Part shown: piece after piece, positions 1-64,000 of the stretch
How the letters are laid out: every line of letters starts with the position of its first letter
Numbering within the stretch: position 1 is the first letter of the stretch
From: Methanospirillum hungatei JF-1
GTDB taxonomy: Archaea > Halobacteriota > Methanomicrobia > Methanomicrobiales > Methanospirillaceae
Assembly (NCBI RefSeq): GCF_000013445.1
Contig: NC_007796.1
Span: 2,082,936-2,146,935 of the forward strand
DNA: 64,000 nucleotides
Reading direction: 5' to 3'
The notes under the pieces: model-generated
Told to the model about the DNA's origin: nothing
The model's database searches: none
What the model saw: only the letters and a program-made list of their open reading frames with translations
Made by a program: the position numbers and the translations under genes

Positions 1-1845
1 TGGTCATTTGATCTGAATACAGGAAAAGTAACCGCTTCAGAAGGAGCAAAAAAGATTTACGGGCTTGGAGATAAGGAATGGACGATTGCTGAAGTTCAGA
101 CCATCCCACTTCCTGAGTACCGGTCACTCCTTGATGAATCTATGAACAACCTCATTTCAGGGGAGAGACCATATCATGTTGAATTCCAGATAAAACGCCC
201 GTCTGATAACAAAATCATCGATATCCATTCAATTGCAGAGTATGATCAGGCGAAAAATCAGGTCTTTGGAACCATTCAGGATATCACCAGAGTGAAAGAG
301 GTGGAGCGTGAACTTCGGAAGAAAAACGAAGAACTCACCGCCCTCCATGCAAAGATTTCAAAATCTGAGGAAGAACTGGTAACCCATATTGATATGCTGA
401 CCCGTCAGTCAGCGAAGATCCGGGATCGGGAGGAGCAGATCCGCCTCCTGAGCGATAATCTGCCAAACGGGCTTGTCTACCAGCTCCTCATAAAGCCGGA
501 TAATACACGGTCCTTTCAGTATATCAGCGCTGGAGTAGAACAGATTCATCAGGTATCAGCAACGAGTGTGCTCGAGGATCCGAACGTATTGTATAATCAG
601 ATTGTTGACGATGACCGTCTGGGCTTGATTGATGCTGAAAATGAAGCATTCAGGAAAAGGACATCCTTTTCTCATGAAATCCGAATACGCACCCCTGACG
701 GACAGATTCACTGGATCCTGCTCAGGTCAGTCCCTCATGTTCTTTCGGACGAATCAATCCTCTGGGACGGTATTGAAATAGACATTACAGACCAGAAAAG
801 AGCGGAAGAGAAACTTCGGATGATACATGAGCTCTTTCATCAGTTCATGCTTCATTCCCCGATTTACATCTTTATTAAGGAAGTTACTCAGGATACAAGC
901 CGGGTGCTCTATGCCAGTGAGAATTTCCAGGATATGGTTGGAATTCCGGGATCCCGGATGGGGGGTCATACGATGGATGAACTCTTTCCTCCGGATTTTG
1001 CCGCAAAGATTACTGCAGATGACTGGAAAGTGGTGTCTGATGGAGTGGTTCTGAAATTAAGGGAGAGCTTGAATGATAAGCATTATATCACGATAAAATT
1101 CCCCATCATTGAACAGAACAGAACGCTCCTTGCCGGATACACGATAGACATTACCGAACTTCATAAGACGCAGGAAGCGTTGCATGAAGCAAATCAGAAG
1201 GTCCGTCTCCTCACCGGTCTTACCAGGCATGATATTTTCAATGAGTTGTCGGTCATCATGGGATATCATGATCTGATAGCAGAGACTGAAGACCTCGCAG
1301 AGATTCGGGAATATGTATCAAAAGCAAAGAAGACCTGTGAACAGATTATCGCCACCACCAGTTTTACCCGTGAGTATGAGGATTTTGGCACGGCTGAAAG
1401 CCGGTGGCAGAATATCCGGAGAATTATCGAATCCGCTCAAGATGAGGTAAATACGGATGACATTACCATTATCAATGACATCCCGGAGGATTGTGAGATT
1501 TATGCAGATCCGGTGATCAGAAAGGTCTTTACCACCCTTTTAGAGAATGCCATCCGTCATGGGGAAACGATAACGAAAATACACTGTTTCTGTACCAAAG
1601 ATGAGAACCAGCTGATTATTACCTGCCAGGACGACGGGGTTGGGGTTCCCGACGATGAGAAAAGGTATATCTTCGGGTTAAGGTATGGGAAACATACCGG
1701 AATCGGGCTCTTTCTGGCAAAAGAGATCCTGTCGATCACCGGCCTTTCCATTCGTGAGTGCGGAGAGCCGGGGAAGGGAGCACGGTTCGAGATTATCGTT
1801 CCGGAAAATGAGTACCGTTTCCTCTCTGAGTCTGAGAAAAAATGA
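1..1845 (+). CDS. PAS-domain sensor histidine kinase (5' end outside window)
   Basis: The reading frame is open from base 1, so the gene begins upstream; the first ATG inside the window is at 142. It encodes consecutive PAS/PAC modules (about residues 1-50, 95-215 and 230-340 counted from 142) with a coiled-coil-like linker between the first two. A kinase core follows: an H-box with RHDIFNEL, an N-box with ENAIRHG, and the ATP-lid G motifs DDGVGVPDDE and GIGLFLAKEI. No membrane segment is seen, so this part is a cytosolic sensor kinase that would autophosphorylate on histidine. The atypical H-box is common in methanogen kinases. The ligand cannot be told from sequence, and no response regulator is adjacent. 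The next gene is 220 bp downstream. Confidence 0.9.
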   Translation, partial: WSFDLNTGKVTASEGAKKIYGLGDKEWTIAEVQTIPLPEYRSLLDESMNNLISGERPYHVEFQIKRPSDNKIIDIHSIAEYDQAKNQVFGTIQDITRVKEVERELRKKNEELTALHAKISKSEEELVTHIDMLTRQSAKIRDREEQIRLLSDNLPNGLVYQLLIKPDNTRSFQYISAGVEQIHQVSATSVLEDPNVLYNQIVDDDRLGLIDAENEAFRKRTSFSHEIRIRTPDGQIHWILLRSVPHVLSDESILWDGIEIDITDQKRAEEKLRMIHELFHQFMLHSPIYIFIKEVTQDTSRVLYASENFQDMVGIPGSRMGGHTMDELFPPDFAAKITADDWKVVSDGVVLKLRESLNDKHYITIKFPIIEQNRTLLAGYTIDITELHKTQEALHEANQKVRLLTGLTRHDIFNELSVIMGYHDLIAETEDLAEIREYVSKAKKTCEQIIATTSFTREYEDFGTAESRWQNIRRIIESAQDEVNTDDITIINDIPEDCEIYADPVIRKVFTTLLENAIRHGETITKIHCFCTKDENQLIITCQDDGVGVPDDEKRYIFGLRYGKHTGIGLFLAKEILSITGLSIRECGEPGKGARFEIIVPENEYRFLSESEKK

Positions 1846-2065
1846 GTGGTGTGAATGGGTCAGACGGAGGATAGTTAATACTTCTCCGTTTGCAGAGGAC
1901 TGACCCAGGAATGCCAGAACGAGAGGGAGAATGAGATCAGGGTGAATGCATCCAGAGGATCAAACGTGACCTTAAGGAAGTTTATGGCACAGTCAGAGGA
2001 TGATCCGGTTACCTAAGACCTGAAAACACCGACACTCCCATATCCCTTAAGATCAAAAGAGGTGT

Positions 2066-2452
2066 ATGGAACATATCTCTTCATTTCTTGATGCAGATCC
2101 CTTCTCACAGGAACTTGGAATAAAATTAGAGTCGGTCTCGAAAAATACTGCAACCCTTTCGCTCGTGATCTCTGAAAAGCACCTGAATACTCATGGCACC
2201 GTCCATGGCGGGGTTATTTATACCCTTGCTGATGCTGCATTTGCCGTTGCTAGCAATGCCGATGGTACCCCGTCTGTTGCTATCAACACCTCAATAACCT
2301 ATATGAAAGCGGTAAAATCAGGGAAACTTATCGCAAAAGCCCATGAATTCTCCAAAAACCACACCCTTGGATCATACATCGTTGAGATCCATGATCATGA
2401 GGGTGAAAAGATAGCCGTTTTCCAGGGGCTTTCTTACCGGAAGAGACGATAA
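2066..2452 (+). CDS. PaaI-like hotdog-fold thioesterase
   Basis: A 128-residue protein with the signature of the PaaI/4HBT hotdog family: HGGVIYTLADAAFAVASN near residues 48-65, with the His-Gly-Gly turn and the catalytic-helix acidic residue (Asp in LADAAF). The later strand with SITYMKAVKSGKLIAKAH also fits. Family members hydrolyse acyl- or aryl-CoA thioesters, usually as cytosolic tetramers. Length is typical. The ATG at 2066 follows an AAGAGGTG ribosome-binding site at suitable spacing. It stands alone, with no paa or fatty-acid genes nearby, so the substrate is not predictable. Confidence 0.85.
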   Translation: MEHISSFLDADPFSQELGIKLESVSKNTATLSLVISEKHLNTHGTVHGGVIYTLADAAFAVASNADGTPSVAINTSITYMKAVKSGKLIAKAHEFSKNHTLGSYIVEIHDHEGEKIAVFQGLSYRKRR

Positions 2453-2562
2453 TAATAGGATATGAATCCGGCTGGTTCCGTACGAAAGTTCCATGTTCCT
2501 CTGCTCACGGGAGTACCTCAAAGAGTTTTACAAAAAAGGCAAGAGATTCTACCTCACTGGAT

Positions 2563-2829
2563 TTGATCGAACGCCTCACCTGGATTGAATACATGCACTC
2601 GACCCTGAAAGAAGAGAACATTGTTGCCAGCATTAAAGCCGGGCTGATAGTGATCGGACAGAACTGGAATGGGGAGAACGCATTGGAAACACAGAAAAGG
2701 GTGCTCCAGTACTTCGGGTTTCAGGTAAATCCAAAGCAGTGTTGGAACTGGCAGTACACGCAAAACGCAGAGGACGAGACAAACGAAAGCTACATACAAG
2801 CAGCACAAGAATTCGAGTATATTTCTTGA
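2563..2829 (+). CDS. Short hypothetical ORF, possibly a gene fragment
   Basis: An open frame of 88 codons starting with TTG. The product (TWIEYMHSTLKEENIV...) is not recognised. No good ribosome-binding site precedes the TTG. The frame is already open before it, and a second frame also looks partly coding after about 2720, which suggests a frameshifted relic rather than a live gene. The reverse strand carries another long open frame here, which is probably a shadow. Treat as a tentative call only. Confidence 0.25.
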   Translation: MIERLTWIEYMHSTLKEENIVASIKAGLIVIGQNWNGENALETQKRVLQYFGFQVNPKQCWNWQYTQNAEDETNESYIQAAQEFEYIS

Positions 2830-2998
2830 GGAGGGGTCCGGTCCGGCCCCGGAGGTATCGCCAGGAACTTCATGAGCTCCACATTTCCCTGCCAATCACA
2901 TCGAATCAGTACTCTTTTGTTCGTACGTAAGTTACACAGGAGGGTTTTAGTAGATAATTATCACACCATAAAGCAGAGTGTATAATGGAGGTAAGCTA

Positions 2999-3199
2999 AT
3001 GACAATAATACGGGCTAAAGTCATTGATAATTTTCATCTGGAACTGGAAGATGAATTGCACGTAAAAAATAAAGAAATTTTGATAAAAGTAGTTGAAAAT
3101 TCATCGATATCATCTTTACGAGGTGCATGGGGATATGATGTAGATAGTGCTGATTTTGCTCTGAAAATTAGAAAATCCAAGCAAATAGAGACCATATGA
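2999..3199 (+). CDS. Small AF2212-like (antitoxin-type) protein
   Basis: A 66-residue protein beginning MTIIRAKVIDNFHLELED. The start at 2999 is fixed by a perfect GGAGGT at 2987-2992 six bases upstream; an earlier in-frame ATG at 2978 lacks such a site. The N-terminal beta-rich pattern (short strand, a turn with DNF, then a hydrophilic strand) resembles the archaeal AF2212/UPF0165 antitoxin group, whose members usually pair with a PIN toxin. No PIN gene follows within the next 200 bases, so if it is an antitoxin it is an orphan. An AT-rich promoter-like stretch lies at 2945-2970. Confidence 0.55.
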   Translation: MTIIRAKVIDNFHLELEDELHVKNKEILIKVVENSSISSLRGAWGYDVDSADFALKIRKSKQIETI

Positions 3200-3428
3200 A
3201 ATTATTTTTTGCCTGAAGATCTTTCTTTTCCATAATATAGTCCCACAAAAATATGATTTGTTTGATTATGAGAGAAACTGATAAAATTAATAGGTAATTC
3301 TCATTTCGCAACCTACTATCAGAACTCTACCACACAATACCTGAAGACTGCCAGTATCACTCAACTCAATTATTAAAGGAACCCTCTTGATATCTGACCA
3401 TACATATATGAGAGAAGGGCGCTGTCTC

Positions 3429-3953
3429 ATGAACAATGTTATCCTGATCGGTCTGCCCGGTGCAGGAAAGAGCACTCTGGGAGTAATCCTTGCAAAGACC
3501 CTTGGTATGCATTTTATCGACACCGATATCATCATCCAGGATAAGACCGGAAGGCTTTTGCAGGAGATCATCAATACCGACGGAGTGGAGAGATTTCTTG
3601 AAATTGAAGAGGAATGCATCCTCTCCCTCAATAAATGCCATGCGGTGATATCGACCGGGGGGAGTGTGGTATTAAGGAGCCGGGCCATGAAACACCTCAC
3701 ATCAGACGGGATGATCATATACCTGGAGATCTCGTATGATGAGATGGTCAAAAGACTAAAAAATATCACGACACGGGGAATAGTGTTGGAACCGGGTCAG
3801 AGCCTTCGTGATATGTATGACCAGAGAATTCCTCTGTATGAGCGGTACGCAGACATCCGTATCAACTGTTCAGGAGAGGCATTTGAGAGTGTCGTGGAGA
3901 ACGTGGTCTTGAAGATCAGAGAACATACCGCCGTTTTGGCTGAACATTCATAA
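3429..3953 (+). CDS. aroK: Shikimate kinase, bacterial AroK type
   Basis: A 174-residue P-loop kinase. Visible motifs are Walker A GLPGAGKSTLG just after the start, DTD with the following I-I-I (substrate/Mg site), a conserved GGSVV loop, and an RIPLYERYAD lid/arginine region. It would phosphorylate shikimate in aromatic amino-acid synthesis. Start 3429 (MNNVILIG) fits the family better than the upstream in-frame ATGs at 3387 and 3408. Many archaea instead use an unrelated GHMP-type shikimate kinase, so this bacterial-type copy may be acquired or may act on another small substrate; no other aro gene is nearby. Its 3' end overlaps the convergent downstream gene by 38 bases. Confidence 0.75.
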   Translation: MNNVILIGLPGAGKSTLGVILAKTLGMHFIDTDIIIQDKTGRLLQEIINTDGVERFLEIEEECILSLNKCHAVISTGGSVVLRSRAMKHLTSDGMIIYLEISYDEMVKRLKNITTRGIVLEPGQSLRDMYDQRIPLYERYADIRINCSGEAFESVVENVVLKIREHTAVLAEHS

Positions 3954-5634
3954 CCCCGGCATAGTATCCGGTTGCCACCCGAACCTCTTTTCCCTGCAGA
4001 ATGATGGCAAGTCGGACAATCTGTTCATCAGAAATCCCTGCATTGGAGAGTGCTGCCTCATACTCCTGGTTTCGTATCTGGTTCAGGGCATCTGATACGA
4101 TCTCCGTATTCTGCTGTCCGTCCGTTGTCTTAAACTCAATAACATAGGCAGTTGGATAATCCCTGGTCTTTGGGATCATGAGAATATCCGCCCGTCCAAA
4201 TCCTGCTTCTGCATTTGATCTGATCTCATACACAGTCCGAAGATTCGCCAAAAGGCCAAGGACAAAGGCATGAAATACCGCTTCAGGCAGTTTTGCAAGA
4301 TCGTACATGCTCACCAGATCACGGGTAAGATCCTGAAGAACCGGTCCAATCTGAAGGATCGGTCTTTTCCCAAGGAAACAATGGAGAAGTAAGTCAAGTC
4401 CTCCATCTGTATTTCGATACAGGGATTCAATGAAATGCTCATATGCATAACTGATTTCACGATTCGGAATTCTCAGCCGATAGCGTAACCGGCCCCGAAG
4501 GTCAGGCTGTGGGTCCTCTGCATTCAGATACCCGGAATAATACAAAAGACTCCATATATTAACTGGATTTCTCCCGATATCCGTGAAGATGATATTCTCT
4601 GATATCGGGTATCTCAGTTCTTCTCCTGCAAGCAACACTTCAAGATCCCGTTTTATCTCAAGGCCTCCTGCCTCAAGCTCTTCGTATACCAACGCATTTG
4701 ATGAGGTATTCAGCCATTTGGGTCCTGGTGGATTGGGGATCGCCTGAATATAACTGATGACCGACCAGGGGTTGTAGATAGTGTGACCTCCAAATGAATA
4801 CCCGTTATACCAGTCACGGATGATCCCGGCATGGTCTTCTGCCTGAAATGCGGAGAGGATGAGAGAGAGTTCAGGTTCGGTAAACCCGAATTTATCTGCA
4901 TACGGGCCTATCATAAGCGAGCTTGCAACATCAAGATTATTCAAATCTGAGAAGATTGACTCCTTTGCAACCCGGAGAATACCTGTGACGACTGCCCGGA
5001 ATAACACCTGACCATATTCCGGCTTTAAACCCTCCCCCAGCCACGAACGCATAAACCCAGCCATTTTGTCATAATATCCATGTGAAAATGCCTCAATCAT
5101 CGGGGTGTCGTATTCATCAATGAGGACGATAACCGGTTTTTTGTAGTACTGATAGCAGTGAGTAATGAGATCTTTCAGGCTACTATAGAGATCATTGAGC
5201 GTAGCTTCTTCCATGATGATGCGATGAAATCTCTCCCTGCTCCCATCTGATAAAACAGGTTGAACCTCAGCAAAATTCTTATACAAACTTCCAATTTTAA
5301 TACGAACCGCTTCTATAAAGTACTCATACGAATCACGCTTCAGATCCTTTAAACTGATATATATTACCGGATACTGCCCCTGATGCTGCATATATTGAGG
5401 AAAATCAGCAATGGCACAGTTTTTAAAGAGATAAGACCGGCTCTCTTCTGATCGTTCAAAGAAATACCGGAGCATTGTCATGTTCAGGGTTTTACCAAAC
5501 CGACGGGGGCGGGGGATGAGCGTGACTTTGTTTCCTTCAATAATATCGCGTATCAGGAGAGATTTATCTACAAAGTATCCCCCATCTTCAATAAACTCTT
5601 TGAAATCGTCGGTCCCTATCCGGAATTTTTTCAC
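3916..5634 (-). CDS. AAA-ATPase-like protein with C-terminal PD-(D/E)XK nuclease domain (copy 1)
   Basis: A 572-residue protein of the AAA-ATPase-like (PF09820) plus PD-(D/E)XK (PF08011) family that is heavily expanded in Methanospirillum and in some gut bacteria. It opens with FRIGTDDFKEF and GGYFVDKS, then PRPRRFGKTLNMTM (P-loop with G-K-T) near residue 45 and VIVLIDEYDTPM (Walker B) near residue 170. The C-terminal third has GRADILMIPK and YVIEFKTT, giving the D and E-x-K of a nuclease fold, near residues 490-515. Function is unproven. A close paralogue lies at 48199-49887 on the other strand. It is convergent with the shikimate kinase. Confidence 0.85.
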   Translation of the reverse strand: MKKFRIGTDDFKEFIEDGGYFVDKSLLIRDIIEGNKVTLIPRPRRFGKTLNMTMLRYFFERSEESRSYLFKNCAIADFPQYMQHQGQYPVIYISLKDLKRDSYEYFIEAVRIKIGSLYKNFAEVQPVLSDGSRERFHRIIMEEATLNDLYSSLKDLITHCYQYYKKPVIVLIDEYDTPMIEAFSHGYYDKMAGFMRSWLGEGLKPEYGQVLFRAVVTGILRVAKESIFSDLNNLDVASSLMIGPYADKFGFTEPELSLILSAFQAEDHAGIIRDWYNGYSFGGHTIYNPWSVISYIQAIPNPPGPKWLNTSSNALVYEELEAGGLEIKRDLEVLLAGEELRYPISENIIFTDIGRNPVNIWSLLYYSGYLNAEDPQPDLRGRLRYRLRIPNREISYAYEHFIESLYRNTDGGLDLLLHCFLGKRPILQIGPVLQDLTRDLVSMYDLAKLPEAVFHAFVLGLLANLRTVYEIRSNAEAGFGRADILMIPKTRDYPTAYVIEFKTTDGQQNTEIVSDALNQIRNQEYEAALSNAGISDEQIVRLAIILQGKEVRVATGYYAGVMNVQPKRRYVL

Positions 5635-5928
5635 CGTATTATCCCCTGAACTTTGTTATCAGTATTACTCTTTCATAAGCATATGTATTACCATCCACAA
5701 ACCCACAGATGTATCTCTCTTTAGACAAAAGATCTAGCAGATGATGTATCTCTTGGAGAAATCAACTGAAAAGAGAGCGAATATCTGAAAGAAACACTCA
5801 GCAATAACCTGGAGAATGATTATTCCTTCCTTCTGTAAGTACAGAACAGGGAATTCGGGCATATCTTCCCGATATGGGACATTGAAAGGCTATCAGGCAG
5901 TACGGCAAACCAGATTTACGTAGAAGGG
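5635..5928. other. Intergenic region at the leader-distal end of the CRISPR array
   Basis: No gene is seen. It would hold the promoter of the leftward AAA-like gene and the trailer of the leftward-transcribed CRISPR array. A 30-bp stretch at 5701-5730 is repeated with three mismatches at 27307-27336. Confidence 0.5.
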
Positions 5929-8900
5929 GTTTCAATCCCTATCGGGTTTTCTTTTCCATTGTGACTTGATGAATTGAAACACCCTTGGATCATATATATA
6001 AGGTTTCAATCCCTATCGGGTTTTCTTTTCCATTGTGACCTTTTTGTTCCTGTTGTTTGTATTTGAACCATCTAGGTTTCAATCCCTATCGGGTTTTCTT
6101 TTCCATTGTGACTTGTTGCGATTATATGAAGATTATAAGAAAACGCAGTTTCAATCCCTATCGGGTTTTCTTTTCCATTGTGACAAAAATCTATTCACAG
6201 GGATACAACCTCGTTCTGGGTTTCAATCCCTATCGGGTTTTCTTTTCCATTGTGACATCACTGAAGTTCCCTTAGGTGTTGGAGCATTATTGTTTCAATC
6301 CCTATCGGGTTTTCTTTTCCATTGTGACGAGTTTCCACATCAATTTTCATGGTATCACTCCGGGTTTCAATCCCTATCGGGTTTTCTTTTCCATTGTGAC
6401 CTTGTTAATTTCCTTTAATGCTGCATCACATACTAAGTTTCAATCCCTATCGGGTTTTCTTTTCCATTGTGACTTGGGTCTTGGCCTGCATCATTGGGGG
6501 AAGTATACGTTTCAATCCCTATCGGGTTTTCTTTTCCATTGTGACGAGTGTACATGGTCACATCAGTCAAAAAGGATCATGTGTTTCAATCCCTATCGGG
6601 TTTTCTTTTCCATTGTGACACTATGAATCCTCACGACTTCGAAGAGCCGGGCAAGTTTCAATCCCTATCGGGTTTTCTTTTCCATTGTGACAACATCTGC
6701 AACTCTGCCTCCGCTTGTCAGATTATGGTTTCAATCCCTATCGGGTTTTCTTTTCCATTGTGACCCGGTATATCACAAATCATCTGTTGAGTTATAAATG
6801 TTTCAATCCCTATCGGGTTTTCTTTTCCATTGTGACTTTTACCTTTATGCGCTGAAACCGCTTCCATGGACGTTTCAATCCCTATCGGGTTTTCTTTTCC
6901 ATTGTGACCGGAGAGCGGGATCCGGGAGTGAGCACACAGCAGAGTTTCAATCCCTATCGGGTTTTCTTTTCCATTGTGACTCGAGGGGCTCTGGGGGCTC
7001 ATGGGATCCGGACCCGGGTTTCAATCCCTATCGGGTTTTCTTTTCCATTGTGACACCTGACCGGCCTTTATCGTTGCTCCGGCGGTGAAAGTTTCAATCC
7101 CTATCGGGTTTTCTTTTCCATTGTGACAATTACCAAGTTTTTCACTGACATACTCGCATCATTGTTTCAATCCCTATCGGGTTTTCTTTTCCATTGTGAC
7201 TGGGCAGGCATGTGATGAGCGGACCAGTGGAACTCAGTTTCAATCCCTATCGGGTTTTCTTTTCCATTGTGACGAGTATTTCTGGGGGTCTGTCGTAATT
7301 GCTGTCTGAGTTTCAATCCCTATCGGGTTTTCTTTTCCATTGTGACGTAATCCTTGCGAGCGGGCTTTATGGTACAGTTATGGTTTCAATCCCTATCGGG
7401 TTTTCTTTTCCATTGTGACCAGGCATAAGGGCCTGGTTGAATGGCTAAAACTTGTTTCAATCCCTATCGGGTTTTCTTTTCCATTGTGACTTATATTGGG
7501 AATGTGAGCAATGGTGGATTTATGTGTTTCAATCCCTATCGGGTTTTCTTTTCCATTGTGACATTCTTTCAGGGCTTTAAGGTCTTCGCTCATATAAGTT
7601 TCAATCCCTATCGGGTTTTCTTTTCCATTGTGACGAACGGAAGGCGCAAATCTCATAACGTTCTGGGATGAGTTTCAATCCCTATCGGGTTTTCTTTTCC
7701 ATTGTGACTTGCTGCCTTTCGCTCAAACTCCTTGCGGGCGCCAGAGTTTCAATCCCTATCGGGTTTTCTTTTCCATTGTGACATATTCCGGTGTTAGAAC
7801 CGCGGCGTCTGCAGAAGTTTCAATCCCTATCGGGTTTTCTTTTCCATTGTGACAGTAGCAACACCGGCATACGAAGCGGGGTTACTCAGTTTCAATCCCT
7901 ATCGGGTTTTCTTTTCCATTGTGACACGTAGATCTCATGAGCAACATTGTGGCTGAACTGGTTTCAATCCCTATCGGGTTTTCTTTTCCATTGTGACCCA
8001 TTTGGGTCTGTGTATCGAACTGCACATACCACCGTTTCAATCCCTATCGGGTTTTCTTTTCCATTGTGACACGGGTCAGACCCTTCAATGTTCAGCGACT
8101 CTGAAAAGTTTCAATCCCTATCGGGTTTTCTTTTCCATTGTGACCCGGTTCCCCGACATCGAAAGCGTCCCGGAGAGGAGTTTCAATCCCTATCGGGTTT
8201 TCTTTTCCATTGTGACCTGAATACCAAGCTAGACAAACTTTTGGCACACTTTGGTTTCAATCCCTATCGGGTTTTCTTTTCCATTGTGACCATTTACCCA
8301 TTCAGTACCAGTCCAAACATAACAATGTTTCAATCCCTATCGGGTTTTCTTTTCCATTGTGACTGATCAGGGGAGTATGTGCAATGCTCAGTTACGAAGG
8401 TTTCAATCCCTATCGGGTTTTCTTTTCCATTGTGACACACATTTTCCTGCCGCCCACGTTACACATATCTGTGTTTCAATCCCTATCGGGTTTTCTTTTC
8501 CATTGTGACACACCAGTCGTAACCGCTTCTGCTGCTGTTGCTGAGTTTCAATCCCTATCGGGTTTTCTTTTCCATTGTGACTCACATCGTATCCTGCCTT
8601 GAAATCAAGATATGCGGTTTCAATCCCTATCGGGTTTTCTTTTCCATTGTGACCAGACTATAATCAGCCGTCATTACCAGTCTCTCAAAGTTTCAATCCC
8701 TATCGGGTTTTCTTTTCCATTGTGACTTGTCTCCGGTCTTCAGGCATACCACCCGGTCATAGTTTCAATCCCTATCGGGTTTTCTTTTCCATTGTGACTA
8801 ATATATTAGACATTAATCCAAGTGGTAAATATTAGTTTCAATCCCTATCGGGTTTTCTTTTCCATTGTGACAGGTCACCCGGTTTGACGATGAGAGAGAT

Positions 8901-9074
8901 TCAAGCCCGTTTCAATCCCTATCGGGTTTTCTTTTCCATTGTGACTGTACGAGTTGTAATGCCGGGTAATGTGCCGGCGTAGTTTCAATCCCTATCGGGT
9001 TTTCTTTTCCATTGTGACCGGAATCCATCGGAGTTCCCGCACCTTCAAGAGAGTTTCAATCCCTATCGGGTTTT

Positions 9075-9079
9075 CTTTT
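9075..9079. repeat. Target-site duplication, left copy (CTTTT)
   Basis: CTTTT at 9075-9079 is repeated at 10165-10169 and corresponds to repeat positions 23-27, as expected for a 5-bp duplication made on insertion of the IS into a CRISPR repeat. Confidence 0.75.
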
Positions 9080-10164
9080 AGGAGTTACGCAGTTAACTTT
9101 TATAATAGAAAGATCTATATATGTTGACAGCACCAATAATATACGTGCCAGTAACGAAACAGCCATCCGATGTTGATTATATCAATTACCTCATCGCAGC
9201 TCGATGTGACGTTTCTTGTGTAAAAGTTGCAGATTGTTATTCAACGGCTGATTTTTCGATATCACATGATACTTACAACCGATTTCTATCAAGACAGTCT
9301 CTAACTCCTGAGGCGTTGTGGAAAGAAGTTGAGCCTTATGTTGAACGAAAAAGCGGCTGGTTGGTTGTTGATGATACAATTCTCGATAAAATTCATTCAA
9401 AAAAAATTGAGGGCACTTATTATCAATGGAGTGGCAAGCATCACAAGGTCGTTAAAGGAATCGGACTAATAACACTGATTTGGACCGATGGAATCGTCTC
9501 ATTTCCAATTGATTATCGAATTTATGATAAAAAAGTTGATGACAAAACCAAAAATGATCATCTCCAGGATATGGTCAATACAGCCTTCAAGAGAGGTTTT
9601 AATCCTGCATTTATCATGTTTGATAGTTGGTATTCTGGAATTGAGAATCTAAAATTTATTAATCGCCTTGGATGGTTTTTTTTTCACACGAGTTAAAAAG
9701 AATCGAGCAGTAAATCCTGACGGCCAAGGTAATGTCCAAGTTTCCGATTTGAAAATTCCTGAAGAAGGATTGGAAGTACATTTGAAAAAATTTGGATTTA
9801 TTCGTCTTTTTCACTCGGTAAACAGAAAAGGTGAAAGTAGATATTGGTTCTCTAATTTTATTCCGATGAATAATGAAGATAGACTCAATTTGCAGTCAAT
9901 TTGCTGGACAATCGAGAATTATCATCGGGCAATTAAGGAACTTTGCGGCGTCGAAAAATGTCAGGCTAGGAAAGCAATTATTCAAAGGAATCATATTAAC
10001 TGCTCTCTAAGGGCATATTTACGACTTGAGATAAACCATTTGTTGAATGGTGTCACCCCATATAATGCTCAATGGCAAATCACAAAAGTAGGGATTTCAG
10101 AGTACCTTCAGAGACCAAAATATGCGCTATAAAATTTTTGGAGGCTCTTCTGCGTAACTCCTAT
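9080..10164 (+). mobile_element. IS701-like insertion sequence inside a CRISPR repeat
   Basis: A 1.08-kb element bounded by perfect 13-bp inverted repeats: AGGAGTTACGCAG at 9080-9092 and its complement at 10150-10162. Two extra bases (AT, 10163-10164) precede the right copy of the CTTTT target duplication, so the right boundary could be 10162 or 10164. It carries a single transposase gene on the plus strand, opposite to array transcription. It splits the 44th repeat from the left, which is the 67th from the leader. The 43 oldest intact repeats therefore lie downstream of it, and crRNA supply from them may be reduced. Confidence 0.9.
9121..10132 (+). pseudogene. IS701-like DDE transposase, frameshifted at a run of nine T
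   Basis: The first part (9121-9702) holds SGWLVVDDTILDK and FIMFDSWYSG, giving the two catalytic Asp. The second part, in the +1 frame up to 10132, gives FFFTRVKKNRAVN and WTIENYHRAIKELCG, which supplies the catalytic Glu. The frames meet at nine consecutive T residues (9676-9684). With eight T the two halves join as a continuous W-F-F-F-T-R-V, so a one-base insertion explains the break. It may be a true inactivating mutation, a sequencing error in a homopolymer, or transcriptional slippage. The full product would be about 335 residues, normal for the family. Confidence 0.8.
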
Positions 10165-10169
10165 CTTTT
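10165..10169. repeat. Target-site duplication, right copy (CTTTT)
   Basis: Matches 9075-9079. The right remnant of the split CRISPR repeat, CTTTTCCATTGTGAC, runs from 10165 to 10179. Confidence 0.75.
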
Positions 10170-13100
10170 CCATTGTGACTTCCTGTAATCATTGGAGGGA
10201 TACTGGGATTGCTCCTGTTTCAATCCCTATCGGGTTTTCTTTTCCATTGTGACTAACCTTAACACGGCAAACAGTAAGCAAGTAGGATTGTTTCAATCCC
10301 TATCGGGTTTTCTTTTCCATTGTGACCGGGAAACTGGGGTTTATCGGGCAGATTTTGAGATTAGTTTCAATCCCTATCGGGTTTTCTTTTCCATTGTGAC
10401 CTTCCTACCTGTAAGGGGGGGAGTATCCATAATGTCGTTTCAATCCCTATCGGGTTTTCTTTTCCATTGTGACAAACCGTATGGCCGCAGTCATTATGAT
10501 CCAATGGGTTTCAATCCCTATCGGGTTTTCTTTTCCATTGTGACTTTCCTGCGCTGAGGATGTCATTGAGATGATGATGGGTTTCAATCCCTATCGGGTT
10601 TTCTTTTCCATTGTGACTTCATCGCCGCGTTTTATAGCATTCCCTGCAGGAGTTTCAATCCCTATCGGGTTTTCTTTTCCATTGTGACCTGAGTTTCCAG
10701 CCCCGTTTGAGTATCATGAGAGCAGTTTCAATCCCTATCGGGTTTTCTTTTCCATTGTGACGCTCCCTCTCCCTCATCAGCTCATCAGATGACACTATGT
10801 TTCAATCCCTATCGGGTTTTCTTTTCCATTGTGACCGTGAGCCGTGGTCTGACTTCTGACGCCTTCCTGAGTTTCAATCCCTATCGGGTTTTCTTTTCCA
10901 TTGTGACCATCGACTTCTTCCCGCGGTTCTTCCGGCTGACTGTGTTTCAATCCCTATCGGGTTTTCTTTTCCATTGTGACCACATCAATCACAGCCGATG
11001 ATATGCGTAAGGCATTAGTTTCAATCCCTATCGGGTTTTCTTTTCCATTGTGACCCTGATTCTACGGGCCTTTTCAAGTGCAGTTTCCATGTTTCAATCC
11101 CTATCGGGTTTTCTTTTCCATTGTGACCCTCATGGATCGGTTGACTGAAAACTCAGTAGCCATGTTTCAATCCCTATCGGGTTTTCTTTTCCATTGTGAC
11201 CCTGCCATTATATCTCTCTATAAATGATTCGCACGTCGTTTCAATCCCTATCGGGTTTTCTTTTCCATTGTGACCTATGGTGATGTTTTCGTTATGTCAT
11301 CCGGGTATTTGTTTCAATCCCTATCGGGTTTTCTTTTCCATTGTGACCGGGTCATGTCCCGCCGGTTGTCTGCTATCCGATAGTTTCAATCCCTATCGGG
11401 TTTTCTTTTCCATTGTGACATGTAACATCTCACTGGTATGACCATCTATCCAATGTTTCAATCCCTATCGGGTTTTCTTTTCCATTGTGACACTCGCTGA
11501 ATGGATCGGTGAGTCTGTTGATGCAATGTTTCAATCCCTATCGGGTTTTCTTTTCCATTGTGACCGCAGCGGCCAGCAAAGTTCATTCGACCACCCGCCT
11601 AGTTTCAATCCCTATCGGGTTTTCTTTTCCATTGTGACATCCGGATATCATAGATTTCATCAAAGCGAAATCGTTTCAATCCCTATCGGGTTTTCTTTTC
11701 CATTGTGACCTCTGGTTTAGCATACCTCCTGTGAGGGCTATACGTGTTTCAATCCCTATCGGGTTTTCTTTTCCATTGTGACCCAGGAGAGTACTGCATA
11801 CAGTCTAGTCCTACATTGGTTTCAATCCCTATCGGGTTTTCTTTTCCATTGTGACACATAAATACGGGGCAAAAATACACGGGTTAGGATTGTTTCAATC
11901 CCTATCGGGTTTTCTTTTCCATTGTGACCTTTTTGAGATAGACTTCGCTGAGGAGTTCAAACCATAGTTTCAATCCCTATCGGGTTTTCTTTTCCATTGT
12001 GACCTTTTGCATATACGCGTAATATAATTACACACACATAGTTTCAATCCCTATCGGGTTTTCTTTTCCATTGTGACCGCGACATTCGGCACGAACCCAC
12101 GGGGCGACGGACTGTTTCAATCCCTATCGGGTTTTCTTTTCCATTGTGACGGTAGACATACCCCTGGCCGTCCCAGACATATTCGTTTCAATCCCTATCG
12201 GGTTTTCTTTTCCATTGTGACCATCAAGAATCAACTTCTTAACCAGATGATGTGAATGTTTCAATCCCTATCGGGTTTTCTTTTCCATTGTGACCCGTGC
12301 CCTTGCGGCTACCATTTTCTTTCTTGCAATGTTTCAATCCCTATCGGGTTTTCTTTTCCATTGTGACTTTGTAATCTCCTGTCTGGACTTCCTCGTAACC
12401 AATGTTTCAATCCCTATCGGGTTTTCTTTTCCATTGTGACCATTTCTCAACTGGGTATTCTTCAGCCGTATGTGAGTTTCAATCCCTATCGGGTTTTCTT
12501 TTCCATTGTGACTCGACTCAATGAAAAAGAAGACTTTCATGAGTGAGTTTCAATCCCTATCGGGTTTTCTTTTCCATTGTGACCCGCGTAAAAATAGCAG
12601 GAGGCATGTAATGACAGAGTTTCAATCCCTATCGGGTTTTCTTTTCCATTGTGACCAGGATATCAAAGAATATGAAATGTTGGAATATAGGGTTTCAATC
12701 CCTATCGGGTTTTCTTTTCCATTGTGACATAGGATCTATCCAACCAAACTCTGATATAGATTTGTTTCAATCCCTATCGGGTTTTCTTTTCCATTGTGAC
12801 GAGACTGCCCAGAGATCTCATAGAACGCCTGGTCAGCGTTTCAATCCCTATCGGGTTTTCTTTTCCATTGTGACTCACAAATGACACCGCTCTCGCAGTC
12901 AATGCAACGAAGTTTCAATCCCTATCGGGTTTTCTTTTCCATTGTGACGTGCCAAATGTCGGATTACCATCCGCGGATAGTTGAGTTTCAATCCCTATCG
13001 GGTTTTCTTTTCCATTGTGACACGAGTAAAGGCCGCTATTGAGATGGGGCAGGACTCAAGTTTCAATCCCTATCGGGTTTTCTTTTCCATTGTGACCTCA

Positions 13101-14979
13101 CTCGTCCCTGTGTGTTCCTATGGTTATATTAGTTTCAATCCCTATCGGGTTTTCTTTTCCATTGTGACCTCAATGAGTGCATCTATTGCCTCCTGGTTGA
13201 TCGGGTTTCAATCCCTATCGGGTTTTCTTTTCCATTGTGACAAGGGACTATGCAATCCTTCATGATCTCACACTAATGTTTCAATCCCTATCGGGTTTTC
13301 TTTTCCATTGTGACTGGAGTTGTGGGAACTCCTGAAAATTCATCGTCATAGTTTCAATCCCTATCGGGTTTTCTTTTCCATTGTGACTTCAAAAACACCT
13401 GATTCAATGAGATGATTGATTTGTTTCAATCCCTATCGGGTTTTCTTTTCCATTGTGACGATACCGCTTCAGTCATCAGCACACCCCCAAAATAGTTTCA
13501 ATCCCTATCGGGTTTTCTTTTCCATTGTGACTGGAGTTAGTTTAGGAGCCATAAACCGGCACCGGGGTTTCAATCCCTATCGGGTTTTCTTTTCCATTGT
13601 GACGGAGTGATGAATGATTGAAAAAGAGTGTAAGCCATTGTTTCAATCCCTATCGGGTTTTCTTTTCCATTGTGACGTGATAAAAGGATTAGAAAAATCT
13701 TCACCAGAAGGGTTTCAATCCCTATCGGGTTTTCTTTTCCATTGTGACCCGAATATGAAAGAGATAGAGAATTGCCTAATGGGTTTCAATCCCTATCGGG
13801 TTTTCTTTTCCATTGTGACATAATTACCCACGCGCACCAAAATAAGATAATATTAGTTTCAATCCCTATCGGGTTTTCTTTTCCATTGTGACCCAGCTTG
13901 AGCTCATAACGAGTAGTCCTGAACAGGTTTCAATCCCTATCGGGTTTTCTTTTCCATTGTGACAATTTTTTACCAGGATTTTGGTGGGATTTGATCCACG
14001 TTTCAATCCCTATCGGGTTTTCTTTTCCATTGTGACGCAGTTTTGACTTTTCCACTCTCGACGGTACGTCAGTTTCAATCCCTATCGGGTTTTCTTTTCC
14101 ATTGTGACTGTAATGCTTGTCTCTACACTGAATAGCGAACCCGTGTTTCAATCCCTATCGGGTTTTCTTTTCCATTGTGACTGAGGCAATTTTCTAAAGG
14201 GGGGATTACAATAACAGTTTCAATCCCTATCGGGTTTTCTTTTCCATTGTGACCTGACCTCGTTGATGGTGAGAGTCCGGTATTTGGGTTTCAATCCCTA
14301 TCGGGTTTTCTTTTCCATTGTGACCAGGTATCACAGGGAGTTCCATTCTTATCAACGAGGTGTTTCAATCCCTATCGGGTTTTCTTTTCCATTGTGACAT
14401 GGCATCATCAACCGGAATGGGTCAGTCGGATCAGTTTCAATCCCTATCGGGTTTTCTTTTCCATTGTGACGACGATGAGGGAGATGATTCAGGAGGAGAT
14501 TCAGAAAGTTTCAATCCCTATCGGGTTTTCTTTTCCATTGTGACGCGATCATTACCTGGAATAATCAGATTGTTGATGGTGTTTCAATCCCTATCGGGTT
14601 TTCTTTTCCATTGTGACCTGTAGTTGTCGGATCTTCGTAGTTCATGCGTTCTGTTTCAATCCCTATCGGGTTTTCTTTTCCATTGTGACGGCAGTTACTG
14701 ACGGACTTTCGACGGTGCAGAAAAAGTTTCAATCCCTATCGGGTTTTCTTTTCCATTGTGACAGAATTGGAGATCATCATGGTAAACAGCAACATTGGTT
14801 TCAATCCCTATCGGGTTTTCTTTTCCATTGTGACAGTTCCGTTCGACGTCCTCAAGGGCTTTTTCGAATGTTTCAATCCCTATCGGGTTTTCTTTTCCAT
14901 TGTGACGAGGCCAACCTCCGAACCGTTGATCGAAACATCCCTGTTTCAATCCCTATCGGGTTTTCTTTTCCATTGTGAC

Positions 14980-15096
14980 CGCCACAATATTTGTCTGTTT
15001 TTATCTTATAATTGATTATCGTTCTGGAAAAAACAAGAGATGATCATGGATCATTATCATCCCATCACCTTATATCCTGTCATGAAAAGAAACAGA
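14980..15096 (-). promoter_or_regulatory. CRISPR leader and array promoter
   Basis: An AT-rich 117-bp stretch between the end of cas2 and the first repeat. On the minus strand AATTATAAG (15013 to 15005) is a good archaeal TATA box. It would start transcription about 25 bases on, right at the edge of the first repeat (14979). An inverted repeat ATGATC-ATG-GATCAT lies at 15040-15054 and may be an adaptation or regulator site. The handle orientation, cas position and TATA box all agree that this is the leader end. Confidence 0.75.
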
Positions 15097-15366
15097 TTAT
15101 ATTACAACCTGCATTTTATCAGGAGATACTTCTCCTAACTCTGTAATCTTTCCCTGACATCGTTCACATAAATCATATATCCTGACTCTGTCAGTATCTT
15201 CAATAAGATCGGCAATACTATGAAAAAGCTCAACCTTGTGGACCGGATTTATCTCAAGCTCAAACACACTATACTGTTTCCATGCTCCATACCTCTCTAA
15301 AAGGCGAAATAACTTATTTCTAATCTTATCCTTCCTGATATCATAGGTAATAACCAACCGAACCAT
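15097..15366 (-). CDS. cas2: CRISPR-associated endonuclease Cas2
   Basis: An 89-residue protein starting MVRLVITYDIRKDKIR, the Cas2 ferredoxin-fold first strand with its conserved Asp. YGAWKQYSVFELEI forms the second conserved block. Cas2 dimers bridge two Cas1 dimers in the spacer-integration complex. Start 15366 is preferred because AGGTGAT precedes it at normal spacing; an in-frame ATG at 15381 would add five residues and overlap cas1. It is the last gene of the cas operon and directly precedes the leader. Confidence 0.95.
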   Translation of the reverse strand: MVRLVITYDIRKDKIRNKLFRLLERYGAWKQYSVFELEINPVHKVELFHSIADLIEDTDRVRIYDLCERCQGKITELGEVSPDKMQVVI

Positions 15367-15370
15367 GCAA

Positions 15371-16414
15371 TCACCTGGCATAAATAAACGGGTAATACCC
15401 TTTCAGCTCACCACAAATTGCTTTTCGGAAAATAATTGCCTGAATTTGAATAGCCTTCTTTCTTGAGACAGAATACTTAAAACGAGGATGCTTTAATGAC
15501 TCCTCCATGAAATCATGATAAAACCCCAGATATTTCTTAAAAGCCGTATCATTCAGACGCGACCCTTGGGTAAAGTCATCCTTTGTAATCATCCGTTTAT
15601 TAATCAGCCGTGCAACAAACGCATCGCAAAAAACCGGTCTGAACTCTTCAAGAAGATCAAGTGCTAATGCTGGCTTTCCATGCCGGTCAACATGCATAAC
15701 CCCTATAAAAGGATCAAGATTGTACTGACGAAGAGCACTGATAACCTCAGTATTCACCATCGTATACGTAAGAGAGAGCAGAGCATTCAGTTCATCACGG
15801 GGAGGCCTTCTTGTCCGTTTATCAGATCTCCACTCATCGGGAAGGCTCGAAGAGAGCATCGGAAAATAGATACTTGCAGCCTCTCCTTCAATCCCCCGAA
15901 GAGAATCAACAGAAACCGCATGGAGGGATCTGTCCCGTAATTCTTTCAGCAAAGAAGGAACTTCAACCCTCTTCCTTGCAAGAAAAACACATGAATTCTG
16001 TAATTTGGCATGAATAATCTCACGACAGATAGCAAGAGACTTCTCTTTTGTAATCCCTGCCTGATGTCTCCTCACGAGAGCAATGGTATTCCTGGAAGGG
16101 ACAAATGAACCGAAATACTTGCCAAAATTGGTAAAATAATTGATCACAACTTCTTTGTCAGAACAGTGCTTAAGAAGAGGAGTAGATACACTGGCAGAAC
16201 CAAAAACATTCATTGTGCACACTTTTTCCAAAGGAAATGAGGCCACAATCTCTCCATCAGAATCCTTAACCTGAATCCTTCCTCCATCCAGAGATATCTT
16301 CCCATAGGGGGTAGTTATATAAATTGTATCATCTTCCAAAAGCCCTTCAGGAGGTTTGGGTTCTCGTTTTGATTCAGAAGCATTCTCTATATGGACCTCA
16401 TTCTCAATATTCAT
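15371..16414 (-). CDS. cas1: CRISPR-associated integrase Cas1
   Basis: A 347-residue protein. After a charged N-terminal tail come the beta-domain (IYITTPYGKISLDGGRIQV) and the alpha-domain with the metal-binding residues in NALLSLTYTMVNTEV (Glu upstream in DELNALL), FIGVMHVDRHGKPALALD (His) and DLLEEFRPVFCDAFV (Glu/Asp). Cas1 integrates spacers at the leader-repeat junction. Start 16414 is fixed by AAGGAGGGG six bases upstream; the longer frame to 16498 would extend further into cas4. The two overlap by 11 bases, indicating translational coupling. Confidence 0.95.
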   Translation of the reverse strand: MNIENEVHIENASESKREPKPPEGLLEDDTIYITTPYGKISLDGGRIQVKDSDGEIVASFPLEKVCTMNVFGSASVSTPLLKHCSDKEVVINYFTNFGKYFGSFVPSRNTIALVRRHQAGITKEKSLAICREIIHAKLQNSCVFLARKRVEVPSLLKELRDRSLHAVSVDSLRGIEGEAASIYFPMLSSSLPDEWRSDKRTRRPPRDELNALLSLTYTMVNTEVISALRQYNLDPFIGVMHVDRHGKPALALDLLEEFRPVFCDAFVARLINKRMITKDDFTQGSRLNDTAFKKYLGFYHDFMEESLKHPRFKYSVSRKKAIQIQAIIFRKAICGELKGYYPFIYAR

Positions 16415-16985
16415 CTTCCCCTCCTTCAAGAACATGAGATTCATACGGCAGACAATAGAGTTGTACACTACATTTAGTACATTTTTTCGGATTATCAATA
16501 AACCCAGGGATTGAATCAGGGGTCATTGACCTGATATCCTCAATGACACTGATAGTCTTCTGTTTTATTGAATCAGTCAGAGCAATCTCGGCCCTCCGGT
16601 TCGTACCAAATAAATACAAAATCCCGGTATCAACAGGTTTCCCAAGATACTCCTCAAGAAGCAGCCCATATGCACATAACTGGATAACATCATTCTCAAA
16701 ATACCTGTCCCCGCGCTTTCGTTCAATAGGTTTCATCCCATCAGACTCATCGATGAGATCAATTTTACCATGCAATCCAAGACGCTCAGAACTGAGATAG
16801 AGTTCAAATACATAACCGCCCCTCCTCCCCTGTCTCTGATGCTTTCTCCTCCCATCAACAAGAAATTCATTAACTCCTTGTGTCTGGTAAAATTGTAGGT
16901 AAAAAAGCCTTCTCGGGCAGTATAAAAATTGATTGATATCAGACACATTGATCATGTCATCAATCCACCGGGTCTTAAGTACCAT
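16404..16985 (-). CDS. cas4: CRISPR-associated exonuclease Cas4
   Basis: A 193-residue PD-(D/E)XK nuclease. FLYCPRRLFY near residue 21 supplies the first cluster cysteine, and CTKCSVQLYC near the C-terminus supplies the other three, for a 4Fe-4S cluster. The nuclease motifs are HGKIDLID (Asp), MKPIERKRG (E-x-K) and QLCAYGLLLEE (Q-x-x-x-Y). Cas4 trims prespacers and selects PAM-proximal ends together with Cas1. The ATG at 16985 is preceded by GGAAGGAGGA. It overlaps cas1 and lies 18 bases after the lipoprotein gene. Confidence 0.94.
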   Translation of the reverse strand: MVLKTRWIDDMINVSDINQFLYCPRRLFYLQFYQTQGVNEFLVDGRRKHQRQGRRGGYVFELYLSSERLGLHGKIDLIDESDGMKPIERKRGDRYFENDVIQLCAYGLLLEEYLGKPVDTGILYLFGTNRRAEIALTDSIKQKTISVIEDIRSMTPDSIPGFIDNPKKCTKCSVQLYCLPYESHVLEGGEDEY

Positions 16986-17003
16986 GCATCCTCCTTCCAG
17001 GAA

Positions 17004-17768
17004 TCAATCAAACCTGGCATTTACAATCTTTGCACGTGCATACGAGACTCGTTCTGCATCTTTGTAATTCACAACTTTATATTCAAATATCTCACCAGGA
17101 CCCAGATTTGAGACATAATCTGAGGACGTAGCAATAACCGGTCCATTCTCACTTTCATAGAATGATACCTGAACTGACGCATAGGCCAGATTAGCTTTAG
17201 CTGTATTCTGAATTGTTCCCCGTGCAACATTATGTTTGACATAATCACCTTCATCACGAAGAGAATCCATTTTCAGAATGAGGAAGTCGTCAGGATTCAA
17301 AGTCGGCGTTGGGGTGGGCACTGCTTTGGATGAGAGATGCAAAGACCTGAGCTCAGGAATAGTCTTGGAACTGCCTAATACTGTCTCATACGTTCGAAGA
17401 CCAATCACTTCTCCATACATATCAACAAGATCAGACTCCCTCACCCGACCTTGAGAACCGTCATAATTTACCCAGTAAACACCATCGGTATACTGTCCAA
17501 ATAATGTTGGAATGGTTGCCACTCGAAGAATATACCTCCCACTATCAGACTGTGCCTGTATAACCTGGCCTGTGATATGAATAACCTTACCCTGATACTG
17601 CTCTATACCCCGAAAGACAGAATCATATCCAGGATTGATAGCAACAGATTGAATCTCCTGTAATGACATCCCATCATACCTGTTTCCTGTCGGTACATCA
17701 GTACATCCACACATGGCTATAGCTACAAAGAGAATAAAAACCCAGATTAAACCAATATCTTTTCTCAT
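17004..17768 (-). CDS. Predicted lipoprotein with C-terminal FxLYD-like domain, inside the cas operon
   Basis: About 254 residues. It begins MRKDIGL, followed by a strongly hydrophobic stretch and a lipobox-like AMCGC, so it is probably exported and lipid-anchored. The middle (GKVIHITGQVIQAQ ... YGEVIGLRTYETV) resembles OB-fold nucleic-acid or ligand-binding repeats. A TPTPT linker follows, then an FxLYD-like beta-domain (GTIQNTAKANLAYASVQVSF). Start 17768 follows a GGTGATT; in-frame starts at 17780 and 17798 are possible. It is co-oriented, with gaps of 18 bases to cas4 and about 95 bases to cas3. No known type I-D protein looks like this, so it is either cargo or an unrecognised accessory. 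Confidence 0.75.
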   Translation of the reverse strand: MRKDIGLIWVFILFVAIAMCGCTDVPTGNRYDGMSLQEIQSVAINPGYDSVFRGIEQYQGKVIHITGQVIQAQSDSGRYILRVATIPTLFGQYTDGVYWVNYDGSQGRVRESDLVDMYGEVIGLRTYETVLGSSKTIPELRSLHLSSKAVPTPTPTLNPDDFLILKMDSLRDEGDYVKHNVARGTIQNTAKANLAYASVQVSFYESENGPVIATSSDYVSNLGPGEIFEYKVVNYKDAERVSYARAKIVNARFD

Positions 17769-17829
17769 TTCAATCACCATAAGCTGAAGCTTTTTCAACT
17801 ATTTCCTGGCTATTAAAAGCCTGGATGAA

Positions 17830-17868
17830 GTTTTAATCAATTCCTAATGGGTTTTCTAAAAATTACAG
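17830..17868 (-). repeat. Degenerate CRISPR repeat (psi-repeat) in the cas operon
   Basis: Read on the minus strand this stretch contains AGAAAACCC, then TAGG, then ATTGA, then AAAC. Against the array repeat the core matches at 18 of 21 positions (AGAAAACCC 9 of 9, TAGG 4 of 4, ATTGA 5 of 5), with a short TTA insertion before the terminal AAAC. It overlaps the stop codon of cas3 and points in the same direction as the operon. The bases after it (17829 downward) contain an imperfect 7-bp hairpin. This layout resembles the single degenerate repeat plus spacer of Cre-type small RNAs described for other cas operons. Confidence 0.55.
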
Positions 17869-19941
17869 AATTAAAGGAAGATCTCTCTCATAAGAAAGAC
17901 TCTCCGCTACAGCACAATCTGCTATGAATGCATCCTGACCAATAGCAAGACTTCCACCTTTATATGAGATTAAAGAGGTATAATCGCCCAACTCATAGTA
18001 TTTTCTAGATTGATACGCTGATAGATCAAGATACCGGCAGAAGACACCTTTTACCATGAGTTCCCGCTCAATAAGCGAAAGACCAGGAATCGGTCTCTTG
18101 TCATCATCCTTTACCACAGGAAACAGACCCCGCTCCTTGCACGGGATACGTCTCTTTTCAGGAAGACAGATCTGTTCTATAACCCTCCCTTCCAGCTTCA
18201 CCGAACGGGGCTTTGTACGCATACCCGTGACATAGGCAAATCCAATGGTCCCGGTCTCATAATTCTTAATTGAGGACCGGAGATCTTCAGGCACTTTTTT
18301 CACAAACGCCTCACATCTGAGAAATTCAATCTCGGTCCACCGGAGCAGAAAGAAGAGATCATACCGCTGAATCTTTCCGGAGGGCTCATAATAGATCACA
18401 ACCGAAAAGCCACCTCCTCGAAACGGGCTAAGTTCGGCCATAATATCCAGAACTGAATCCTTTGCCTTATCAAGAGGAATGAGAAACGGGGAGATGGAGC
18501 GAGGATCCAGAGAAATATCAGAAAAATAATGCTGGTACATCCGATTGGCAGATTCAACCAGGTATTCTTCACGGGTTTTCGTAGTCATACCGCCGGTTTT
18601 AGAGAGAAAACCCTTCTTCTCCCGACACTGAATAATATCTGAAGCCAGGTAACCATAGGCCCGGTGACAGATATACTCCCATGCCTCCAAAAATCCCCAT
18701 CTCCACCGAAAACTCGTGTAGACCCGTGAATCCCGCATCGTCCGTTCCAGTCCATCCTTGAGTTGACTCCTCGAAATCGATTCATATTGAGAGAAATATG
18801 AACAGACAGACTCTGGAGCAAAGCAGATAGCCCGATACAAAATTTCAGGGTCAGGGTTTCGAAGTCTTCCAAACCGCTGAAGAAATTCGCTCACAGAGAA
18901 GGCAGAGAAGATAAGGTGCTGAATTGAATAATCACCCTTAAAATCAATTCCTACTTCTACCGCTTTATTTCCTACGAGGATATCAAATGGTTCATCCATT
19001 GAGTCCTTTCTAAACCCGCTCTGCTCACAGACCCGGTAGGATGTATTGGCCCGTAAAAACTCACTAACAACAGCAACCTCAATAGCACTGTCAAAGATAA
19101 TTGCAGTGCGGACACCGGATAAGAATGGTTCAAATTCAAAGAAGCGGGAGATAAAAATCTCCCCTGATGAGAACTTCTTAGCCGGTATAAAGGACATCTC
19201 AACCGGAGGAAGAATTAGCCGTTGATCAACCTCCTTCTCATCACAGAATTCATCTGCAATGATAATATCCCCTCCAATCACGTCCCTGATCTTCTCAATC
19301 AATCCCTTGGAGGGAGTAGCGGAGAGAAAGATAAATTTCCGAATAGAGCAATGTTTTGATGAGATCAGATCGTCAAAGAGGAAGAGCAGGAAATCAGTCT
19401 GTTTCAGATCATAGAGATGAAATTCATCAAAAATTACAGAACTGACGCATGTCCTGACTGCACTTTCAACATAGGGATCAATGAATACATTCTTTAATGC
19501 AAGGACAAAGATATCCGGATTCGTAACAATAATACCCCCTCCCTGAGTTGACATCTTCTGAAGAATGTGCGTGATCACCTCACCTTTCGATACTCTGACC
19601 GGATATTCATCCCGTAAGGTCGTTAACCGTTCAGCATCCAAAAACTCAACCTGCCGAGAAGGAGCGAGGGTATCGCGTAAAGATGAAATTGTCCGGTACT
19701 GATCCAGAGCAAGAGCATTTGTCGGATATAATGCAAAAAAAACACCAGTATCTTCTCCGGTGAGTGCCGGAACAAACCACGATTCCGTCTTTCCTGCACC
19801 GGTTGGAGCCGTAATAAATAGAAAGAACTCGTCTCTCTCTTTCATGACCGCTCGAGTAGTAACCTGATGACCATACGGAAGAAATGGTTCCCGAAGTGGC
19901 TCTGCATCATACCTTGGAATGGACAACCCTTCAATTATCAT
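17863..19941 (-). CDS. cas3: Cas3' helicase of type I-D
   Basis: A 692-residue superfamily 2 helicase without an HD domain, as is usual for type I-D, where the HD nuclease is on Cas10d. Walker A is TAPTGAGKTES (Lys51), the DExH box is FDEFHLYD near residue 170, motif III is LSATPSKG, and motif VI is SEFLQRFGRLRNPD. It would unwind target DNA recruited by Cascade. It overlaps the upstream csc1 stop by four bases (ATGA type). It ends inside the degenerate CRISPR repeat. Confidence 0.92.
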   Translation of the reverse strand: MIIEGLSIPRYDAEPLREPFLPYGHQVTTRAVMKERDEFFLFITAPTGAGKTESWFVPALTGEDTGVFFALYPTNALALDQYRTISSLRDTLAPSRQVEFLDAERLTTLRDEYPVRVSKGEVITHILQKMSTQGGGIIVTNPDIFVLALKNVFIDPYVESAVRTCVSSVIFDEFHLYDLKQTDFLLFLFDDLISSKHCSIRKFIFLSATPSKGLIEKIRDVIGGDIIIADEFCDEKEVDQRLILPPVEMSFIPAKKFSSGEIFISRFFEFEPFLSGVRTAIIFDSAIEVAVVSEFLRANTSYRVCEQSGFRKDSMDEPFDILVGNKAVEVGIDFKGDYSIQHLIFSAFSVSEFLQRFGRLRNPDPEILYRAICFAPESVCSYFSQYESISRSQLKDGLERTMRDSRVYTSFRWRWGFLEAWEYICHRAYGYLASDIIQCREKKGFLSKTGGMTTKTREEYLVESANRMYQHYFSDISLDPRSISPFLIPLDKAKDSVLDIMAELSPFRGGGFSVVIYYEPSGKIQRYDLFFLLRWTEIEFLRCEAFVKKVPEDLRSSIKNYETGTIGFAYVTGMRTKPRSVKLEGRVIEQICLPEKRRIPCKERGLFPVVKDDDKRPIPGLSLIERELMVKGVFCRYLDLSAYQSRKYYELGDYTSLISYKGGSLAIGQDAFIADCAVAESLSYERDLPLIL

Positions 19942-20672
19942 GATCGAATCCTTTGTAAAAACCGGATTGAAGCAGGAAAAACAACATCTTCCTTCTTCTC
20001 TTTTCCCCCTCTCTGTATCTGAATGTATTCTCCCTCAAAACTACCCCGTTCAATAACATCAAATGGCTGCATTCGTTTAAACGAAATATCACGGGATGGA
20101 ATCTGGGTCAGATCATCAACCAATACCGGGTGATTCAGTATAAATGACCCTTTTTTTCTCGTGACAGGGCATTCTGACCAGGTAACGGAGGCCTTACTTC
20201 GTTTCTTACCAAGTCGGATATAGACAGGAAGATCAGGTTCATTCCCATCAAAGGAGAGGACAAAGAAGACAAATTTACCACCAGGAAGGATCTGTTTACG
20301 CACTCCATATTTCCCGGTTGGAGAATTCATCTGCTTTTCATAAGTGTTGTATTGAATATACTCATCACTTCTGGCATTGGTGATCTCACTCGCAAATCTG
20401 ATGCTTTTTACGGGTTTTGCGGGAGAGACATACAGTTTTGAGTAAAAAGACGCCGTATCTTCAACATAGGTCGGATTTTGTTTAGCAGAACCTTTCTTTA
20501 CCGGAACATTCACATATCTGCCACTACAGTACCCGAGAGCATAATAAAGAGCAGTATTCAGTATAAGGGGTCTGGTTGTATAGTTATTCCCCGGTTCAAG
20601 AGAGGCGAAGAAGAGTTCGCTCATCATCTCGAGAACACCTTCAAACGCTCTGACTGAAGACTGGTTGTTCAT
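19938..20672 (-). CDS. csc1: Csc1 (Cas5-type subunit of type I-D Cascade)
   Basis: A 244-residue protein with the Csc1/Cas5d pattern: an early FEGVLEMMSELFFASLEPGN, then ILNTALYYALGYC, and a C-terminal strand set. It caps the crRNA 5' handle in the I-D effector. It lies 17 bases after csc2 and overlaps cas3 by four bases. The identification rests on weak sequence resemblance plus its fixed position between csc2 and cas3. Confidence 0.85.
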   Translation of the reverse strand: MNNQSSVRAFEGVLEMMSELFFASLEPGNNYTTRPLILNTALYYALGYCSGRYVNVPVKKGSAKQNPTYVEDTASFYSKLYVSPAKPVKSIRFASEITNARSDEYIQYNTYEKQMNSPTGKYGVRKQILPGGKFVFFVLSFDGNEPDLPVYIRLGKKRSKASVTWSECPVTRKKGSFILNHPVLVDDLTQIPSRDISFKRMQPFDVIERGSFEGEYIQIQRGGKEKKEDVVFPASIRFLQRIRS

Positions 20673-20689
20673 ACGCTACTCCAGACCCA

Positions 20690-21697
20690 TTATTGATCTG
20701 CCAGGAAATCAGATATTTTTTCAATCTGAGTGATCAGAATTTCTTTTATGACTGCATCATCCTTCATTGCGTCAAGAAGAGCAGTCACCTCTGACTCTCC
20801 AAGGTCAATCCCAGATATCCTATGAGTCTTCAATAAATGTTGATACACTTCTAGAGCATTCTTTTTCACATCATGAAGGGGCAGACTGTCAAGTTCCAAG
20901 ACCCTCTTCAAAGATTCAGAATCAGGCAGACGTACTTCATCACCTCCGGCAAGCCGTAATGCGACACCCCGAGAAATTTCAAGACTTGAAGGGCCTTCCC
21001 GATTTGAGGCAAATACCCCTAAAATGTGATTTCTCGTCTTACCAAACCGTGTCCCGGTCGCACCATACCGGGTATTTCTGTCGGTAATGTTGAGAAAGAA
21101 CAAGACCTCTTCACAAGTTACATCACGTAATGTGACAACACAGGGAAATAACGTTCCTTCCTTGAAGAAATCAGGTTCACGGATCCCTGATGTCGCTTTC
21201 TTCGCATAATCATCTCCCGGAGCGTTCTGAAAGTACTCTTCAACTACAGAATTAATACCTCGAATGGTATAGGCTTCATCATACATGACTCGAGATGTGA
21301 CACTCATATCACCTTCTGATGCAGCACTACCAAATAATGCACATTCAGGGCATTTCTGACACATCTTCGTCACTTCCATCGAGCACCCACTCCAACCACC
21401 TTTCTTGTAGAAGGAGTTCATCTTTTCAGCGATTAGATCCCTTTGTAATGCTTTTGCTATCCGCCTGTCACTGGCAACCTGTTTTCTACCAAAGAGTTTC
21501 CCAACGGTCACTTCTTCATCTCCAATCCGAATGATAGATGAGTTTGCTTCAGTTCCATCGGTCGTGAAACGTGCAGCACTCTGCAGCTCACGAAGAATAA
21601 GAATGCTGACATAATTCTGTTTTGGTTTTCTCTCCGGCTTTTCGAGAGTATAGGGTTTAATACTCGCATAAAATGACTGAATTACTTTATCTGCCAT
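20690..21697 (-). CDS. csc2: Csc2 (Cas7-type backbone subunit of type I-D Cascade)
   Basis: A 335-residue RAMP-fold protein. The beginning (FYASIKPYTLEKPE, VSILILRELQSAARF), the Cys-rich CQKCPECALFG zinc-like loop and GATGTRFGKTRNHILGVF are typical of Csc2. Multiple copies coat the crRNA spacer. The ATG is two bases from the cas10d stop and csc1 follows after 17 bases. Confidence 0.92.
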   Translation of the reverse strand: MADKVIQSFYASIKPYTLEKPERKPKQNYVSILILRELQSAARFTTDGTEANSSIIRIGDEEVTVGKLFGRKQVASDRRIAKALQRDLIAEKMNSFYKKGGWSGCSMEVTKMCQKCPECALFGSAASEGDMSVTSRVMYDEAYTIRGINSVVEEYFQNAPGDDYAKKATSGIREPDFFKEGTLFPCVVTLRDVTCEEVLFFLNITDRNTRYGATGTRFGKTRNHILGVFASNREGPSSLEISRGVALRLAGGDEVRLPDSESLKRVLELDSLPLHDVKKNALEVYQHLLKTHRISGIDLGESEVTALLDAMKDDAVIKEILITQIEKISDFLADQ

Positions 21698-21699
21698 AA

Positions 21700-24600
21700 T
21701 TAGTTCTCCTGTTCTGATGACAAATCTTGTTCTGATTCGAATGCCTCTTTTCTTGATTCGAAATACTCTTCCCTCAGCTGTAGTGTGGCTGAATAGAATC
21801 CATCAGCGAGATCATTTGCAGCACGCTTTAATTTTCCAGGATCGCCTGAAGCTACCTGATAGAAGATATGATCCACAAAATACTCTGCAAATGATACAAT
21901 CAGACTGAAGTCGTATAGGCCCGGAGTCCTTGAGAACTGATCATCTCCAGCCCGCTTTATCATTTTTAATAGTCTCCCACTTACTGCATCCACATAATCC
22001 TCGCGAGGATACTGAGATCCTCTCTTTCCAAGAATTGCTTTAACAGATTCGCGAAATAGCTTCTCCACTTTATGGGGGTCATAATTCCTTGGAATCGCTA
22101 CACTAAGCCCAAGACGGGCAAGTTCGTGAATTGATGCTACTGCCATAGGGTTTTCTCCAAACGTGTCAAGTTTAACTGCCTGGAAAATAAAGCCAGGATA
22201 CTCTGATCTGATAATCTCTCCATCCACTTTTCGCCAACCTCTGGCGCTATTAACAAAACCACCCATACCACCTTTCTTTTTATCCTGCTCATATACCCGC
22301 CTGATCTGTTTCAATAACGTACTCCCTGGAAACGGATGATTTCGGAATGTCTGCAAAAATCGGACAAAAGCTGCATCATCCATTCGAATCTCATATCCCA
22401 TAGAAATGATCAGGGATGCTGTCATGAGAGTCTTTTTTAGATCTGATAATCTGATTCTATCTGAAAAAATTCTTTTAACTGCTACATGAGGGGCCTCCAA
22501 CAGAACAAACTCTGAGAACTCATCGCCACTAGTCATACATATCGGGTTTTCCCCGGCAACAACCCTACAGCCGGTAACATACGCCAGAATTAATGCAAGA
22601 TACGACCCAAAAAACCAATACTCTCCATCTCCGTTCCTTTTTTTATTAAAAACGAAATCGAACGTGGAATTCTGATAAAAAAAGCCCAGACCTGCATATT
22701 GACAGATGTTTTTCCTACCGGTTTCAGCAATTAAAAGCTCAATTATTGAATCCTCGGAAGGTACATCCTCCCTCAAAAATTCTCGGGCTAAATCAAGTAC
22801 TCTCGTTCCGGAATCGCCATCAAAATAATTTGCAAACTGACTGAAGATACTGGCTGTTGTATGACTGAAATGATAATCTGGGATAAGTCTGAAGTATATT
22901 TTATCAGAGCCTTTCCTAATTCCATGACCGATGGATCGAAGTCCCAGTTCAATCTGGACAGGAACTGATACATACAGACTCGGCTCACTTGAACCGATGG
23001 GAACACGGTTTGAGAAGGTATATTTTAGCATACTGACATCTTTTGATGTCGTCTTCCGTTCTTTATCATAAGGTGTATCATTGGTCAGACGACAGATGCC
23101 AGTCCCATCACAATACGCCTTAAACTTATTCGTTTTATTCTCGAACGAGCCATAGAGCATAGATCCATTGATACTCAGGTTCTCACAGAGCCATACCAGA
23201 AGTTTTTCTTTATATGGATACAGGATAGCAGACTCAAATTTCTCAAGGTTCTCTGAAGAAATAGTAGAAAGATACTCGTCAACCAGGGTATTCAGATAAG
23301 AAATTTTCTCCTGTATTGAAGCAATTTGTGAGAACGCTATGCCGTTAACCTCCCGGTCAAGAATATCACGTGCAATAGCATACGAATAATTCCAAAAACC
23401 ACCAACCGAATGGTGATCCTGACCCCTGTTCTCGGATGCGTAGGTGACCATCTTTTGAGTAAGGTCATCATTGGTCTGAAACATCCTGCAGGCCTCAAGA
23501 AGGGGATCATCGGTCGGGAGAGAACCGGCTTTGATAAGCTCTGTTATCACATCTTTTCTTATTCCTGATACTGCTCGTGCAAGAGGGATGATTGACTCAT
23601 CCCAGCCGGTGTCAACACCAAAATCGGAAAGGATGTGAGAACGATATCCTACCATACTTGGCATGAGCCCGATTCCAGTAATGGTAATCAGCCCAAAAAT
23701 CTCTTCTTCTCCAACAAAGACAGAATCCGGCACGAGAGTATACTTCTTTGCTTTTCTCTCTTCACCATGGCAGATAATCCTGACATCTGATACAGGGATG
23801 ACATTCCCGTCAACTGATATACTTTTGATGAAGTGAGCTGGGACATCAATCACTTCAGCAGGAGGATACTGCATCTCAAGATCTGATTTATTGAGAGTCA
23901 GAGAAGGAGTAGAAGTATCTATCTCAAAATTTCCGGAATTATCCTTTTCACTAGTCATCACTGCAGCAGCGAGAAATGCTTTTATGACGGTGTGAATACC
24001 TGAATAAAAGAAAAAAGACTCTTCAACTGAAAAAAGACCTTTTGAACCTTGTACCTGGATATATTTCTGAAGCTTCTCCGGTCTTGACAGCGATTCATGA
24101 GAGGACTGGATCTTTTTCTTAAGTTCCTGATAGATCTCTTCAATTTGACTTGCTTGAGTAAATTCAAAACGGCTATTCTTATCCCCCAGATAAATTACTC
24201 CCTTTTCAAAAAACAACAGGGGGAAGAGGGCATATTGTTTGGCCCATTCCAATACTGCAGCATGAACAACGTTAGATAACAGCCCAATTGATTCAGAGAA
24301 TGTATGATAAAAAAAGGTCTTTTTCGCATCTATAAAGGCGATATGCTTCTTCATCCCCTCTGTGACAACTGGCATTTCAAGACTTGCAAAAATATCCGCA
24401 AGCAAAACCCAGTTTTTATAAGTAATAAAGGTGTGTGACAGATCACCATGAAATCCCTGCGTCGGGTGTGTTGCAACAGCAACGGAGAGAAAATCGTTTG
24501 GCGTAAGTGCTGGAGCAAAAATATCAGCCTGAATGGCATGGGCAAAACTCATCACCTCATCTTCATTCAGATCAAACTGGTCTCTCCAGTCTTTTCCGAT

Positions 24601-24942
24601 CGTCTTATGAAGATCATGAATGGAAAAGAGGGCGATTACCTCCCGCAACTTAGAGACAGGGAGATAATGTGCAGAACCACTTTGAAGAAGCGTTTTGTTC
24701 AGTTCAATGAGTGCCTGAATTCCATTCCGGACATGATTTATCATTGGCTGGTCGGTCTTGCCGAATTCAACACTCTTTGCCGGCATATAAGCATATTTTG
24801 AGGTTCGAAGCGGATGGTCGATCGTCTGAAAATATTCATGCAGGAGTAGATCATAGTCCTCCTGCATATTTCCATGATCGTCGTGCCCTTCCCCAAACAA
24901 CATGTCATGGGTAAATACCGATGTAATTTTTTTAGTTCTCAT
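21700..24942 (-). CDS. cas10d: Cas10d (Csc3), large subunit of type I-D with HD nuclease
   Basis: A 1080-residue protein. The N-terminal HD nuclease residues are INHVRNGI (His70) and LFSIHDLHK (His109-Asp110, His112). The long remainder fits the Cas10-like large subunit of type I-D, which recognises the PAM and carries the DNA-cutting HD domain. I see no GGDD-type cyclase motif, as expected for I-D. The start overlaps cas6 by 11 bases. The identification is supported by the neighbours csc2, csc1, the HD-less cas3 and cas6. Confidence 0.93.
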   Translation of the reverse strand: MRTKKITSVFTHDMLFGEGHDDHGNMQEDYDLLLHEYFQTIDHPLRTSKYAYMPAKSVEFGKTDQPMINHVRNGIQALIELNKTLLQSGSAHYLPVSKLREVIALFSIHDLHKTIGKDWRDQFDLNEDEVMSFAHAIQADIFAPALTPNDFLSVAVATHPTQGFHGDLSHTFITYKNWVLLADIFASLEMPVVTEGMKKHIAFIDAKKTFFYHTFSESIGLLSNVVHAAVLEWAKQYALFPLLFFEKGVIYLGDKNSRFEFTQASQIEEIYQELKKKIQSSHESLSRPEKLQKYIQVQGSKGLFSVEESFFFYSGIHTVIKAFLAAAVMTSEKDNSGNFEIDTSTPSLTLNKSDLEMQYPPAEVIDVPAHFIKSISVDGNVIPVSDVRIICHGEERKAKKYTLVPDSVFVGEEEIFGLITITGIGLMPSMVGYRSHILSDFGVDTGWDESIIPLARAVSGIRKDVITELIKAGSLPTDDPLLEACRMFQTNDDLTQKMVTYASENRGQDHHSVGGFWNYSYAIARDILDREVNGIAFSQIASIQEKISYLNTLVDEYLSTISSENLEKFESAILYPYKEKLLVWLCENLSINGSMLYGSFENKTNKFKAYCDGTGICRLTNDTPYDKERKTTSKDVSMLKYTFSNRVPIGSSEPSLYVSVPVQIELGLRSIGHGIRKGSDKIYFRLIPDYHFSHTTASIFSQFANYFDGDSGTRVLDLAREFLREDVPSEDSIIELLIAETGRKNICQYAGLGFFYQNSTFDFVFNKKRNGDGEYWFFGSYLALILAYVTGCRVVAGENPICMTSGDEFSEFVLLEAPHVAVKRIFSDRIRLSDLKKTLMTASLIISMGYEIRMDDAAFVRFLQTFRNHPFPGSTLLKQIRRVYEQDKKKGGMGGFVNSARGWRKVDGEIIRSEYPGFIFQAVKLDTFGENPMAVASIHELARLGLSVAIPRNYDPHKVEKLFRESVKAILGKRGSQYPREDYVDAVSGRLLKMIKRAGDDQFSRTPGLYDFSLIVSFAEYFVDHIFYQVASGDPGKLKRAANDLADGFYSATLQLREEYFESRKEAFESEQDLSSEQEN

Positions 24943-25789
24943 AGGATTCCTCTACTACAGATACGATTACCTGGCCACATCCCCGTGATACACTTGATCC
25001 AACACCACAATATTCTGCAAAATAGGCAAGAATAAGAGAGGCATTCCGAATTGCTGCGGGAGCATCACTGGTGAAACTATAGTGGCATGTTCCGGTAAAT
25101 CCTTGTTTAAAAATGGGACGGTGATGCTGTTTTTTTGTATCATATATGGTATTCGTTAAGACAGAGTGAGTCCTGTATGTCTGGGGATGAGGAGATTCCA
25201 GCAGATATCTCCCAAAGTCATCGCGATTTAGCGAGAGACGCAATTCTTCAGGACAAACCTGATTATATTTTGAAAGGATGGAAAAAAATACAGCAATACG
25301 ATTTGGAAACATCTCGGTGACACGGCTGTTCCGATACTGAATACAGGTTGGAGTAATAAAGTCCATCTTTACTGCAGGTCTTTGGCACTCTTTAACCTTT
25401 TGAATTATATCCTGAAATGATTGATATTGTGTTTCAACCGAACAAATACATAATTCTCCTTCATGAAGGGAAAGTTCCTTCCTGTCAAGTAAAAAAGGGG
25501 TGATGATGTGAGTAAAGAGATCTTCATCCTCTGGATCCGTAACCCCGATCCTCCAGTGATATACCTCTCCTTCTAATATTCTCTTATGTCCTTTATGGAA
25601 TGATTTCTCAAACTTTCCCATCAATCCGGTGGTTGAAAGTGACGGGAGAGGTGAGTTATGAATTTTCAAACTGGTACTTGGGTTTTTCTCATTAATAAAT
25701 GAGAGGAGAGCAGAATATAACTGGTATCCATCACTGAGTGGGATATCGAAAGAAGTTTTTGGGGAAACTGTTAGATGGATAAGATGCAT
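24932..25789 (-). CDS. cas6: Cas6 crRNA-processing endoribonuclease
   Basis: A 285-residue RAMP protein. It opens with a ferredoxin strand (HLIHLTVSPKTS) and a DGYQLYSALLSF helix, and ends with the glycine-rich loop GVGSSVSRGCGQVIV. An early His/Lys-rich stretch could hold the catalytic His. It cleaves the pre-crRNA inside the repeat to leave the ATTGAAAC handle. It is the first gene of the cas operon and is divergent from the csa3-type regulator. Confidence 0.9.
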   Translation of the reverse strand: MHLIHLTVSPKTSFDIPLSDGYQLYSALLSFINEKNPSTSLKIHNSPLPSLSTTGLMGKFEKSFHKGHKRILEGEVYHWRIGVTDPEDEDLFTHIITPFLLDRKELSLHEGELCICSVETQYQSFQDIIQKVKECQRPAVKMDFITPTCIQYRNSRVTEMFPNRIAVFFSILSKYNQVCPEELRLSLNRDDFGRYLLESPHPQTYRTHSVLTNTIYDTKKQHHRPIFKQGFTGTCHYSFTSDAPAAIRNASLILAYFAEYCGVGSSVSRGCGQVIVSVVEESYEN

Positions 25790-25893
25790 AAGATATAATC
25801 AGAGTACCTTATCATAAAATTATCTTTACGTGTAGAGATTTTTTATCTCAAAATATTGCATCAGATGCGAAATTATGCAAGAGATTTATCAAT
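25790..25893. promoter_or_regulatory. Divergent promoter region of cas6 and csa3 with palindrome
   Basis: 104 bases, very AT-rich. A perfect inverted repeat GCATC-A-GATGC lies at 25858-25868, followed by a further TGCAA at 25877. It is a plausible operator for the Csa3-type regulator. AT-rich TATA-like stretches face both ways, but I cannot fix the start sites. Confidence 0.45.
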
Positions 25894-26565
25894 ATGAAAA
25901 CCTACATCTCTCCCATCGGATTTGATACAACTCATCTCCTCGCTTTGTTAGTACGATTTGGCATAGAGTCTCATGATGTAGTAATCCTGATACGACCTAT
26001 TGAGGATGATGACCGTTCATTCCGTGCAATTGAAGAGATACAGGAGTTAATACGGAAGATAGGCGATGACATTACTATTAAAATCCTCAAGGTTGATCAT
26101 CGTGATTTTACCAGCATGGTATATTCCTTCGTATGTACTCTCAACGATTCAGCAGGAAAACCTGGAAGTAATAATAAATTACATGTAAATCTCTCTGGTG
26201 GGCCAAGAGAGATACTTACTGCACTAACAGCTGCCTGTATGGCTTTATCTGATAAGATACATACTGTAACCTCTTTCTCAGATATTGATCGAGAACTGCA
26301 TATCATCTCTCTCCCTCATATCGCAAACTCGCCTGACGATAAAGAGTATCAGATCTTATGTGATATCAAAAATCATGGCCCTACATCTTTTGCAGATATT
26401 GCTTCTCGATTGCAAATTTCTGAAAGTACCATCTCGCGCCAATGTTCACGACTTTCAGGTCTTCAGTGGATAACGATTGAATCAAGAGGAAAAAATAAAT
26501 TCGCGACTATCTCTCCTTCGGGTGAGATCATGATTATTCGATATAATCCATCTTATGATGAGTAA
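25894..26565 (+). CDS. csa3: Csa3-type CARF-HTH transcriptional regulator
   Basis: A 223-residue protein. The N-terminal CARF/Rossmann domain starts YISPIGFDTTHLLALLVRFG and includes NLSGGPREILTALTAACMAL, the ligand-binding loop of Csa3. The C-terminal winged helix is at about residues 150-215 (ADIASRLQISESTISRQCSRL is its recognition helix region). Csa3 proteins sense cyclic nucleotides and control adaptation or cas genes. It is transcribed away from the cas operon from a shared 104-bp region. Confidence 0.9.
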   Translation: MKTYISPIGFDTTHLLALLVRFGIESHDVVILIRPIEDDDRSFRAIEEIQELIRKIGDDITIKILKVDHRDFTSMVYSFVCTLNDSAGKPGSNNKLHVNLSGGPREILTALTAACMALSDKIHTVTSFSDIDRELHIISLPHIANSPDDKEYQILCDIKNHGPTSFADIASRLQISESTISRQCSRLSGLQWITIESRGKNKFATISPSGEIMIIRYNPSYDE

Positions 26566-26699
26566 ATAATACAATAGGCCATCAATTGCAATAACGAAGC
26601 CCTTCCTCTTAACCCTCTATCCTCTGATATCGCCCATCAACTCGCATTTCGGATGAGAATTATAAAACCATCTTTAAGGATTGATAATAGGAAGGAGTT

Positions 26700-27011
26700 T
26701 TGGAGGGTAAAAATATATTCCAGGATAGAGAATACTATCCAGTGGGGTATCCACAAAAGGATGATCTTCGCTATCCCCATCAATGCATACGTTACCATTT
26801 CCTTACTCACCGGGGCTCCTTACTGTATATTGACCCGGTACAGAATTCTCAAGATTTCCTTCAAAGTTATCCTCTCTTCATTGAATTCCGACACCATGAG
26901 AGGAGAAAAATTTTATCCTTGATGTAAGATAGATATCTTGATCCAACAGTCTTTCCTTTGGGGATTATACGGTTGATTGAACTCAAACTAGGTATCGACG
27001 AGGTTCTTTAA
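26700..27011 (+). pseudogene. Broken ORF of unknown family
   Basis: An open frame (YPVGYPQKDDLRYPHQC ... HHERRKILSLM) stops at 26925-26927, then continues in the same frame as DRYLDPTVFPLGIIRLIEL up to a stop at 27009. The continuity across the stop suggests a gene with a nonsense mutation. The family is not recognised. Confidence 0.35.
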
Positions 27012-27077
27012 TTTATTATCCGCACGGCATGTTTTCCGACATTACAGAGGATTTCAGGAAGATTGAAGGAGACTGGC

Positions 27078-27188
27078 AGGTTAGCTCTGGATACCAATGC
27101 GATTATTGAATGAGATGTTCCTCTGGCATCTCGTGATAGTCATTTTTCTTTAGTTCAAGATTTGAAACTTGTTCAATGGGACGAATGA
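27078..27188 (+). pseudogene. Remnant of a PIN-domain (VapC-like) toxin
   Basis: One frame gives RLALDTNAIIE, the N-terminal PIN strand with its first catalytic Asp. A TGA follows, then in the same frame VPLASRDSHFSLVQDLKLVQW, the PIN C-terminus with its conserved S-R-D-x-H-F. About 70-100 middle residues are missing, so an internal deletion has removed the rest. No intact antitoxin is seen beside it. Confidence 0.55.
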
Positions 27189-27418
27189 ATACAGATATCT
27201 GCTGGTTGTTACCTCATTTCAATAATCTAAAGAATTATTAGACTTTTTTTGTATACAATAATCTTTCACCTTCCACCTACCAGATAGTACCAGACCCAAT
27301 CCACTCACCCACAGATGTATCTCCCTTCAGACGAAACTGGTGAGAGAACAGATGAATCTTATACGGCGTACTGTCCTGAAAAACAGACAGCCTGGGGACC
27401 TATCCGGAGGCTGATACC
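27189..27418 (+). other. Upstream region of the SNF2 operon
   Basis: No intact gene is seen. Bases 27307-27336 repeat the 30-bp element found at 5701-5730. GGAGG at 27406-27410 is a strong ribosome-binding site eight bases before the apparent, non-ATG start of the SNF2 gene. Confidence 0.4.
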
Positions 27419-30400
27419 ATCATTACCCTGCATGCCCTCATATCACCCCATACCTCTGGCATTGCCCTGTTTGGAGTTTCTGGAGACGAAGATTCTTTCC
27501 GTACCATCACCCTCAGCCATCGTGACCTCTATCCTCATGCTCTCCCGCATTACCTGCTTGCCGAGACGATTCAAAAGATAACCGGCATCTCCTCACAATC
27601 CTTTCACCGGGCTACCTGGACGATTCATGCCCCGGCACCCTCACCTCAAATTCCCCAGACCAATTATTGTGAACCAGAATTCAGGCAGGCACTCCTCTCC
27701 CGATATACCCTTCCAGGTCTCATCATCCCATACGAAATCTGTCTTGAGACGCTCACCTCCCTTCGGGCATCACCAGATATTCACATAGGTGACTCAATAG
27801 CCTGCCTCCTCACTCTGATGGAATCAGCATATATACTGGTCAGGGACGGAAAGTTCAAACCAGTCCTCACCCTGACACCAGAAGGATATCAGGCAGACTG
27901 GGTCCCGGCCCTCCTCCCAGATGATCTCGTATGGCTGGCCCGGTATGCAGCCGCTATGCCGCCGGTCATGCGATATGCCTCTCCCCTGGAGGAACTGCCC
28001 GAACCTATTCGAAAACCGGAGCAAATCATCTTTGCTGGCCTCTCCGGGATGATGGAGACCATTATCCGGCAGGCACTCAGACAGCACCCTCCATCGATCC
28101 GGCCAGGAAAGCGGATGATGGAACAGGAAAAAGATGCCCTTGCCTTCATGGCTCAACTCACCGGAAAAGACCTGAATACGCGGGAACATGAATTGGATCC
28201 GATCTTTGCAGAGAGGATGAATCACTGGCTTTCGTTTCGAAGAGAGGGATATATGCCCTTTCATACCTGTATCATCGTACAGGAACCAGGAGGGGAGGAC
28301 CTGGAACCCTGGACGATACGCCTGTGTATGCGATCAGAAGCAGATCCTGATCTCATCATCCCGGCAGGGACTATCTGGAACCTTCCCGAAGAATCAGGCG
28401 GAATCCTCCCCCCTGGGCCGGTTCTCATCCAGGAACTCCTCTCCGGACTTTCCCAGGCAGCATCAGCATCTCCTATCCTGAAAGCCTGCCTGTCCGGGTC
28501 GAATCCGACGACCGGGGAGATTACACTAGCCGATGCAGCGACTTTTCTTACCACAGAGGTTCTTGCAGTCAAAGACAAGGGATTTGACGTCATCCTCCCG
28601 TCATGGTGGACCGATGAGAAGTACAGGCCCCGGATAGAACTTGGTGCACAGAAGAAAGGGCCGGCTCACCCCCATGGGATGCTCGGAATATCAGAGCTTA
28701 TCTCGTTTGATTACCGGATTGCCATCGGTGATGAATCAGTCACTCCTGAAGAGTTCTGGCAGGCAGTCAGACAAAAGACGCCGATCATCAAAGTGAAGGG
28801 ACGGTGGATTTATGGGAATGCAGGTGCCCTTTCCACTGCACTCTCACAATTTGAGCGGCGGTACATCAGGGGAAAATCACAGGCAGGGGATCTCATCCGG
28901 CTGTCGGTCGGAGGATTTGATGGTCCGATGACTGTTCAGGTCAGGGGAACAGACGAATGGACCAAAGACATACTTACCATGCTCCGTTCTACCCAGGATA
29001 CTGCCGAATTTCCAATCCCACAAACCCTGAACGGTACACTCCGGCCATACCAGGAGATCGGTCATGCCTTCCTTCTGCGATGTACTGAGCGGGGATTTGG
29101 AGCCTGTCTTGCCGACGACATGGGACTAGGAAAGACCATTCAGACGATTGCCTGGTTTTTATCATTAAAAGAACAAAAGCCGGATATTGGTCCGGCTCTC
29201 ATCATCTGTCCGATGTCAGTTGTAGGAAACTGGGAACGGGAGATAAAACGGTTTGCTCCTTCTCTGTCGGTCTGGATCCACCATGGCATATCCCGGTGTC
29301 GTGGGGATGAATTCATCGCCCATATCGGCCGGTATGACCTTATTCTGACCACGTACAACCTGGCAAGCCGGGATATCGATCATCTCCTCCCGGTCAGGTG
29401 GTCTGCAGTCATCCTTGACGAGGCTCAGAATATTAAAAATCCGAATACGCTCCAGTCCCAGGCGATCCGGGAGCTGACTGCTGACCGGAGAATAGCCCTG
29501 ACCGGTACACCAGTGGAGAACCGGCTCCTTGAACTCTGGTCTATCATGGACTTTCTCAATCCCGGATACCTGGGGTCGCAGCATGCATTCCAGTCACGGT
29601 ATGGCCATCTGTCAGGAACAGAACAGGATAAACATGGGACCACAGAGCTTCGTCTGCTCATCAGGCCGTTCCTTCTCCGACGGATGAAGACCGACACGTC
29701 AGTGATTGCTGACCTTCCGGAAAAGATGGAATCACGGGTTTTTTGCACGCTTACCCATGAACAGGCGACCCTCTACCAGGCGGTTGTCGAAGATATGGCA
29801 CAGTCTCTTGAGACGGTAACCGGACTTGCACGACGGGGTGTCATATTCCGGGCCATCACCAGACTGAAGCAGATCTGCAATCACCCCGGTCTTTTCATCC
29901 ATGATCGGGGGGTTCTGCCCGAACGATCAGGAAAAGTCTCCCGACTTCTTGAGATGCTGGAGGAGGTCAGTGAAGAAGGAGATTCGGCCCTTATATTCAC
30001 TCAGTATGCTACGTTTGCAGAGTATCTTGCCCGAATACTCGAGGAGAGGTTTTTAATACCGGTATTCCTCCTCACCGGGAAGACCTCACGACGTGAGCGT
30101 GAACGACTGGTCAGGGAGTTTCAGTCATCAAAAGAGCCATCATTCTTTGTGATATCATTAAAAGCAGGAGGGACCGGGCTGAACCTCACCGCTGCGACCC
30201 ATGTATTTCATGTTGATCGATGGTGGAATCCTGCAGTTGAGGACCAGGCGACGGACCGGACCTACCGGATAGGACAGAAGCAGAATGTGCAAGTACACCT
30301 CATGATCGCTGCCGGAACACTGGAGGAACAGATTGACCGGATTAATGCAGAAAAACGGATTCTGGGACGGGAGGTTCTGGCACAGGGAGAGGATCTCCTC

Positions 30401-30478
30401 ACCAGTCTCTCAACAGAGGAGTTACTTGATATCGTCTCACTCCGTGATGCGGTGCTCTCCGGGGAGGAGGAGGAATGA
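27419..30478 (+). CDS. SNF2-family DNA helicase/translocase
   Basis: The frame is open from 27380 and reads as real protein from about 27419 ([18 protein letters not shown]), giving about 1019 residues. No ATG, GTG or TTG exists in frame before 27818, which would give 886. A GGAGG eight bases before an ATC codon suggests the original start was there and was lost or is non-canonical. Motifs (numbering from 27818): [12 protein letters not shown] near 430, DEAQNIKN near 538, [15 protein letters not shown], and the C-terminal [15 protein letters not shown] and [21 protein letters not shown]. The N-terminal half fits the domain found in bacterial and archaeal SNF2 proteins (PF12419-like). It overlaps the SWIM gene by four bases. 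Confidence 0.9.
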   Translation: [1019 protein letters not shown]

Positions 30479-31365
30479 CGAGAAAGATGTGGTGGCAGAT
30501 TCCAGGCACACTCCCGGTCAGTAAAAAGATTACCCTGCAAAGCCAGTACGGGCCGGTTGGGAAGAACTGGTGGGCCTCCCGGTTTGTATCGGTCCTTGAG
30601 GAGTATGGAGAGAACGGACGACTCACCAGGGCAAAACATTGTGCCAGGAACGGGTTTGGGAATTCCATCCGAATCGGTCCGGGTGAGATGAGTATGGGGA
30701 TCTGTTGCAGCGGAACAGCAACCAGACCTGTAGGATTGTTATTCCCCCGATTCTCCAGGGAGGTCTGGGACAATGTCATCGATACGATCACCAACGATGC
30801 TGCCCTGACCGGCTCACTCATAACCGGAGAGTTCTCGCGGGATCTTGTGGATACGCTGGAAAAGAAGGAGATATTTCTTATTCCTGACCAGTATCGGAGT
30901 GTTCGTGCCTACTGTCACTGTAGTGATGATCAGAACCCCTGTATCCATATCGCCGCTGCATGGTATTATCTTGCCGAGGTTCTGGATGAGGACCCCTGGA
31001 TACTGTTTCTGCTTCATGGGATGACGAAGGAAGAGGTGATAAGCCGGGTACAGACGTGCCGGCTTCAGGTATCCCATCCGGCTGTCGGGTCTGATGTGAC
31101 AGCAGGAATGGAGCAGAAGACCACTATTCCGAAGACCGGTGATACCCGGAGTTTCTTCTCATGCATCGGGGAGAGTGATGAGGTCCTGCGTCCGGTACCG
31201 GAGCGAAAGGTGTCGCCCATCCTGCTGCTTGGACCGGCCCCGTACCGGCTCGGAGGGAAGAATCTTGAGGAGCGGATAGAGAAACTGTATCCGGTTATCG
31301 GTGCGTATGCGAAAGGAGAGATGGATCGGATGAGGGAGAAATCATCCCGTCTGCGCCATCGATGA
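30475..31365 (+). CDS. SWIM zinc-finger protein
   Basis: A 296-residue protein with a SWIM motif, CHCSDDQNPCIHIAA (C-x-C-x6-C-x-H), near residue 147, and N-terminal W-rich segments (KMWWQIPGTLP, KNWWASRFV). SWIM proteins commonly sit beside SNF2 helicases in archaea and bacteria and are thought to help them bind DNA or protein partners. The ATG overlaps the SNF2 stop (ATGA). It is the second gene of a five-gene operon. Confidence 0.85.
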   Translation: MTRKMWWQIPGTLPVSKKITLQSQYGPVGKNWWASRFVSVLEEYGENGRLTRAKHCARNGFGNSIRIGPGEMSMGICCSGTATRPVGLLFPRFSREVWDNVIDTITNDAALTGSLITGEFSRDLVDTLEKKEIFLIPDQYRSVRAYCHCSDDQNPCIHIAAAWYYLAEVLDEDPWILFLLHGMTKEEVISRVQTCRLQVSHPAVGSDVTAGMEQKTTIPKTGDTRSFFSCIGESDEVLRPVPERKVSPILLLGPAPYRLGGKNLEERIEKLYPVIGAYAKGEMDRMREKSSRLRHR

Positions 31366-31392
31366 GTCTCAAGGCCGATTCGGATCTATTTT

Positions 31393-32097
31393 ATGGCAAT
31401 AAAAGAGATATCAGGTATGGATTATACCTTCCAGGATATCCTCAACCAAATCTTTGATAAACAGAAGAGAGATTATCTTACCATTACAGAGTTGAAAACC
31501 TCCCTCCCGAAAAACATTGAAAATTTCCTGGGGCCTCAGCCAAAAAAAGGAACCAATAAGAAATTTATCGAGAGATTAAAACCCCATCTTTCGGAGGCCT
31601 ATACAATACATAAAAAAGGAGCCAGCACCTACCTTCTCCGGGCGCCAATTCAGGATATTATCCACGCATATATCGTTCAAAAAACCTCTGTAAGCATAAG
31701 GAACGTCTCAAAAAAACTTCCATTTCAAAAAGAGCTGATCGCCGATGCATTAAACGCCCTTGTCCAATCCGGGGCTATACAGCTGAAGATTGTTCCCACG
31801 TCACGGGATTATATGATACAGATCCTCGTCCCGGAACGGCCGGATCCCTTTCGTGAGATAAAAAAGGCATACGATACCATCAGAATGGGCAAAAATTATG
31901 TCAAGATCTTTGCACTCCGCAGATTTCTCAACTGGCCAAAGCATGTATTTGACTCAGTTATTCAGTCATTATGGGATGCAGGAGTCGTCGAACTTCAGGC
32001 AAGTGATCCCTACCTCCTCACCGAGGATCAACGAGCCGACTCCTACATGGATAAAACACATACCTTGCGTATTCTTCTCATCTGGAGGAATGAATGA
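31393..32097 (+). CDS. Hypothetical protein with winged-helix-like repeats
   Basis: A 234-residue protein not assigned to a named family. Its layout suggests two or three winged-helix units: DYLTITELKTSLPKNIENFL early, SIRNVSKKLPFQKELIADAL with LVQSGAIQLKI in the middle, and KIFALRRFLNWPKHVFDSV with LWDAGVVELQ late. Each is a helix-turn-helix followed by a short wing, so a DNA-binding adaptor role is plausible but inferred. It starts 27 bases after the SWIM gene and overlaps the next gene by four bases. Confidence 0.7.
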   Translation: MAIKEISGMDYTFQDILNQIFDKQKRDYLTITELKTSLPKNIENFLGPQPKKGTNKKFIERLKPHLSEAYTIHKKGASTYLLRAPIQDIIHAYIVQKTSVSIRNVSKKLPFQKELIADALNALVQSGAIQLKIVPTSRDYMIQILVPERPDPFREIKKAYDTIRMGKNYVKIFALRRFLNWPKHVFDSVIQSLWDAGVVELQASDPYLLTEDQRADSYMDKTHTLRILLIWRNE

Positions 32098-34169
32098 AGA
32101 ATCCACGGGAGATATTGCAGGAAAATAACCCATTCTCATCACACGCCCAACCAGACCCCTGGGTGAATCAGTTTCCCACCATCTCATCCATCAATGGTGA
32201 TGCCTTCACACACATCACCAGCATTATTGCGTATAAACAGAAACACCCCCATGATCCGGTTGGAATCCTGGTAAACGGTGAAGCAGGAAGCGGAAAGACG
32301 AATATGATCGCCCGCATACGGGAGTACTGTCAAAGTACTTCTTTTGACGTGAAATTCTCAACAATACGGCCTATCATCAACTATAACGCTCCAATACAGC
32401 ATCTATTCCATGGAATAATCACCAACCTCTCTCACCCCCTCAAAGACTCATTTCGGTTTACCCAGATTCACGCCATGCTCTTCTCGATGATATCGGAGTA
32501 CATCAATCAAAAAGAAGAGTATAGAAAGTTATTCCAGCCATTCAAAGACAATCCGGAGAAATTCTTTACACATTTTTCAGAGCATGAAAAAGAGCGAAAT
32601 ATCCTCTACAATCAGGTGCAAACCTGGATAATAGACAAGATACCGGATATCGATCATCTCTTCATCAGGTTACTCTTTGCGTGTGGTGACAAAGACCTGT
32701 TTCACCCTGCACGCAACCGGCTCCTTGGACAGATTGCAGACCCTGACGATGCATCCCTTTTGAATATCCCGTTCAAAGAGTTGTCAGAAGCTGAAGCAGA
32801 GGATGAGGCGAGTACATTTCTTAAATCACTCGGTCTTCTCCTGACCTTTCTCAATCAATGCCTGATCGTCTGCTTTGATCAGCTGGAGAACCTGTACACG
32901 GGAGAGCATCAACGATCATTCGGACTGATGAATCAGATTATCCTGAATGAGACCTCTGCCATCCTTCCCCTTGCCTTCATGAGAACCCTTTACTGGGAGA
33001 GATTTGAAGAGATACTGGATAGATCAGTGGTTGATAAGATCGGGATGAATCAGGTTGATCTTCGTGGATGCACAGAAGAACAGATAACGGAGATCATCAC
33101 CTCCCGTATCAGGACTGTATTTCCCGATACCTGGAATATGCTTACAGACTGGCTTATCCCACAGGTATTACGGGAATTATCATCCCGTGGAAAATATCCC
33201 TCTCCCCGTGAGGTCATCAGCACCGCGAATACGATCATCAGGATGAAGGATGAAAAGGGGACCACAAAAGAGATCCCCCTTCCTTCTCCGGATCAGGTCA
33301 TCAGATCGGCATGGGTGCAGGAGCATGATCAGGTCCTCTCAGATCTGGATGCATGGCCGCCTGATTATGAACAGATAACCAGTGCTTTGCAGATTTATCT
33401 CCAATCACACAGGGTTGCATTCACCTGTACCAGGGAATCCAGAAAGAATATCATAACAATCAATCATACCTCGAAGAATTGCAGAATTATCATCAATACC
33501 AATAGCAATCATAGCAGCATCGGTTCAGGTTTTACAAAGGGGATACAGTATCTTACGAATAATCCAGGCTCTTTATGCCTGTATCTGACTGATCCCAGAT
33601 GTATTGTGACCAAACCGACATGGACCCAGACAAACCAGAAGAGAGAGGAATTTCTTGCCGCCGGAGGGCGGATTATACAACCATCAGAAGGTGAGATCGC
33701 ACGGTTTTATGCCCTGTATTCCCTCGTCTGTAAGGTCAATGAGGGAGATATTCAGATTGAGACTATCCATGGTCTTCGTCCGATAATTCGGGATGAACTC
33801 TCAGCCTATGTCGGGAATAAGGAAGCATTTCCATCCCTTATACCAGCAATTCCTGCAGGAGTTCCGGGAAAGGTCCCTATAGACATTCCTTCACAAGAGA
33901 AGCATGAAAAAGTAGACTCAAAAATGCGGGAGATAACAGATAACGCAGTACACACCGCTCTATGCACGATCCTGTATTCCCGCCCGATGCACATCATGCG
34001 GGCCGATATACTCGTCCAAAGTCTTCAGGAGAACGGAATCTCCATGACTTATGACGAACTCATCATATGGTGTGGAAGACACCCGGCTGCATATAAGATA
34101 ATACCCAATCAGCAGGGTTCATTGATCATCGCAACAGGAAAAGGGCCCATATGCAAAGACTCTTCGTAA
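32094..34169 (+). CDS. P-loop ATPase of unassigned family (operon core)
   Basis: A 691-residue protein. Walker A is NGEAGSGKTNMI near residue 65, and Walker B is LIVCFDQLENL near residue 258, followed by a sensor-like region (LPLAFMRTLYWERF). These features fit an ORC/STAND or BrxC-like AAA+ ATPase. The C-terminal third (after about residue 430) has SHRVAFTCTRESRKNIITI and a helical end, and may bind DNA. It overlaps the upstream gene by four bases and the downstream nuclease-translocase by 19 bases, so the two are probably partners. I do not recognise an established defence family. Confidence 0.75.
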   Translation: MKNPREILQENNPFSSHAQPDPWVNQFPTISSINGDAFTHITSIIAYKQKHPHDPVGILVNGEAGSGKTNMIARIREYCQSTSFDVKFSTIRPIINYNAPIQHLFHGIITNLSHPLKDSFRFTQIHAMLFSMISEYINQKEEYRKLFQPFKDNPEKFFTHFSEHEKERNILYNQVQTWIIDKIPDIDHLFIRLLFACGDKDLFHPARNRLLGQIADPDDASLLNIPFKELSEAEAEDEASTFLKSLGLLLTFLNQCLIVCFDQLENLYTGEHQRSFGLMNQIILNETSAILPLAFMRTLYWERFEEILDRSVVDKIGMNQVDLRGCTEEQITEIITSRIRTVFPDTWNMLTDWLIPQVLRELSSRGKYPSPREVISTANTIIRMKDEKGTTKEIPLPSPDQVIRSAWVQEHDQVLSDLDAWPPDYEQITSALQIYLQSHRVAFTCTRESRKNIITINHTSKNCRIIINTNSNHSSIGSGFTKGIQYLTNNPGSLCLYLTDPRCIVTKPTWTQTNQKREEFLAAGGRIIQPSEGEIARFYALYSLVCKVNEGDIQIETIHGLRPIIRDELSAYVGNKEAFPSLIPAIPAGVPGKVPIDIPSQEKHEKVDSKMREITDNAVHTALCTILYSRPMHIMRADILVQSLQENGISMTYDELIIWCGRHPAAYKIIPNQQGSLIIATGKGPICKDSS

Positions 34170-36118
34170 GTGAACTCCATCTCTGCCAGCACTGCCCACG
34201 GCTCTTTGGATATGCCTGCAGGGGCGAGAAGGATGCATGGAGGGTCGGACAGAAAGGATCAGGAAACCTTCCCGGGAAGCGGTTTCATACCTTCGCAGAT
34301 CAGGTTTTTCGACATATTACGCAGGAGAAGACAAGCCAGCATGCCTTTATCACCGCACTTCAATCACCTGATCCTGATAGTGCAGAATCAATTCGAGAGT
34401 TTATCAAGAATGAGTTTTTCATCCCATATCTTACAAAACATGCCCCTCGCCTCTCACATGAACAGATAGAGGCATTTGCAGTCGCATGCGACCGATGGAT
34501 ACGCTATCTCAGAGTCTTCATCTCCCCTGACGGGACGGGTATTGAGGATCCAAAAAAACTCATATCAACCATATTTCACTCATCAGAATACACCATGAGT
34601 TCTGATTTTCTATGTGACGATGGAGAAGTGGTGAAAATAAGCGGAAGGCCTGATGCTCTTCTTTTTGATCCTGGGACACAAGAACCGGTGGTTGTAGAGT
34701 ATAAGGGGAGAAAAGAGTCAGATCCAACGCAGGATCTTGCACAGACCTCACTGTATGCATGGCTCGTCTCCCGGTCAATCGGCATCACACCACGGGTTGA
34801 TATGCTCTATCTTGAAGACCCCGTCCCCCTCGTCAGATATGACTCATCTGCGATACACACTCTCATAGGAAATCATGCATCACTCATCACTCTTGCACGA
34901 CGGATTAAAGAAGGCCATCTCCCGGTTCCCAGATGTAAGGACCCTGACCTGTGCAAAATGTGCCCCTATACCGCATGTGACACTGACTTTGAAGTGATTC
35001 GTCCTAATACGCCACAAAAACAGGAAGAAGAAGTCAAACCGACGGATACCCGAATCCCGCATGATCTCTCTCTTGGAGAGGCATATCTCTCCAGGTTGGT
35101 CGAGACCCTCCATCTGCTTTCAATTCCGGTTCTCCCGGCAGGATTTATCTTCGGACCGCGATTTATCAGGCTGAAGATTATCCCTGATCTCTCGAAAAGA
35201 GTCACGTTTTCCAAGATTGCGAACCGTGCGGTTGATATCCAGCTTGGATTATCGCTATCCTTTCCTCCCCTTATTCAGGCACAAAGCGGGTATATCAGCT
35301 GTGACGTACCCCATGATACCTGGCAGCCATGCGATGTCAGATCCCTGATCCGGGATGGAAAACCATCATCCAGGTCAGTCTGTCCCTTTCCGATCGGGAG
35401 AAGAATAGACGGATCGGTCATGATGGGCGATCTGGCAGATCCGGTTATGACCAGTTGTCTTATCGGGGGGACATCCGGATCAGGAAAGAGTGAACTTATC
35501 CGGTCAATCGTCATCGGAAGTACACTCATGAACCCGAAAAACCAGGTCTCATTCATACTTATCGATCCAAAACGAGTGACATTTACCGATTTTCTCTCCT
35601 TCCCATCTCTCTTCATGCCGGTGATCATGGATCCAGATATGGCTATCACGACCCTTGATGCATGTGTCAGAGAGATGGAGGAACGGTATATTCATCTGGA
35701 AAAAACGGGGTTTACGAACATTTCAAAGTACAATACCAGGCAACCTGAACCGATGACCCGCCGGATCATCGTTATTGATGAGTATGCGGATCTTATCATG
35801 AACCGGGTCACGAAAGAGGCTCTGGAGACTGCAATTCAGAAGATTGGACAGAAAGGAAGAGCGGCAGGGTTTCATCTGATTCTGGCCACCCAGCGACCTG
35901 ATGCACGGATAATCACCGGCGTCATCAAAGCAAATCTTCAACTCAAGATTGGGCTGAAAGTTACGTCTGCATCTAATTCACGAATCATTCTCGATGAATC
36001 CGGAGCAGAATGTCTGGCAGGATATGGAGATATGCTCATCGGCGGGAGTGTTCCGATACAGCGATTACAGGGAGCCCTGGTCTCATCAGGTGATTTTTCG
36101 GCGTGTGGAAAGAAATAG
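34151..36118 (+). CDS. Cas4-like Fe-S nuclease fused to an FtsK/HerA-type translocase
   Basis: A 655-residue fusion. The N-terminal 280 residues look like a Cas4/RecB nuclease: CQHCPRLFG (Cys12, Cys15), ISGRPDALLF (Asp, about 163), VVVEYKGR (E-x-K, about 183), QTSLYAWLV (Q-x-x-x-Y, about 198), and CKDPDLCKMCPYTAC (about 262-276), which would complete a 4Fe-4S cluster. The C-terminal half is an FtsK-like motor: GGTSGSGKSELI (Walker A, about 440), RIIVIDEYADLI (Walker B, about 540), and ILATQRPDARIITGVIKANL. A nuclease and a DNA pump in one chain suggest end-processing or DNA clearance. It is the last gene of the operon. Confidence 0.85.
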   Translation: MQRLFVSELHLCQHCPRLFGYACRGEKDAWRVGQKGSGNLPGKRFHTFADQVFRHITQEKTSQHAFITALQSPDPDSAESIREFIKNEFFIPYLTKHAPRLSHEQIEAFAVACDRWIRYLRVFISPDGTGIEDPKKLISTIFHSSEYTMSSDFLCDDGEVVKISGRPDALLFDPGTQEPVVVEYKGRKESDPTQDLAQTSLYAWLVSRSIGITPRVDMLYLEDPVPLVRYDSSAIHTLIGNHASLITLARRIKEGHLPVPRCKDPDLCKMCPYTACDTDFEVIRPNTPQKQEEEVKPTDTRIPHDLSLGEAYLSRLVETLHLLSIPVLPAGFIFGPRFIRLKIIPDLSKRVTFSKIANRAVDIQLGLSLSFPPLIQAQSGYISCDVPHDTWQPCDVRSLIRDGKPSSRSVCPFPIGRRIDGSVMMGDLADPVMTSCLIGGTSGSGKSELIRSIVIGSTLMNPKNQVSFILIDPKRVTFTDFLSFPSLFMPVIMDPDMAITTLDACVREMEERYIHLEKTGFTNISKYNTRQPEPMTRRIIVIDEYADLIMNRVTKEALETAIQKIGQKGRAAGFHLILATQRPDARIITGVIKANLQLKIGLKVTSASNSRIILDESGAECLAGYGDMLIGGSVPIQRLQGALVSSGDFSACGKK

Positions 36119-36345
36119 TGAACTGTTTATACCATAAAACATTTTTGGAAGGATACATACAGGGTATTCATGATGATAGGGATTGGCAAGAATTGCAGGC
36201 GGTTCGATACGATACAGACAACTATTGAGGGACTTTCAGATTCTCTGCCAGACTATCCAGCATAAGAATACACCCCTCGAGGATCGGCGGTGAATTATCA
36301 GCCTTGAAAAAAAATCGATTCTCCTTCTGATTGTATCATATCTAT

Positions 36346-37332
36346 CTATTGAAAGAGGTTCTTGTTGAGGGTAGTTTTCGGCTCAATACCATAACTCTTC
36401 CTCATTTCTTTGATGCAGAGATCAATCAGAGTAGACACAAACCCCGATGGGACAGTGCTTTTCATATCTTCAGAATCCTTTCTATCGTATTTTACACCAG
36501 GGGGAAGAGAACCCGATCTACCGGGGACTGATGGTACTTCGTCATCTTCATCTTCATCCGAATCCTGAAGATCACATTCTTCATCTTCCTCCATGTATTT
36601 CTCAAAATACCGGTCAAGCAGTTCATACAGTTCTGGAGAAATGATCTCATCGCTCGTCCACCCTTCAGGGTACCACCTGACGAGGCGATCAGGTTCTTCA
36701 GCAAAGTATTCTATTCCGAACAAGGGCGAGTCAGGGATGACCTGAATCTCCTCGTAACTGCAATTATGATGAGGGAGGCAATGTTTACAGATGAGAGGAG
36801 TCCCCCCTTCATGATAACACTCATCACAAAAAAAATCGGCTTTCGATCCGCAGATGTCACAATCATAAGGTATCCGTGAATTTCTGGCAACAACACAGAT
36901 AGAATCATGAGCCGGGGTATATGCTGGCTGTCTCTCCATAACAACCAGATGGAGTACCGTTGGTGAGAAGAAATTACAGGTATACGTACAGGTCATCCCA
37001 GGTCTGAAGACCTTCCCCACGCGTACCTTCATCCCCGAACTGTCAGGATATGAGGTATACTCTTCTCCTTCAATAGTAAATGAACTTATGTGGTCATCTC
37101 CCATCCATATATCCTTCAGGAGAAGGTCGATATCTTCAAGGGTTGCATCAGGGAGAGAGGAAAGATACATCCAGTATTCAGGGTGGCCTTCAGCGGTAAC
37201 CTCTATCAGATAAGCAGAAGGTTTTGGAGATTTCTTTTTCTTGTGTGATATCAGATGTACCTCAGCAGATTTTCTGGAGATATCTTTTCTGCATACGAGA
37301 CATTGTCCGGGTGATGAAGGTAAGAGAGTCAT
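36346..37332 (-). CDS. pRiA4b ORF-3-like protein with zinc-finger regions
   Basis: A 328-residue protein. The segment YLIEVTAEGHPEYWMYLSSL, PDATLEDIDLLLKDIWMGDDHISSF matches the pRiA4b ORF-3 fold (PF07929), a domain common on plasmids and in mobile DNA. Cysteine pairs occur at the start (CLVCRKDI with downstream HLISH) and in the middle (CDICGSKADFFCDECY, CKHCLPHHNC), giving two or three probable zinc sites. A very acidic stretch (DSDEDEDDEV) sits near the C-terminus. Function is unknown. It is convergent with the five-gene operon, with 227 bases between. Confidence 0.6.
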   Translation of the reverse strand: MTLLPSSPGQCLVCRKDISRKSAEVHLISHKKKKSPKPSAYLIEVTAEGHPEYWMYLSSLPDATLEDIDLLLKDIWMGDDHISSFTIEGEEYTSYPDSSGMKVRVGKVFRPGMTCTYTCNFFSPTVLHLVVMERQPAYTPAHDSICVVARNSRIPYDCDICGSKADFFCDECYHEGGTPLICKHCLPHHNCSYEEIQVIPDSPLFGIEYFAEEPDRLVRWYPEGWTSDEIISPELYELLDRYFEKYMEEDEECDLQDSDEDEDDEVPSVPGRSGSLPPGVKYDRKDSEDMKSTVPSGFVSTLIDLCIKEMRKSYGIEPKTTLNKNLFQ

Positions 37333-37921
37333 TCAGTCAGGATACTGATTGAATCTCACAGTTAAAAAACCATGCACACCTACGAGACTGTCAATCTGTT
37401 CCAACGAATAGTAACAATCAATGACCAATATTTACCTCTACCAGTTTTTTTAAAAACGGGAATTTCGTATTTATTTTAGTTAATCCTAGTAACCCATCAA
37501 AAGTAGAGAGATGATCTCGTGTAATTCGAATCAACATTGAATTCTTCACACCACCTGAAACATACAATACAGAAAAAAGGTGAAATATCCCCATTATCCA
37601 TGAAGTATTAATACTGACATAATCCTACGGAAAGGATCATAATGAACAGAGTGATTCAGAAATGCACATTATTTTTCACTTGAAACCGACAACCCTTCAT
37701 AATAGGTTTAACTCCTAAAAGATTATTGAAAGAGATTTTTTAACTTGAGAAGGAAGTTGATTGAATTATTCCATATAATAAAATAGATATGTATACCTGA
37801 AAGAAAGAGAAAGGGTTTAAATTAATAGTGAAGGTGACATTCTCATCATTCCAATATGAATATTCGAAAAATATTCTTTAGAGCATGATTATTCTGTGGA
37901 TATTTGGGCGTCTCCATTCTT
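37333..37921. other. AT-rich intergenic region, nothing identified
   Basis: About 590 bases without a convincing gene on either strand. It holds the presumed promoter of the leftward 36346-37332 gene and is otherwise unremarkable. Confidence 0.5.
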
Positions 37922-38200
37922 TTAACTTTGGTATTTACGGTATATCGTTTTCCTATGACCTGCTTCAATTACCAGAAGCATCAGTTTATTATCAAAAATC
38001 TCAAGGATGGCCCGATATTCTCCAGTCCTCAATGAATACAAGCCCTTTGCCCTCCCTTTGAGGGGTCCAAGTTTCTCCCGAGGATTTTCAAGTAGTTCAA
38101 GTTCTGCAAAAGCAACCTCAAGAGATCTCCGGGCAAATTTCGGAAGCTGTGCTAAGTCACGTTCTGCTCCTTTCGAGATGAGTAACGTGAACTTACTCAA
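37922..38200 (-). CDS. RelE/ParE-type toxin
   Basis: A 92-residue protein of the RelE/ParE fold: FTLLISKGAERDLAQLP, then LGPLKGRAKGLYSLRTGEYRAILEI, and ending VIEAGHRKTIYRKYQS. The RTGEYR, GHR and YRKY motifs mark this archaeal RelE group. RelE proteins cut mRNA on the ribosome, and the antitoxin gene just upstream overlaps it by eight bases. The 5' part of this gene (38097-38200) lies in a 1048-bp segment duplicated at 40501. Confidence 0.85.
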   Translation of the reverse strand: MSKFTLLISKGAERDLAQLPKFARRSLEVAFAELELLENPREKLGPLKGRAKGLYSLRTGEYRAILEIFDNKLMLLVIEAGHRKTIYRKYQS

Positions 38201-39144
38201 ATGAATCTCCTAGATCTGCCATCACTTCTTTCAGTGTCTTGCATCTTCCAGTCCTGAAATCTTCTCTCGCTTCTGCAATCCTTTGAAGAGTCTCCTCGCT
38301 GAGCGGTTCATCATCAATGTCACAGGCAATTTCAAGAAGTTCAGCAATAACCCGGTCATCAGTCATATCAGAAGAACCTCGGAATGCAATCAACTTTTCA
38401 TATGTTGAATCGCTTAGGGATACCGTGACTGTCATACAAGTGTATTGTTTTTATGGAAAATATGCATTCCCCTGAGAGGTGAGCATGATACTCATAAATC
38501 TCAAATTCGAACAGGAATGAAAAGAGGCAGATAAATAGGTACAATCATGAATAAAAACCAGGTTCATATGACATATACAGATATGTATGCATAAATAACG
38601 GGAGTTTATTATTTCTTACGGTAGACATTATCTGAACTCCTTTCTCAACATCAGGAATGATCACCCTGATTTATCAATATCCTGAATACCGGAAACAACA
38701 TACCTCTATATATGAGCCAGTCAACACCATCCTGGCGGGCTATAAAAACAAGTCTGGCCGGAATGGATGCTAATTCCCTCATATCTCTCATTCATGATCT
38801 CTATGCCCTGAATAAGGAGAACAAAGAGTATTTGCAGGGAAGAGTAGGTGGGGAAGCAGCATATGCCAGTCTTCGTGAAAATGCAGCCAAAAAGATAAAA
38901 CATGAGTTCTTTCCGGAACGGAGATTTGGAAAAGCCAGAATTGCCCCGGTTAAAAAGGGGATAGACGAATATAAGAAAGCAACCGGAGACCCCATTGGAA
39001 CTGCTGATCTGACCCTCCAGTTTATCGAACAGTTTGTGAAACTTTGCCGGGAATATGGGGGTGAGGAACAGTCAAAATTAGATGCACTCAGTGTTGCGAT
39101 GAAAGAATTGCTTAAAATTCTTGAGTCATGTCCTGCAATAATTG
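38097..39144. repeat. 1048-bp direct repeat, copy 1
   Basis: Aligns without any net length change to 40501-41548 (constant offset of 2404). It covers the toxin 5' end, the whole antitoxin, the promoter region and the first 144 codons of the 155-residue ORF. Scattered substitutions separate the copies. Confidence 0.9.
38193..38435 (-). CDS. Antitoxin of the RelE pair (copy 1)
   Basis: An 80-residue protein. The N-terminal TVTVSLSDSTYEKLIAFRG looks like a short ribbon-helix or AbrB-like DNA-binding strand. The acidic C-terminal half (DIDDEPLSEETLQRIAEARE) would wrap the toxin. It matches the antitoxin group found beside archaeal RelE toxins. A second copy with one residue changed is at 40597-40839. 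Confidence 0.8.
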   Translation of the reverse strand: MTVTVSLSDSTYEKLIAFRGSSDMTDDRVIAELLEIACDIDDEPLSEETLQRIAEAREDFRTGRCKTLKEVMADLGDSFE

Positions 39145-39179
39145 TGGTTTTTTATTATTGCATTTTTTTTCGTAAGTGA
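38712..39179 (+). CDS. DUF6155-like protein, truncated copy
   Basis: A 155-residue ORF identical in plan to the 182-residue protein at 41116, up to SCPAII. It then diverges at the end of the duplicated segment into an unrelated tail (VVFYYCIFFRK), so the last 38 residues of the family are lost. The body (LISLIHDLYALNKENKEYL, GEAAYASLRENAAKKI) fits the DUF6155-type helical family, whose function is unknown. It is probably a non-functional fragment. Confidence 0.6.
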   Translation: MSQSTPSWRAIKTSLAGMDANSLISLIHDLYALNKENKEYLQGRVGGEAAYASLRENAAKKIKHEFFPERRFGKARIAPVKKGIDEYKKATGDPIGTADLTLQFIEQFVKLCREYGGEEQSKLDALSVAMKELLKILESCPAIIVVFYYCIFFRK

Positions 39180-39527
39180 ATTTGAGCCATTACGAAACAT
39201 CGGTTTACCACATTTTGGGCAGATTGGTAGATTTTTAGAAAGAAAACTCTATTTTCGAAACATAACTGATAGAGAATTGACTAAAAATTGGATTTAAAAT
39301 TTAATTATGACGGTAACTATTTAAAGTATATACGGCTCACACATTATTATATATTAAATTTGAAAATATATCTCCCTATGGATATCTTGTTTTCAGTTAC
39401 TGTGATCAATCACTTGTTATTTCGACACGGCCGAAAAATATAATACACCTAAAAAGGACATATAATTGACTAAATGTTGGGAAAAAGCATATTTTTATGG
39501 TTATCCCTATTTCGTCATGAGGTTAAG
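39180..39527 (+). promoter_or_regulatory. AT-rich upstream region of the DUF3821 gene
   Basis: About 350 bases with no gene. TATATTAAATTTGAAAATA near 39350 is a TATA-like stretch, and GAGGTTAAG directly precedes the ATG at 39528. Confidence 0.4.
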
Positions 39528-40430
39528 ATGACCAAAATTATAAGTTTTCTTCTGGTTGCAATCGTGATTCTGGCAATAGTATCGTCCCCAGTTTATGCAG
39601 TGGTGAATAAAATCTCACCCGGTGATAAGGTATTTTTAGGTGAAAGTGGACTAGACCTGACCGGTTTTATTGATGGACCGGTAATGATTGCATGGTACCA
39701 TGATCCCTGTAATTATGGAATCATTGGAGGGTATCGTGGTTGTGTTCCTCCGGAAGATGAAACCCCCACAATAATAAAAAAAATTGAAGACCCAGCAGAC
39801 TTTTTTGTGAAACCAATTGATTTTGTATGGTTTCCAGGTGAATGGTATCTCTGGGACGGAGAAAAACATGGTGATGTTGTTTTCATCATCGAAGAACCAT
39901 CAATTTCGATAAACATCTGGGATAGCACGAAACAAAGGGATATTACTAATAAAGCAATTCCACAAGGAAATTATGTCGATTTTCTTATTGAAACAAATAT
40001 GGATAGTGTCACCAAACGGGAAGGGTATAATGAAGAGGATGCACCATTTTCAATTTTCATAAAACTTGGAAAAGATGGAGATATTATTTCAGAACTACCG
40101 GGGAAGGACAATGCAATGATTTCTTTATTGCAACTCCCGGTTGATAAAAACAAGTGGTATTGGGTTGGATTAGATGAAGATCATACAAAAGCTGCCAAAG
40201 GAGATGGATGGAATACTGGTGATCTATCAGTATTACCCGGAGAATACTGGGTATGGGCTGAATCTAATCTGAATGGTATGATTGATAATTACCTAGCACC
40301 AGATGGATCGACATGGACTTCAAAAACCCAAAGTTCGGTTAAAAAGATAAAGATAACCGAGGAACCAGGCACTGTATCTAAACCAACACATACTGTGGGA
40401 AAACCAATATATGGCGGGCAAACAGACTAA
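39528..40430 (+). CDS. Exported DUF3821-type surface protein
   Basis: A 300-residue protein. It starts MTKIISFLLVAIVILAIVS with cleavage likely after VYA, followed by VNKISPGDKVFLGESGLDL, the opening of the DUF3821 domain seen in methanogen surface and S-layer-like proteins. Start 39528 follows GAGGTT; the frame to 39474 is less likely. No C-terminal membrane anchor is visible. It lies alone in a 1356-bp segment flanked by two direct copies of a toxin-antitoxin segment, so it probably arrived by recombination. Confidence 0.8.
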   Translation: MTKIISFLLVAIVILAIVSSPVYAVVNKISPGDKVFLGESGLDLTGFIDGPVMIAWYHDPCNYGIIGGYRGCVPPEDETPTIIKKIEDPADFFVKPIDFVWFPGEWYLWDGEKHGDVVFIIEEPSISINIWDSTKQRDITNKAIPQGNYVDFLIETNMDSVTKREGYNEEDAPFSIFIKLGKDGDIISELPGKDNAMISLLQLPVDKNKWYWVGLDEDHTKAAKGDGWNTGDLSVLPGEYWVWAESNLNGMIDNYLAPDGSTWTSKTQSSVKKIKITEEPGTVSKPTHTVGKPIYGGQTD

Positions 40431-40481
40431 TTCCCGGTGAAAAAATTGACAATCACTTGGATTTTCTCCTCTTTTTGAGGA

Positions 40482-40604
40482 TTATCTAGCATCAACGAAT
40501 TCAAGTTCTGCAAAAGCAACCTCAAGAGATCTCCGTGCAAATTTCGGAAGCTGTGCTAAGTCACGTTCTGCTCCTTTCGAGATGAGTAACGTGAATTTAC
40601 TCAA
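40482..40604 (-). pseudogene. Truncated RelE toxin (copy 2)
   Basis: The first 35 codons match the toxin at 37922-38200, up to FAELE. The frame then enters unrelated sequence and stops after FVDAR. The catalytic end is missing, so the downstream antitoxin copy has no partner here. Confidence 0.8.
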
Positions 40605-41548
40605 ATGAATCTCCCAGATCTGCCATCACTTCTTTCAGTGTCTTGCATCTTCCAGCCCTGAAATCTTCTCTCGCTTCTGCAATCCTTTGAAGAGTCTCCT
40701 CGCTGAGCGGTTCATCATCAATGTCACAGGCAATTTCAAGAAGTTCAGCAATAACCCGGTCATCAGTCATATCAGAAGAGCCTCGGAATGCAATCAACTT
40801 TTCATATGTTGAATCGCTTAGGGATACCGTGACTGTCATACAAGTGTATTGTTTTTATGGAAAATATGCATTCCCGTGAGAGGTGAGCATGATACTCATA
40901 AATCTCAAATTCGAACAGGAATGAAAAGAGGCAGAGAAAATGGTTCAATCATGAATAAAAACCAGGATCATATGACATGAACAGGTATGTATGCATAAAT
41001 TACGGGAGTTTATTATTTCTTACGGTAGACATTATCTGAACTCCTTTCTCAACATCAGGAATGATCACCCTGATTTATCAATATCCTGAATACCGGAAAC
41101 AACATACCTCTATATATGAGTCAGTCAAACCCATCCTGGCGGGCAATTAAAACAAGTCTGGCCGGAATGGATGCTAATTCCCTCATATCTCTCATTCATG
41201 ATCTCTATGCCCTGAATAAGGAGAACAAAGAGTATTTGCAGGGAAGAGTTGGGGGAGAAGCAGCATATGCCAGTCTTCGTGAGAATGCAGCCAAAAAGAT
41301 CAGACATGAGTTCTTTCCTGAACGTGGATATGGAAAAGCCAGAATTGCTCCGGTTAAAAAGGCTATTCAGGGTTATAAGAAAGCGACCGGAGACCCCATT
41401 GGAACTGCTGATCTGACCCTCCAGTTTATCGAACAGTTTGTAAAACTTTGCCGGGAATATGGGGGTGAGGAACAGTCAAAATTAGATGCACTCAGTGTTG
41501 CGATGAAAGAATTGCTTAAAATTCTTGAGTCATGTCCTGCAATAATTG
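40501..41548. repeat. 1048-bp direct repeat, copy 2
   Basis: Second copy of 38097-39144. Together they bracket the DUF3821 gene. Copy 2 keeps the intact downstream gene, whereas copy 1 keeps the intact toxin. Confidence 0.9.
40597..40839 (-). CDS. Antitoxin of RelE pair (copy 2, orphan)
   Basis: An 80-residue protein identical to copy 1 except alanine for threonine in the DFRAGRCKTLKEVM region. Its toxin is truncated, so it is now an orphan. It could still neutralise the copy 1 toxin. Confidence 0.75.
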   Translation of the reverse strand: MTVTVSLSDSTYEKLIAFRGSSDMTDDRVIAELLEIACDIDDEPLSEETLQRIAEAREDFRAGRCKTLKEVMADLGDSFE

Positions 41549-41664
41549 AGGTCTTGAATATTGAAGAGCGACTTGCCGCTGCAAAGAAAGATGCATCCTA
41601 TTTTGGATTCGGTATTGAAGATAAAATATTTGATCTTATCGTTGATATCGAGGCTCTTGAGTAG
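41116..41664 (+). CDS. DUF6155-like helical protein, full-length copy
   Basis: A 182-residue, largely helical protein. It shows LISLIHDLYALNKENKEYLQ, a basic KKIRHEFFPE segment, FIEQFVKLCREYGGEEQSK and an intact C-terminus ending FDLIVDIEALE. It resembles the DUF6155 family; no catalytic motif is visible. It is divergent from the antitoxin over about 270 bases, with TATATATGAG just at its start. Confidence 0.6.
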   Translation: MSQSNPSWRAIKTSLAGMDANSLISLIHDLYALNKENKEYLQGRVGGEAAYASLRENAAKKIRHEFFPERGYGKARIAPVKKAIQGYKKATGDPIGTADLTLQFIEQFVKLCREYGGEEQSKLDALSVAMKELLKILESCPAIIEVLNIEERLAAAKKDASYFGFGIEDKIFDLIVDIEALE

Positions 41665-41810
41665 AGAATAACCGGGGATCAGACATTCCTGAACGGAGTG
41701 CAATGTACGTAATTTTCGACCCACAAAATGTTAGGAAGAACCATGGAGAATACTTATACTGCTCATCTCCAGTAAAAGTCGAACGGGAAGGGTAGTATTC
41801 TGGTATTGGG

Positions 41811-41933
41811 TCATTCCCTATCCCATTCATCACGGAGAGATGCTGCCAGTTTATCCGGATGTGGGATGAACTCATGATAAACCCCATAATACTGTGAGAT
41901 ATCACACCGTATTTGCTTTTCAGAGAGTAACAT
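41811..41933 (-). CDS. Very short ORF, probable fragment
   Basis: A 40-codon frame starting MLLSEKQIRCDISQYYG and ending DEWDRE. The composition looks coding, but it is short and unassigned. Sequence beyond its stop shows further coding-like pieces in other frames, so it may be a decayed gene. Confidence 0.25.
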   Translation of the reverse strand: MLLSEKQIRCDISQYYGVYHEFIPHPDKLAASLRDEWDRE

Positions 41934-42162
41934 ACCTGTCCAAATTATATTTCCCTTTTTTTATTTATGACTATGTGCTTACTTCAATCCTGAAACTATT
42001 TCATGAATAGACCAGACTGCCAACTACATTATTATCACAAATCAACTATTTTTTTTCTAACTGGCACATATTGAAAATAGTCAAAAAGGACAGGTGTATC
42101 GATAACTCTCATACCTGTTCAATGGTTCTACGGGTATTTTGTGAGTATTCATCAATCTCATC

Positions 42163-42339
42163 TCATATTGGGCTATCTTTCAGCACCCCAAACAGTGATT
42201 CTATTTTATTACACTTTTCTTGATAAATGCTATCCATATATGTCTGTTCCATAGATTCCCATAAAGAAACAGGGATAATCACGCCGGTTTTCTTTCCATT
42301 CTCATCAAAAATATATTGAATATCAGCCTTCTTTTCCAT
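42163..42339 (-). CDS. Small antitoxin-like protein
   Basis: A 58-residue protein, below the usual ORF size limit. It reads MEKKADIQYIFDENGKKTGV, then IIPVSLWESMEQTYM and an acidic/basic helical tail ending LKDSPI. The D-E-N-G-K-K-T-x-V-I-I-P-V-x-x-W/Y-E pattern is typical of short antitoxins (prevent-host-death or RelB-like) that fold around a toxin. No toxin gene is adjacent. The ribosome-binding site is weak. Confidence 0.5.
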   Translation of the reverse strand: MEKKADIQYIFDENGKKTGVIIPVSLWESMEQTYMDSIYQEKCNKIESLFGVLKDSPI

Positions 42340-42429
42340 AGGTGATTATCTTCGTATATCGTAATCACTTTCTCTATACACCTCAAGGAACGGTATTACT
42401 TATCATCCCTCACTCCTTCTCTCATCACC

Positions 42430-42586
42430 AACAACGCAGCCTTCTTTTTTGGCCAGTCCCGGTTCATCCCTCCAAACAAGAGGAGGAGTTCTGCCACCGG
42501 AATCACCCCAATCTCTCCGGTCCCGTGTAACATCATCCTGTTCTACCACCATCTCCGGGGATGAACGCCCTACCTTCTTTTACCTG
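42430..42586 (-). pseudogene. Degenerate copy of the 104-residue gene at 43266-43580
   Basis: Plus-strand text here (AACGCAGCCTTCTTTTTTGG, CCATCTCCGGGGATGA) closely matches the gene at 43266-43580, but about 90 internal bases are missing and substitutions break the frame. It lies about 840 bp upstream of the intact copy, on the other side of a toxin-antitoxin pair. Confidence 0.65.
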
Positions 42587-42654
42587 CTAATAGGTAGAGA
42601 ATCAATATGAATGGAAATGAAAACTTGATGAACCCTGAAGGATGATACAATAGT

Positions 42655-42882
42655 ATGAGTGAGTCAATAGAAATTCCCTCCCCACTTATGGAAAAGATCA
42701 TAAACCTGAAGATTAGGCCAGAAGAAACTCCGATAGATGTTATCTCTCGTGCCCTGGAAGTCCTGGAAGACGATGACTATATCGATGAAGAGACAGCAGT
42801 AGAGATAGAAAAGGGGATTGAAGAATACGACAGGGGAATCTTTACTACTGAAGAAAATATGGCGAAAAAGATCGGGCTTTGA
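42655..42882 (+). CDS. Antitoxin (RelE partner)
   Basis: A 75-residue acidic protein starting MSESIEIPSPLMEKIINLKI, with an RPEETPIDVISRALEVL ribbon-helix-like segment and an acidic C-terminal helix. It is the usual partner of the RelE group that follows. The stop (TGA at 42880-42882) overlaps the toxin ATG. Confidence 0.75.
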   Translation: MSESIEIPSPLMEKIINLKIRPEETPIDVISRALEVLEDDDYIDEETAVEIEKGIEEYDRGIFTTEENMAKKIGL

Positions 42883-43164
42883 TGATGTTCTCCCTGGCAT
42901 TTACCAAACATGCAGAGAGAACATTGGAGAAATTTGAACAAAAAATTAGTCAAAAAATCTATAAAAATCTATAAAAATCTTCAGAAAATAAAATCTAACC
43001 CATACAAATTTATTGAACCCCTGAATAGACCAAAAGGTGCAGAACCACTATATAAACTTCGGATAGGAGAATACCGGGCAATAATGGCTATAAGAAACAA
43101 TGAAATGGTAATCCTGGTGGTGGATATTGGCCATCGTAAAATAATATACCGGAAATATCAGTGA
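42882..43164 (+). pseudogene. RelE-type toxin broken by a 10-bp tandem duplication
   Basis: The first frame gives MMFSLAFTKHAERTLEKFEQ and continues through KIYKNL. Ten bases, ATAAAAATCT at 42961-42970, are then repeated at 42971-42980 and shift the frame. The rest (LQKIKSNPYKFIEPL ... LYKLRIGEYRAIMAI ... VDIGHRKIIYRKYQ) is the RelE C-terminus. Removing one copy restores a 90-residue RelE. The later ATG-type starts in the second frame would produce a wrong N-terminus. Confidence 0.8.
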
Positions 43165-43265
43165 GGATTACGAAAACCCCCACTCTTCGTGCCCTTGGTT
43201 TATTTCAATATATATGCCGGATTGTAAAAAATTAAGTGTTTTTCGCATTTCTTGAAACTATTCTA

Positions 43266-43580
43266 CTATTTTTCGATAAATAACGCAGCCTTCTTCTTCG
43301 GCCAGTCCCGGATCATCCCTCTCACCTGCCTGGTTAGGACAACATACTCCTCACCCGATGCCCCGGTCACGATAACCCGGTTTCCTGACTCTGACAAGGA
43401 AAGACCATCCGGAGCAATCCCACCAAACAGAAGAAGAATATCGGCCATCGGTATCACCCCTATCTCCCCGGTTCCGTCCAGCATCATCCTGAATGTATCA
43501 CCATCTCCGGGGATGAGCCGTCCTACCTTCTCGTACCTGACCGGGGGTGTTTCTTTGACTGATGTGACGGTAAACCCCAT
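43266..43580 (-). CDS. Hypothetical protein of the replication module
   Basis: A 104-residue beta-rich protein (TVTSVKETPPVRYEKVGRLI, then RVIVTGASGEEYVVLTRQV). Its ATG overlaps the stop of the primase gene, so it is translationally coupled and the last gene of a four-gene operon. The family is not recognised. A degenerate second copy lies at 42430-42586. Confidence 0.6.
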   Translation of the reverse strand: MGFTVTSVKETPPVRYEKVGRLIPGDGDTFRMMLDGTGEIGVIPMADILLLFGGIAPDGLSLSESGNRVIVTGASGEEYVVLTRQVRGMIRDWPKKKAALFIEK

Positions 43581-46500
43581 TATACGGTCCCTCCTGCATT
43601 ATTCCGGTTACTGAACCGTTCACGATGATAACACCGCTCACACAGGCCGATCTTTGTCTCGTCATCGATCCAGGTAACCGGGTGCAGATGACAGAGATGA
43701 CACCGTCCCAGGGATCGGTCGGTCTGTTTCATCGAGTGGAGCGGCAGAACTCCGGGAAGTGCCCGGTATGTCATAACCTCCCGTGATACTGCTGTACTGT
43801 AACACCGCTCACATATCAGCCGTCTTTTCTGTCCGGGTGGATTCTTTCCTCCTCCCTTCTCCCGGTATGTCACTCCTTTCCTGCCACAACAGTCACAGAT
43901 CTGATCTGGTATTCTCTCAGCCAGGTGGAACATATCCGGATGAATATCCATAATACCAAATTTTTTCCCCTGTTTTTCTAACTCTCCCGGCACTCTTTCT
44001 GACCTATGCATGCTATGCACATCTATGCACCGGTTATGCACATCCTGATGCATAGATGTACTCAATGATTTATACTCTTTTTTCGGTACATCCGAACAAA
44101 TCAGAGACTTCGATGGTATGTATGCATTATTCTCAGGTACACACAGAGAATAGTTCTCACTCGGTGAATCTTTGTATGCACTTTCCGGAGTGTGCATAGA
44201 TGCTGATGAATCCACCATTTCATCGCTTTTATCTGAAACAGACTTATTTTTATCTGCCGTATCTATGCATTCCGGTGTGCATAGTTCGTGCATAGGTGTG
44301 CATAGATGCATAGCACCATCTGGATCATCACCTGGATCAGGATTTGGGGTGCCTTCAGCAGATTCATCCAGCCAGCACGTAACACCGGCAGACCAGATCT
44401 CATCCATCTCATAATCCCAGGTGTAGATACGTGCCCGCTGATACCCACCATCTTCCCTGGGTTCTGATCGATCATAGAAGGAGAGCGGAGGGCATTTCTC
44501 AAGCAGGCCATCATGATCCTCACGGTTTGGATTTCCGGACAGGATCCGTGATACCGTTGACTGGGACCGACAGATGAGCTTTTGCATCTGCTTTACGGTG
44601 AACTCTGTTTTCCCTGAGGCACGGATGGCATCAACCAGCATCTGTTCGGTGCTGGTCATTTTCGTCATCTGACCACCGCATGCTCCGTTGAGCTGAAGAT
44701 AAATCTCCCGTGCCATGTCAAAATCCTGTTTCTCTGCCAGGATCTCTATCATGCCACCGATATCAACCCGCTCACGCTGGTACTGATACATGAGGGCGAT
44801 TGATCTGACGAGATCGAGGAGCATAGTGGAATTTCGCCGATTTTGTGAGTTCGAGAACCGGATACTCCTGGCATAAGGAATTCTGACCGATACCGATGCA
44901 AGGTGATTCCAGAGAGCCCGGCAGATTCTCATCTCCCGTGAGATTGTGGTGAGGGGGTTTCCCGGTCGTGCTGCTTCCTCAAGTTCCCGGGCGAGGACCA
45001 GATCATCCTGTGCCTGGCTGTCATCGATCCAGACGGTGAGCATCCGATTCCAGACCTGATCGTCCCCGGTTCCTTCCTTTTTTGCTATCCACCACAGGCA
45101 CCGTTCGGGTATCACTTTTGTCAGGCTATTCCGGTCCTTGTCAAGGGTCCGGTAGATGAACGGTTTTCGAAATGAGGTGGTGACTCCTTTGAGTGTCTCC
45201 TGCAGTGACTGGGAGAGTGAGACATCATCAAGGCAGATGACCGACCCTTTCCGGAGATCCTTCTGGTAGAAGAGTGCCTTGTCAGTGAGCCGTCCACCAA
45301 GGCAGTATTCCTGGGGGATAAGGTCCATCATGGTCTCAAATGCATGGGACTTTCCTTTTCCTGATTCACCGGTGACGAGGACATGCAGTCCCTTTGAGTT
45401 CTCTACGAGTCGGGATGCAAGAGACATGAGCAGACATTTTGCGACGATCTCGTCTCCTTCATGTGCCTGTGCAAAGGTATCAAGGATATACCGGATGGGA
45501 TCTCCCTCATGGAGTATCCTGATGACGTCGTCCCGGACTTCCAAATCGTCATCGGGGAGAATGGGATCATTGGTATTCAATGCTGTCGGAGCTGGTGACG
45601 GAGGCTCATATGGCAGTAATCCGTCTCGTTCTGCTTTTGCCTGTGCCCGCTTTCGGTTCTGATCCTTTTTCCACAGTTCATAGTCGTGTTTCGGCTTTTT
45701 CGGTTCTTCAAACCGCTCTTTTAGTTCCTGCCACCGCTGGGAGTTTCCCCCGCAGGAGTTGTGATGACATCCGGCAAATATTGCCCCGTTTGGGAACTGG
45801 ATTGCATATGCTCCGTCCTTGTGGGCAGTTGAGAACGGGCATTCGTCAAAGACAAAGAGCCGGCCTGCATGATAGGGCTTTTCGGTATAGGAGAGGCCAT
45901 GGATGGTGAGCCATTGTGCAAGGTCGATGGACCCGGCGCCCGATGCCCATGAATGGGTTCTTCCGGCGATTCCTGTTATTCCAGGTATTGCGGGTATTCC
46001 TGACCGATGTTCGCTTGATCCCACTGGATCCGGTTTCTCGTATTGTGAGGCCAGGGTCATGAGGAAGGGGACCATGACTGGAGTGGTGTTTTCAGGAATG
46101 CTGATAATCTGTGCGATTCGGTGTGGCCGCTCCAGGGTATGATCCCCTTTTCTTGACCGTGTGCCGTAGAGTTTCCATATTCGGGCAGGGTTTGCAACCG
46201 ATGTATCTATGGTTGAGTTCTCATCGGAGAATTTCTGATCCAGTGCAAGGAGACAGTCTTTGATGAGGGTTCCATTCTCCGGTGTAATCGGGAGATCTAT
46301 CTGGTAGAGGAGATGTGCCCCGTTTCCTGAGTCTGCAGAGATGGGATCCGGCCAGCCCAGAGAGGTGAGATATTCCTTTACTTTCGCTGCTTTTGCGAGT
46401 GCTGCGGTATGCTCATCGTCTGATGAGGATATCCCGGCCGGACGGACCGGATCAATATCAATCGGAAGCCAGGATCGTCGGATGATATCTCCGTCTGCGG

Positions 46501-46756
46501 TCTGTGGTTCCCTCTGTCCTGCTTTCTTTATCCGGTTAGCACAGCGGGAGAGGAGGACAGGGTTTACCTGGTTTATGGTAACATAGATACCACTCATTCC
46601 CGGTGTACTGTCAAGGATTGCAGCATCTCTCGCCAGTTTGTCATGATCGGTGTAGTACCCGTAATGAGTTCTCTCTCCCAGTGCCCGGAGCTCGATGACT
46701 GACCCTTCCGGGAAGAGGAGGGAGAGGGCCAGTCTGATCTGGTCTTCCGGCTTCAT
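43580..46756 (-). CDS. Primase-like/P-loop ATPase replication protein of an integrated element
   Basis: A 1058-residue protein. Residues 1-230 look like an archaeo-eukaryotic primase/PrimPol domain: SWLPIDIDPVRPAG (D-x-D), ISADSGNGAHLLYQIDLP (G-N-G-x-H) and DTSVANPARIWKLYGT. A CHC2-like zinc region follows (CPFSTAHKDG ... CHHNSCGG). Next is an ATPase domain with VTGESGKGKSHAFE (Walker A) and SVICLDDVSLS (Walker B), then a winged helix (FTVKQMQKLICRSQSTVSRI). The C-terminus has a low-complexity linker and two CxxC zinc fingers (CDCCGRKG ... CERCY, CHLCHLHP ... CERCY). Such proteins initiate replication of plasmids and viruses. It is coupled to its neighbours by overlaps of 4 and 3 bases. Confidence 0.8.
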   Translation of the reverse strand: MKPEDQIRLALSLLFPEGSVIELRALGERTHYGYYTDHDKLARDAAILDSTPGMSGIYVTINQVNPVLLSRCANRIKKAGQREPQTADGDIIRRSWLPIDIDPVRPAGISSSDDEHTAALAKAAKVKEYLTSLGWPDPISADSGNGAHLLYQIDLPITPENGTLIKDCLLALDQKFSDENSTIDTSVANPARIWKLYGTRSRKGDHTLERPHRIAQIISIPENTTPVMVPFLMTLASQYEKPDPVGSSEHRSGIPAIPGITGIAGRTHSWASGAGSIDLAQWLTIHGLSYTEKPYHAGRLFVFDECPFSTAHKDGAYAIQFPNGAIFAGCHHNSCGGNSQRWQELKERFEEPKKPKHDYELWKKDQNRKRAQAKAERDGLLPYEPPSPAPTALNTNDPILPDDDLEVRDDVIRILHEGDPIRYILDTFAQAHEGDEIVAKCLLMSLASRLVENSKGLHVLVTGESGKGKSHAFETMMDLIPQEYCLGGRLTDKALFYQKDLRKGSVICLDDVSLSQSLQETLKGVTTSFRKPFIYRTLDKDRNSLTKVIPERCLWWIAKKEGTGDDQVWNRMLTVWIDDSQAQDDLVLARELEEAARPGNPLTTISREMRICRALWNHLASVSVRIPYARSIRFSNSQNRRNSTMLLDLVRSIALMYQYQRERVDIGGMIEILAEKQDFDMAREIYLQLNGACGGQMTKMTSTEQMLVDAIRASGKTEFTVKQMQKLICRSQSTVSRILSGNPNREDHDGLLEKCPPLSFYDRSEPREDGGYQRARIYTWDYEMDEIWSAGVTCWLDESAEGTPNPDPGDDPDGAMHLCTPMHELCTPECIDTADKNKSVSDKSDEMVDSSASMHTPESAYKDSPSENYSLCVPENNAYIPSKSLICSDVPKKEYKSLSTSMHQDVHNRCIDVHSMHRSERVPGELEKQGKKFGIMDIHPDMFHLAERIPDQICDCCGRKGVTYREKGGGKNPPGQKRRLICERCYSTAVSREVMTYRALPGVLPLHSMKQTDRSLGRCHLCHLHPVTWIDDETKIGLCERCYHRERFSNRNNAGGTV
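44005..44312. repeat. Thirteen iteron-like TATGCA/TGCATA motifs inside the primase gene
   Basis: Copies start at 44005, 44014, 44024, 44035, 44121, 44175 and 44264 (TATGCA) and at 44049, 44193, 44278, 44289, 44299 and 44307 (TGCATA). Most extend to CTATGCAC or GTGCATAG. They are read in different codon phases (Met-His in some, Cys-Thr or Cys-Ile in others), which argues for selection on DNA rather than protein. Plausibly a replication-origin or protein-binding array. Confidence 0.5.
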
Positions 46757-47043
46757 TGCTCCTCCTCCGGCTCAGTCGTTGGTTGTTCATGTTCAGCTCT
46801 GACCTTCCAGACAAAGGAGGAGGGGTGTACTCCCCCGGTTTTGCTCCAGAAGGGGAACATCTCATTCATGGCAAGGGTGATGATCCGTCGCCGTCCGATT
46901 CTGCTCCGGCCAATGAGTCCGGGATACCGGTCAGGATGGTCTTCTATCTCGTCTTCTATCCGCTGCCGTGAGATGAGGGTGTCTCCGGACCGGAGAGCGG
47001 CGAGGGCTGCTCTTCTGATTTCAGGCTGATACCTGGCTTTCAT
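46753..47043 (-). CDS. Small basic hypothetical protein of the replication module
   Basis: A 96-residue protein with a basic N-terminal two-thirds (YQPEIRRAALAALRSGDTLI, RSRIGRRRIITLAMNEM) and an acidic tail ending in several Glu. Helix-rich and possibly DNA-binding; no family recognised. It overlaps the genes on both sides by four bases, so it is translated with them. Confidence 0.6.
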   Translation of the reverse strand: MKARYQPEIRRAALAALRSGDTLISRQRIEDEIEDHPDRYPGLIGRSRIGRRRIITLAMNEMFPFWSKTGGVHPSSFVWKVRAEHEQPTTEPEEEQ

Positions 47044-47372
47044 ACCCTGGCCTCCCTGATTGCTATTGCTCCGCCGGGAAGGATTGAATACCTGGACTTC
47101 CCACCTGGATGATAGAGCCAGAGTTCAGTTTTTCCAGGGACCATCCGGTCAAGGACAAGTGGAGAGGTCTTTGTTACGTCGTCATGACAGGTTCTTATAT
47201 CCGGAGTTCTGGCTGTCCGGATGATGAGGCCCAGGACATGCTCCCGGTTCCAGGCAATGAGATCAAAGATTCGATCTTTGCCACAGCACCGGTCAATCAG
47301 GTATCCCCGTGATTTGAGTTCACTGATGGCAAACCATATGGCACATCGTCGTGCTTTTGTTTCAGACGACAT
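47040..47372 (-). CDS. Endonuclease-like small protein, catalytic residues uncertain
   Basis: A 110-residue protein: CAIWFAISELKSRGYLIDRC, then GKDRIFDLIAWNREHVLGLI, then TELWLYHPGGKSRYSILPGG. The layout (helix, strand with F-D-L-I-A, strand with V-L-G-L-I-I-R) resembles PD-(D/E)XK or resolvase-like small proteins, but the usual E-x-K appears as I-I-R, so activity is doubtful. It is the first gene of the replication operon. Confidence 0.5.
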   Translation of the reverse strand: MSSETKARRCAIWFAISELKSRGYLIDRCCGKDRIFDLIAWNREHVLGLIIRTARTPDIRTCHDDVTKTSPLVLDRMVPGKTELWLYHPGGKSRYSILPGGAIAIREARV

Positions 47373-47492
47373 GGGAGCCTCTGGTTTTCCATGAGGGAAA
47401 TGATAATAATCGTATAAATCTATAGCTTAGAACTGCCCCTGCCCAAATCGTTATGCCGGCAAGCTGAATGATAGAGCGGGGGTATTCTGTTT

Positions 47493-47693
47493 TTAATCGT
47501 CTTCGTAGTCGCATGGTTTTCTCCATAATCGTGGTCTGGTTTTTATGTGCTTTTCCGGATGGAATACACGGTTACCGATCTGCCCGTTTATCAGGGTTTT
47601 TAGACGAAAGAAAGAATTGGCTGTTTGTGTTGTCATTCGTAAATACCTGAGTTGTTCCAGGTTCTCTGAGAGGGTTTGCACGTACTGATACAT
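47493..47693 (-). CDS. Hypothetical small protein
   Basis: A 66-residue product (MYQYVQTLSENLEQLRYLRM ... RPRLWRKPCDYEDD). The frame is open further upstream to 47786, but that part looks non-coding. Composition is plausible for a small helical basic protein; no family is recognised and the ribosome-binding site is poor. Confidence 0.3.
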   Translation of the reverse strand: MYQYVQTLSENLEQLRYLRMTTQTANSFFRLKTLINGQIGNRVFHPEKHIKTRPRLWRKPCDYEDD

Positions 47694-48198
47694 CCTGTTT
47701 TGCTTGGAGTCCTGGAGATACCGGGTGCAGCAGGAGAGGTATCCAGAAGAATGCCGGAGGAGGAGGATGCTCCCCCGGGGCGGCAACAGTGGTGCATTAT
47801 TGAACGAGGATAACCAATCCTCCCATCATGGTTGCATGAGGGGGTATTTGAACTTCAGGTAAACAGGGTGAAAGTGAAAAGGGGGGTATGAACGGAGTGA
47901 GCAGCAGGGTAGATCCAGGTGATTGGAGAGCGAATTGAAGTGAATTTCACTTTCGCAAAAACGATTCCGATATTTAAGTATTACTGGCTCGGGTTTTGGA
48001 ATAGTGAAACGGTGAGTTTATAAACGGGGGGACAGGGAGCGGGGCAGTATACCGCTATTCGTGTACTCGATCCCTCGTCAGAAAATCAAGAAACCAGTAT
48101 TCTCTATCCACTACCGAACCAGGTGGAATTCATTATTTTTACTGATGAAAAGGCATATGACCGAGAAAAAGAAAGAGTATACCATAGACAGGGACGAT
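47694..48198. promoter_or_regulatory. Intergenic region with palindrome and TATA-like box
   Basis: No gene is supported here, although the downstream AAA-like frame is open from 48061. A perfect inverted repeat AAGTGAA-T-TTCACTT occupies 47938-47952. GATATTTAAGTATTA near 47970 is a TATA-like box that could serve the rightward AAA-like gene. Confidence 0.4.
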
Positions 48199-49887
48199 AT
48201 GATTCCGAAATTCCGGGTTGGGACTGATGATTTTAAAAAGTTACGCGACGAAGGAGGATATTTCGTTGACAAAACCCTCTTTATCAAAGAGATAATAGAT
48301 GGGAACGAAGTAACCCTCATTCCACGTCCCCGGCGTTTTGGTAAGACCCTCAATATGACGATGCTGCGGTACTTCTTTGAACGATCAGAGGAGAGCCGGG
48401 CCTACCTTTTTGATTCCTGTGCTATTGCTGATTACCCTATGTATATGGAGCATCAGGGACAATATCCGGTAATTTTTTTAAGTTTAAAGGATCTTAAGCG
48501 TGATTCCTATGATCACTTTATCAAGGCAACGAAGGCGGAGATCGGGAGACTATACAGAGAATATTTGCCGATTAGCAAATCCTTACCTGAAGCAAGCAGG
48601 GACCGGTATCTTCGTATTTGTCGGGAGGAGTCACCAGATCATGAACTCTATAACAGTCTGAAAGAACTCATCTCTCACTGTTACTCTTTTTACAAAAAGC
48701 CGGTCATCGTCCTCATCGATGAATATGACACCCCCATGATAGAAGCTTTTTCCAAGGGGTACTATAATGAAATGTCGGATTTCATGCGATCATGGCTTGG
48801 AGCAGGATTAAAACCGGAGCAGGGTCAGGTTCTCTACCGTGCGGTCATCACCGGGATTCTCCGGATAGCCAAAGAGTCCATCTTTTCTGATCTCAACAAT
48901 CTGGATGTCGCAAGCCCGCTTATGATCGGCCCCTATGCAGATAAGTTCGGGTTTACCGAACAGGAGGTTTCCACTATCCTGACCGCATTTGAGGTTGAAA
49001 ATCATGCCGATATCATCAGGGACTGGTATAACGGGTATTCATTCGGTGGTCACACCATATACAACCCCTGGTCTCTCATCAGTTATATTCAGGCAATTCC
49101 AAACCCACCATCTCCGAAATGGCTGAATACTTCTTCGAACGCTCTCGTATATGAAGAACTTGCATCGGGGGGGCTCGAGATAAAACGGGATCTTGAGGTG
49201 TTGCTTTCCGGGGAGGAACTCAGATATCCTCTCAGTGAAAATATCACCTTTGGAGATATCGGGAAAAATCCGGCGAATATCTGGAGTTTACTCTATTATT
49301 CCGGGTATCTGAAGGCAGATGACCCAAAATTTGCAGAGTATGATCCAAATCTTTTAACGTATTCTCTTTCTATTCCAAACCGGGAGATTTTTCTTGCGTA
49401 CCGGCAGTTTGTGAATAGGTTATTTGAAACCAGAACTATGAGTGCCGGGATAAAAGATTTTATCTCCTATTTTCTTGAAAATAAGATTCCTTCTGTCCTT
49501 GAGCAGACGCTTTCCGATCTTACCCTTGGCCTTGTGAGTATGTATGATGTCGCAAAGCTTCCTGAAGCTGTCTTTCATGCTTTCGTTCTTGGTCTACTCG
49601 CAAATCTTCGGAATGTGTATGAGATCAGATCCAATGTCGAAGCGGGATATGGCAGGGCCGACATCCTCATGATCCCAAAGACCGGGACATATTCAATCGG
49701 GTACATTATCGAATGTAAGAGTGTAAAAAAAGAGGGAGACGGAGAGAAAGCAGCAGCGGATGGTTTGGCTCAGATACGGGAGAAGGAGTATATGGCTGCT
49801 TTGGTGAATGCAGGGGTACCCCTAGAGAAGATAGTAAAACTTGCCGTTACGTTGCAGGGAAAGAGGGTAACGGTGAAAAAAGAGTAA
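48199..49887 (+). CDS. AAA-ATPase-like protein with C-terminal PD-(D/E)XK nuclease domain (copy 2)
   Basis: 562 residues from the ATG at 48199 (MIPKFRVGTDDFKKL), which aligns with the start of the paralogue at 3916-5634. The frame is open back to a GTG at 48061, with ATGs at 48145 and 48157. It shares PRPRRFGKTLNMTM, VIVLIDEYDTPM and the near-identical middle GPYADKFGFTE with copy 1. The nuclease end has GRADILMIPK and GYIIECKSVK, so Asp and E-x-K are present. Function is unknown. It sits between the replication module and the defence genes. Confidence 0.85.
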   Translation: MIPKFRVGTDDFKKLRDEGGYFVDKTLFIKEIIDGNEVTLIPRPRRFGKTLNMTMLRYFFERSEESRAYLFDSCAIADYPMYMEHQGQYPVIFLSLKDLKRDSYDHFIKATKAEIGRLYREYLPISKSLPEASRDRYLRICREESPDHELYNSLKELISHCYSFYKKPVIVLIDEYDTPMIEAFSKGYYNEMSDFMRSWLGAGLKPEQGQVLYRAVITGILRIAKESIFSDLNNLDVASPLMIGPYADKFGFTEQEVSTILTAFEVENHADIIRDWYNGYSFGGHTIYNPWSLISYIQAIPNPPSPKWLNTSSNALVYEELASGGLEIKRDLEVLLSGEELRYPLSENITFGDIGKNPANIWSLLYYSGYLKADDPKFAEYDPNLLTYSLSIPNREIFLAYRQFVNRLFETRTMSAGIKDFISYFLENKIPSVLEQTLSDLTLGLVSMYDVAKLPEAVFHAFVLGLLANLRNVYEIRSNVEAGYGRADILMIPKTGTYSIGYIIECKSVKKEGDGEKAAADGLAQIREKEYMAALVNAGVPLEKIVKLAVTLQGKRVTVKKE

Positions 49888-50092
49888 ATCCCAAAGGAAC
49901 CGGAACAGAGTTACAAGTATTCGATATCTCCGCCACATTCAATGCCCCATGAAAAATTGGTTTTCTCTGGTCGAAAAAGATTTTCCCGTTTTTATGGGAA
50001 ATTTGCGGGGTAATTTCATCCCCTTATCCCTTCATTTTATTTTGGATCTTCCCCTTCAATCGTATCATATCCCGGTCATTCTTATTCAGTGC

Positions 50093-50905
50093 TCATCCCG
50101 TATTCACGGACTCCAGTGCTTCGGAATACCTTGAGAGTTCGTAGAGGATATCAGCCCGAACCTTCCAGACCTCTGCATCATCAGGTGTCATGGTGATTAT
50201 CAGATCAAATAATTCGAGAGATTCTTCATAGTCTCCCTGAGAGATCAACAGATCAGCAAGTCTCATATAGACCTCGGGATCTTCCAATCCGAGTTCTATT
50301 GAACGGAAATATGCCTCAATTGCCTTTTCTGATTCACCGATCATCTCGTAGCAATCCCCAAGATTATCCCAGATTGCAGGTTCTTCTGGATTTAATTCAA
50401 TCTCCCTCCAGAACATATGCCTTTCCGAGAAAACAGGAGAAATGTGGGTTGTGAGGATGCTCCTTTGCACCAGAGGAGAGGATCTCTATTGCCTTTTTAA
50501 TCTCTCCGATCTCTAGTGCAAAAATCCCCGGTAATATTTTCCTCCCTCCTGATTCTGCTCCTCTTTTGTGAGGGATGATAGAACTTTTTTGGCTTCCTCA
50601 TATTTTCCATGCCTTGAAACCATCTCAACTGTTTCAATACCCCTTATTTCAGAGGTTTTGAGAAGAAAAATGATCCTATTACTACAGGCCTCGACTTCAT
50701 CCCATATCCCCAGATTATGAAGGCAGATAAGCCTCTGCTCAAGAATTTTTATATTATCAGGATCTTTTTCAAGAACCATGTCAATACAAGTCATGAGATC
50801 AGATGGTGCGAGTATATGACTCAATGCTTCAAGGTATGAAGGAATATTCTGGCCGCTATTCCCTTTTAATCCGAAAACCTTCTCAAATGCGAAAACCGCA
50901 ATTAT
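50093..50905 (-). pseudogene. Tetratricopeptide-repeat protein gene with frameshifts
   Basis: TPR-like coding sequence is spread over three frames. 50513-50824 gives VLEKDPDNIKILEQRLICLH and ends after KYYRGFLH. A second frame continues as FALEIGEIKKAIEILSSGAK to VLEGD. A third (50093-50470) has LNPEEPAIWDNLGDCYEM and ALESVNTG. Coding-like sequence upstream to about 50905 lacks a start. At least two breaks make it a pseudogene, unless the breaks are sequencing errors. Confidence 0.6.
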
Positions 50906-50953
50906 TGACCATTTTTAGTTTTTTCAATCTGGTCAAACCATAAAAGAGGTTCT

Positions 50954-51547
50954 TCAAACGGGGTTATACCTTTCCAGAGCTACTATTGCTCTATGAAGAC
51001 TCTTTGAATGCAACCGTGCGATGTGGGGATCCCAATATCTTGCAACAAAATTACATAATACCAGATTGTATCCCTTTCCAATCTTTGCTGACGTTCCTAT
51101 CTCTGGGAGGATCTCCTCTTGAATTATTTTAGGAGCTGTTTTTTTTATCATTGTGAACAAAAACTTTTTCCCATCTTCTGTAGCATCGGCCCCATTTGGA
51201 ATAGTATACTGGCAACGAAATTGTTTTGGAAAATTAACTATATCTGCGTATACCCAGGATTCTACTTCTGGTACTGCAATTCTGAAAATTAGATTTGGAT
51301 TTTTATCTCCGGTCAGCCATGTCTGGATTTTTAATGGTGCACAAGGAGCGGTGTCAAGATCTGTGAGAATAAAATACGGCATTATTTTTGACGCTTCATG
51401 GAAATTATGAATCCTCTTTTTGATATAACCAAAGCCATTTCCCGGAAAAAAAGTGCCGGGATAAAATTTTTCCCCAAACATCGCCAAAATCCTCAGCATA
51501 ACTGCTTTTTGCAGTTCATCTTCGTAAACAAGGTTTATTGATATCAT
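50954..51547 (-). CDS. TOPRIM-like putative nuclease paired with an ABC-type ATPase
   Basis: A 197-residue protein starting MISINLVYEDELQKAVMLRI, with an early Glu, then PYFILTDLDTAPCAP (D-x-D) and FRIAVPEVESWVYADIVNF. An early Glu plus DLD fits a TOPRIM fold like those of OLD-type nucleases and related small families (DUF4276-like). It is encoded five bases after the ATPase gene, so the two probably form a complex. The family identity is by pattern only. Confidence 0.6.
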   Translation of the reverse strand: MISINLVYEDELQKAVMLRILAMFGEKFYPGTFFPGNGFGYIKKRIHNFHEASKIMPYFILTDLDTAPCAPLKIQTWLTGDKNPNLIFRIAVPEVESWVYADIVNFPKQFRCQYTIPNGADATEDGKKFLFTMIKKTAPKIIQEEILPEIGTSAKIGKGYNLVLCNFVARYWDPHIARLHSKSLHRAIVALERYNPV

Positions 51548-51552
51548 TTTAA

Positions 51553-52722
51553 TTAGACATGAAAGAACTCTTCGAGATACGCCTGTTTCATACTTTCAGG
51601 TGCAGTGTATTGAAGAATTATATCACTTATGGGAAAACCCGATTCTAACAATCCACGAATTTCTGTATTGCATGAGGCTAATACTGCCTCAGAACTTTCA
51701 TTGCCTGGTTTTAGAATTATCACTTCTTCTGCACTGATACTCTTATCCCATATAAGATCGGCACTATGAGTACTGATAAAAACTTGTCTCTTTCTCCGTG
51801 TAGCTTTATCCAGTTCATACATAATTTTTGGAAGTTCACGAACTATTGCTGTATTTAGGGATAACTCAGGCTCTTCCAGTAGTAAAGGAGAATCTCTGGG
51901 TTCAAGGAGTGACCATAGTAAGCCAATTAATCGAAGTGTCCCATCAGAAAACTGTTCTTCCTGTTGTTTTCCGGCTCTGGGTCTCCAATGTTCATATCTG
52001 GCTTCCAAGTGAGGTATTCCAAATTTATCGGTTGTGAATGAGAGTTCTGTGAGATGAGGGACAAGAATTCTTAATCTTTTCTCGATATTTTTAAGACGTG
52101 AATTTCTCGTATTTTCCGGGGTTTTCGCGAGGAGTTCCAAAAAATTTCGGCCATACGGATCATCCGGTAGATTGGGGCCAGTAAAAGCCTGAGGATGACG
52201 GATTAGTTGCGGGACAATATGGAAATACCTGATATCACTTAAAAAGGATGCAAGCACTCTGAATTTTCCATTCGCTGATGTCTGCTCAAGATGAGTTTGA
52301 GACAGGAGGGTTTCATCTTTTAGGTCATCAACATCAGGTCTGGATAGAATAGTCTCTCCATTTTTTATGACGATCTCATAACTTACACAGGGATCATGCT
52401 TTCCATGAGGTTGTCTGTTAATTCCCAGACGATATATCCAGTTTACTGGTGTTTCACCTGGTTCTTCGATATGAACCTCTATTTCTATCTGTGAATTTGT
52501 TCTTGCTGCAAGGCATCGGAGTTTGGATATACCACCTCTCCGCTCCAAGGCATCAAAGAGACTTCCTCCTTGCTTGGATATATCATGAAGAAACCTGAAT
52601 ACATCTAAAAAATTAGATTTTCCTGATGCATTCGGACCTACAATGAACATCCGGGATTGAAATGAGATATCAACACTGGAGAAATTTTTCCAGTTTTTCA
52701 GTAATAGACGTTTAATCATCAT
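51553..52722 (-). CDS. ABC-type/AAA_21 ATPase (OLD/RecF-like)
   Basis: A 389-residue ATPase: FIVGPNASGKSNFLD (Walker A, about residue 30), EEQFSDGTLRLIGLLW (ABC signature), LLLEEPELSLN (Walker B) and VFISTHSADLI (switch His). It belongs to the AAA_21/AAA15 group found in OLD, PARIS and similar defence modules. The next gene, on the same strand, is a TOPRIM-like protein. BREX genes lie about 1.5 kb away. Confidence 0.8.
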   Translation of the reverse strand: MMIKRLLLKNWKNFSSVDISFQSRMFIVGPNASGKSNFLDVFRFLHDISKQGGSLFDALERRGGISKLRCLAARTNSQIEIEVHIEEPGETPVNWIYRLGINRQPHGKHDPCVSYEIVIKNGETILSRPDVDDLKDETLLSQTHLEQTSANGKFRVLASFLSDIRYFHIVPQLIRHPQAFTGPNLPDDPYGRNFLELLAKTPENTRNSRLKNIEKRLRILVPHLTELSFTTDKFGIPHLEARYEHWRPRAGKQQEEQFSDGTLRLIGLLWSLLEPRDSPLLLEEPELSLNTAIVRELPKIMYELDKATRRKRQVFISTHSADLIWDKSISAEEVIILKPGNESSEAVLASCNTEIRGLLESGFPISDIILQYTAPESMKQAYLEEFFHV

Positions 52723-52905
52723 GTTATAATCCCAATCCCTTCTTATACATAATTCATTCGAAAATTGATTAATCCTTTCGGCAGTGAAGGGGTTGAGGAA
52801 GGCTCTGTCATCACTTTTTAAAATATCTTGAACTTCATGATATAATCCCGCTCACCGAACTGAAAATGGAGGGCGAAATATTTCGGTGATATCTCGGTGC
52901 TCCAA

Positions 52906-53400
52906 TTATTCCCGCCATTCATCATGTCCTAACGGTGCCTCGTTCAGTTCATCCCGGTACGTCTGCCACCGGGGCATATGATGCGTAAGAATTTCTCGAA
53001 ACCGATCATTATGCCGTTTTTCAATCAGATGAGCCATCTCATGCAGGACGATATAATCAATACATCGTTCCGGTTTTTTGATCATCTCCAGATTTATTAG
53101 TATTCTTCCGGCCTTCGGGTTACAACTCCCCCATCTGGTCTTCATTTTCCGGACACCAAAGGCTTTGACCGTTACCCCAAGGTCCGTTTCCCATTTTTCT
53201 ATACGAGCAGCAACTATCTTTTTGAGTTCATCACGATACCATTCGGTGAGGATCTTTTCTCTTCTTTCAGCGGTAGATCCCGGACGGACAAACAGGATCA
53301 TCCCTTTCGACTTGTGGATCGATATCCCCTGTTTTCCTTTCTCTTCCTGAATTGAGAGAAGATATCGTTTTCCCAGGTAGTAATGACTCTCACGGGAGAC
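52906..53400 (-). pseudogene. YgjP-like zinc metallopeptidase, 5' end lost
   Basis: The frame holds HEMAHLIEKRHNDRF (HExxH plus third His), TRWGSCN and RILINLEMIKKPERCIDYIV, all typical of the YgjP/DUF45 family. It is open upstream without a start to about 53400 and still reads SHYYLGKRYLLSIQEEKG, an internal part of that family. The first roughly 80 residues are missing where an IS4 remnant begins, so the gene is truncated; an internal GTG/ATG start would give 131 residues. Confidence 0.7.
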
Positions 53401-53404
53401 ATAT

Positions 53405-53567
53405 TTATGATTTATACCGATTTCGTTGGGTGATTGAACTTATTTTTAAGGATTTAAAAGGGGATTACAAACTTGGAAAAATGTTTCTCAGAAATGAGCC
53501 AATGGCGTTTATTCACATTTATTCCATGTTACTACGGTTTATTATTAGCAGAGATCTGTTTGCCTGA
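53405..53567 (+). mobile_element. IS4-family transposase C-terminal remnant
   Basis: About 54 codons reading YRFRWVIELIFKDLKGDYKL, then GKMFLRNEPMAF and ending SRDLFA. The Y-R-x-R-W-x-I-E-L-x-F-K motif with the catalytic Glu is diagnostic of IS4-type transposases. Only the end survives. It abuts the truncated YgjP gene. Confidence 0.75.
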
Positions 53568-54212
53568 ATTATATCTACGTCTCGAAAAAATGATAAAGGA
53601 AAATTTACCCCGATGTTATGGTCAAAAGTATTTTAAGAGAAAGGATTAGAGTTTTTGAGTGTTTTGAATCAAAATTTATTTGGCAAAGGGAACATAAACA
53701 AACGATGGGATAAATTAGAGAGATCACTGCGGCACCTTGCAAAATGCCGCAACATAAACGAAACTCTCTCATTGAAATTTTCTGAAATTTTTTAGGTCTT
53801 TATCTTCGGATCGATGGTCTAAAGGAGGGTTATGTACTATTAGTTATCGTTAAAATATCAGAAAATACTCGTAATTCTCTCTTTTTTTCTAATGTCTCTT
53901 TAAAGTTTCAATAATTGTAGTTTAGACCACGATAATAAGAGATTTGCACGTCGGGGTTAAAGAAATGGATCAGAGAAGTGTCTCTAGATTCAGGATATAA
54001 TATACAATGTATTACGAATTATTGAAAAATTATGCCTCAAGATCTGGATTAATCTACAAAGCTGTCTTGCATGGAGCTCTATTCTTCTTCGATCTGTTCT
54101 TGACTCATTTTTGAATGGAGTGATCAGTACGTGGGAGAAAAGGGATGAAGTATACATTTCACAATCTATATTTATAAGTAAATTCTAACGATTCTTTGAT
54201 TGGACTTCATAT
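53568..54212 (+). promoter_or_regulatory. Region upstream of brxB, no brxA found
   Basis: About 645 AT-rich bases with no convincing gene. A BREX type 1 locus normally has brxA here; none is seen. TATATTTATAAG at 54168-54179 is a good archaeal TATA box 34-45 bases before the brxB ATG. Confidence 0.5.
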
Positions 54213-54791
54213 ATGAATACTGAGGCCCGGATGGAACTTCTCAAAGGGAAAATCGTTCGTGAGGATTTTTTAAAAGCAAGAGGGCTCGGGAATGAGATCC
54301 CCTTTTGGATATTTGATTACCCGCCGGAAGATGAACATTTTGTCAGATATTCGATACGGAAGATTCAGGAAAAACTGACTTCTCGCTCTATTCATTATAT
54401 GGAGATAGATCTGTATGAATTATGTCTAGAGATCATTGAGAGCAAAATATCATCAGATAAGATCAATGAATTTGAGAAGAATAAAGGGTCGGATAAATTA
54501 TTAAAAAAATTGCAGATTATTCTGAAACCAGAGAATTTAAAGAATGAGATTCAGCAGAGAGTTGTTTCAGAGGACGCTTTTGAGTTGATATTACTTACCG
54601 GGATAGGAAAAGCCTGGCCACTTATAAGGCTCCACTCTATTCTCAACAATCTTCAACCGGTTCTGGGAAATATTCCGTTATTAGCCTTTTACCCCGGTGA
54701 GTATACCAATTCGGAGTTGAGTCTTTTCAGGAAATTCAAAGATGCAAATTATTACCGGGCGTTTCGGATGATTGACGAAGGAACTGCATAA
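54213..54791 (+). CDS. brxB: BREX protein BrxB (DUF1788)
   Basis: A 192-residue protein with the DUF1788 plan: FWIFDYPPEDEHFVRYSIRK early, FELILLTGIGKAWPLIRLHS in the middle, and PLLAFYPGEYTNSELSLF with NYYRAFRM at the end. BrxB is a core protein of BREX type 1, the phage-exclusion system that methylates host DNA. It is followed 13 bases later by brxC and preceded by a TATA box. Length is normal. Confidence 0.85.
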   Translation: MNTEARMELLKGKIVREDFLKARGLGNEIPFWIFDYPPEDEHFVRYSIRKIQEKLTSRSIHYMEIDLYELCLEIIESKISSDKINEFEKNKGSDKLLKKLQIILKPENLKNEIQQRVVSEDAFELILLTGIGKAWPLIRLHSILNNLQPVLGNIPLLAFYPGEYTNSELSLFRKFKDANYYRAFRMIDEGTA

Positions 54792-54804
54792 AGGGAGATG
54801 TAAT

Positions 54805-57800
54805 ATGGAGCCGAAGATTCAGGATTTATTTATCAATGATATTACACGAGAGATTAATGGTGTCATCAAGGTCGATCAGGAGGATGATCAGAATGTATTT
54901 ACTGAACTTGATGAGTATGTGGTCACGAAGGAATCGCTCAAATACATTGATACCTTCTTTCAGCGGTATGCATCAGCTCTTGATTCTCCTACTGATAAGA
55001 CCGGGGTCTGGATATCAGGTGATTTCGGATCCGGGAAGTCTCACTTTCTGAAGATTCTCTCATACCTTCTTGAGAACCGGAAGGTTTTCGGAAAGAGTGC
55101 ACTTGAGTTTTTTCAGTCAAAGATCTCTGACTCTGATATTTTAACTACAATAGAGAAGTCTGTCAGGACCGGGACAAAGGATGTTATCCTCTTTAATATT
55201 GATTCAAAGTCAGGGGAGACGGGAGAGAGGATTGTCGATATCCTAATGCGGGTATTTAATGAGAAGAGAGGGTATTTTCCTGATGTCTTCTGGATTGCGG
55301 AGCTCGAAGAGAGGCTTGAAGAGAAGGGGCTGTATCAGAAGTTTAAGGATGCAATAGCAGAGATCTCAGGAGAACCCTGGGAAGAGGTCAGAACCCGGTA
55401 TTCTTTTGAGCAGGATGTTATTATTGAAGCCCTGGATCGGTGTTTGTTTCAGAGTAAGGAGTCCTCTGAACGGATGTTTGAATCTGATGGGCAGAATTAT
55501 ATTCTCACGCCGGAGAAGTTTGCACAGAAGGTTAAAACCTATTGTGAGGCTCGGGGGAGAGATCATCAGGTGGTCTTCCTGATTGATGAGATTGGGCAGT
55601 ATATCGGTGATAACAGCCAGCTGATGCTGAACCTGCAGACGGTAGCTGAGGAACTCGGGACAATCCTTAAGGGAAAGGCATGGATTATCGTTACATCACA
55701 GGCTGATATTGAGACTGCCTTAAAGGCGATGAAAGGAAAAGAGGTGAAACAGGACTTTTCCAAAATTCAGGCCAGGTTTGATACCCGTGTCAGTCTTTCC
55801 AGTGCAAATGTTGACGAGGTTATCAAGAAGAGGATACTGAAGAAGAAAGAGGAGTATACCGAGATGCTCTCTCTCTTTTATGAGGAGAAGAAGACCATAT
55901 TAAAGAATCTTATCTCGTTCTCAGGGGGAGCGGAGATGAAGAATTACCGGGATGGTGATGATTTTACCTCGGTGTATCCGTTTGTTCCCTATCAGTTTAT
56001 CGTCCTGCAGAAGGTGTTTGAGAAGATCCGGACGACCGGGTTTACCGGGAAACATCTGGCCAAGGGTGAGCGGTCCATGCTCAATGCATACAAGGAGGCA
56101 GCAGAGCGGTACGGGTCTTCTGATCTTGGAACTTTGGTGCCCTTTTATTCCTTTTATGATACGATAGAGAGTTTTCTTGATCCCATTATTAAGCGGACGA
56201 TCACCCAGGCGGGGGATAATGAACATCTTGAGGAGTTTGACTGTCTCCTGCTCAAGACGCTCTTTATGATCCGCCATGTACAGGAGTTACCAAAAAATCT
56301 TGATAATATTATTGTCCTTTCATTGTCCAGCGTTGATGAGGATAAGTTACAGCTTCGGGAACGGGTTATTGCTTCTTTGAACCGGCTTGAACGGGAGACC
56401 CTTATTAGTAAGTCCGGTGATAACTTCTATTTCCTGACGAATGAGGAGCAGGAGATCAACAGGGAGATTAAACAGATTGATATTGACCGTCATCTGATTG
56501 TGCAGGAGATCTTTGATCAGGTGTTTACGTCCAATTCCATCTGTCAGAAGTCATATGGCGAGTATAAGTTCAATAAGTCGGTTGATGACAAGGTATCCTC
56601 CTCTTCTGATGCAGATCTGACGATCCGGTTTCTGACTCCGCTTGCTGATGAGTATGTCAGAGGGAGCGGTCAGCAGTCTCTTGGCGGGGAGAATTTGAGT
56701 AATATTGACTCGAAAGATACGCTTCTTTTTATCTTTCCGGAAGAGAGTGGATTTGTCGGGCAGATTCAGGGGTATCTTCAAATTGAGAAATTTCTAAAGC
56801 AGACCCGGTCGAACCGGAATGATGAGCTGATGAAGAAATATCTTATTGAGAAGCAGCAGGAAGCAGCGTCCCTGAAGGAATCGTCTATCTCTGCTATTCA
56901 TGAGGGGGTGAAAGATGCCCGGGTTTTTGTTGATGGCATTGAGGTTTCCCTTTCGTCTGGAAGTCCGAAGGAACTGGTACGGGATGGATTTGAGCGACTC
57001 ATCAAGGCTGTTTATCATAAATCCCATTATGTGAACCAAGAGTTTGCGTCTGATTCGGATGTTCTCCGGGTGCTGAAATCGGCTGATCTTACACAGTTCG
57101 GAGTGAGCACGTCTGAAGTGAATCATCTGGCTTTACAGGAGATGCATGACTACATCAGTGTGAAGGATGAGAAGAAGGTACCGGTGGTGATGAGTGAACT
57201 TATCTCTCATTTCTCCAGAAAGCCCTATGGCTGGAAGGTGATGACAATATCCGGTCTTCTTGCCATGCTCTACAAGGGTGATGATATCAGGCTCCGGTAT
57301 CAGCGGGCGTATCTTGCTCATAATCCGGAGGATATTGCCAGATATATCACCAGAAAGGAGAATTTCGATAAGATTGTCATTGAACTGAAGAAGAAGACGT
57401 CTGCAGAGATTATTCAGAATGTGAAGGCATTGCTTCGTGATGTCTATGATATTTCTGCTCTTCCGGAAAAGGAGCAGGAGATCTCTGATCTCATCCGGTC
57501 TACCCTTGATGAGAAGAAAGGGGAACTCGCTGCTGATCTGGCCCGGTATTCTGAAGAGCCACGGTATCCTGGCAGGAAACGAATTGAGCCATATCTGACC
57601 ATGATAAAAGAGATCCTCTCCATCTCTGATCCGACCGCATTTCTTGAGAAACTGTCAGAGGATAAGGATACTCTTGCAGATATGGCTCATGAGGCAGGTG
57701 TGGCGGTACAGTTCTTTGAAGGGAATCAGAAGGATATCTTCAAGAGGGTGCTTGATAAGATTGACGGGTATCACCGAAACTCCCAATTTTTAGATGATTC

Positions 57801-58341
57801 GGCACAGGAGAGCCTGCAGGAGTTGGACCGGATCATAAAGGCTGATAATCCTTATTCTGATATCAAAAAGCTTCCTCAACTGGAGAGTGTGATTGAGGGA
57901 TCTCTCGCAGTATCACGTGAGCGGTTACAGGAAGAACTGAAGAATTCTGCTGATCAGTTCAAACAGAAGATAGATAGAAAGTTCAGTTATTCGGATGAGT
58001 ACAAGGAGTCAATAGCACCTCTAGTCAGGGAGACGTTTGATGGTTCTGTAAGCCGGGCACTGAATTCGAACGATTGTTCTCATCTTAAGTTGGCGGCATC
58101 AAATCTCTCTAATCTCTATATCCGGGCCTGTAAAACTACGGAAGAGAAGATTAAAAAAATTATCGAGAACGAACCAGATATTAATCCGGTCCCGGTACGA
58201 TCAAACCATGTCATCAATTCAACCGATTTCTTCAGGACTAATACTGTCATTGAGAATGAGGAGGATCTTGAGCGGTATCTGGCGGGTATCAGGGTGAAGC
58301 TTCGGGAGATACTCAAAGATAAGAACATCGAGGTGATCTGA
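54805..58341 (+). CDS. brxC: BREX ATPase BrxC
   Basis: 1178 residues from the ATG at 54805 (MEPKIQDLFINDITREING), which follows GGGAGA; the open frame reaches back to 54772. WISGDFGSGKSHFLKILS is Walker A and VVFLIDEIGQYI is Walker B. The long helical C-terminus and length are typical of BrxC (PglY-like, DUF499-related). It is thought to power assembly of the BREX complex. It ends three bases before pglX. Confidence 0.9.
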   Translation: MEPKIQDLFINDITREINGVIKVDQEDDQNVFTELDEYVVTKESLKYIDTFFQRYASALDSPTDKTGVWISGDFGSGKSHFLKILSYLLENRKVFGKSALEFFQSKISDSDILTTIEKSVRTGTKDVILFNIDSKSGETGERIVDILMRVFNEKRGYFPDVFWIAELEERLEEKGLYQKFKDAIAEISGEPWEEVRTRYSFEQDVIIEALDRCLFQSKESSERMFESDGQNYILTPEKFAQKVKTYCEARGRDHQVVFLIDEIGQYIGDNSQLMLNLQTVAEELGTILKGKAWIIVTSQADIETALKAMKGKEVKQDFSKIQARFDTRVSLSSANVDEVIKKRILKKKEEYTEMLSLFYEEKKTILKNLISFSGGAEMKNYRDGDDFTSVYPFVPYQFIVLQKVFEKIRTTGFTGKHLAKGERSMLNAYKEAAERYGSSDLGTLVPFYSFYDTIESFLDPIIKRTITQAGDNEHLEEFDCLLLKTLFMIRHVQELPKNLDNIIVLSLSSVDEDKLQLRERVIASLNRLERETLISKSGDNFYFLTNEEQEINREIKQIDIDRHLIVQEIFDQVFTSNSICQKSYGEYKFNKSVDDKVSSSSDADLTIRFLTPLADEYVRGSGQQSLGGENLSNIDSKDTLLFIFPEESGFVGQIQGYLQIEKFLKQTRSNRNDELMKKYLIEKQQEAASLKESSISAIHEGVKDARVFVDGIEVSLSSGSPKELVRDGFERLIKAVYHKSHYVNQEFASDSDVLRVLKSADLTQFGVSTSEVNHLALQEMHDYISVKDEKKVPVVMSELISHFSRKPYGWKVMTISGLLAMLYKGDDIRLRYQRAYLAHNPEDIARYITRKENFDKIVIELKKKTSAEIIQNVKALLRDVYDISALPEKEQEISDLIRSTLDEKKGELAADLARYSEEPRYPGRKRIEPYLTMIKEILSISDPTAFLEKLSEDKDTLADMAHEAGVAVQFFEGNQKDIFKRVLDKIDGYHRNSQFLDDSAQESLQELDRIIKADNPYSDIKKLPQLESVIEGSLAVSRERLQEELKNSADQFKQKIDRKFSYSDEYKESIAPLVRETFDGSVSRALNSNDCSHLKLAASNLSNLYIRACKTTEEKIKKIIENEPDINPVPVRSNHVINSTDFFRTNTVIENEEDLERYLAGIRVKLREILKDKNIEVI

Positions 58342-58343
58342 TC

Positions 58344-60182
58344 GTGGATAAGGCAAAGATACAACTTTTTTCTGATTCTCTCCGGAAGAACCTCCTTGAA
58401 GAGACGAAGAAGCGGGCTGCTCATTATGGGATTACGGGGAAAGCAATAGCAACGGTGGAGCAGGAGTTTGAGGATTCGATCATCATCGGCGGAGAGGTCT
58501 ATCCCCGGAGTATTCGGGATCAGCGGGCGTATTTAGTCAAAGAAATCGAGAAGAAAGGGTACGACCGGGTGATGGAGGAGGTTACCTATACCTGGTTTAA
58601 CCGGTTTGTTGCCATCCGGTTCATGGAGGTGAATGATTACCTGCCGGTTCGGGTCTTCTCCTCAACCTCATCCGGGAAGACTGATCCTGATATTCTGACA
58701 AAGGCTCTGGATCTCACCTTCCTGGATATCGATCGGGAGCATGTCCTGGATCTGAAGTCGGATGGCCGGCATGAGGAACTCTTTCGGTATCTCTTCCTTC
58801 GGCTGTGTAATTATCTGCATACAACGATGCCGTTTCTTTTTGAACCAATTCAGGATTATTCTGAGCTGCTCTTCCCTGACCGGCTGCTCCATACCGACTC
58901 CATGCTCAGAGATCTGAATACTATCATCCCCGAGGATGACTGGAGGGAGACGGAGATCATCGGCTGGATATACCAGGATTATATCGCCGAGAAGAAGGAT
59001 GTCCTGATTAAAGCGAAGAAACAGTACACGGCAGACCAGATTCCGGCAGTGACCCAGCTCTTTACGCCCAAGTGGATTGTTCAGTATATGGTTGAGAACT
59101 CCCTTGGCCGGCTCTGGATGCTGAATCGCCCCCACTCACGGCTATATGAGCGGATGGAGTATTACATCCGGCCGGATGAGCAGGAGACCGATTTTCTGAA
59201 GATTTCATCTCCGGAAGAGCTGAAGGTCTGTGATCCTGCCTGTGGTTCAGGGCATATTCTTGTTTATGCCTTTGACCTGCTCTATGAGATCTACAAGGAA
59301 GAGGGGTACCTGGAGCAGGAGATCCCGGAGTTTATTCTGACCCATAATTTATATGGGATCGAGATAGACAAACGGGCGGGATCTCTTGCAGCATTCGCAT
59401 TGGTGATGAAAGCGAGGAGGATGGATAAGAAGTTCTTTGATCACCCGGTTCAGCCTCATATCTGTGTTCTTGAGAATATCGAGCTGGATGAAGAGGATAT
59501 TGATTCGTACATATCTGCCGTGGGGAGTAATCTCTTTCCGACCGGCCTGAAAGAGACTCTCATGCAGTTTACGGAGGCGGAGAACTTCGGATCGCTCATC
59601 CGGCCAATGGTCGGTGATGTAACGGATATCAGAAAAATTCTGGCGGAGAAGAATATGTCCTCAAATCTGCTCCTGTTTGATACGCATCAGAAAGTTCTGA
59701 AAGTTTTGGAACAGACTGAGTATTTACAGCCCAGATATCATGTGGTAATTGCAAACCCGCCGTATATGGGCAATAAAGGGATGAATAATCAGCTTCGTGA
59801 TTATGCAAAAAAATTCTACCCGAATAGCAAATCAGATCTTTTTGCGATGTTTATCGAAAGAGGGTTTGATCTTCTTGTCCATCAGGGATATAGTGCAATG
59901 GTTACCATGCAAAGTTGGATGTTCTTGTCTTCATATGAAAAAATGAGGCAGAATATTCTTGACAATGCTACAATTATTTGCATGTCTCATATGGCGAATG
60001 GAGTGATGGGTATTGCATTTGGAACGGCTGCTACCGTATGGTGCAATGCATACATTAAGGACTATAAGGGTTACTTCTGTTATGTAGAGTATGAAAACAT
60101 CGGTTCTGATGGAAAACCCATATCATTTCCACCATACAATGAGAGAAACAAAGGTGCAGGCCTTTCAATAACGGGGGCATAA
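58344..60182 (+). pseudogene. pglX: BREX adenine-specific DNA methyltransferase PglX, 5' half
   Basis: 612 residues starting with GTG. The N-terminus (YGITGKAIATVEQEFEDSII), motif I (VCDPACGSGHILVYAFDLL) and motif IV (IANPPYMGNKGMNNQL, N-P-P-Y) identify PglX. The frame ends after FPPYNERNKGAGLSITGA, about half the usual 1150-1250 residues, so the target-recognition half is lost. The next recognisable PglX segment ([11 protein letters not shown]) is at 63506, beyond 3.3 kb of other genes. It could still bind AdoMet, but it probably cannot work normally. Confidence 0.85.
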
Positions 60183-60711
60183 CCATCCTCTCACCACAAG
60201 ATCTTCTCACCCAGCCGGAAGGAAAAACCCTTGAGTTCAAGAGGGATCTCTCCTCTCCAAAGAATATTCTCAAGACGATCGTAGCCTTTGCCAATACCGC
60301 AGGCGGCGGATTATTATCGGCGTAGAGGATACCACCCGGACGGTCACGGGTATTGCTGATCCATTCGGTGAGGAAGAGCGACTCTGCAGTCTGATTGCCG
60401 ATTCAATCGTCCCCCGGCTTGTCCCTGATGTGGATCTCATCTCCATCGAAGATCAGACACTTCTCATGGTCCAGGTGTACCCGAGTGGACAACGGCCCCA
60501 TTTCCTCAAAAAAGAAGGCCCGGTGGAAGGAGTGTATGTCAGGCTTGGGTCAACCAACCGGAAGGCTGACCGGGAACTCATTGCCGAACTGAATAGGTCC
60601 TGTTCAGGGATCTCGTTTGATGAGATGCCAATGCCCGAGCTCTCTCTAGATGCCCTTTTCCTGGATTTGAAACCCTTTAACAAAATTCATATTCTTTCCA
60701 TACTGAATTAA
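60179..60711 (+). pseudogene. AlbA_2/HATPase gene, N-terminal part (frameshifted and truncated)
   Basis: The frame from about 60179 reads SPQDLLTQPEGKTLEFKRDL and FANTAGG, then hits TAG at 60323. The other frame continues IIIGVEDTTRTVTGIADPF and on to VYVRLGSTNRKADRELIAEL and LDLKPFN, where homology stops. Adding one base in GGCGGCGG at 60303-60309 joins them. This is the AlbA_2 domain (PF04326) of RecG-like ATP-binding proteins. The HATPase half is found separately at 62400-63158. Confidence 0.8.
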
Positions 60712-60717
60712 TATACC

Positions 60718-61485
60718 ATGGATAATCGGCTGCCTCATCCACCTCTCCAGGAAGTGATTTTTGAATTAAAATGGAGATTGGATTCAATTCAGCCCGGGTT
60801 TTTGAAAGACCCACATTATCAAATTCTTATTGGCACCCTTTATGGAAAATTACGTGAATTAGGGTACTCATTTCATGAACCCCTTCAAACATCAAATATT
60901 CCAGATGAAATGGTTCCTTATATCGTTCAACATCGATTCAGACCATCTAAAGAACAATGGCCTCTTGTTCAGATAGGATCTGGAATTTTGACTCTTAATG
61001 ACACGACTCATTATTCATGGCCTGATTTTTCCAAGCGGATCCGAGATCTGGTAGAAAATTTTTTTCGTGTCTATCCTGAACTTGATTCATTACAGATCTT
61101 AGAGATGAACCTTCGATATATCGATGCGGTTACTATACCTGAAGGAACTGACCCTAAAGAGTATCTAAAACAGTCTGTGGGGGCTGATATTGTAATGCCT
61201 GAAGCATTGTTTATTAATACCGGAGTAATGAACAGGCCGGTTGGATTTGATATATATCAGACATTTCCTCGGGAAGGAGATGGAACTTTGGTAATGATCC
61301 GATATATCTATGGGCATGGAACACCACCGGGCAAATTCACCTGGGAAACTACCGTTCACATTGAAGGAGAAACAGTTCCAAAAACGCCTGAGAAAATCAT
61401 TCAATGGTGTAATCAGGCCCATGATCTTACGCATGACTGGTTTTTGAAAATGTGTTCAGATGAATTAATGGAGTCATTTAGATGA
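60718..61485 (+). CDS. TIGR04255-family protein
   Basis: A 255-residue protein. The opening PHPPLQEVIFELKWRLDS, the LQILEMNLRYIDAVTIPEG segment and the end (NQAHDLTHDWFLKMCSDEL) match the TIGR04255 family, of unknown function and often found in accessory DNA. The ATG follows a degenerate spacer after the AlbA_2 fragment. It overlaps the next gene by four bases, so it heads a three-gene unit. Confidence 0.7.
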   Translation: MDNRLPHPPLQEVIFELKWRLDSIQPGFLKDPHYQILIGTLYGKLRELGYSFHEPLQTSNIPDEMVPYIVQHRFRPSKEQWPLVQIGSGILTLNDTTHYSWPDFSKRIRDLVENFFRVYPELDSLQILEMNLRYIDAVTIPEGTDPKEYLKQSVGADIVMPEALFINTGVMNRPVGFDIYQTFPREGDGTLVMIRYIYGHGTPPGKFTWETTVHIEGETVPKTPEKIIQWCNQAHDLTHDWFLKMCSDELMESFR

Positions 61486-62015
61486 CACCTGCAATAATTC
61501 ACGAAACTTCAGTACATGACTATTATCCTCAACCCTGGAGAGAAAATAGTTCAGTTTTTTCGAAAATATCAATGCAAAGACCAAAAGCATTTGAAGGAAA
61601 GCGAGATGTACCAATAGAAATTACCTCGTTTTTTGGGTATTCTTCAATTACGTCAATAAAAGTTACTAGTGGCACTCATAGTACATCCTATATTCAATCC
61701 ATCATTGATCGAGTGAAAACAGATTCCAAATCAACGATCATGTATTTCTTTCAGAAAAATCCTGAAATGATCAGTGGGGTTGATGAAGTAATTCGGAGAA
61801 TTGATAGAATTTTCCCTGATAACACTCAATATTTCTTAGAGACAAGAATGGATCCTGATTCGGGAATTGATTACATCAGACTGTGTGTCAGGCTTTCACA
61901 TTACCCTGATGATTTTTTTGATATTGCTTTTGAGATTGAGGAGTCTTGTTCTTATCTTTTTTCAGGAAGTAAAAGCAAATTTCTTCTAACTACTGACTTT
62001 ATGCCTTCACAGTAA
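61482..62015 (+). CDS. Hypothetical protein, partner of TIGR04255
   Basis: A 177-residue protein with no recognised domain. It is mostly beta with an acidic C-terminal part (HYPDDFFDIAFEIEESCSY). It overlaps the TIGR04255 gene by four bases (ATGA), and the HEPN-like gene starts two bases after its stop. Coupled translation suggests the three products act together. Confidence 0.6.
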   Translation: MTPAIIHETSVHDYYPQPWRENSSVFSKISMQRPKAFEGKRDVPIEITSFFGYSSITSIKVTSGTHSTSYIQSIIDRVKTDSKSTIMYFFQKNPEMISGVDEVIRRIDRIFPDNTQYFLETRMDPDSGIDYIRLCVRLSHYPDDFFDIAFEIEESCSYLFSGSKSKFLLTTDFMPSQ

Positions 62016-62016
62016 T

Positions 62017-62403
62017 ATGCAAACTCAATCCTCCTCATTTGACTGGGAAGAATATATTGAATTAGCGAAGCAATTACAACAAAATCCTATTCCAAATGCT
62101 CTATATCATACTGCTCTGTATCGGGCCATTGTAAGCAGAGCATACTATGGTGCATTTATGTATTCACGAAGGAGGGCTGAAAGAATCATAGGAGCTTTTT
62201 CAGGTGTTAATATCCACGAACAAGTGATTGATTATTATAGTAATTCTGAATCAAAAAATCACCGAAAAGCAGGAACCTTTCTAAAAGTATTGAAAGATAA
62301 ACGGGTTGAATGCGACTATTTTGATCACCTTACGGAAGATCCAAAAAGGATGGCTGATATATCAATAAAACTCGCAGATACTATAATTAATCTCATTCTG
62401 TGA
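62017..62403 (+). CDS. HEPN-like small protein
   Basis: A 128-residue helical protein: FDWEEYIELAKQLQQNPIPN, ALYRAIVSRAYYGAFMYSRR, then KVLKDKRVECDYFDHL. The S-R-A-Y-Y-x-A-F and R-x-x-x-D-Y pattern is that of HEPN/UPF0332-type proteins, many of which are ribonuclease toxins or their relatives. The strict R-x4-6-H RNase motif is not clear, so activity is open. Its TGA overlaps the GTG of the next gene. Confidence 0.65.
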   Translation: MQTQSSSFDWEEYIELAKQLQQNPIPNALYHTALYRAIVSRAYYGAFMYSRRRAERIIGAFSGVNIHEQVIDYYSNSESKNHRKAGTFLKVLKDKRVECDYFDHLTEDPKRMADISIKLADTIINLIL

Positions 62404-63158
62404 CTGAAATGCACTTCCAAACCTCATACAGTCGGACCAGGATAAGAGATATGCATGAAGCAATCTTTAACTTCTTAGAAATAAAAAGGAAGGATGTCTG
62501 GAGTATTCCGCTCACGATGCTTCAGGAGGTCATCATCAATGCTCTTGTCCATGCAGATTATTCACAGATAGGAGTACCGATACGGTTGTCATTCTTTGAT
62601 GACCGGATTGAGGTGGAAAATCCCGGCATTCTCCTCCCTGGTATGACGATTGAGGATGTGAAGTCCGGGGTGTCGAAGATCCGGAACCGGGTGATTGCCC
62701 GGGTGTTTCGGGAGTTAGATCTGATTGAACAGTGGGGGAGCGGGTTTCGCCGGATACTTCAAGAGGCTTCGGATTTGGAGCTTACCGAACCGGTGATCGA
62801 GGAGATCGGGATGCGGGTCCGGGTGAGAGTTTTTCTCTCTGAAGAACTGGTGATTCATACCGAGGGACTAAGTAGGGACCAAGTTGGGACCAAGTCGGGA
62901 CTCAGTCCTTCCGGCAGGGACCAGGTTGATCTGAATGATGAGCAGCGAATGGTCTTGCAGAAATGCATTCAGGAGTCCGGAATTACAGACCTGATGGCGG
63001 TGGTACAGAGAACCAACCGGAGTACGTTCAGAGAAGCGGTGATCAATCCGTTGCTGGATAAGGAGCTGCTGGAGATGACGATACCAGATAAACCAAACAG
63101 CAGTAAGCAGAAGTACCGGATTACCCCGAAAGGAAAGGATCTTCTGGCAATTATATGA
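62400..63158 (+). CDS. HATPase/RecG-like fragment, C-terminal half of the AlbA_2 gene
   Basis: 252 residues from GTG at 62400 (an ATG is at 62409). Homology to the RecG-like ATP-binding family begins about SYSRTRIRDMHEAIFNF and includes VIINALVHADYSQIGVPIRL (N-box), DDRIEVENPGILLPGMTIED (G1) and LIEQWGSGFRRI. The C-terminus has a winged helix and a KYRITPKG end. It is the missing half of the frameshifted AlbA_2 gene at 60179-60711, with about 80 middle residues absent. Confidence 0.75.
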   Translation: MTEMHFQTSYSRTRIRDMHEAIFNFLEIKRKDVWSIPLTMLQEVIINALVHADYSQIGVPIRLSFFDDRIEVENPGILLPGMTIEDVKSGVSKIRNRVIARVFRELDLIEQWGSGFRRILQEASDLELTEPVIEEIGMRVRVRVFLSEELVIHTEGLSRDQVGTKSGLSPSGRDQVDLNDEQRMVLQKCIQESGITDLMAVVQRTNRSTFREAVINPLLDKELLEMTIPDKPNSSKQKYRITPKGKDLLAII

Positions 63159-63177
63159 AAATAAAGGAAAAAAGTGT

Positions 63178-63456
63178 ATGAATATTATTCCCTCTCATGA
63201 ATTCATCACCCACCGGGTAGCGAATTCAATGTGTCATCAGGATTCCGGACTGATGGACAGGTATGTCTGGATGTCTGATAGTCTGACCTTCGATCATATC
63301 CTTTTTACTGAAAATAACTATGCAGATCGAAGATATTCGATACTACATGAACAAAAACAGATCTTTGCATCGGGGGATATACTGTATCTTCAACCTGAAA
63401 AACTGGGGCTGAATATCCTCATGGAGCGAAGGCTGATAGAAGAGGGAATATCATGA
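63178..63456 (+). CDS. Hypothetical protein
   Basis: A 92-residue protein (MNIIPSHEFITHRVANSMCH ... MERRLIEEGIS) with AAAGG ahead of the ATG. It is not recognised. It lies between the HATPase fragment and the pglX remnant and may be part of the inserted block. Confidence 0.4.
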   Translation: MNIIPSHEFITHRVANSMCHQDSGLMDRYVWMSDSLTFDHILFTENNYADRRYSILHEQKQIFASGDILYLQPEKLGLNILMERRLIEEGIS

Positions 63457-63505
63457 GAAATGACAGGATCAGGTCAGGGTTTGGATGTGTGTAAGAGGAA
63501 AAGAT

Positions 63506-63596
63506 ATGGTAGATACGAAGAGTAATAATCCGGTTCCGAATTTTTATCGGGCATCGGCAGAGGATTTTAAGAAGATTCCGGGAAGTCCTATTGCTT
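63506..63596 (+). pseudogene. pglX: PglX internal fragment
   Basis: The frame reads [20 protein letters not shown] and then [10 protein letters not shown], a segment well conserved in the middle of PglX. GAGGAAAAG lies upstream, but the frame then enters the IS1-like element and stops in it. It is either the displaced continuation of the 58344-60182 gene or part of a second copy. Confidence 0.7.
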
Positions 63597-64000
63597 GGTA
63601 CTGGCCTCCTTTAGAACTGAACATGGTAGTTTAAAAACTCACTCCAATTCCAAAGATGATCAGTAATACTTTCTAACATTGCTGGAGACTTGTGACTACT
63701 TTTTACTTCGATAAAATTATGCACAAATTGAAAGATATTTAGCGCTGAAATGAATCTATTGAGTTTTTTTGAAAAAGAGGCAGTTTTCCTTCCAAAACGG
63801 CTCAATCGTTGTCTGATTTTATTATTGTAGCCCTCAATGACTGAGGTAGAGATTGCTTTACTATCTGGATTTCCCATAATTTTCTCTCGAATGACATAAA
63901 CAAGTTTATTCTTCTCTTTTACTTTGATCACCTGACCATAATCCAAGCATGGCTCACAATATAATTCAGGTAAACAAATGCTATATTGGACGTTTCCATC
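63597..64000 (-). mobile_element. IS1-like insertion sequence (runs off the window)
   Basis: Begins at GGTACTGGCC at 63597, directly where the pglX frame is expected to continue as GSPIAY-W. The transposase on the minus strand stays open to the window end. The far end and target duplication are outside, so the boundary is inferred from the pglX break. Confidence 0.6.
63611..64000 (-). CDS. IS1-like DDE transposase, C-terminal part
   Basis: 130 codons open to base 64000, with [20 protein letters not shown], then [20 protein letters not shown] (catalytic Glu region), [20 protein letters not shown] and a short tail. The V-I-E-G-x-N-x-x-I-R-x-R-L-S-R-F pattern fits the C-terminus of IS1-type transposases. 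The N-terminus lies beyond the window. Confidence 0.75.

Follow-up and report, generated by a model that had tools for sequence, protein, structure and literature searches.

The window analysed here, a 64,000-nucleotide stretch of the Methanospirillum hungatei JF-1 chromosome, contains a run of five genes on the plus strand. In order, these encode an SNF2-family translocase of the SCO1167/SCO6262-like type with a DUF3670 domain (27340..30478, with the frame broken after GTG 27340), a SWIM zinc-finger protein (30475..31365), a protein with three tandem winged-helix (wHTH) domains (31393..32097), an AAA+ ATPase resembling ORC1/Cdc6 and also BrxC (32094..34169), and a Cas4-type Fe-S PD-(D/E)XK nuclease fused to an FtsK/SpoIIIE motor (34151..36118). 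Recomputed coordinates reproduced the gene order and the spacing given in an earlier note on this DNA, i.e., overlaps of 4, 4, and 19 bases and a single gap of 27 bases, and its domain assignments for SNF2, SWIM, the Cas4-like nuclease, and FtsK were recovered with Pfam, NCBIfam, and PADLOC. The surroundings it had described, comprising a CRISPR locus (type I-D), a ParE-type toxin, and BREX genes (BrxB, BrxC, and PglX), were likewise found. With the type I-D cas genes and Csa3, BrxB-BrxC-PglX, and an HEC-01A-like gene, the window represents a genuine defence island. The Csa3-type CARF-wHTH regulator of the CRISPR-Cas locus (25894..26565, plus strand, assigned by profile matches) is context and lies outside the module discussed below, which consists of the last three genes and is referred to as the triad.

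The start of the SNF2 gene had been placed at 27419 but must be revised, as the codon at this position is ATC. The first in-frame ATG, GTG, or TTG of the SNF2 reading frame is located at 27818, and in the relatives L018 and L140 the gene begins at the codon that corresponds to GTG 27340. Compared with these relatives, the M. hungatei gene lacks two bases near 27384/27385, not far past the true start, as a consequence of which the frame opened by GTG 27340 hits a stop at 27412 to 27414. Because the deletion breaks this frame, SNF2 of strain JF-1 may be N-terminally truncated or damaged, or the sequence may contain an error.

The first two genes, an SNF2 gene followed by a SWIM gene, represent an already known type of pair (module A), identified by profile matches and comparison with relatives. 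The SNF2 protein matches the Pfam SNF2 family at 1.6e-69, in addition to DUF3670, and reaches 641 bits against NF058637 (SCO1167/SCO6262 family helicase), which is below the equivalog cut-off of 1200. The SWIM domain match lies just under the Pfam cut-off; its CxC...CxH motif is intact, and the orthologues adjoin SNF2 elsewhere. The pair recurs across Methanospirillaceae, a second copy is present elsewhere in the M. hungatei genome, and the copy studied here happens to precede the triad. In another Methanospirillum genome (G003), sbcD and sbcC, both recognized by eye from the sequence rather than by profile, follow such a pair in the same orientation. Since the pair runs with sbcD-sbcC in this case, it would probably act as a general helper of end-processing nucleases that clears or remodels DNA with bound proteins.

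Neither of the first two triad proteins is named by a family in Pfam, NCBIfam, or PADLOC, and their assignment draws on structure models. The AlphaFold model of the first (pLDDT, 85.6) gave three tandem winged-helix domains in the fold search, an assignment that also uses alignment A7, in which conservation was too low throughout to provide a stretch for scanning. Its gene is positioned immediately 5' of the ATPase gene in 56/61 loci, i.e., those of the 65 ATPase loci with enough upstream sequence, and the gene ends mostly overlap. For the ATPase, profile matches in Pfam and NCBIfam were marginal throughout (KAP, AAA_16, BrxC/D, and orc1/cdc6), and its profile had no significant match among PDB sequences. 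Its model (pLDDT, 82.9) has the AAA+ fold of the initiator clade: the top fold matches are Cdc6/ORC proteins (E value, 1.2e-5), followed by BrxC, with modest TM-scores of 0.20 to 0.43, and the Walker A motif GE.G.GKT is invariant among the aligned relatives. The protein differs from the ORC1/Cdc6 initiators in that identity is approximately 12%, it is longer, it possesses extra C-terminal regions (α/β and winged-helix-like), and no NCBIfam orc1/cdc6 match exceeds the cut-off. With BrxC of BREX it shares the ORC-like AAA+ fold, a solved BrxC being among the fold matches, but the Foldseek E value is only about 2e-3. Homology to BrxC at the profile level was rejected, as hhalign against BrxC of the same window aligned just the Walker A stretch (probability, 10.7). 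Unlike BREX, the triad includes no BrxB, PglZ, or PglX; the BrxB-BrxC-PglX run of the window is separate (54213-60182). The strands and helices in residues 425 to 549 of the ATPase gave the impression of being arranged as in restriction enzymes; no conserved catalytic pair was apparent there by eye.

The third triad protein comprises 655 residues, with the nuclease at about residues 1 to 290 and the FtsK/SpoIIIE motor at about residues 310 to 655, as supported by profiles, alignment, and structures. The nuclease displays the H, D, ExK, and QxxxY motifs and the cysteine cluster of Cas4/RecB-type Fe-S nucleases; specifically, H46, D168, E183, K185, Q198, Y202, C15, C268, C271, and C276 are invariant in an alignment of 11 sequences. 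It has no partnership with cas1/cas2 as seen for the Cas4 of CRISPR adaptation, being linked to the wHTH and ATPase genes outside cas operons and often fused to FtsK. The motor matches Pfam FtsK_SpoIIIE at 5.5e-33 and FtsK structures (2iuu and others) at 7.6e-61 and has both Walker A and Walker B motifs; its best PADLOC matches are SspH (9.4e-51) and mad8 (2.4e-24). The membrane anchor and the gamma domain of FtsK/SpoIIIE are absent, the N-terminal part being the nuclease and the protein ending with the motor. The Cas4-FtsK fusion occurs in archaea, in Desulfobacterota, and in several Synergistota that fall outside the main clade of Synergistaceae; that clade has kept Cas4 without a fused motor. 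Two distinct groups of bacteria (L115; L156 and L157) have the ATPase fused directly to FtsK, which provides, at the level of sequence, the strongest argument that ATPase and motor may work together. In the very divergent L126, FtsK is joined to a different PD-(D/E)XK nuclease. As the midpoint-rooted ATPase tree follows the main lineages and the Cas4-FtsK form is spread over several of them, this fusion is plausibly ancestral. In the literature searched, which included few subscription papers, there was no report of the Cas4-FtsK fusion or of the three-gene set, and a phylogenomic study of Cas4 (PMC5704561) contains no mention of FtsK. The suggestion of the earlier note that no system with this gene set had been described thus holds for Pfam, NCBIfam, PADLOC, and the literature covered.

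Relatives were sought with two short peptide patterns in 84,980 species genomes, an approach of low recall, and with profile searches. The triad was found in Methanospirillaceae, Synergistota, Desulfobacterota, and one further bacterial phylum. Within the Synergistota order, 55/183 genomes were positive and clustered in one part of the listing; profile searches gave 9/395 genomes for the phylum of the deltaproteobacterial locus L021 and 4/52 for the further phylum, and the 3/393 positive genomes of the archaeal phylum are essentially Methanospirillaceae. Cas4 is located downstream of the ATPase in 42/58 loci, and in a further 12/58 neither nuclease nor motor was seen near the wHTH and ATPase genes, indicating that this part is not obligatory there. 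About half of the 65 ATPase loci stem from related Synergistota and are not independent. In one Synergistota clade the triad is frequent and follows the lineage, and in Synergistaceae its position between division and pilus genes is stable. In genomes other than M. hungatei, the neighbours, read from sequences and a few profile matches, are mostly ordinary chromosomal genes (mraW, PBP, pilM, pilins, ftsK, and ligase or metabolic genes). Some copies are decaying, with a transposase in L013 and a broken copy in L016, and the triad had no match in the phages, plasmids, and viral contigs searched. Considered without SNF2-SWIM, the triad genes form a genuine, conserved unit.

We favor the reading that the triad is a loader-motor-nuclease machine acting on broken or stalled DNA ends or in chromosome processing, possibly with a secondary function in defence, e.g., in JF-1, and assign it a probability of roughly 0.55. 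This preference follows from the mostly ordinary neighbours, the stable position in Synergistaceae, and the empty searches of mobile elements; the presence of the triad without SNF2-SWIM in the sister species and the conservation of the catalytic residues throughout also support it. In the proposed mechanism, the triple winged-helix protein and the ORC/Cdc6-like ATPase would bind DNA and assemble or load the FtsK-type ring, a step modelled on Cdc6/ORC, which load rings on DNA. The ring would then pump double-stranded DNA into the tethered Cas4-type nuclease, which would resect or cleave it. More tentatively, since here the odds fall somewhat short of even, the triad could be an unnamed system common to archaea and bacteria, with an initiator-type ATPase and its triple winged-helix partner loading an FtsK ring that bears a Cas4 nuclease.

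A close comparison for such a machine is HerA-NurA, in which a DNA pump of the FtsK-HerA superfamily is likewise coupled to a nuclease, with a similar role at DNA ends being proposed here. The triad differs in that its motor belongs to the FtsK branch and its nuclease to the Cas4/RecB branch, and in that it adds the ORC-like ATPase and the triple winged-helix protein; NurA was undetected in the M. hungatei genome. Both the individual parts and the principle of pairing a motor with a nuclease are known, and the combination appears to be new. A replacement of NurA by the triad was discarded, because NurA went undetected in each of the nine genomes of the class that carry the triad and equally in Methanospirillum without it, i.e., throughout the genus regardless of the triad. 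Replacement of AddAB was also considered and rejected: an AddA-like protein was present in 31/55 triad genomes of the Synergistota order versus 60/128 others, which is no anti-correlation, although the test is weak, with none of the matches above the curated cut-off. Against a processing function, the M. hungatei triad resides within a clear defence island, and the patchy distribution outside Synergistota, together with the decaying copies, would suit an accessory or defence system equally well; the 12/58 loci without nuclease or motor nearby also count against it. DNA repair or chromosome processing, which had been offered earlier as the alternative to defence, turns out to be the better fit, short of proof.

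Restriction-type defence is the main rival to DNA-end processing. In this case, the triad would be an anti-virus or anti-plasmid module similar to SspFGH or DndFGH, with the ATPase, the small partner, and the FtsK-type translocase-nuclease attacking unmodified or invading DNA; we regard this as unlikely, yet well ahead of the remaining alternatives. In SspFGH, Walker A is found in SspF, SspH ends in an FtsK motor, and none of the three genes is dispensable (PMC8092258). The same three-part logic is present in the triad, with three adjacent genes, a Walker A ATPase, and one subunit that ends in an FtsK/SpoIIIE motor. The PADLOC matches of this motor to SspH and mad8, the fold relationship of the ATPase to BrxC, the defence genes of the M. 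hungatei island (type I-D CRISPR, BREX, and HEC-01A-like), and the patchy occurrence of partly decaying copies are further points in favor of defence. However, the similarity to SspH is confined to the motor, and the wHTH and ATPase proteins match none of SspF, SspG, DndF, and DndG in PADLOC and NCBIfam; moreover, the third triad protein carries a Cas4-type nuclease and has 655 residues, compared with 1,561 to 1,766 for the SspH profile. DndFGH shares the logic of an ATPase and an FtsK-like translocase, but the triad has no DptF/G/H profile match in NCBIfam, and DndC, the phosphorothioation gene looked for in the M. hungatei genome, is limited to a partial match below the curated cut-off. Membership in SspFGH or DndFGH was rejected for want of homologues of the other subunits in PADLOC and NCBIfam and of a DndC match above the cut-off. 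Other features that disfavor the defence reading are that the module contains no gene for a self-marking enzyme, and that its genomic setting elsewhere, its lineage-following occurrence in one Synergistota clade, and its absence from the mobile elements searched are as described above. The argument for defence made in the earlier note depends on this one location: the island is real in M. hungatei, whereas elsewhere the triad mostly lies among ordinary chromosomal genes.

A second rival holds that in M. hungatei the five genes act together as a single system, in which SNF2-SWIM would strip DNA-bound proteins before the triad loads and degrades the DNA. The tight spacing with overlaps speaks for it, as does the very close genome G008 (L018), the only one outside M. 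hungatei that retains the csa3-SNF2-SWIM-triad order, including the 27-base gap. However, SNF2-SWIM is found beside the ATPase in just 2/65 distinct ATPase loci. In the sister species (G001), a thermosome-like gene precedes the solitary triad at ~0.78 Mb (L012), and the orthologous pair (87% identity for SNF2 and 76% for SWIM) is located at ~2.73 Mb, i.e., ~1.95 Mb away. Other genes precede the triad elsewhere: unrelated genes in G010, a partial unrelated open reading frame in G011 (L015), and in G005 a divergent gene, AlbA_2/Schlafen-like by eye, in place of SNF2-SWIM. With the frameshift near the start of the JF-1 SNF2 gene as an additional counterargument, we consider a single five-gene system improbable and reject five-gene unity in view of the 2/65 loci and the distant pair in G001. 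The region consists of two independent, separable modules, and it is only in the M. hungatei lineage that they are joined in a single run with tight spacing. Accordingly, the conserved five-gene set proposed in the earlier note dissolves, SNF2-SWIM accompanying the triad nowhere but in M. hungatei and G008, and the co-occurrence comparison it had named as decisive went against it, since the three downstream genes mostly occur without SNF2-SWIM; its view of these three as unassigned, conserved, and belonging together stands, and their bond to SNF2-SWIM does not. A role in DNA uptake or transformation, with the Synergistaceae module serving pilus-linked handling of incoming DNA, is very improbable, for although wHTH-ATPase-Cas4 is followed there by pilin-like, PilM, and pilin genes, with an FtsK gene after them, and Cas4 of L026 is fused to a pilin-like stretch, no pilus genes adjoin the module in Methanospirillum, in Desulfobacterota, or in the Synergistota with the Cas4-FtsK fusion.

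The locus serves as a warning that tight gene runs in defence islands need not be single systems. Break repair and several defence systems depend centrally on motor-nuclease pairs, and the triad involves protein families left unnamed by current profile libraries. With its initiator-like ATPase and the direct ATPase-motor fusions, it would offer a testable example in which the loading of a ring is coupled to the degradation of DNA. If the more tentative reading of an unnamed system with an initiator-type loader is true, the loading logic of replication origins would have been turned to placing a motor that destroys or resects DNA.

Several relatives carry differing forms of the triad, i.e., the three consecutive genes for the wHTH protein, the ORC/Cdc6-like ATPase, and the Cas4-FtsK fusion. 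In the triad locus L013 (2620-6072; genome G010), the ATPase gene is split by a transposase gene that appears IS66-like by eye, and in the Methanofilum variant (L017:9233-14451) the winged-helix part is fused to the ATPase, another ATPase is encoded as well, and Cas4 is devoid of FtsK. In the Synergistaceae loci L023, L024, and L108-L113, wHTH, ATPase, and Cas4 genes are arranged in a single run with genes for a pilin-like protein, PilM, a pilin, and FtsK; in L026, the Cas4 protein and a pilin-like stretch form one fused protein.

Directly 5' of the triad lies the SNF2-SWIM pair, whose likely SNF2 start is placed out of frame by a 2-base deletion relative to two relatives (window 27340-27414), which reflects either damage in this strain or an error in the sequence. 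In another Methanospirillum (L160:4227-14212), SbcD- and SbcC-like genes lie downstream of such a pair, in the same orientation. NurA, present in about half of the class to which Methanospirillum belongs, was not detected in any of the 12 Methanospirillum genomes searched.

PRiA4_ORF3-like proteins, assigned by weak match or by eye, are encoded adjoining the triad (window 36346-37332, minus strand) and near a SNF2-SWIM pair in G009 (L161:6172-6843). A segment that includes two toxin-antitoxin-like genes as a pair (window 38196-41661) appears tandemly duplicated: the 80-residue open reading frames at 38196-38435 and 40600-40839 are identical, and those at 38712 and 41116 near-identical. The BREX genes for BrxB, BrxC, and a PglX-like protein (window 54213-60182), the latter comprising 612 residues where most PglX profiles are longer, are adjoined by a minus-strand gene (51556-52722) for an AAA ATPase close to PADLOC HEC-01A (6.1e-146).
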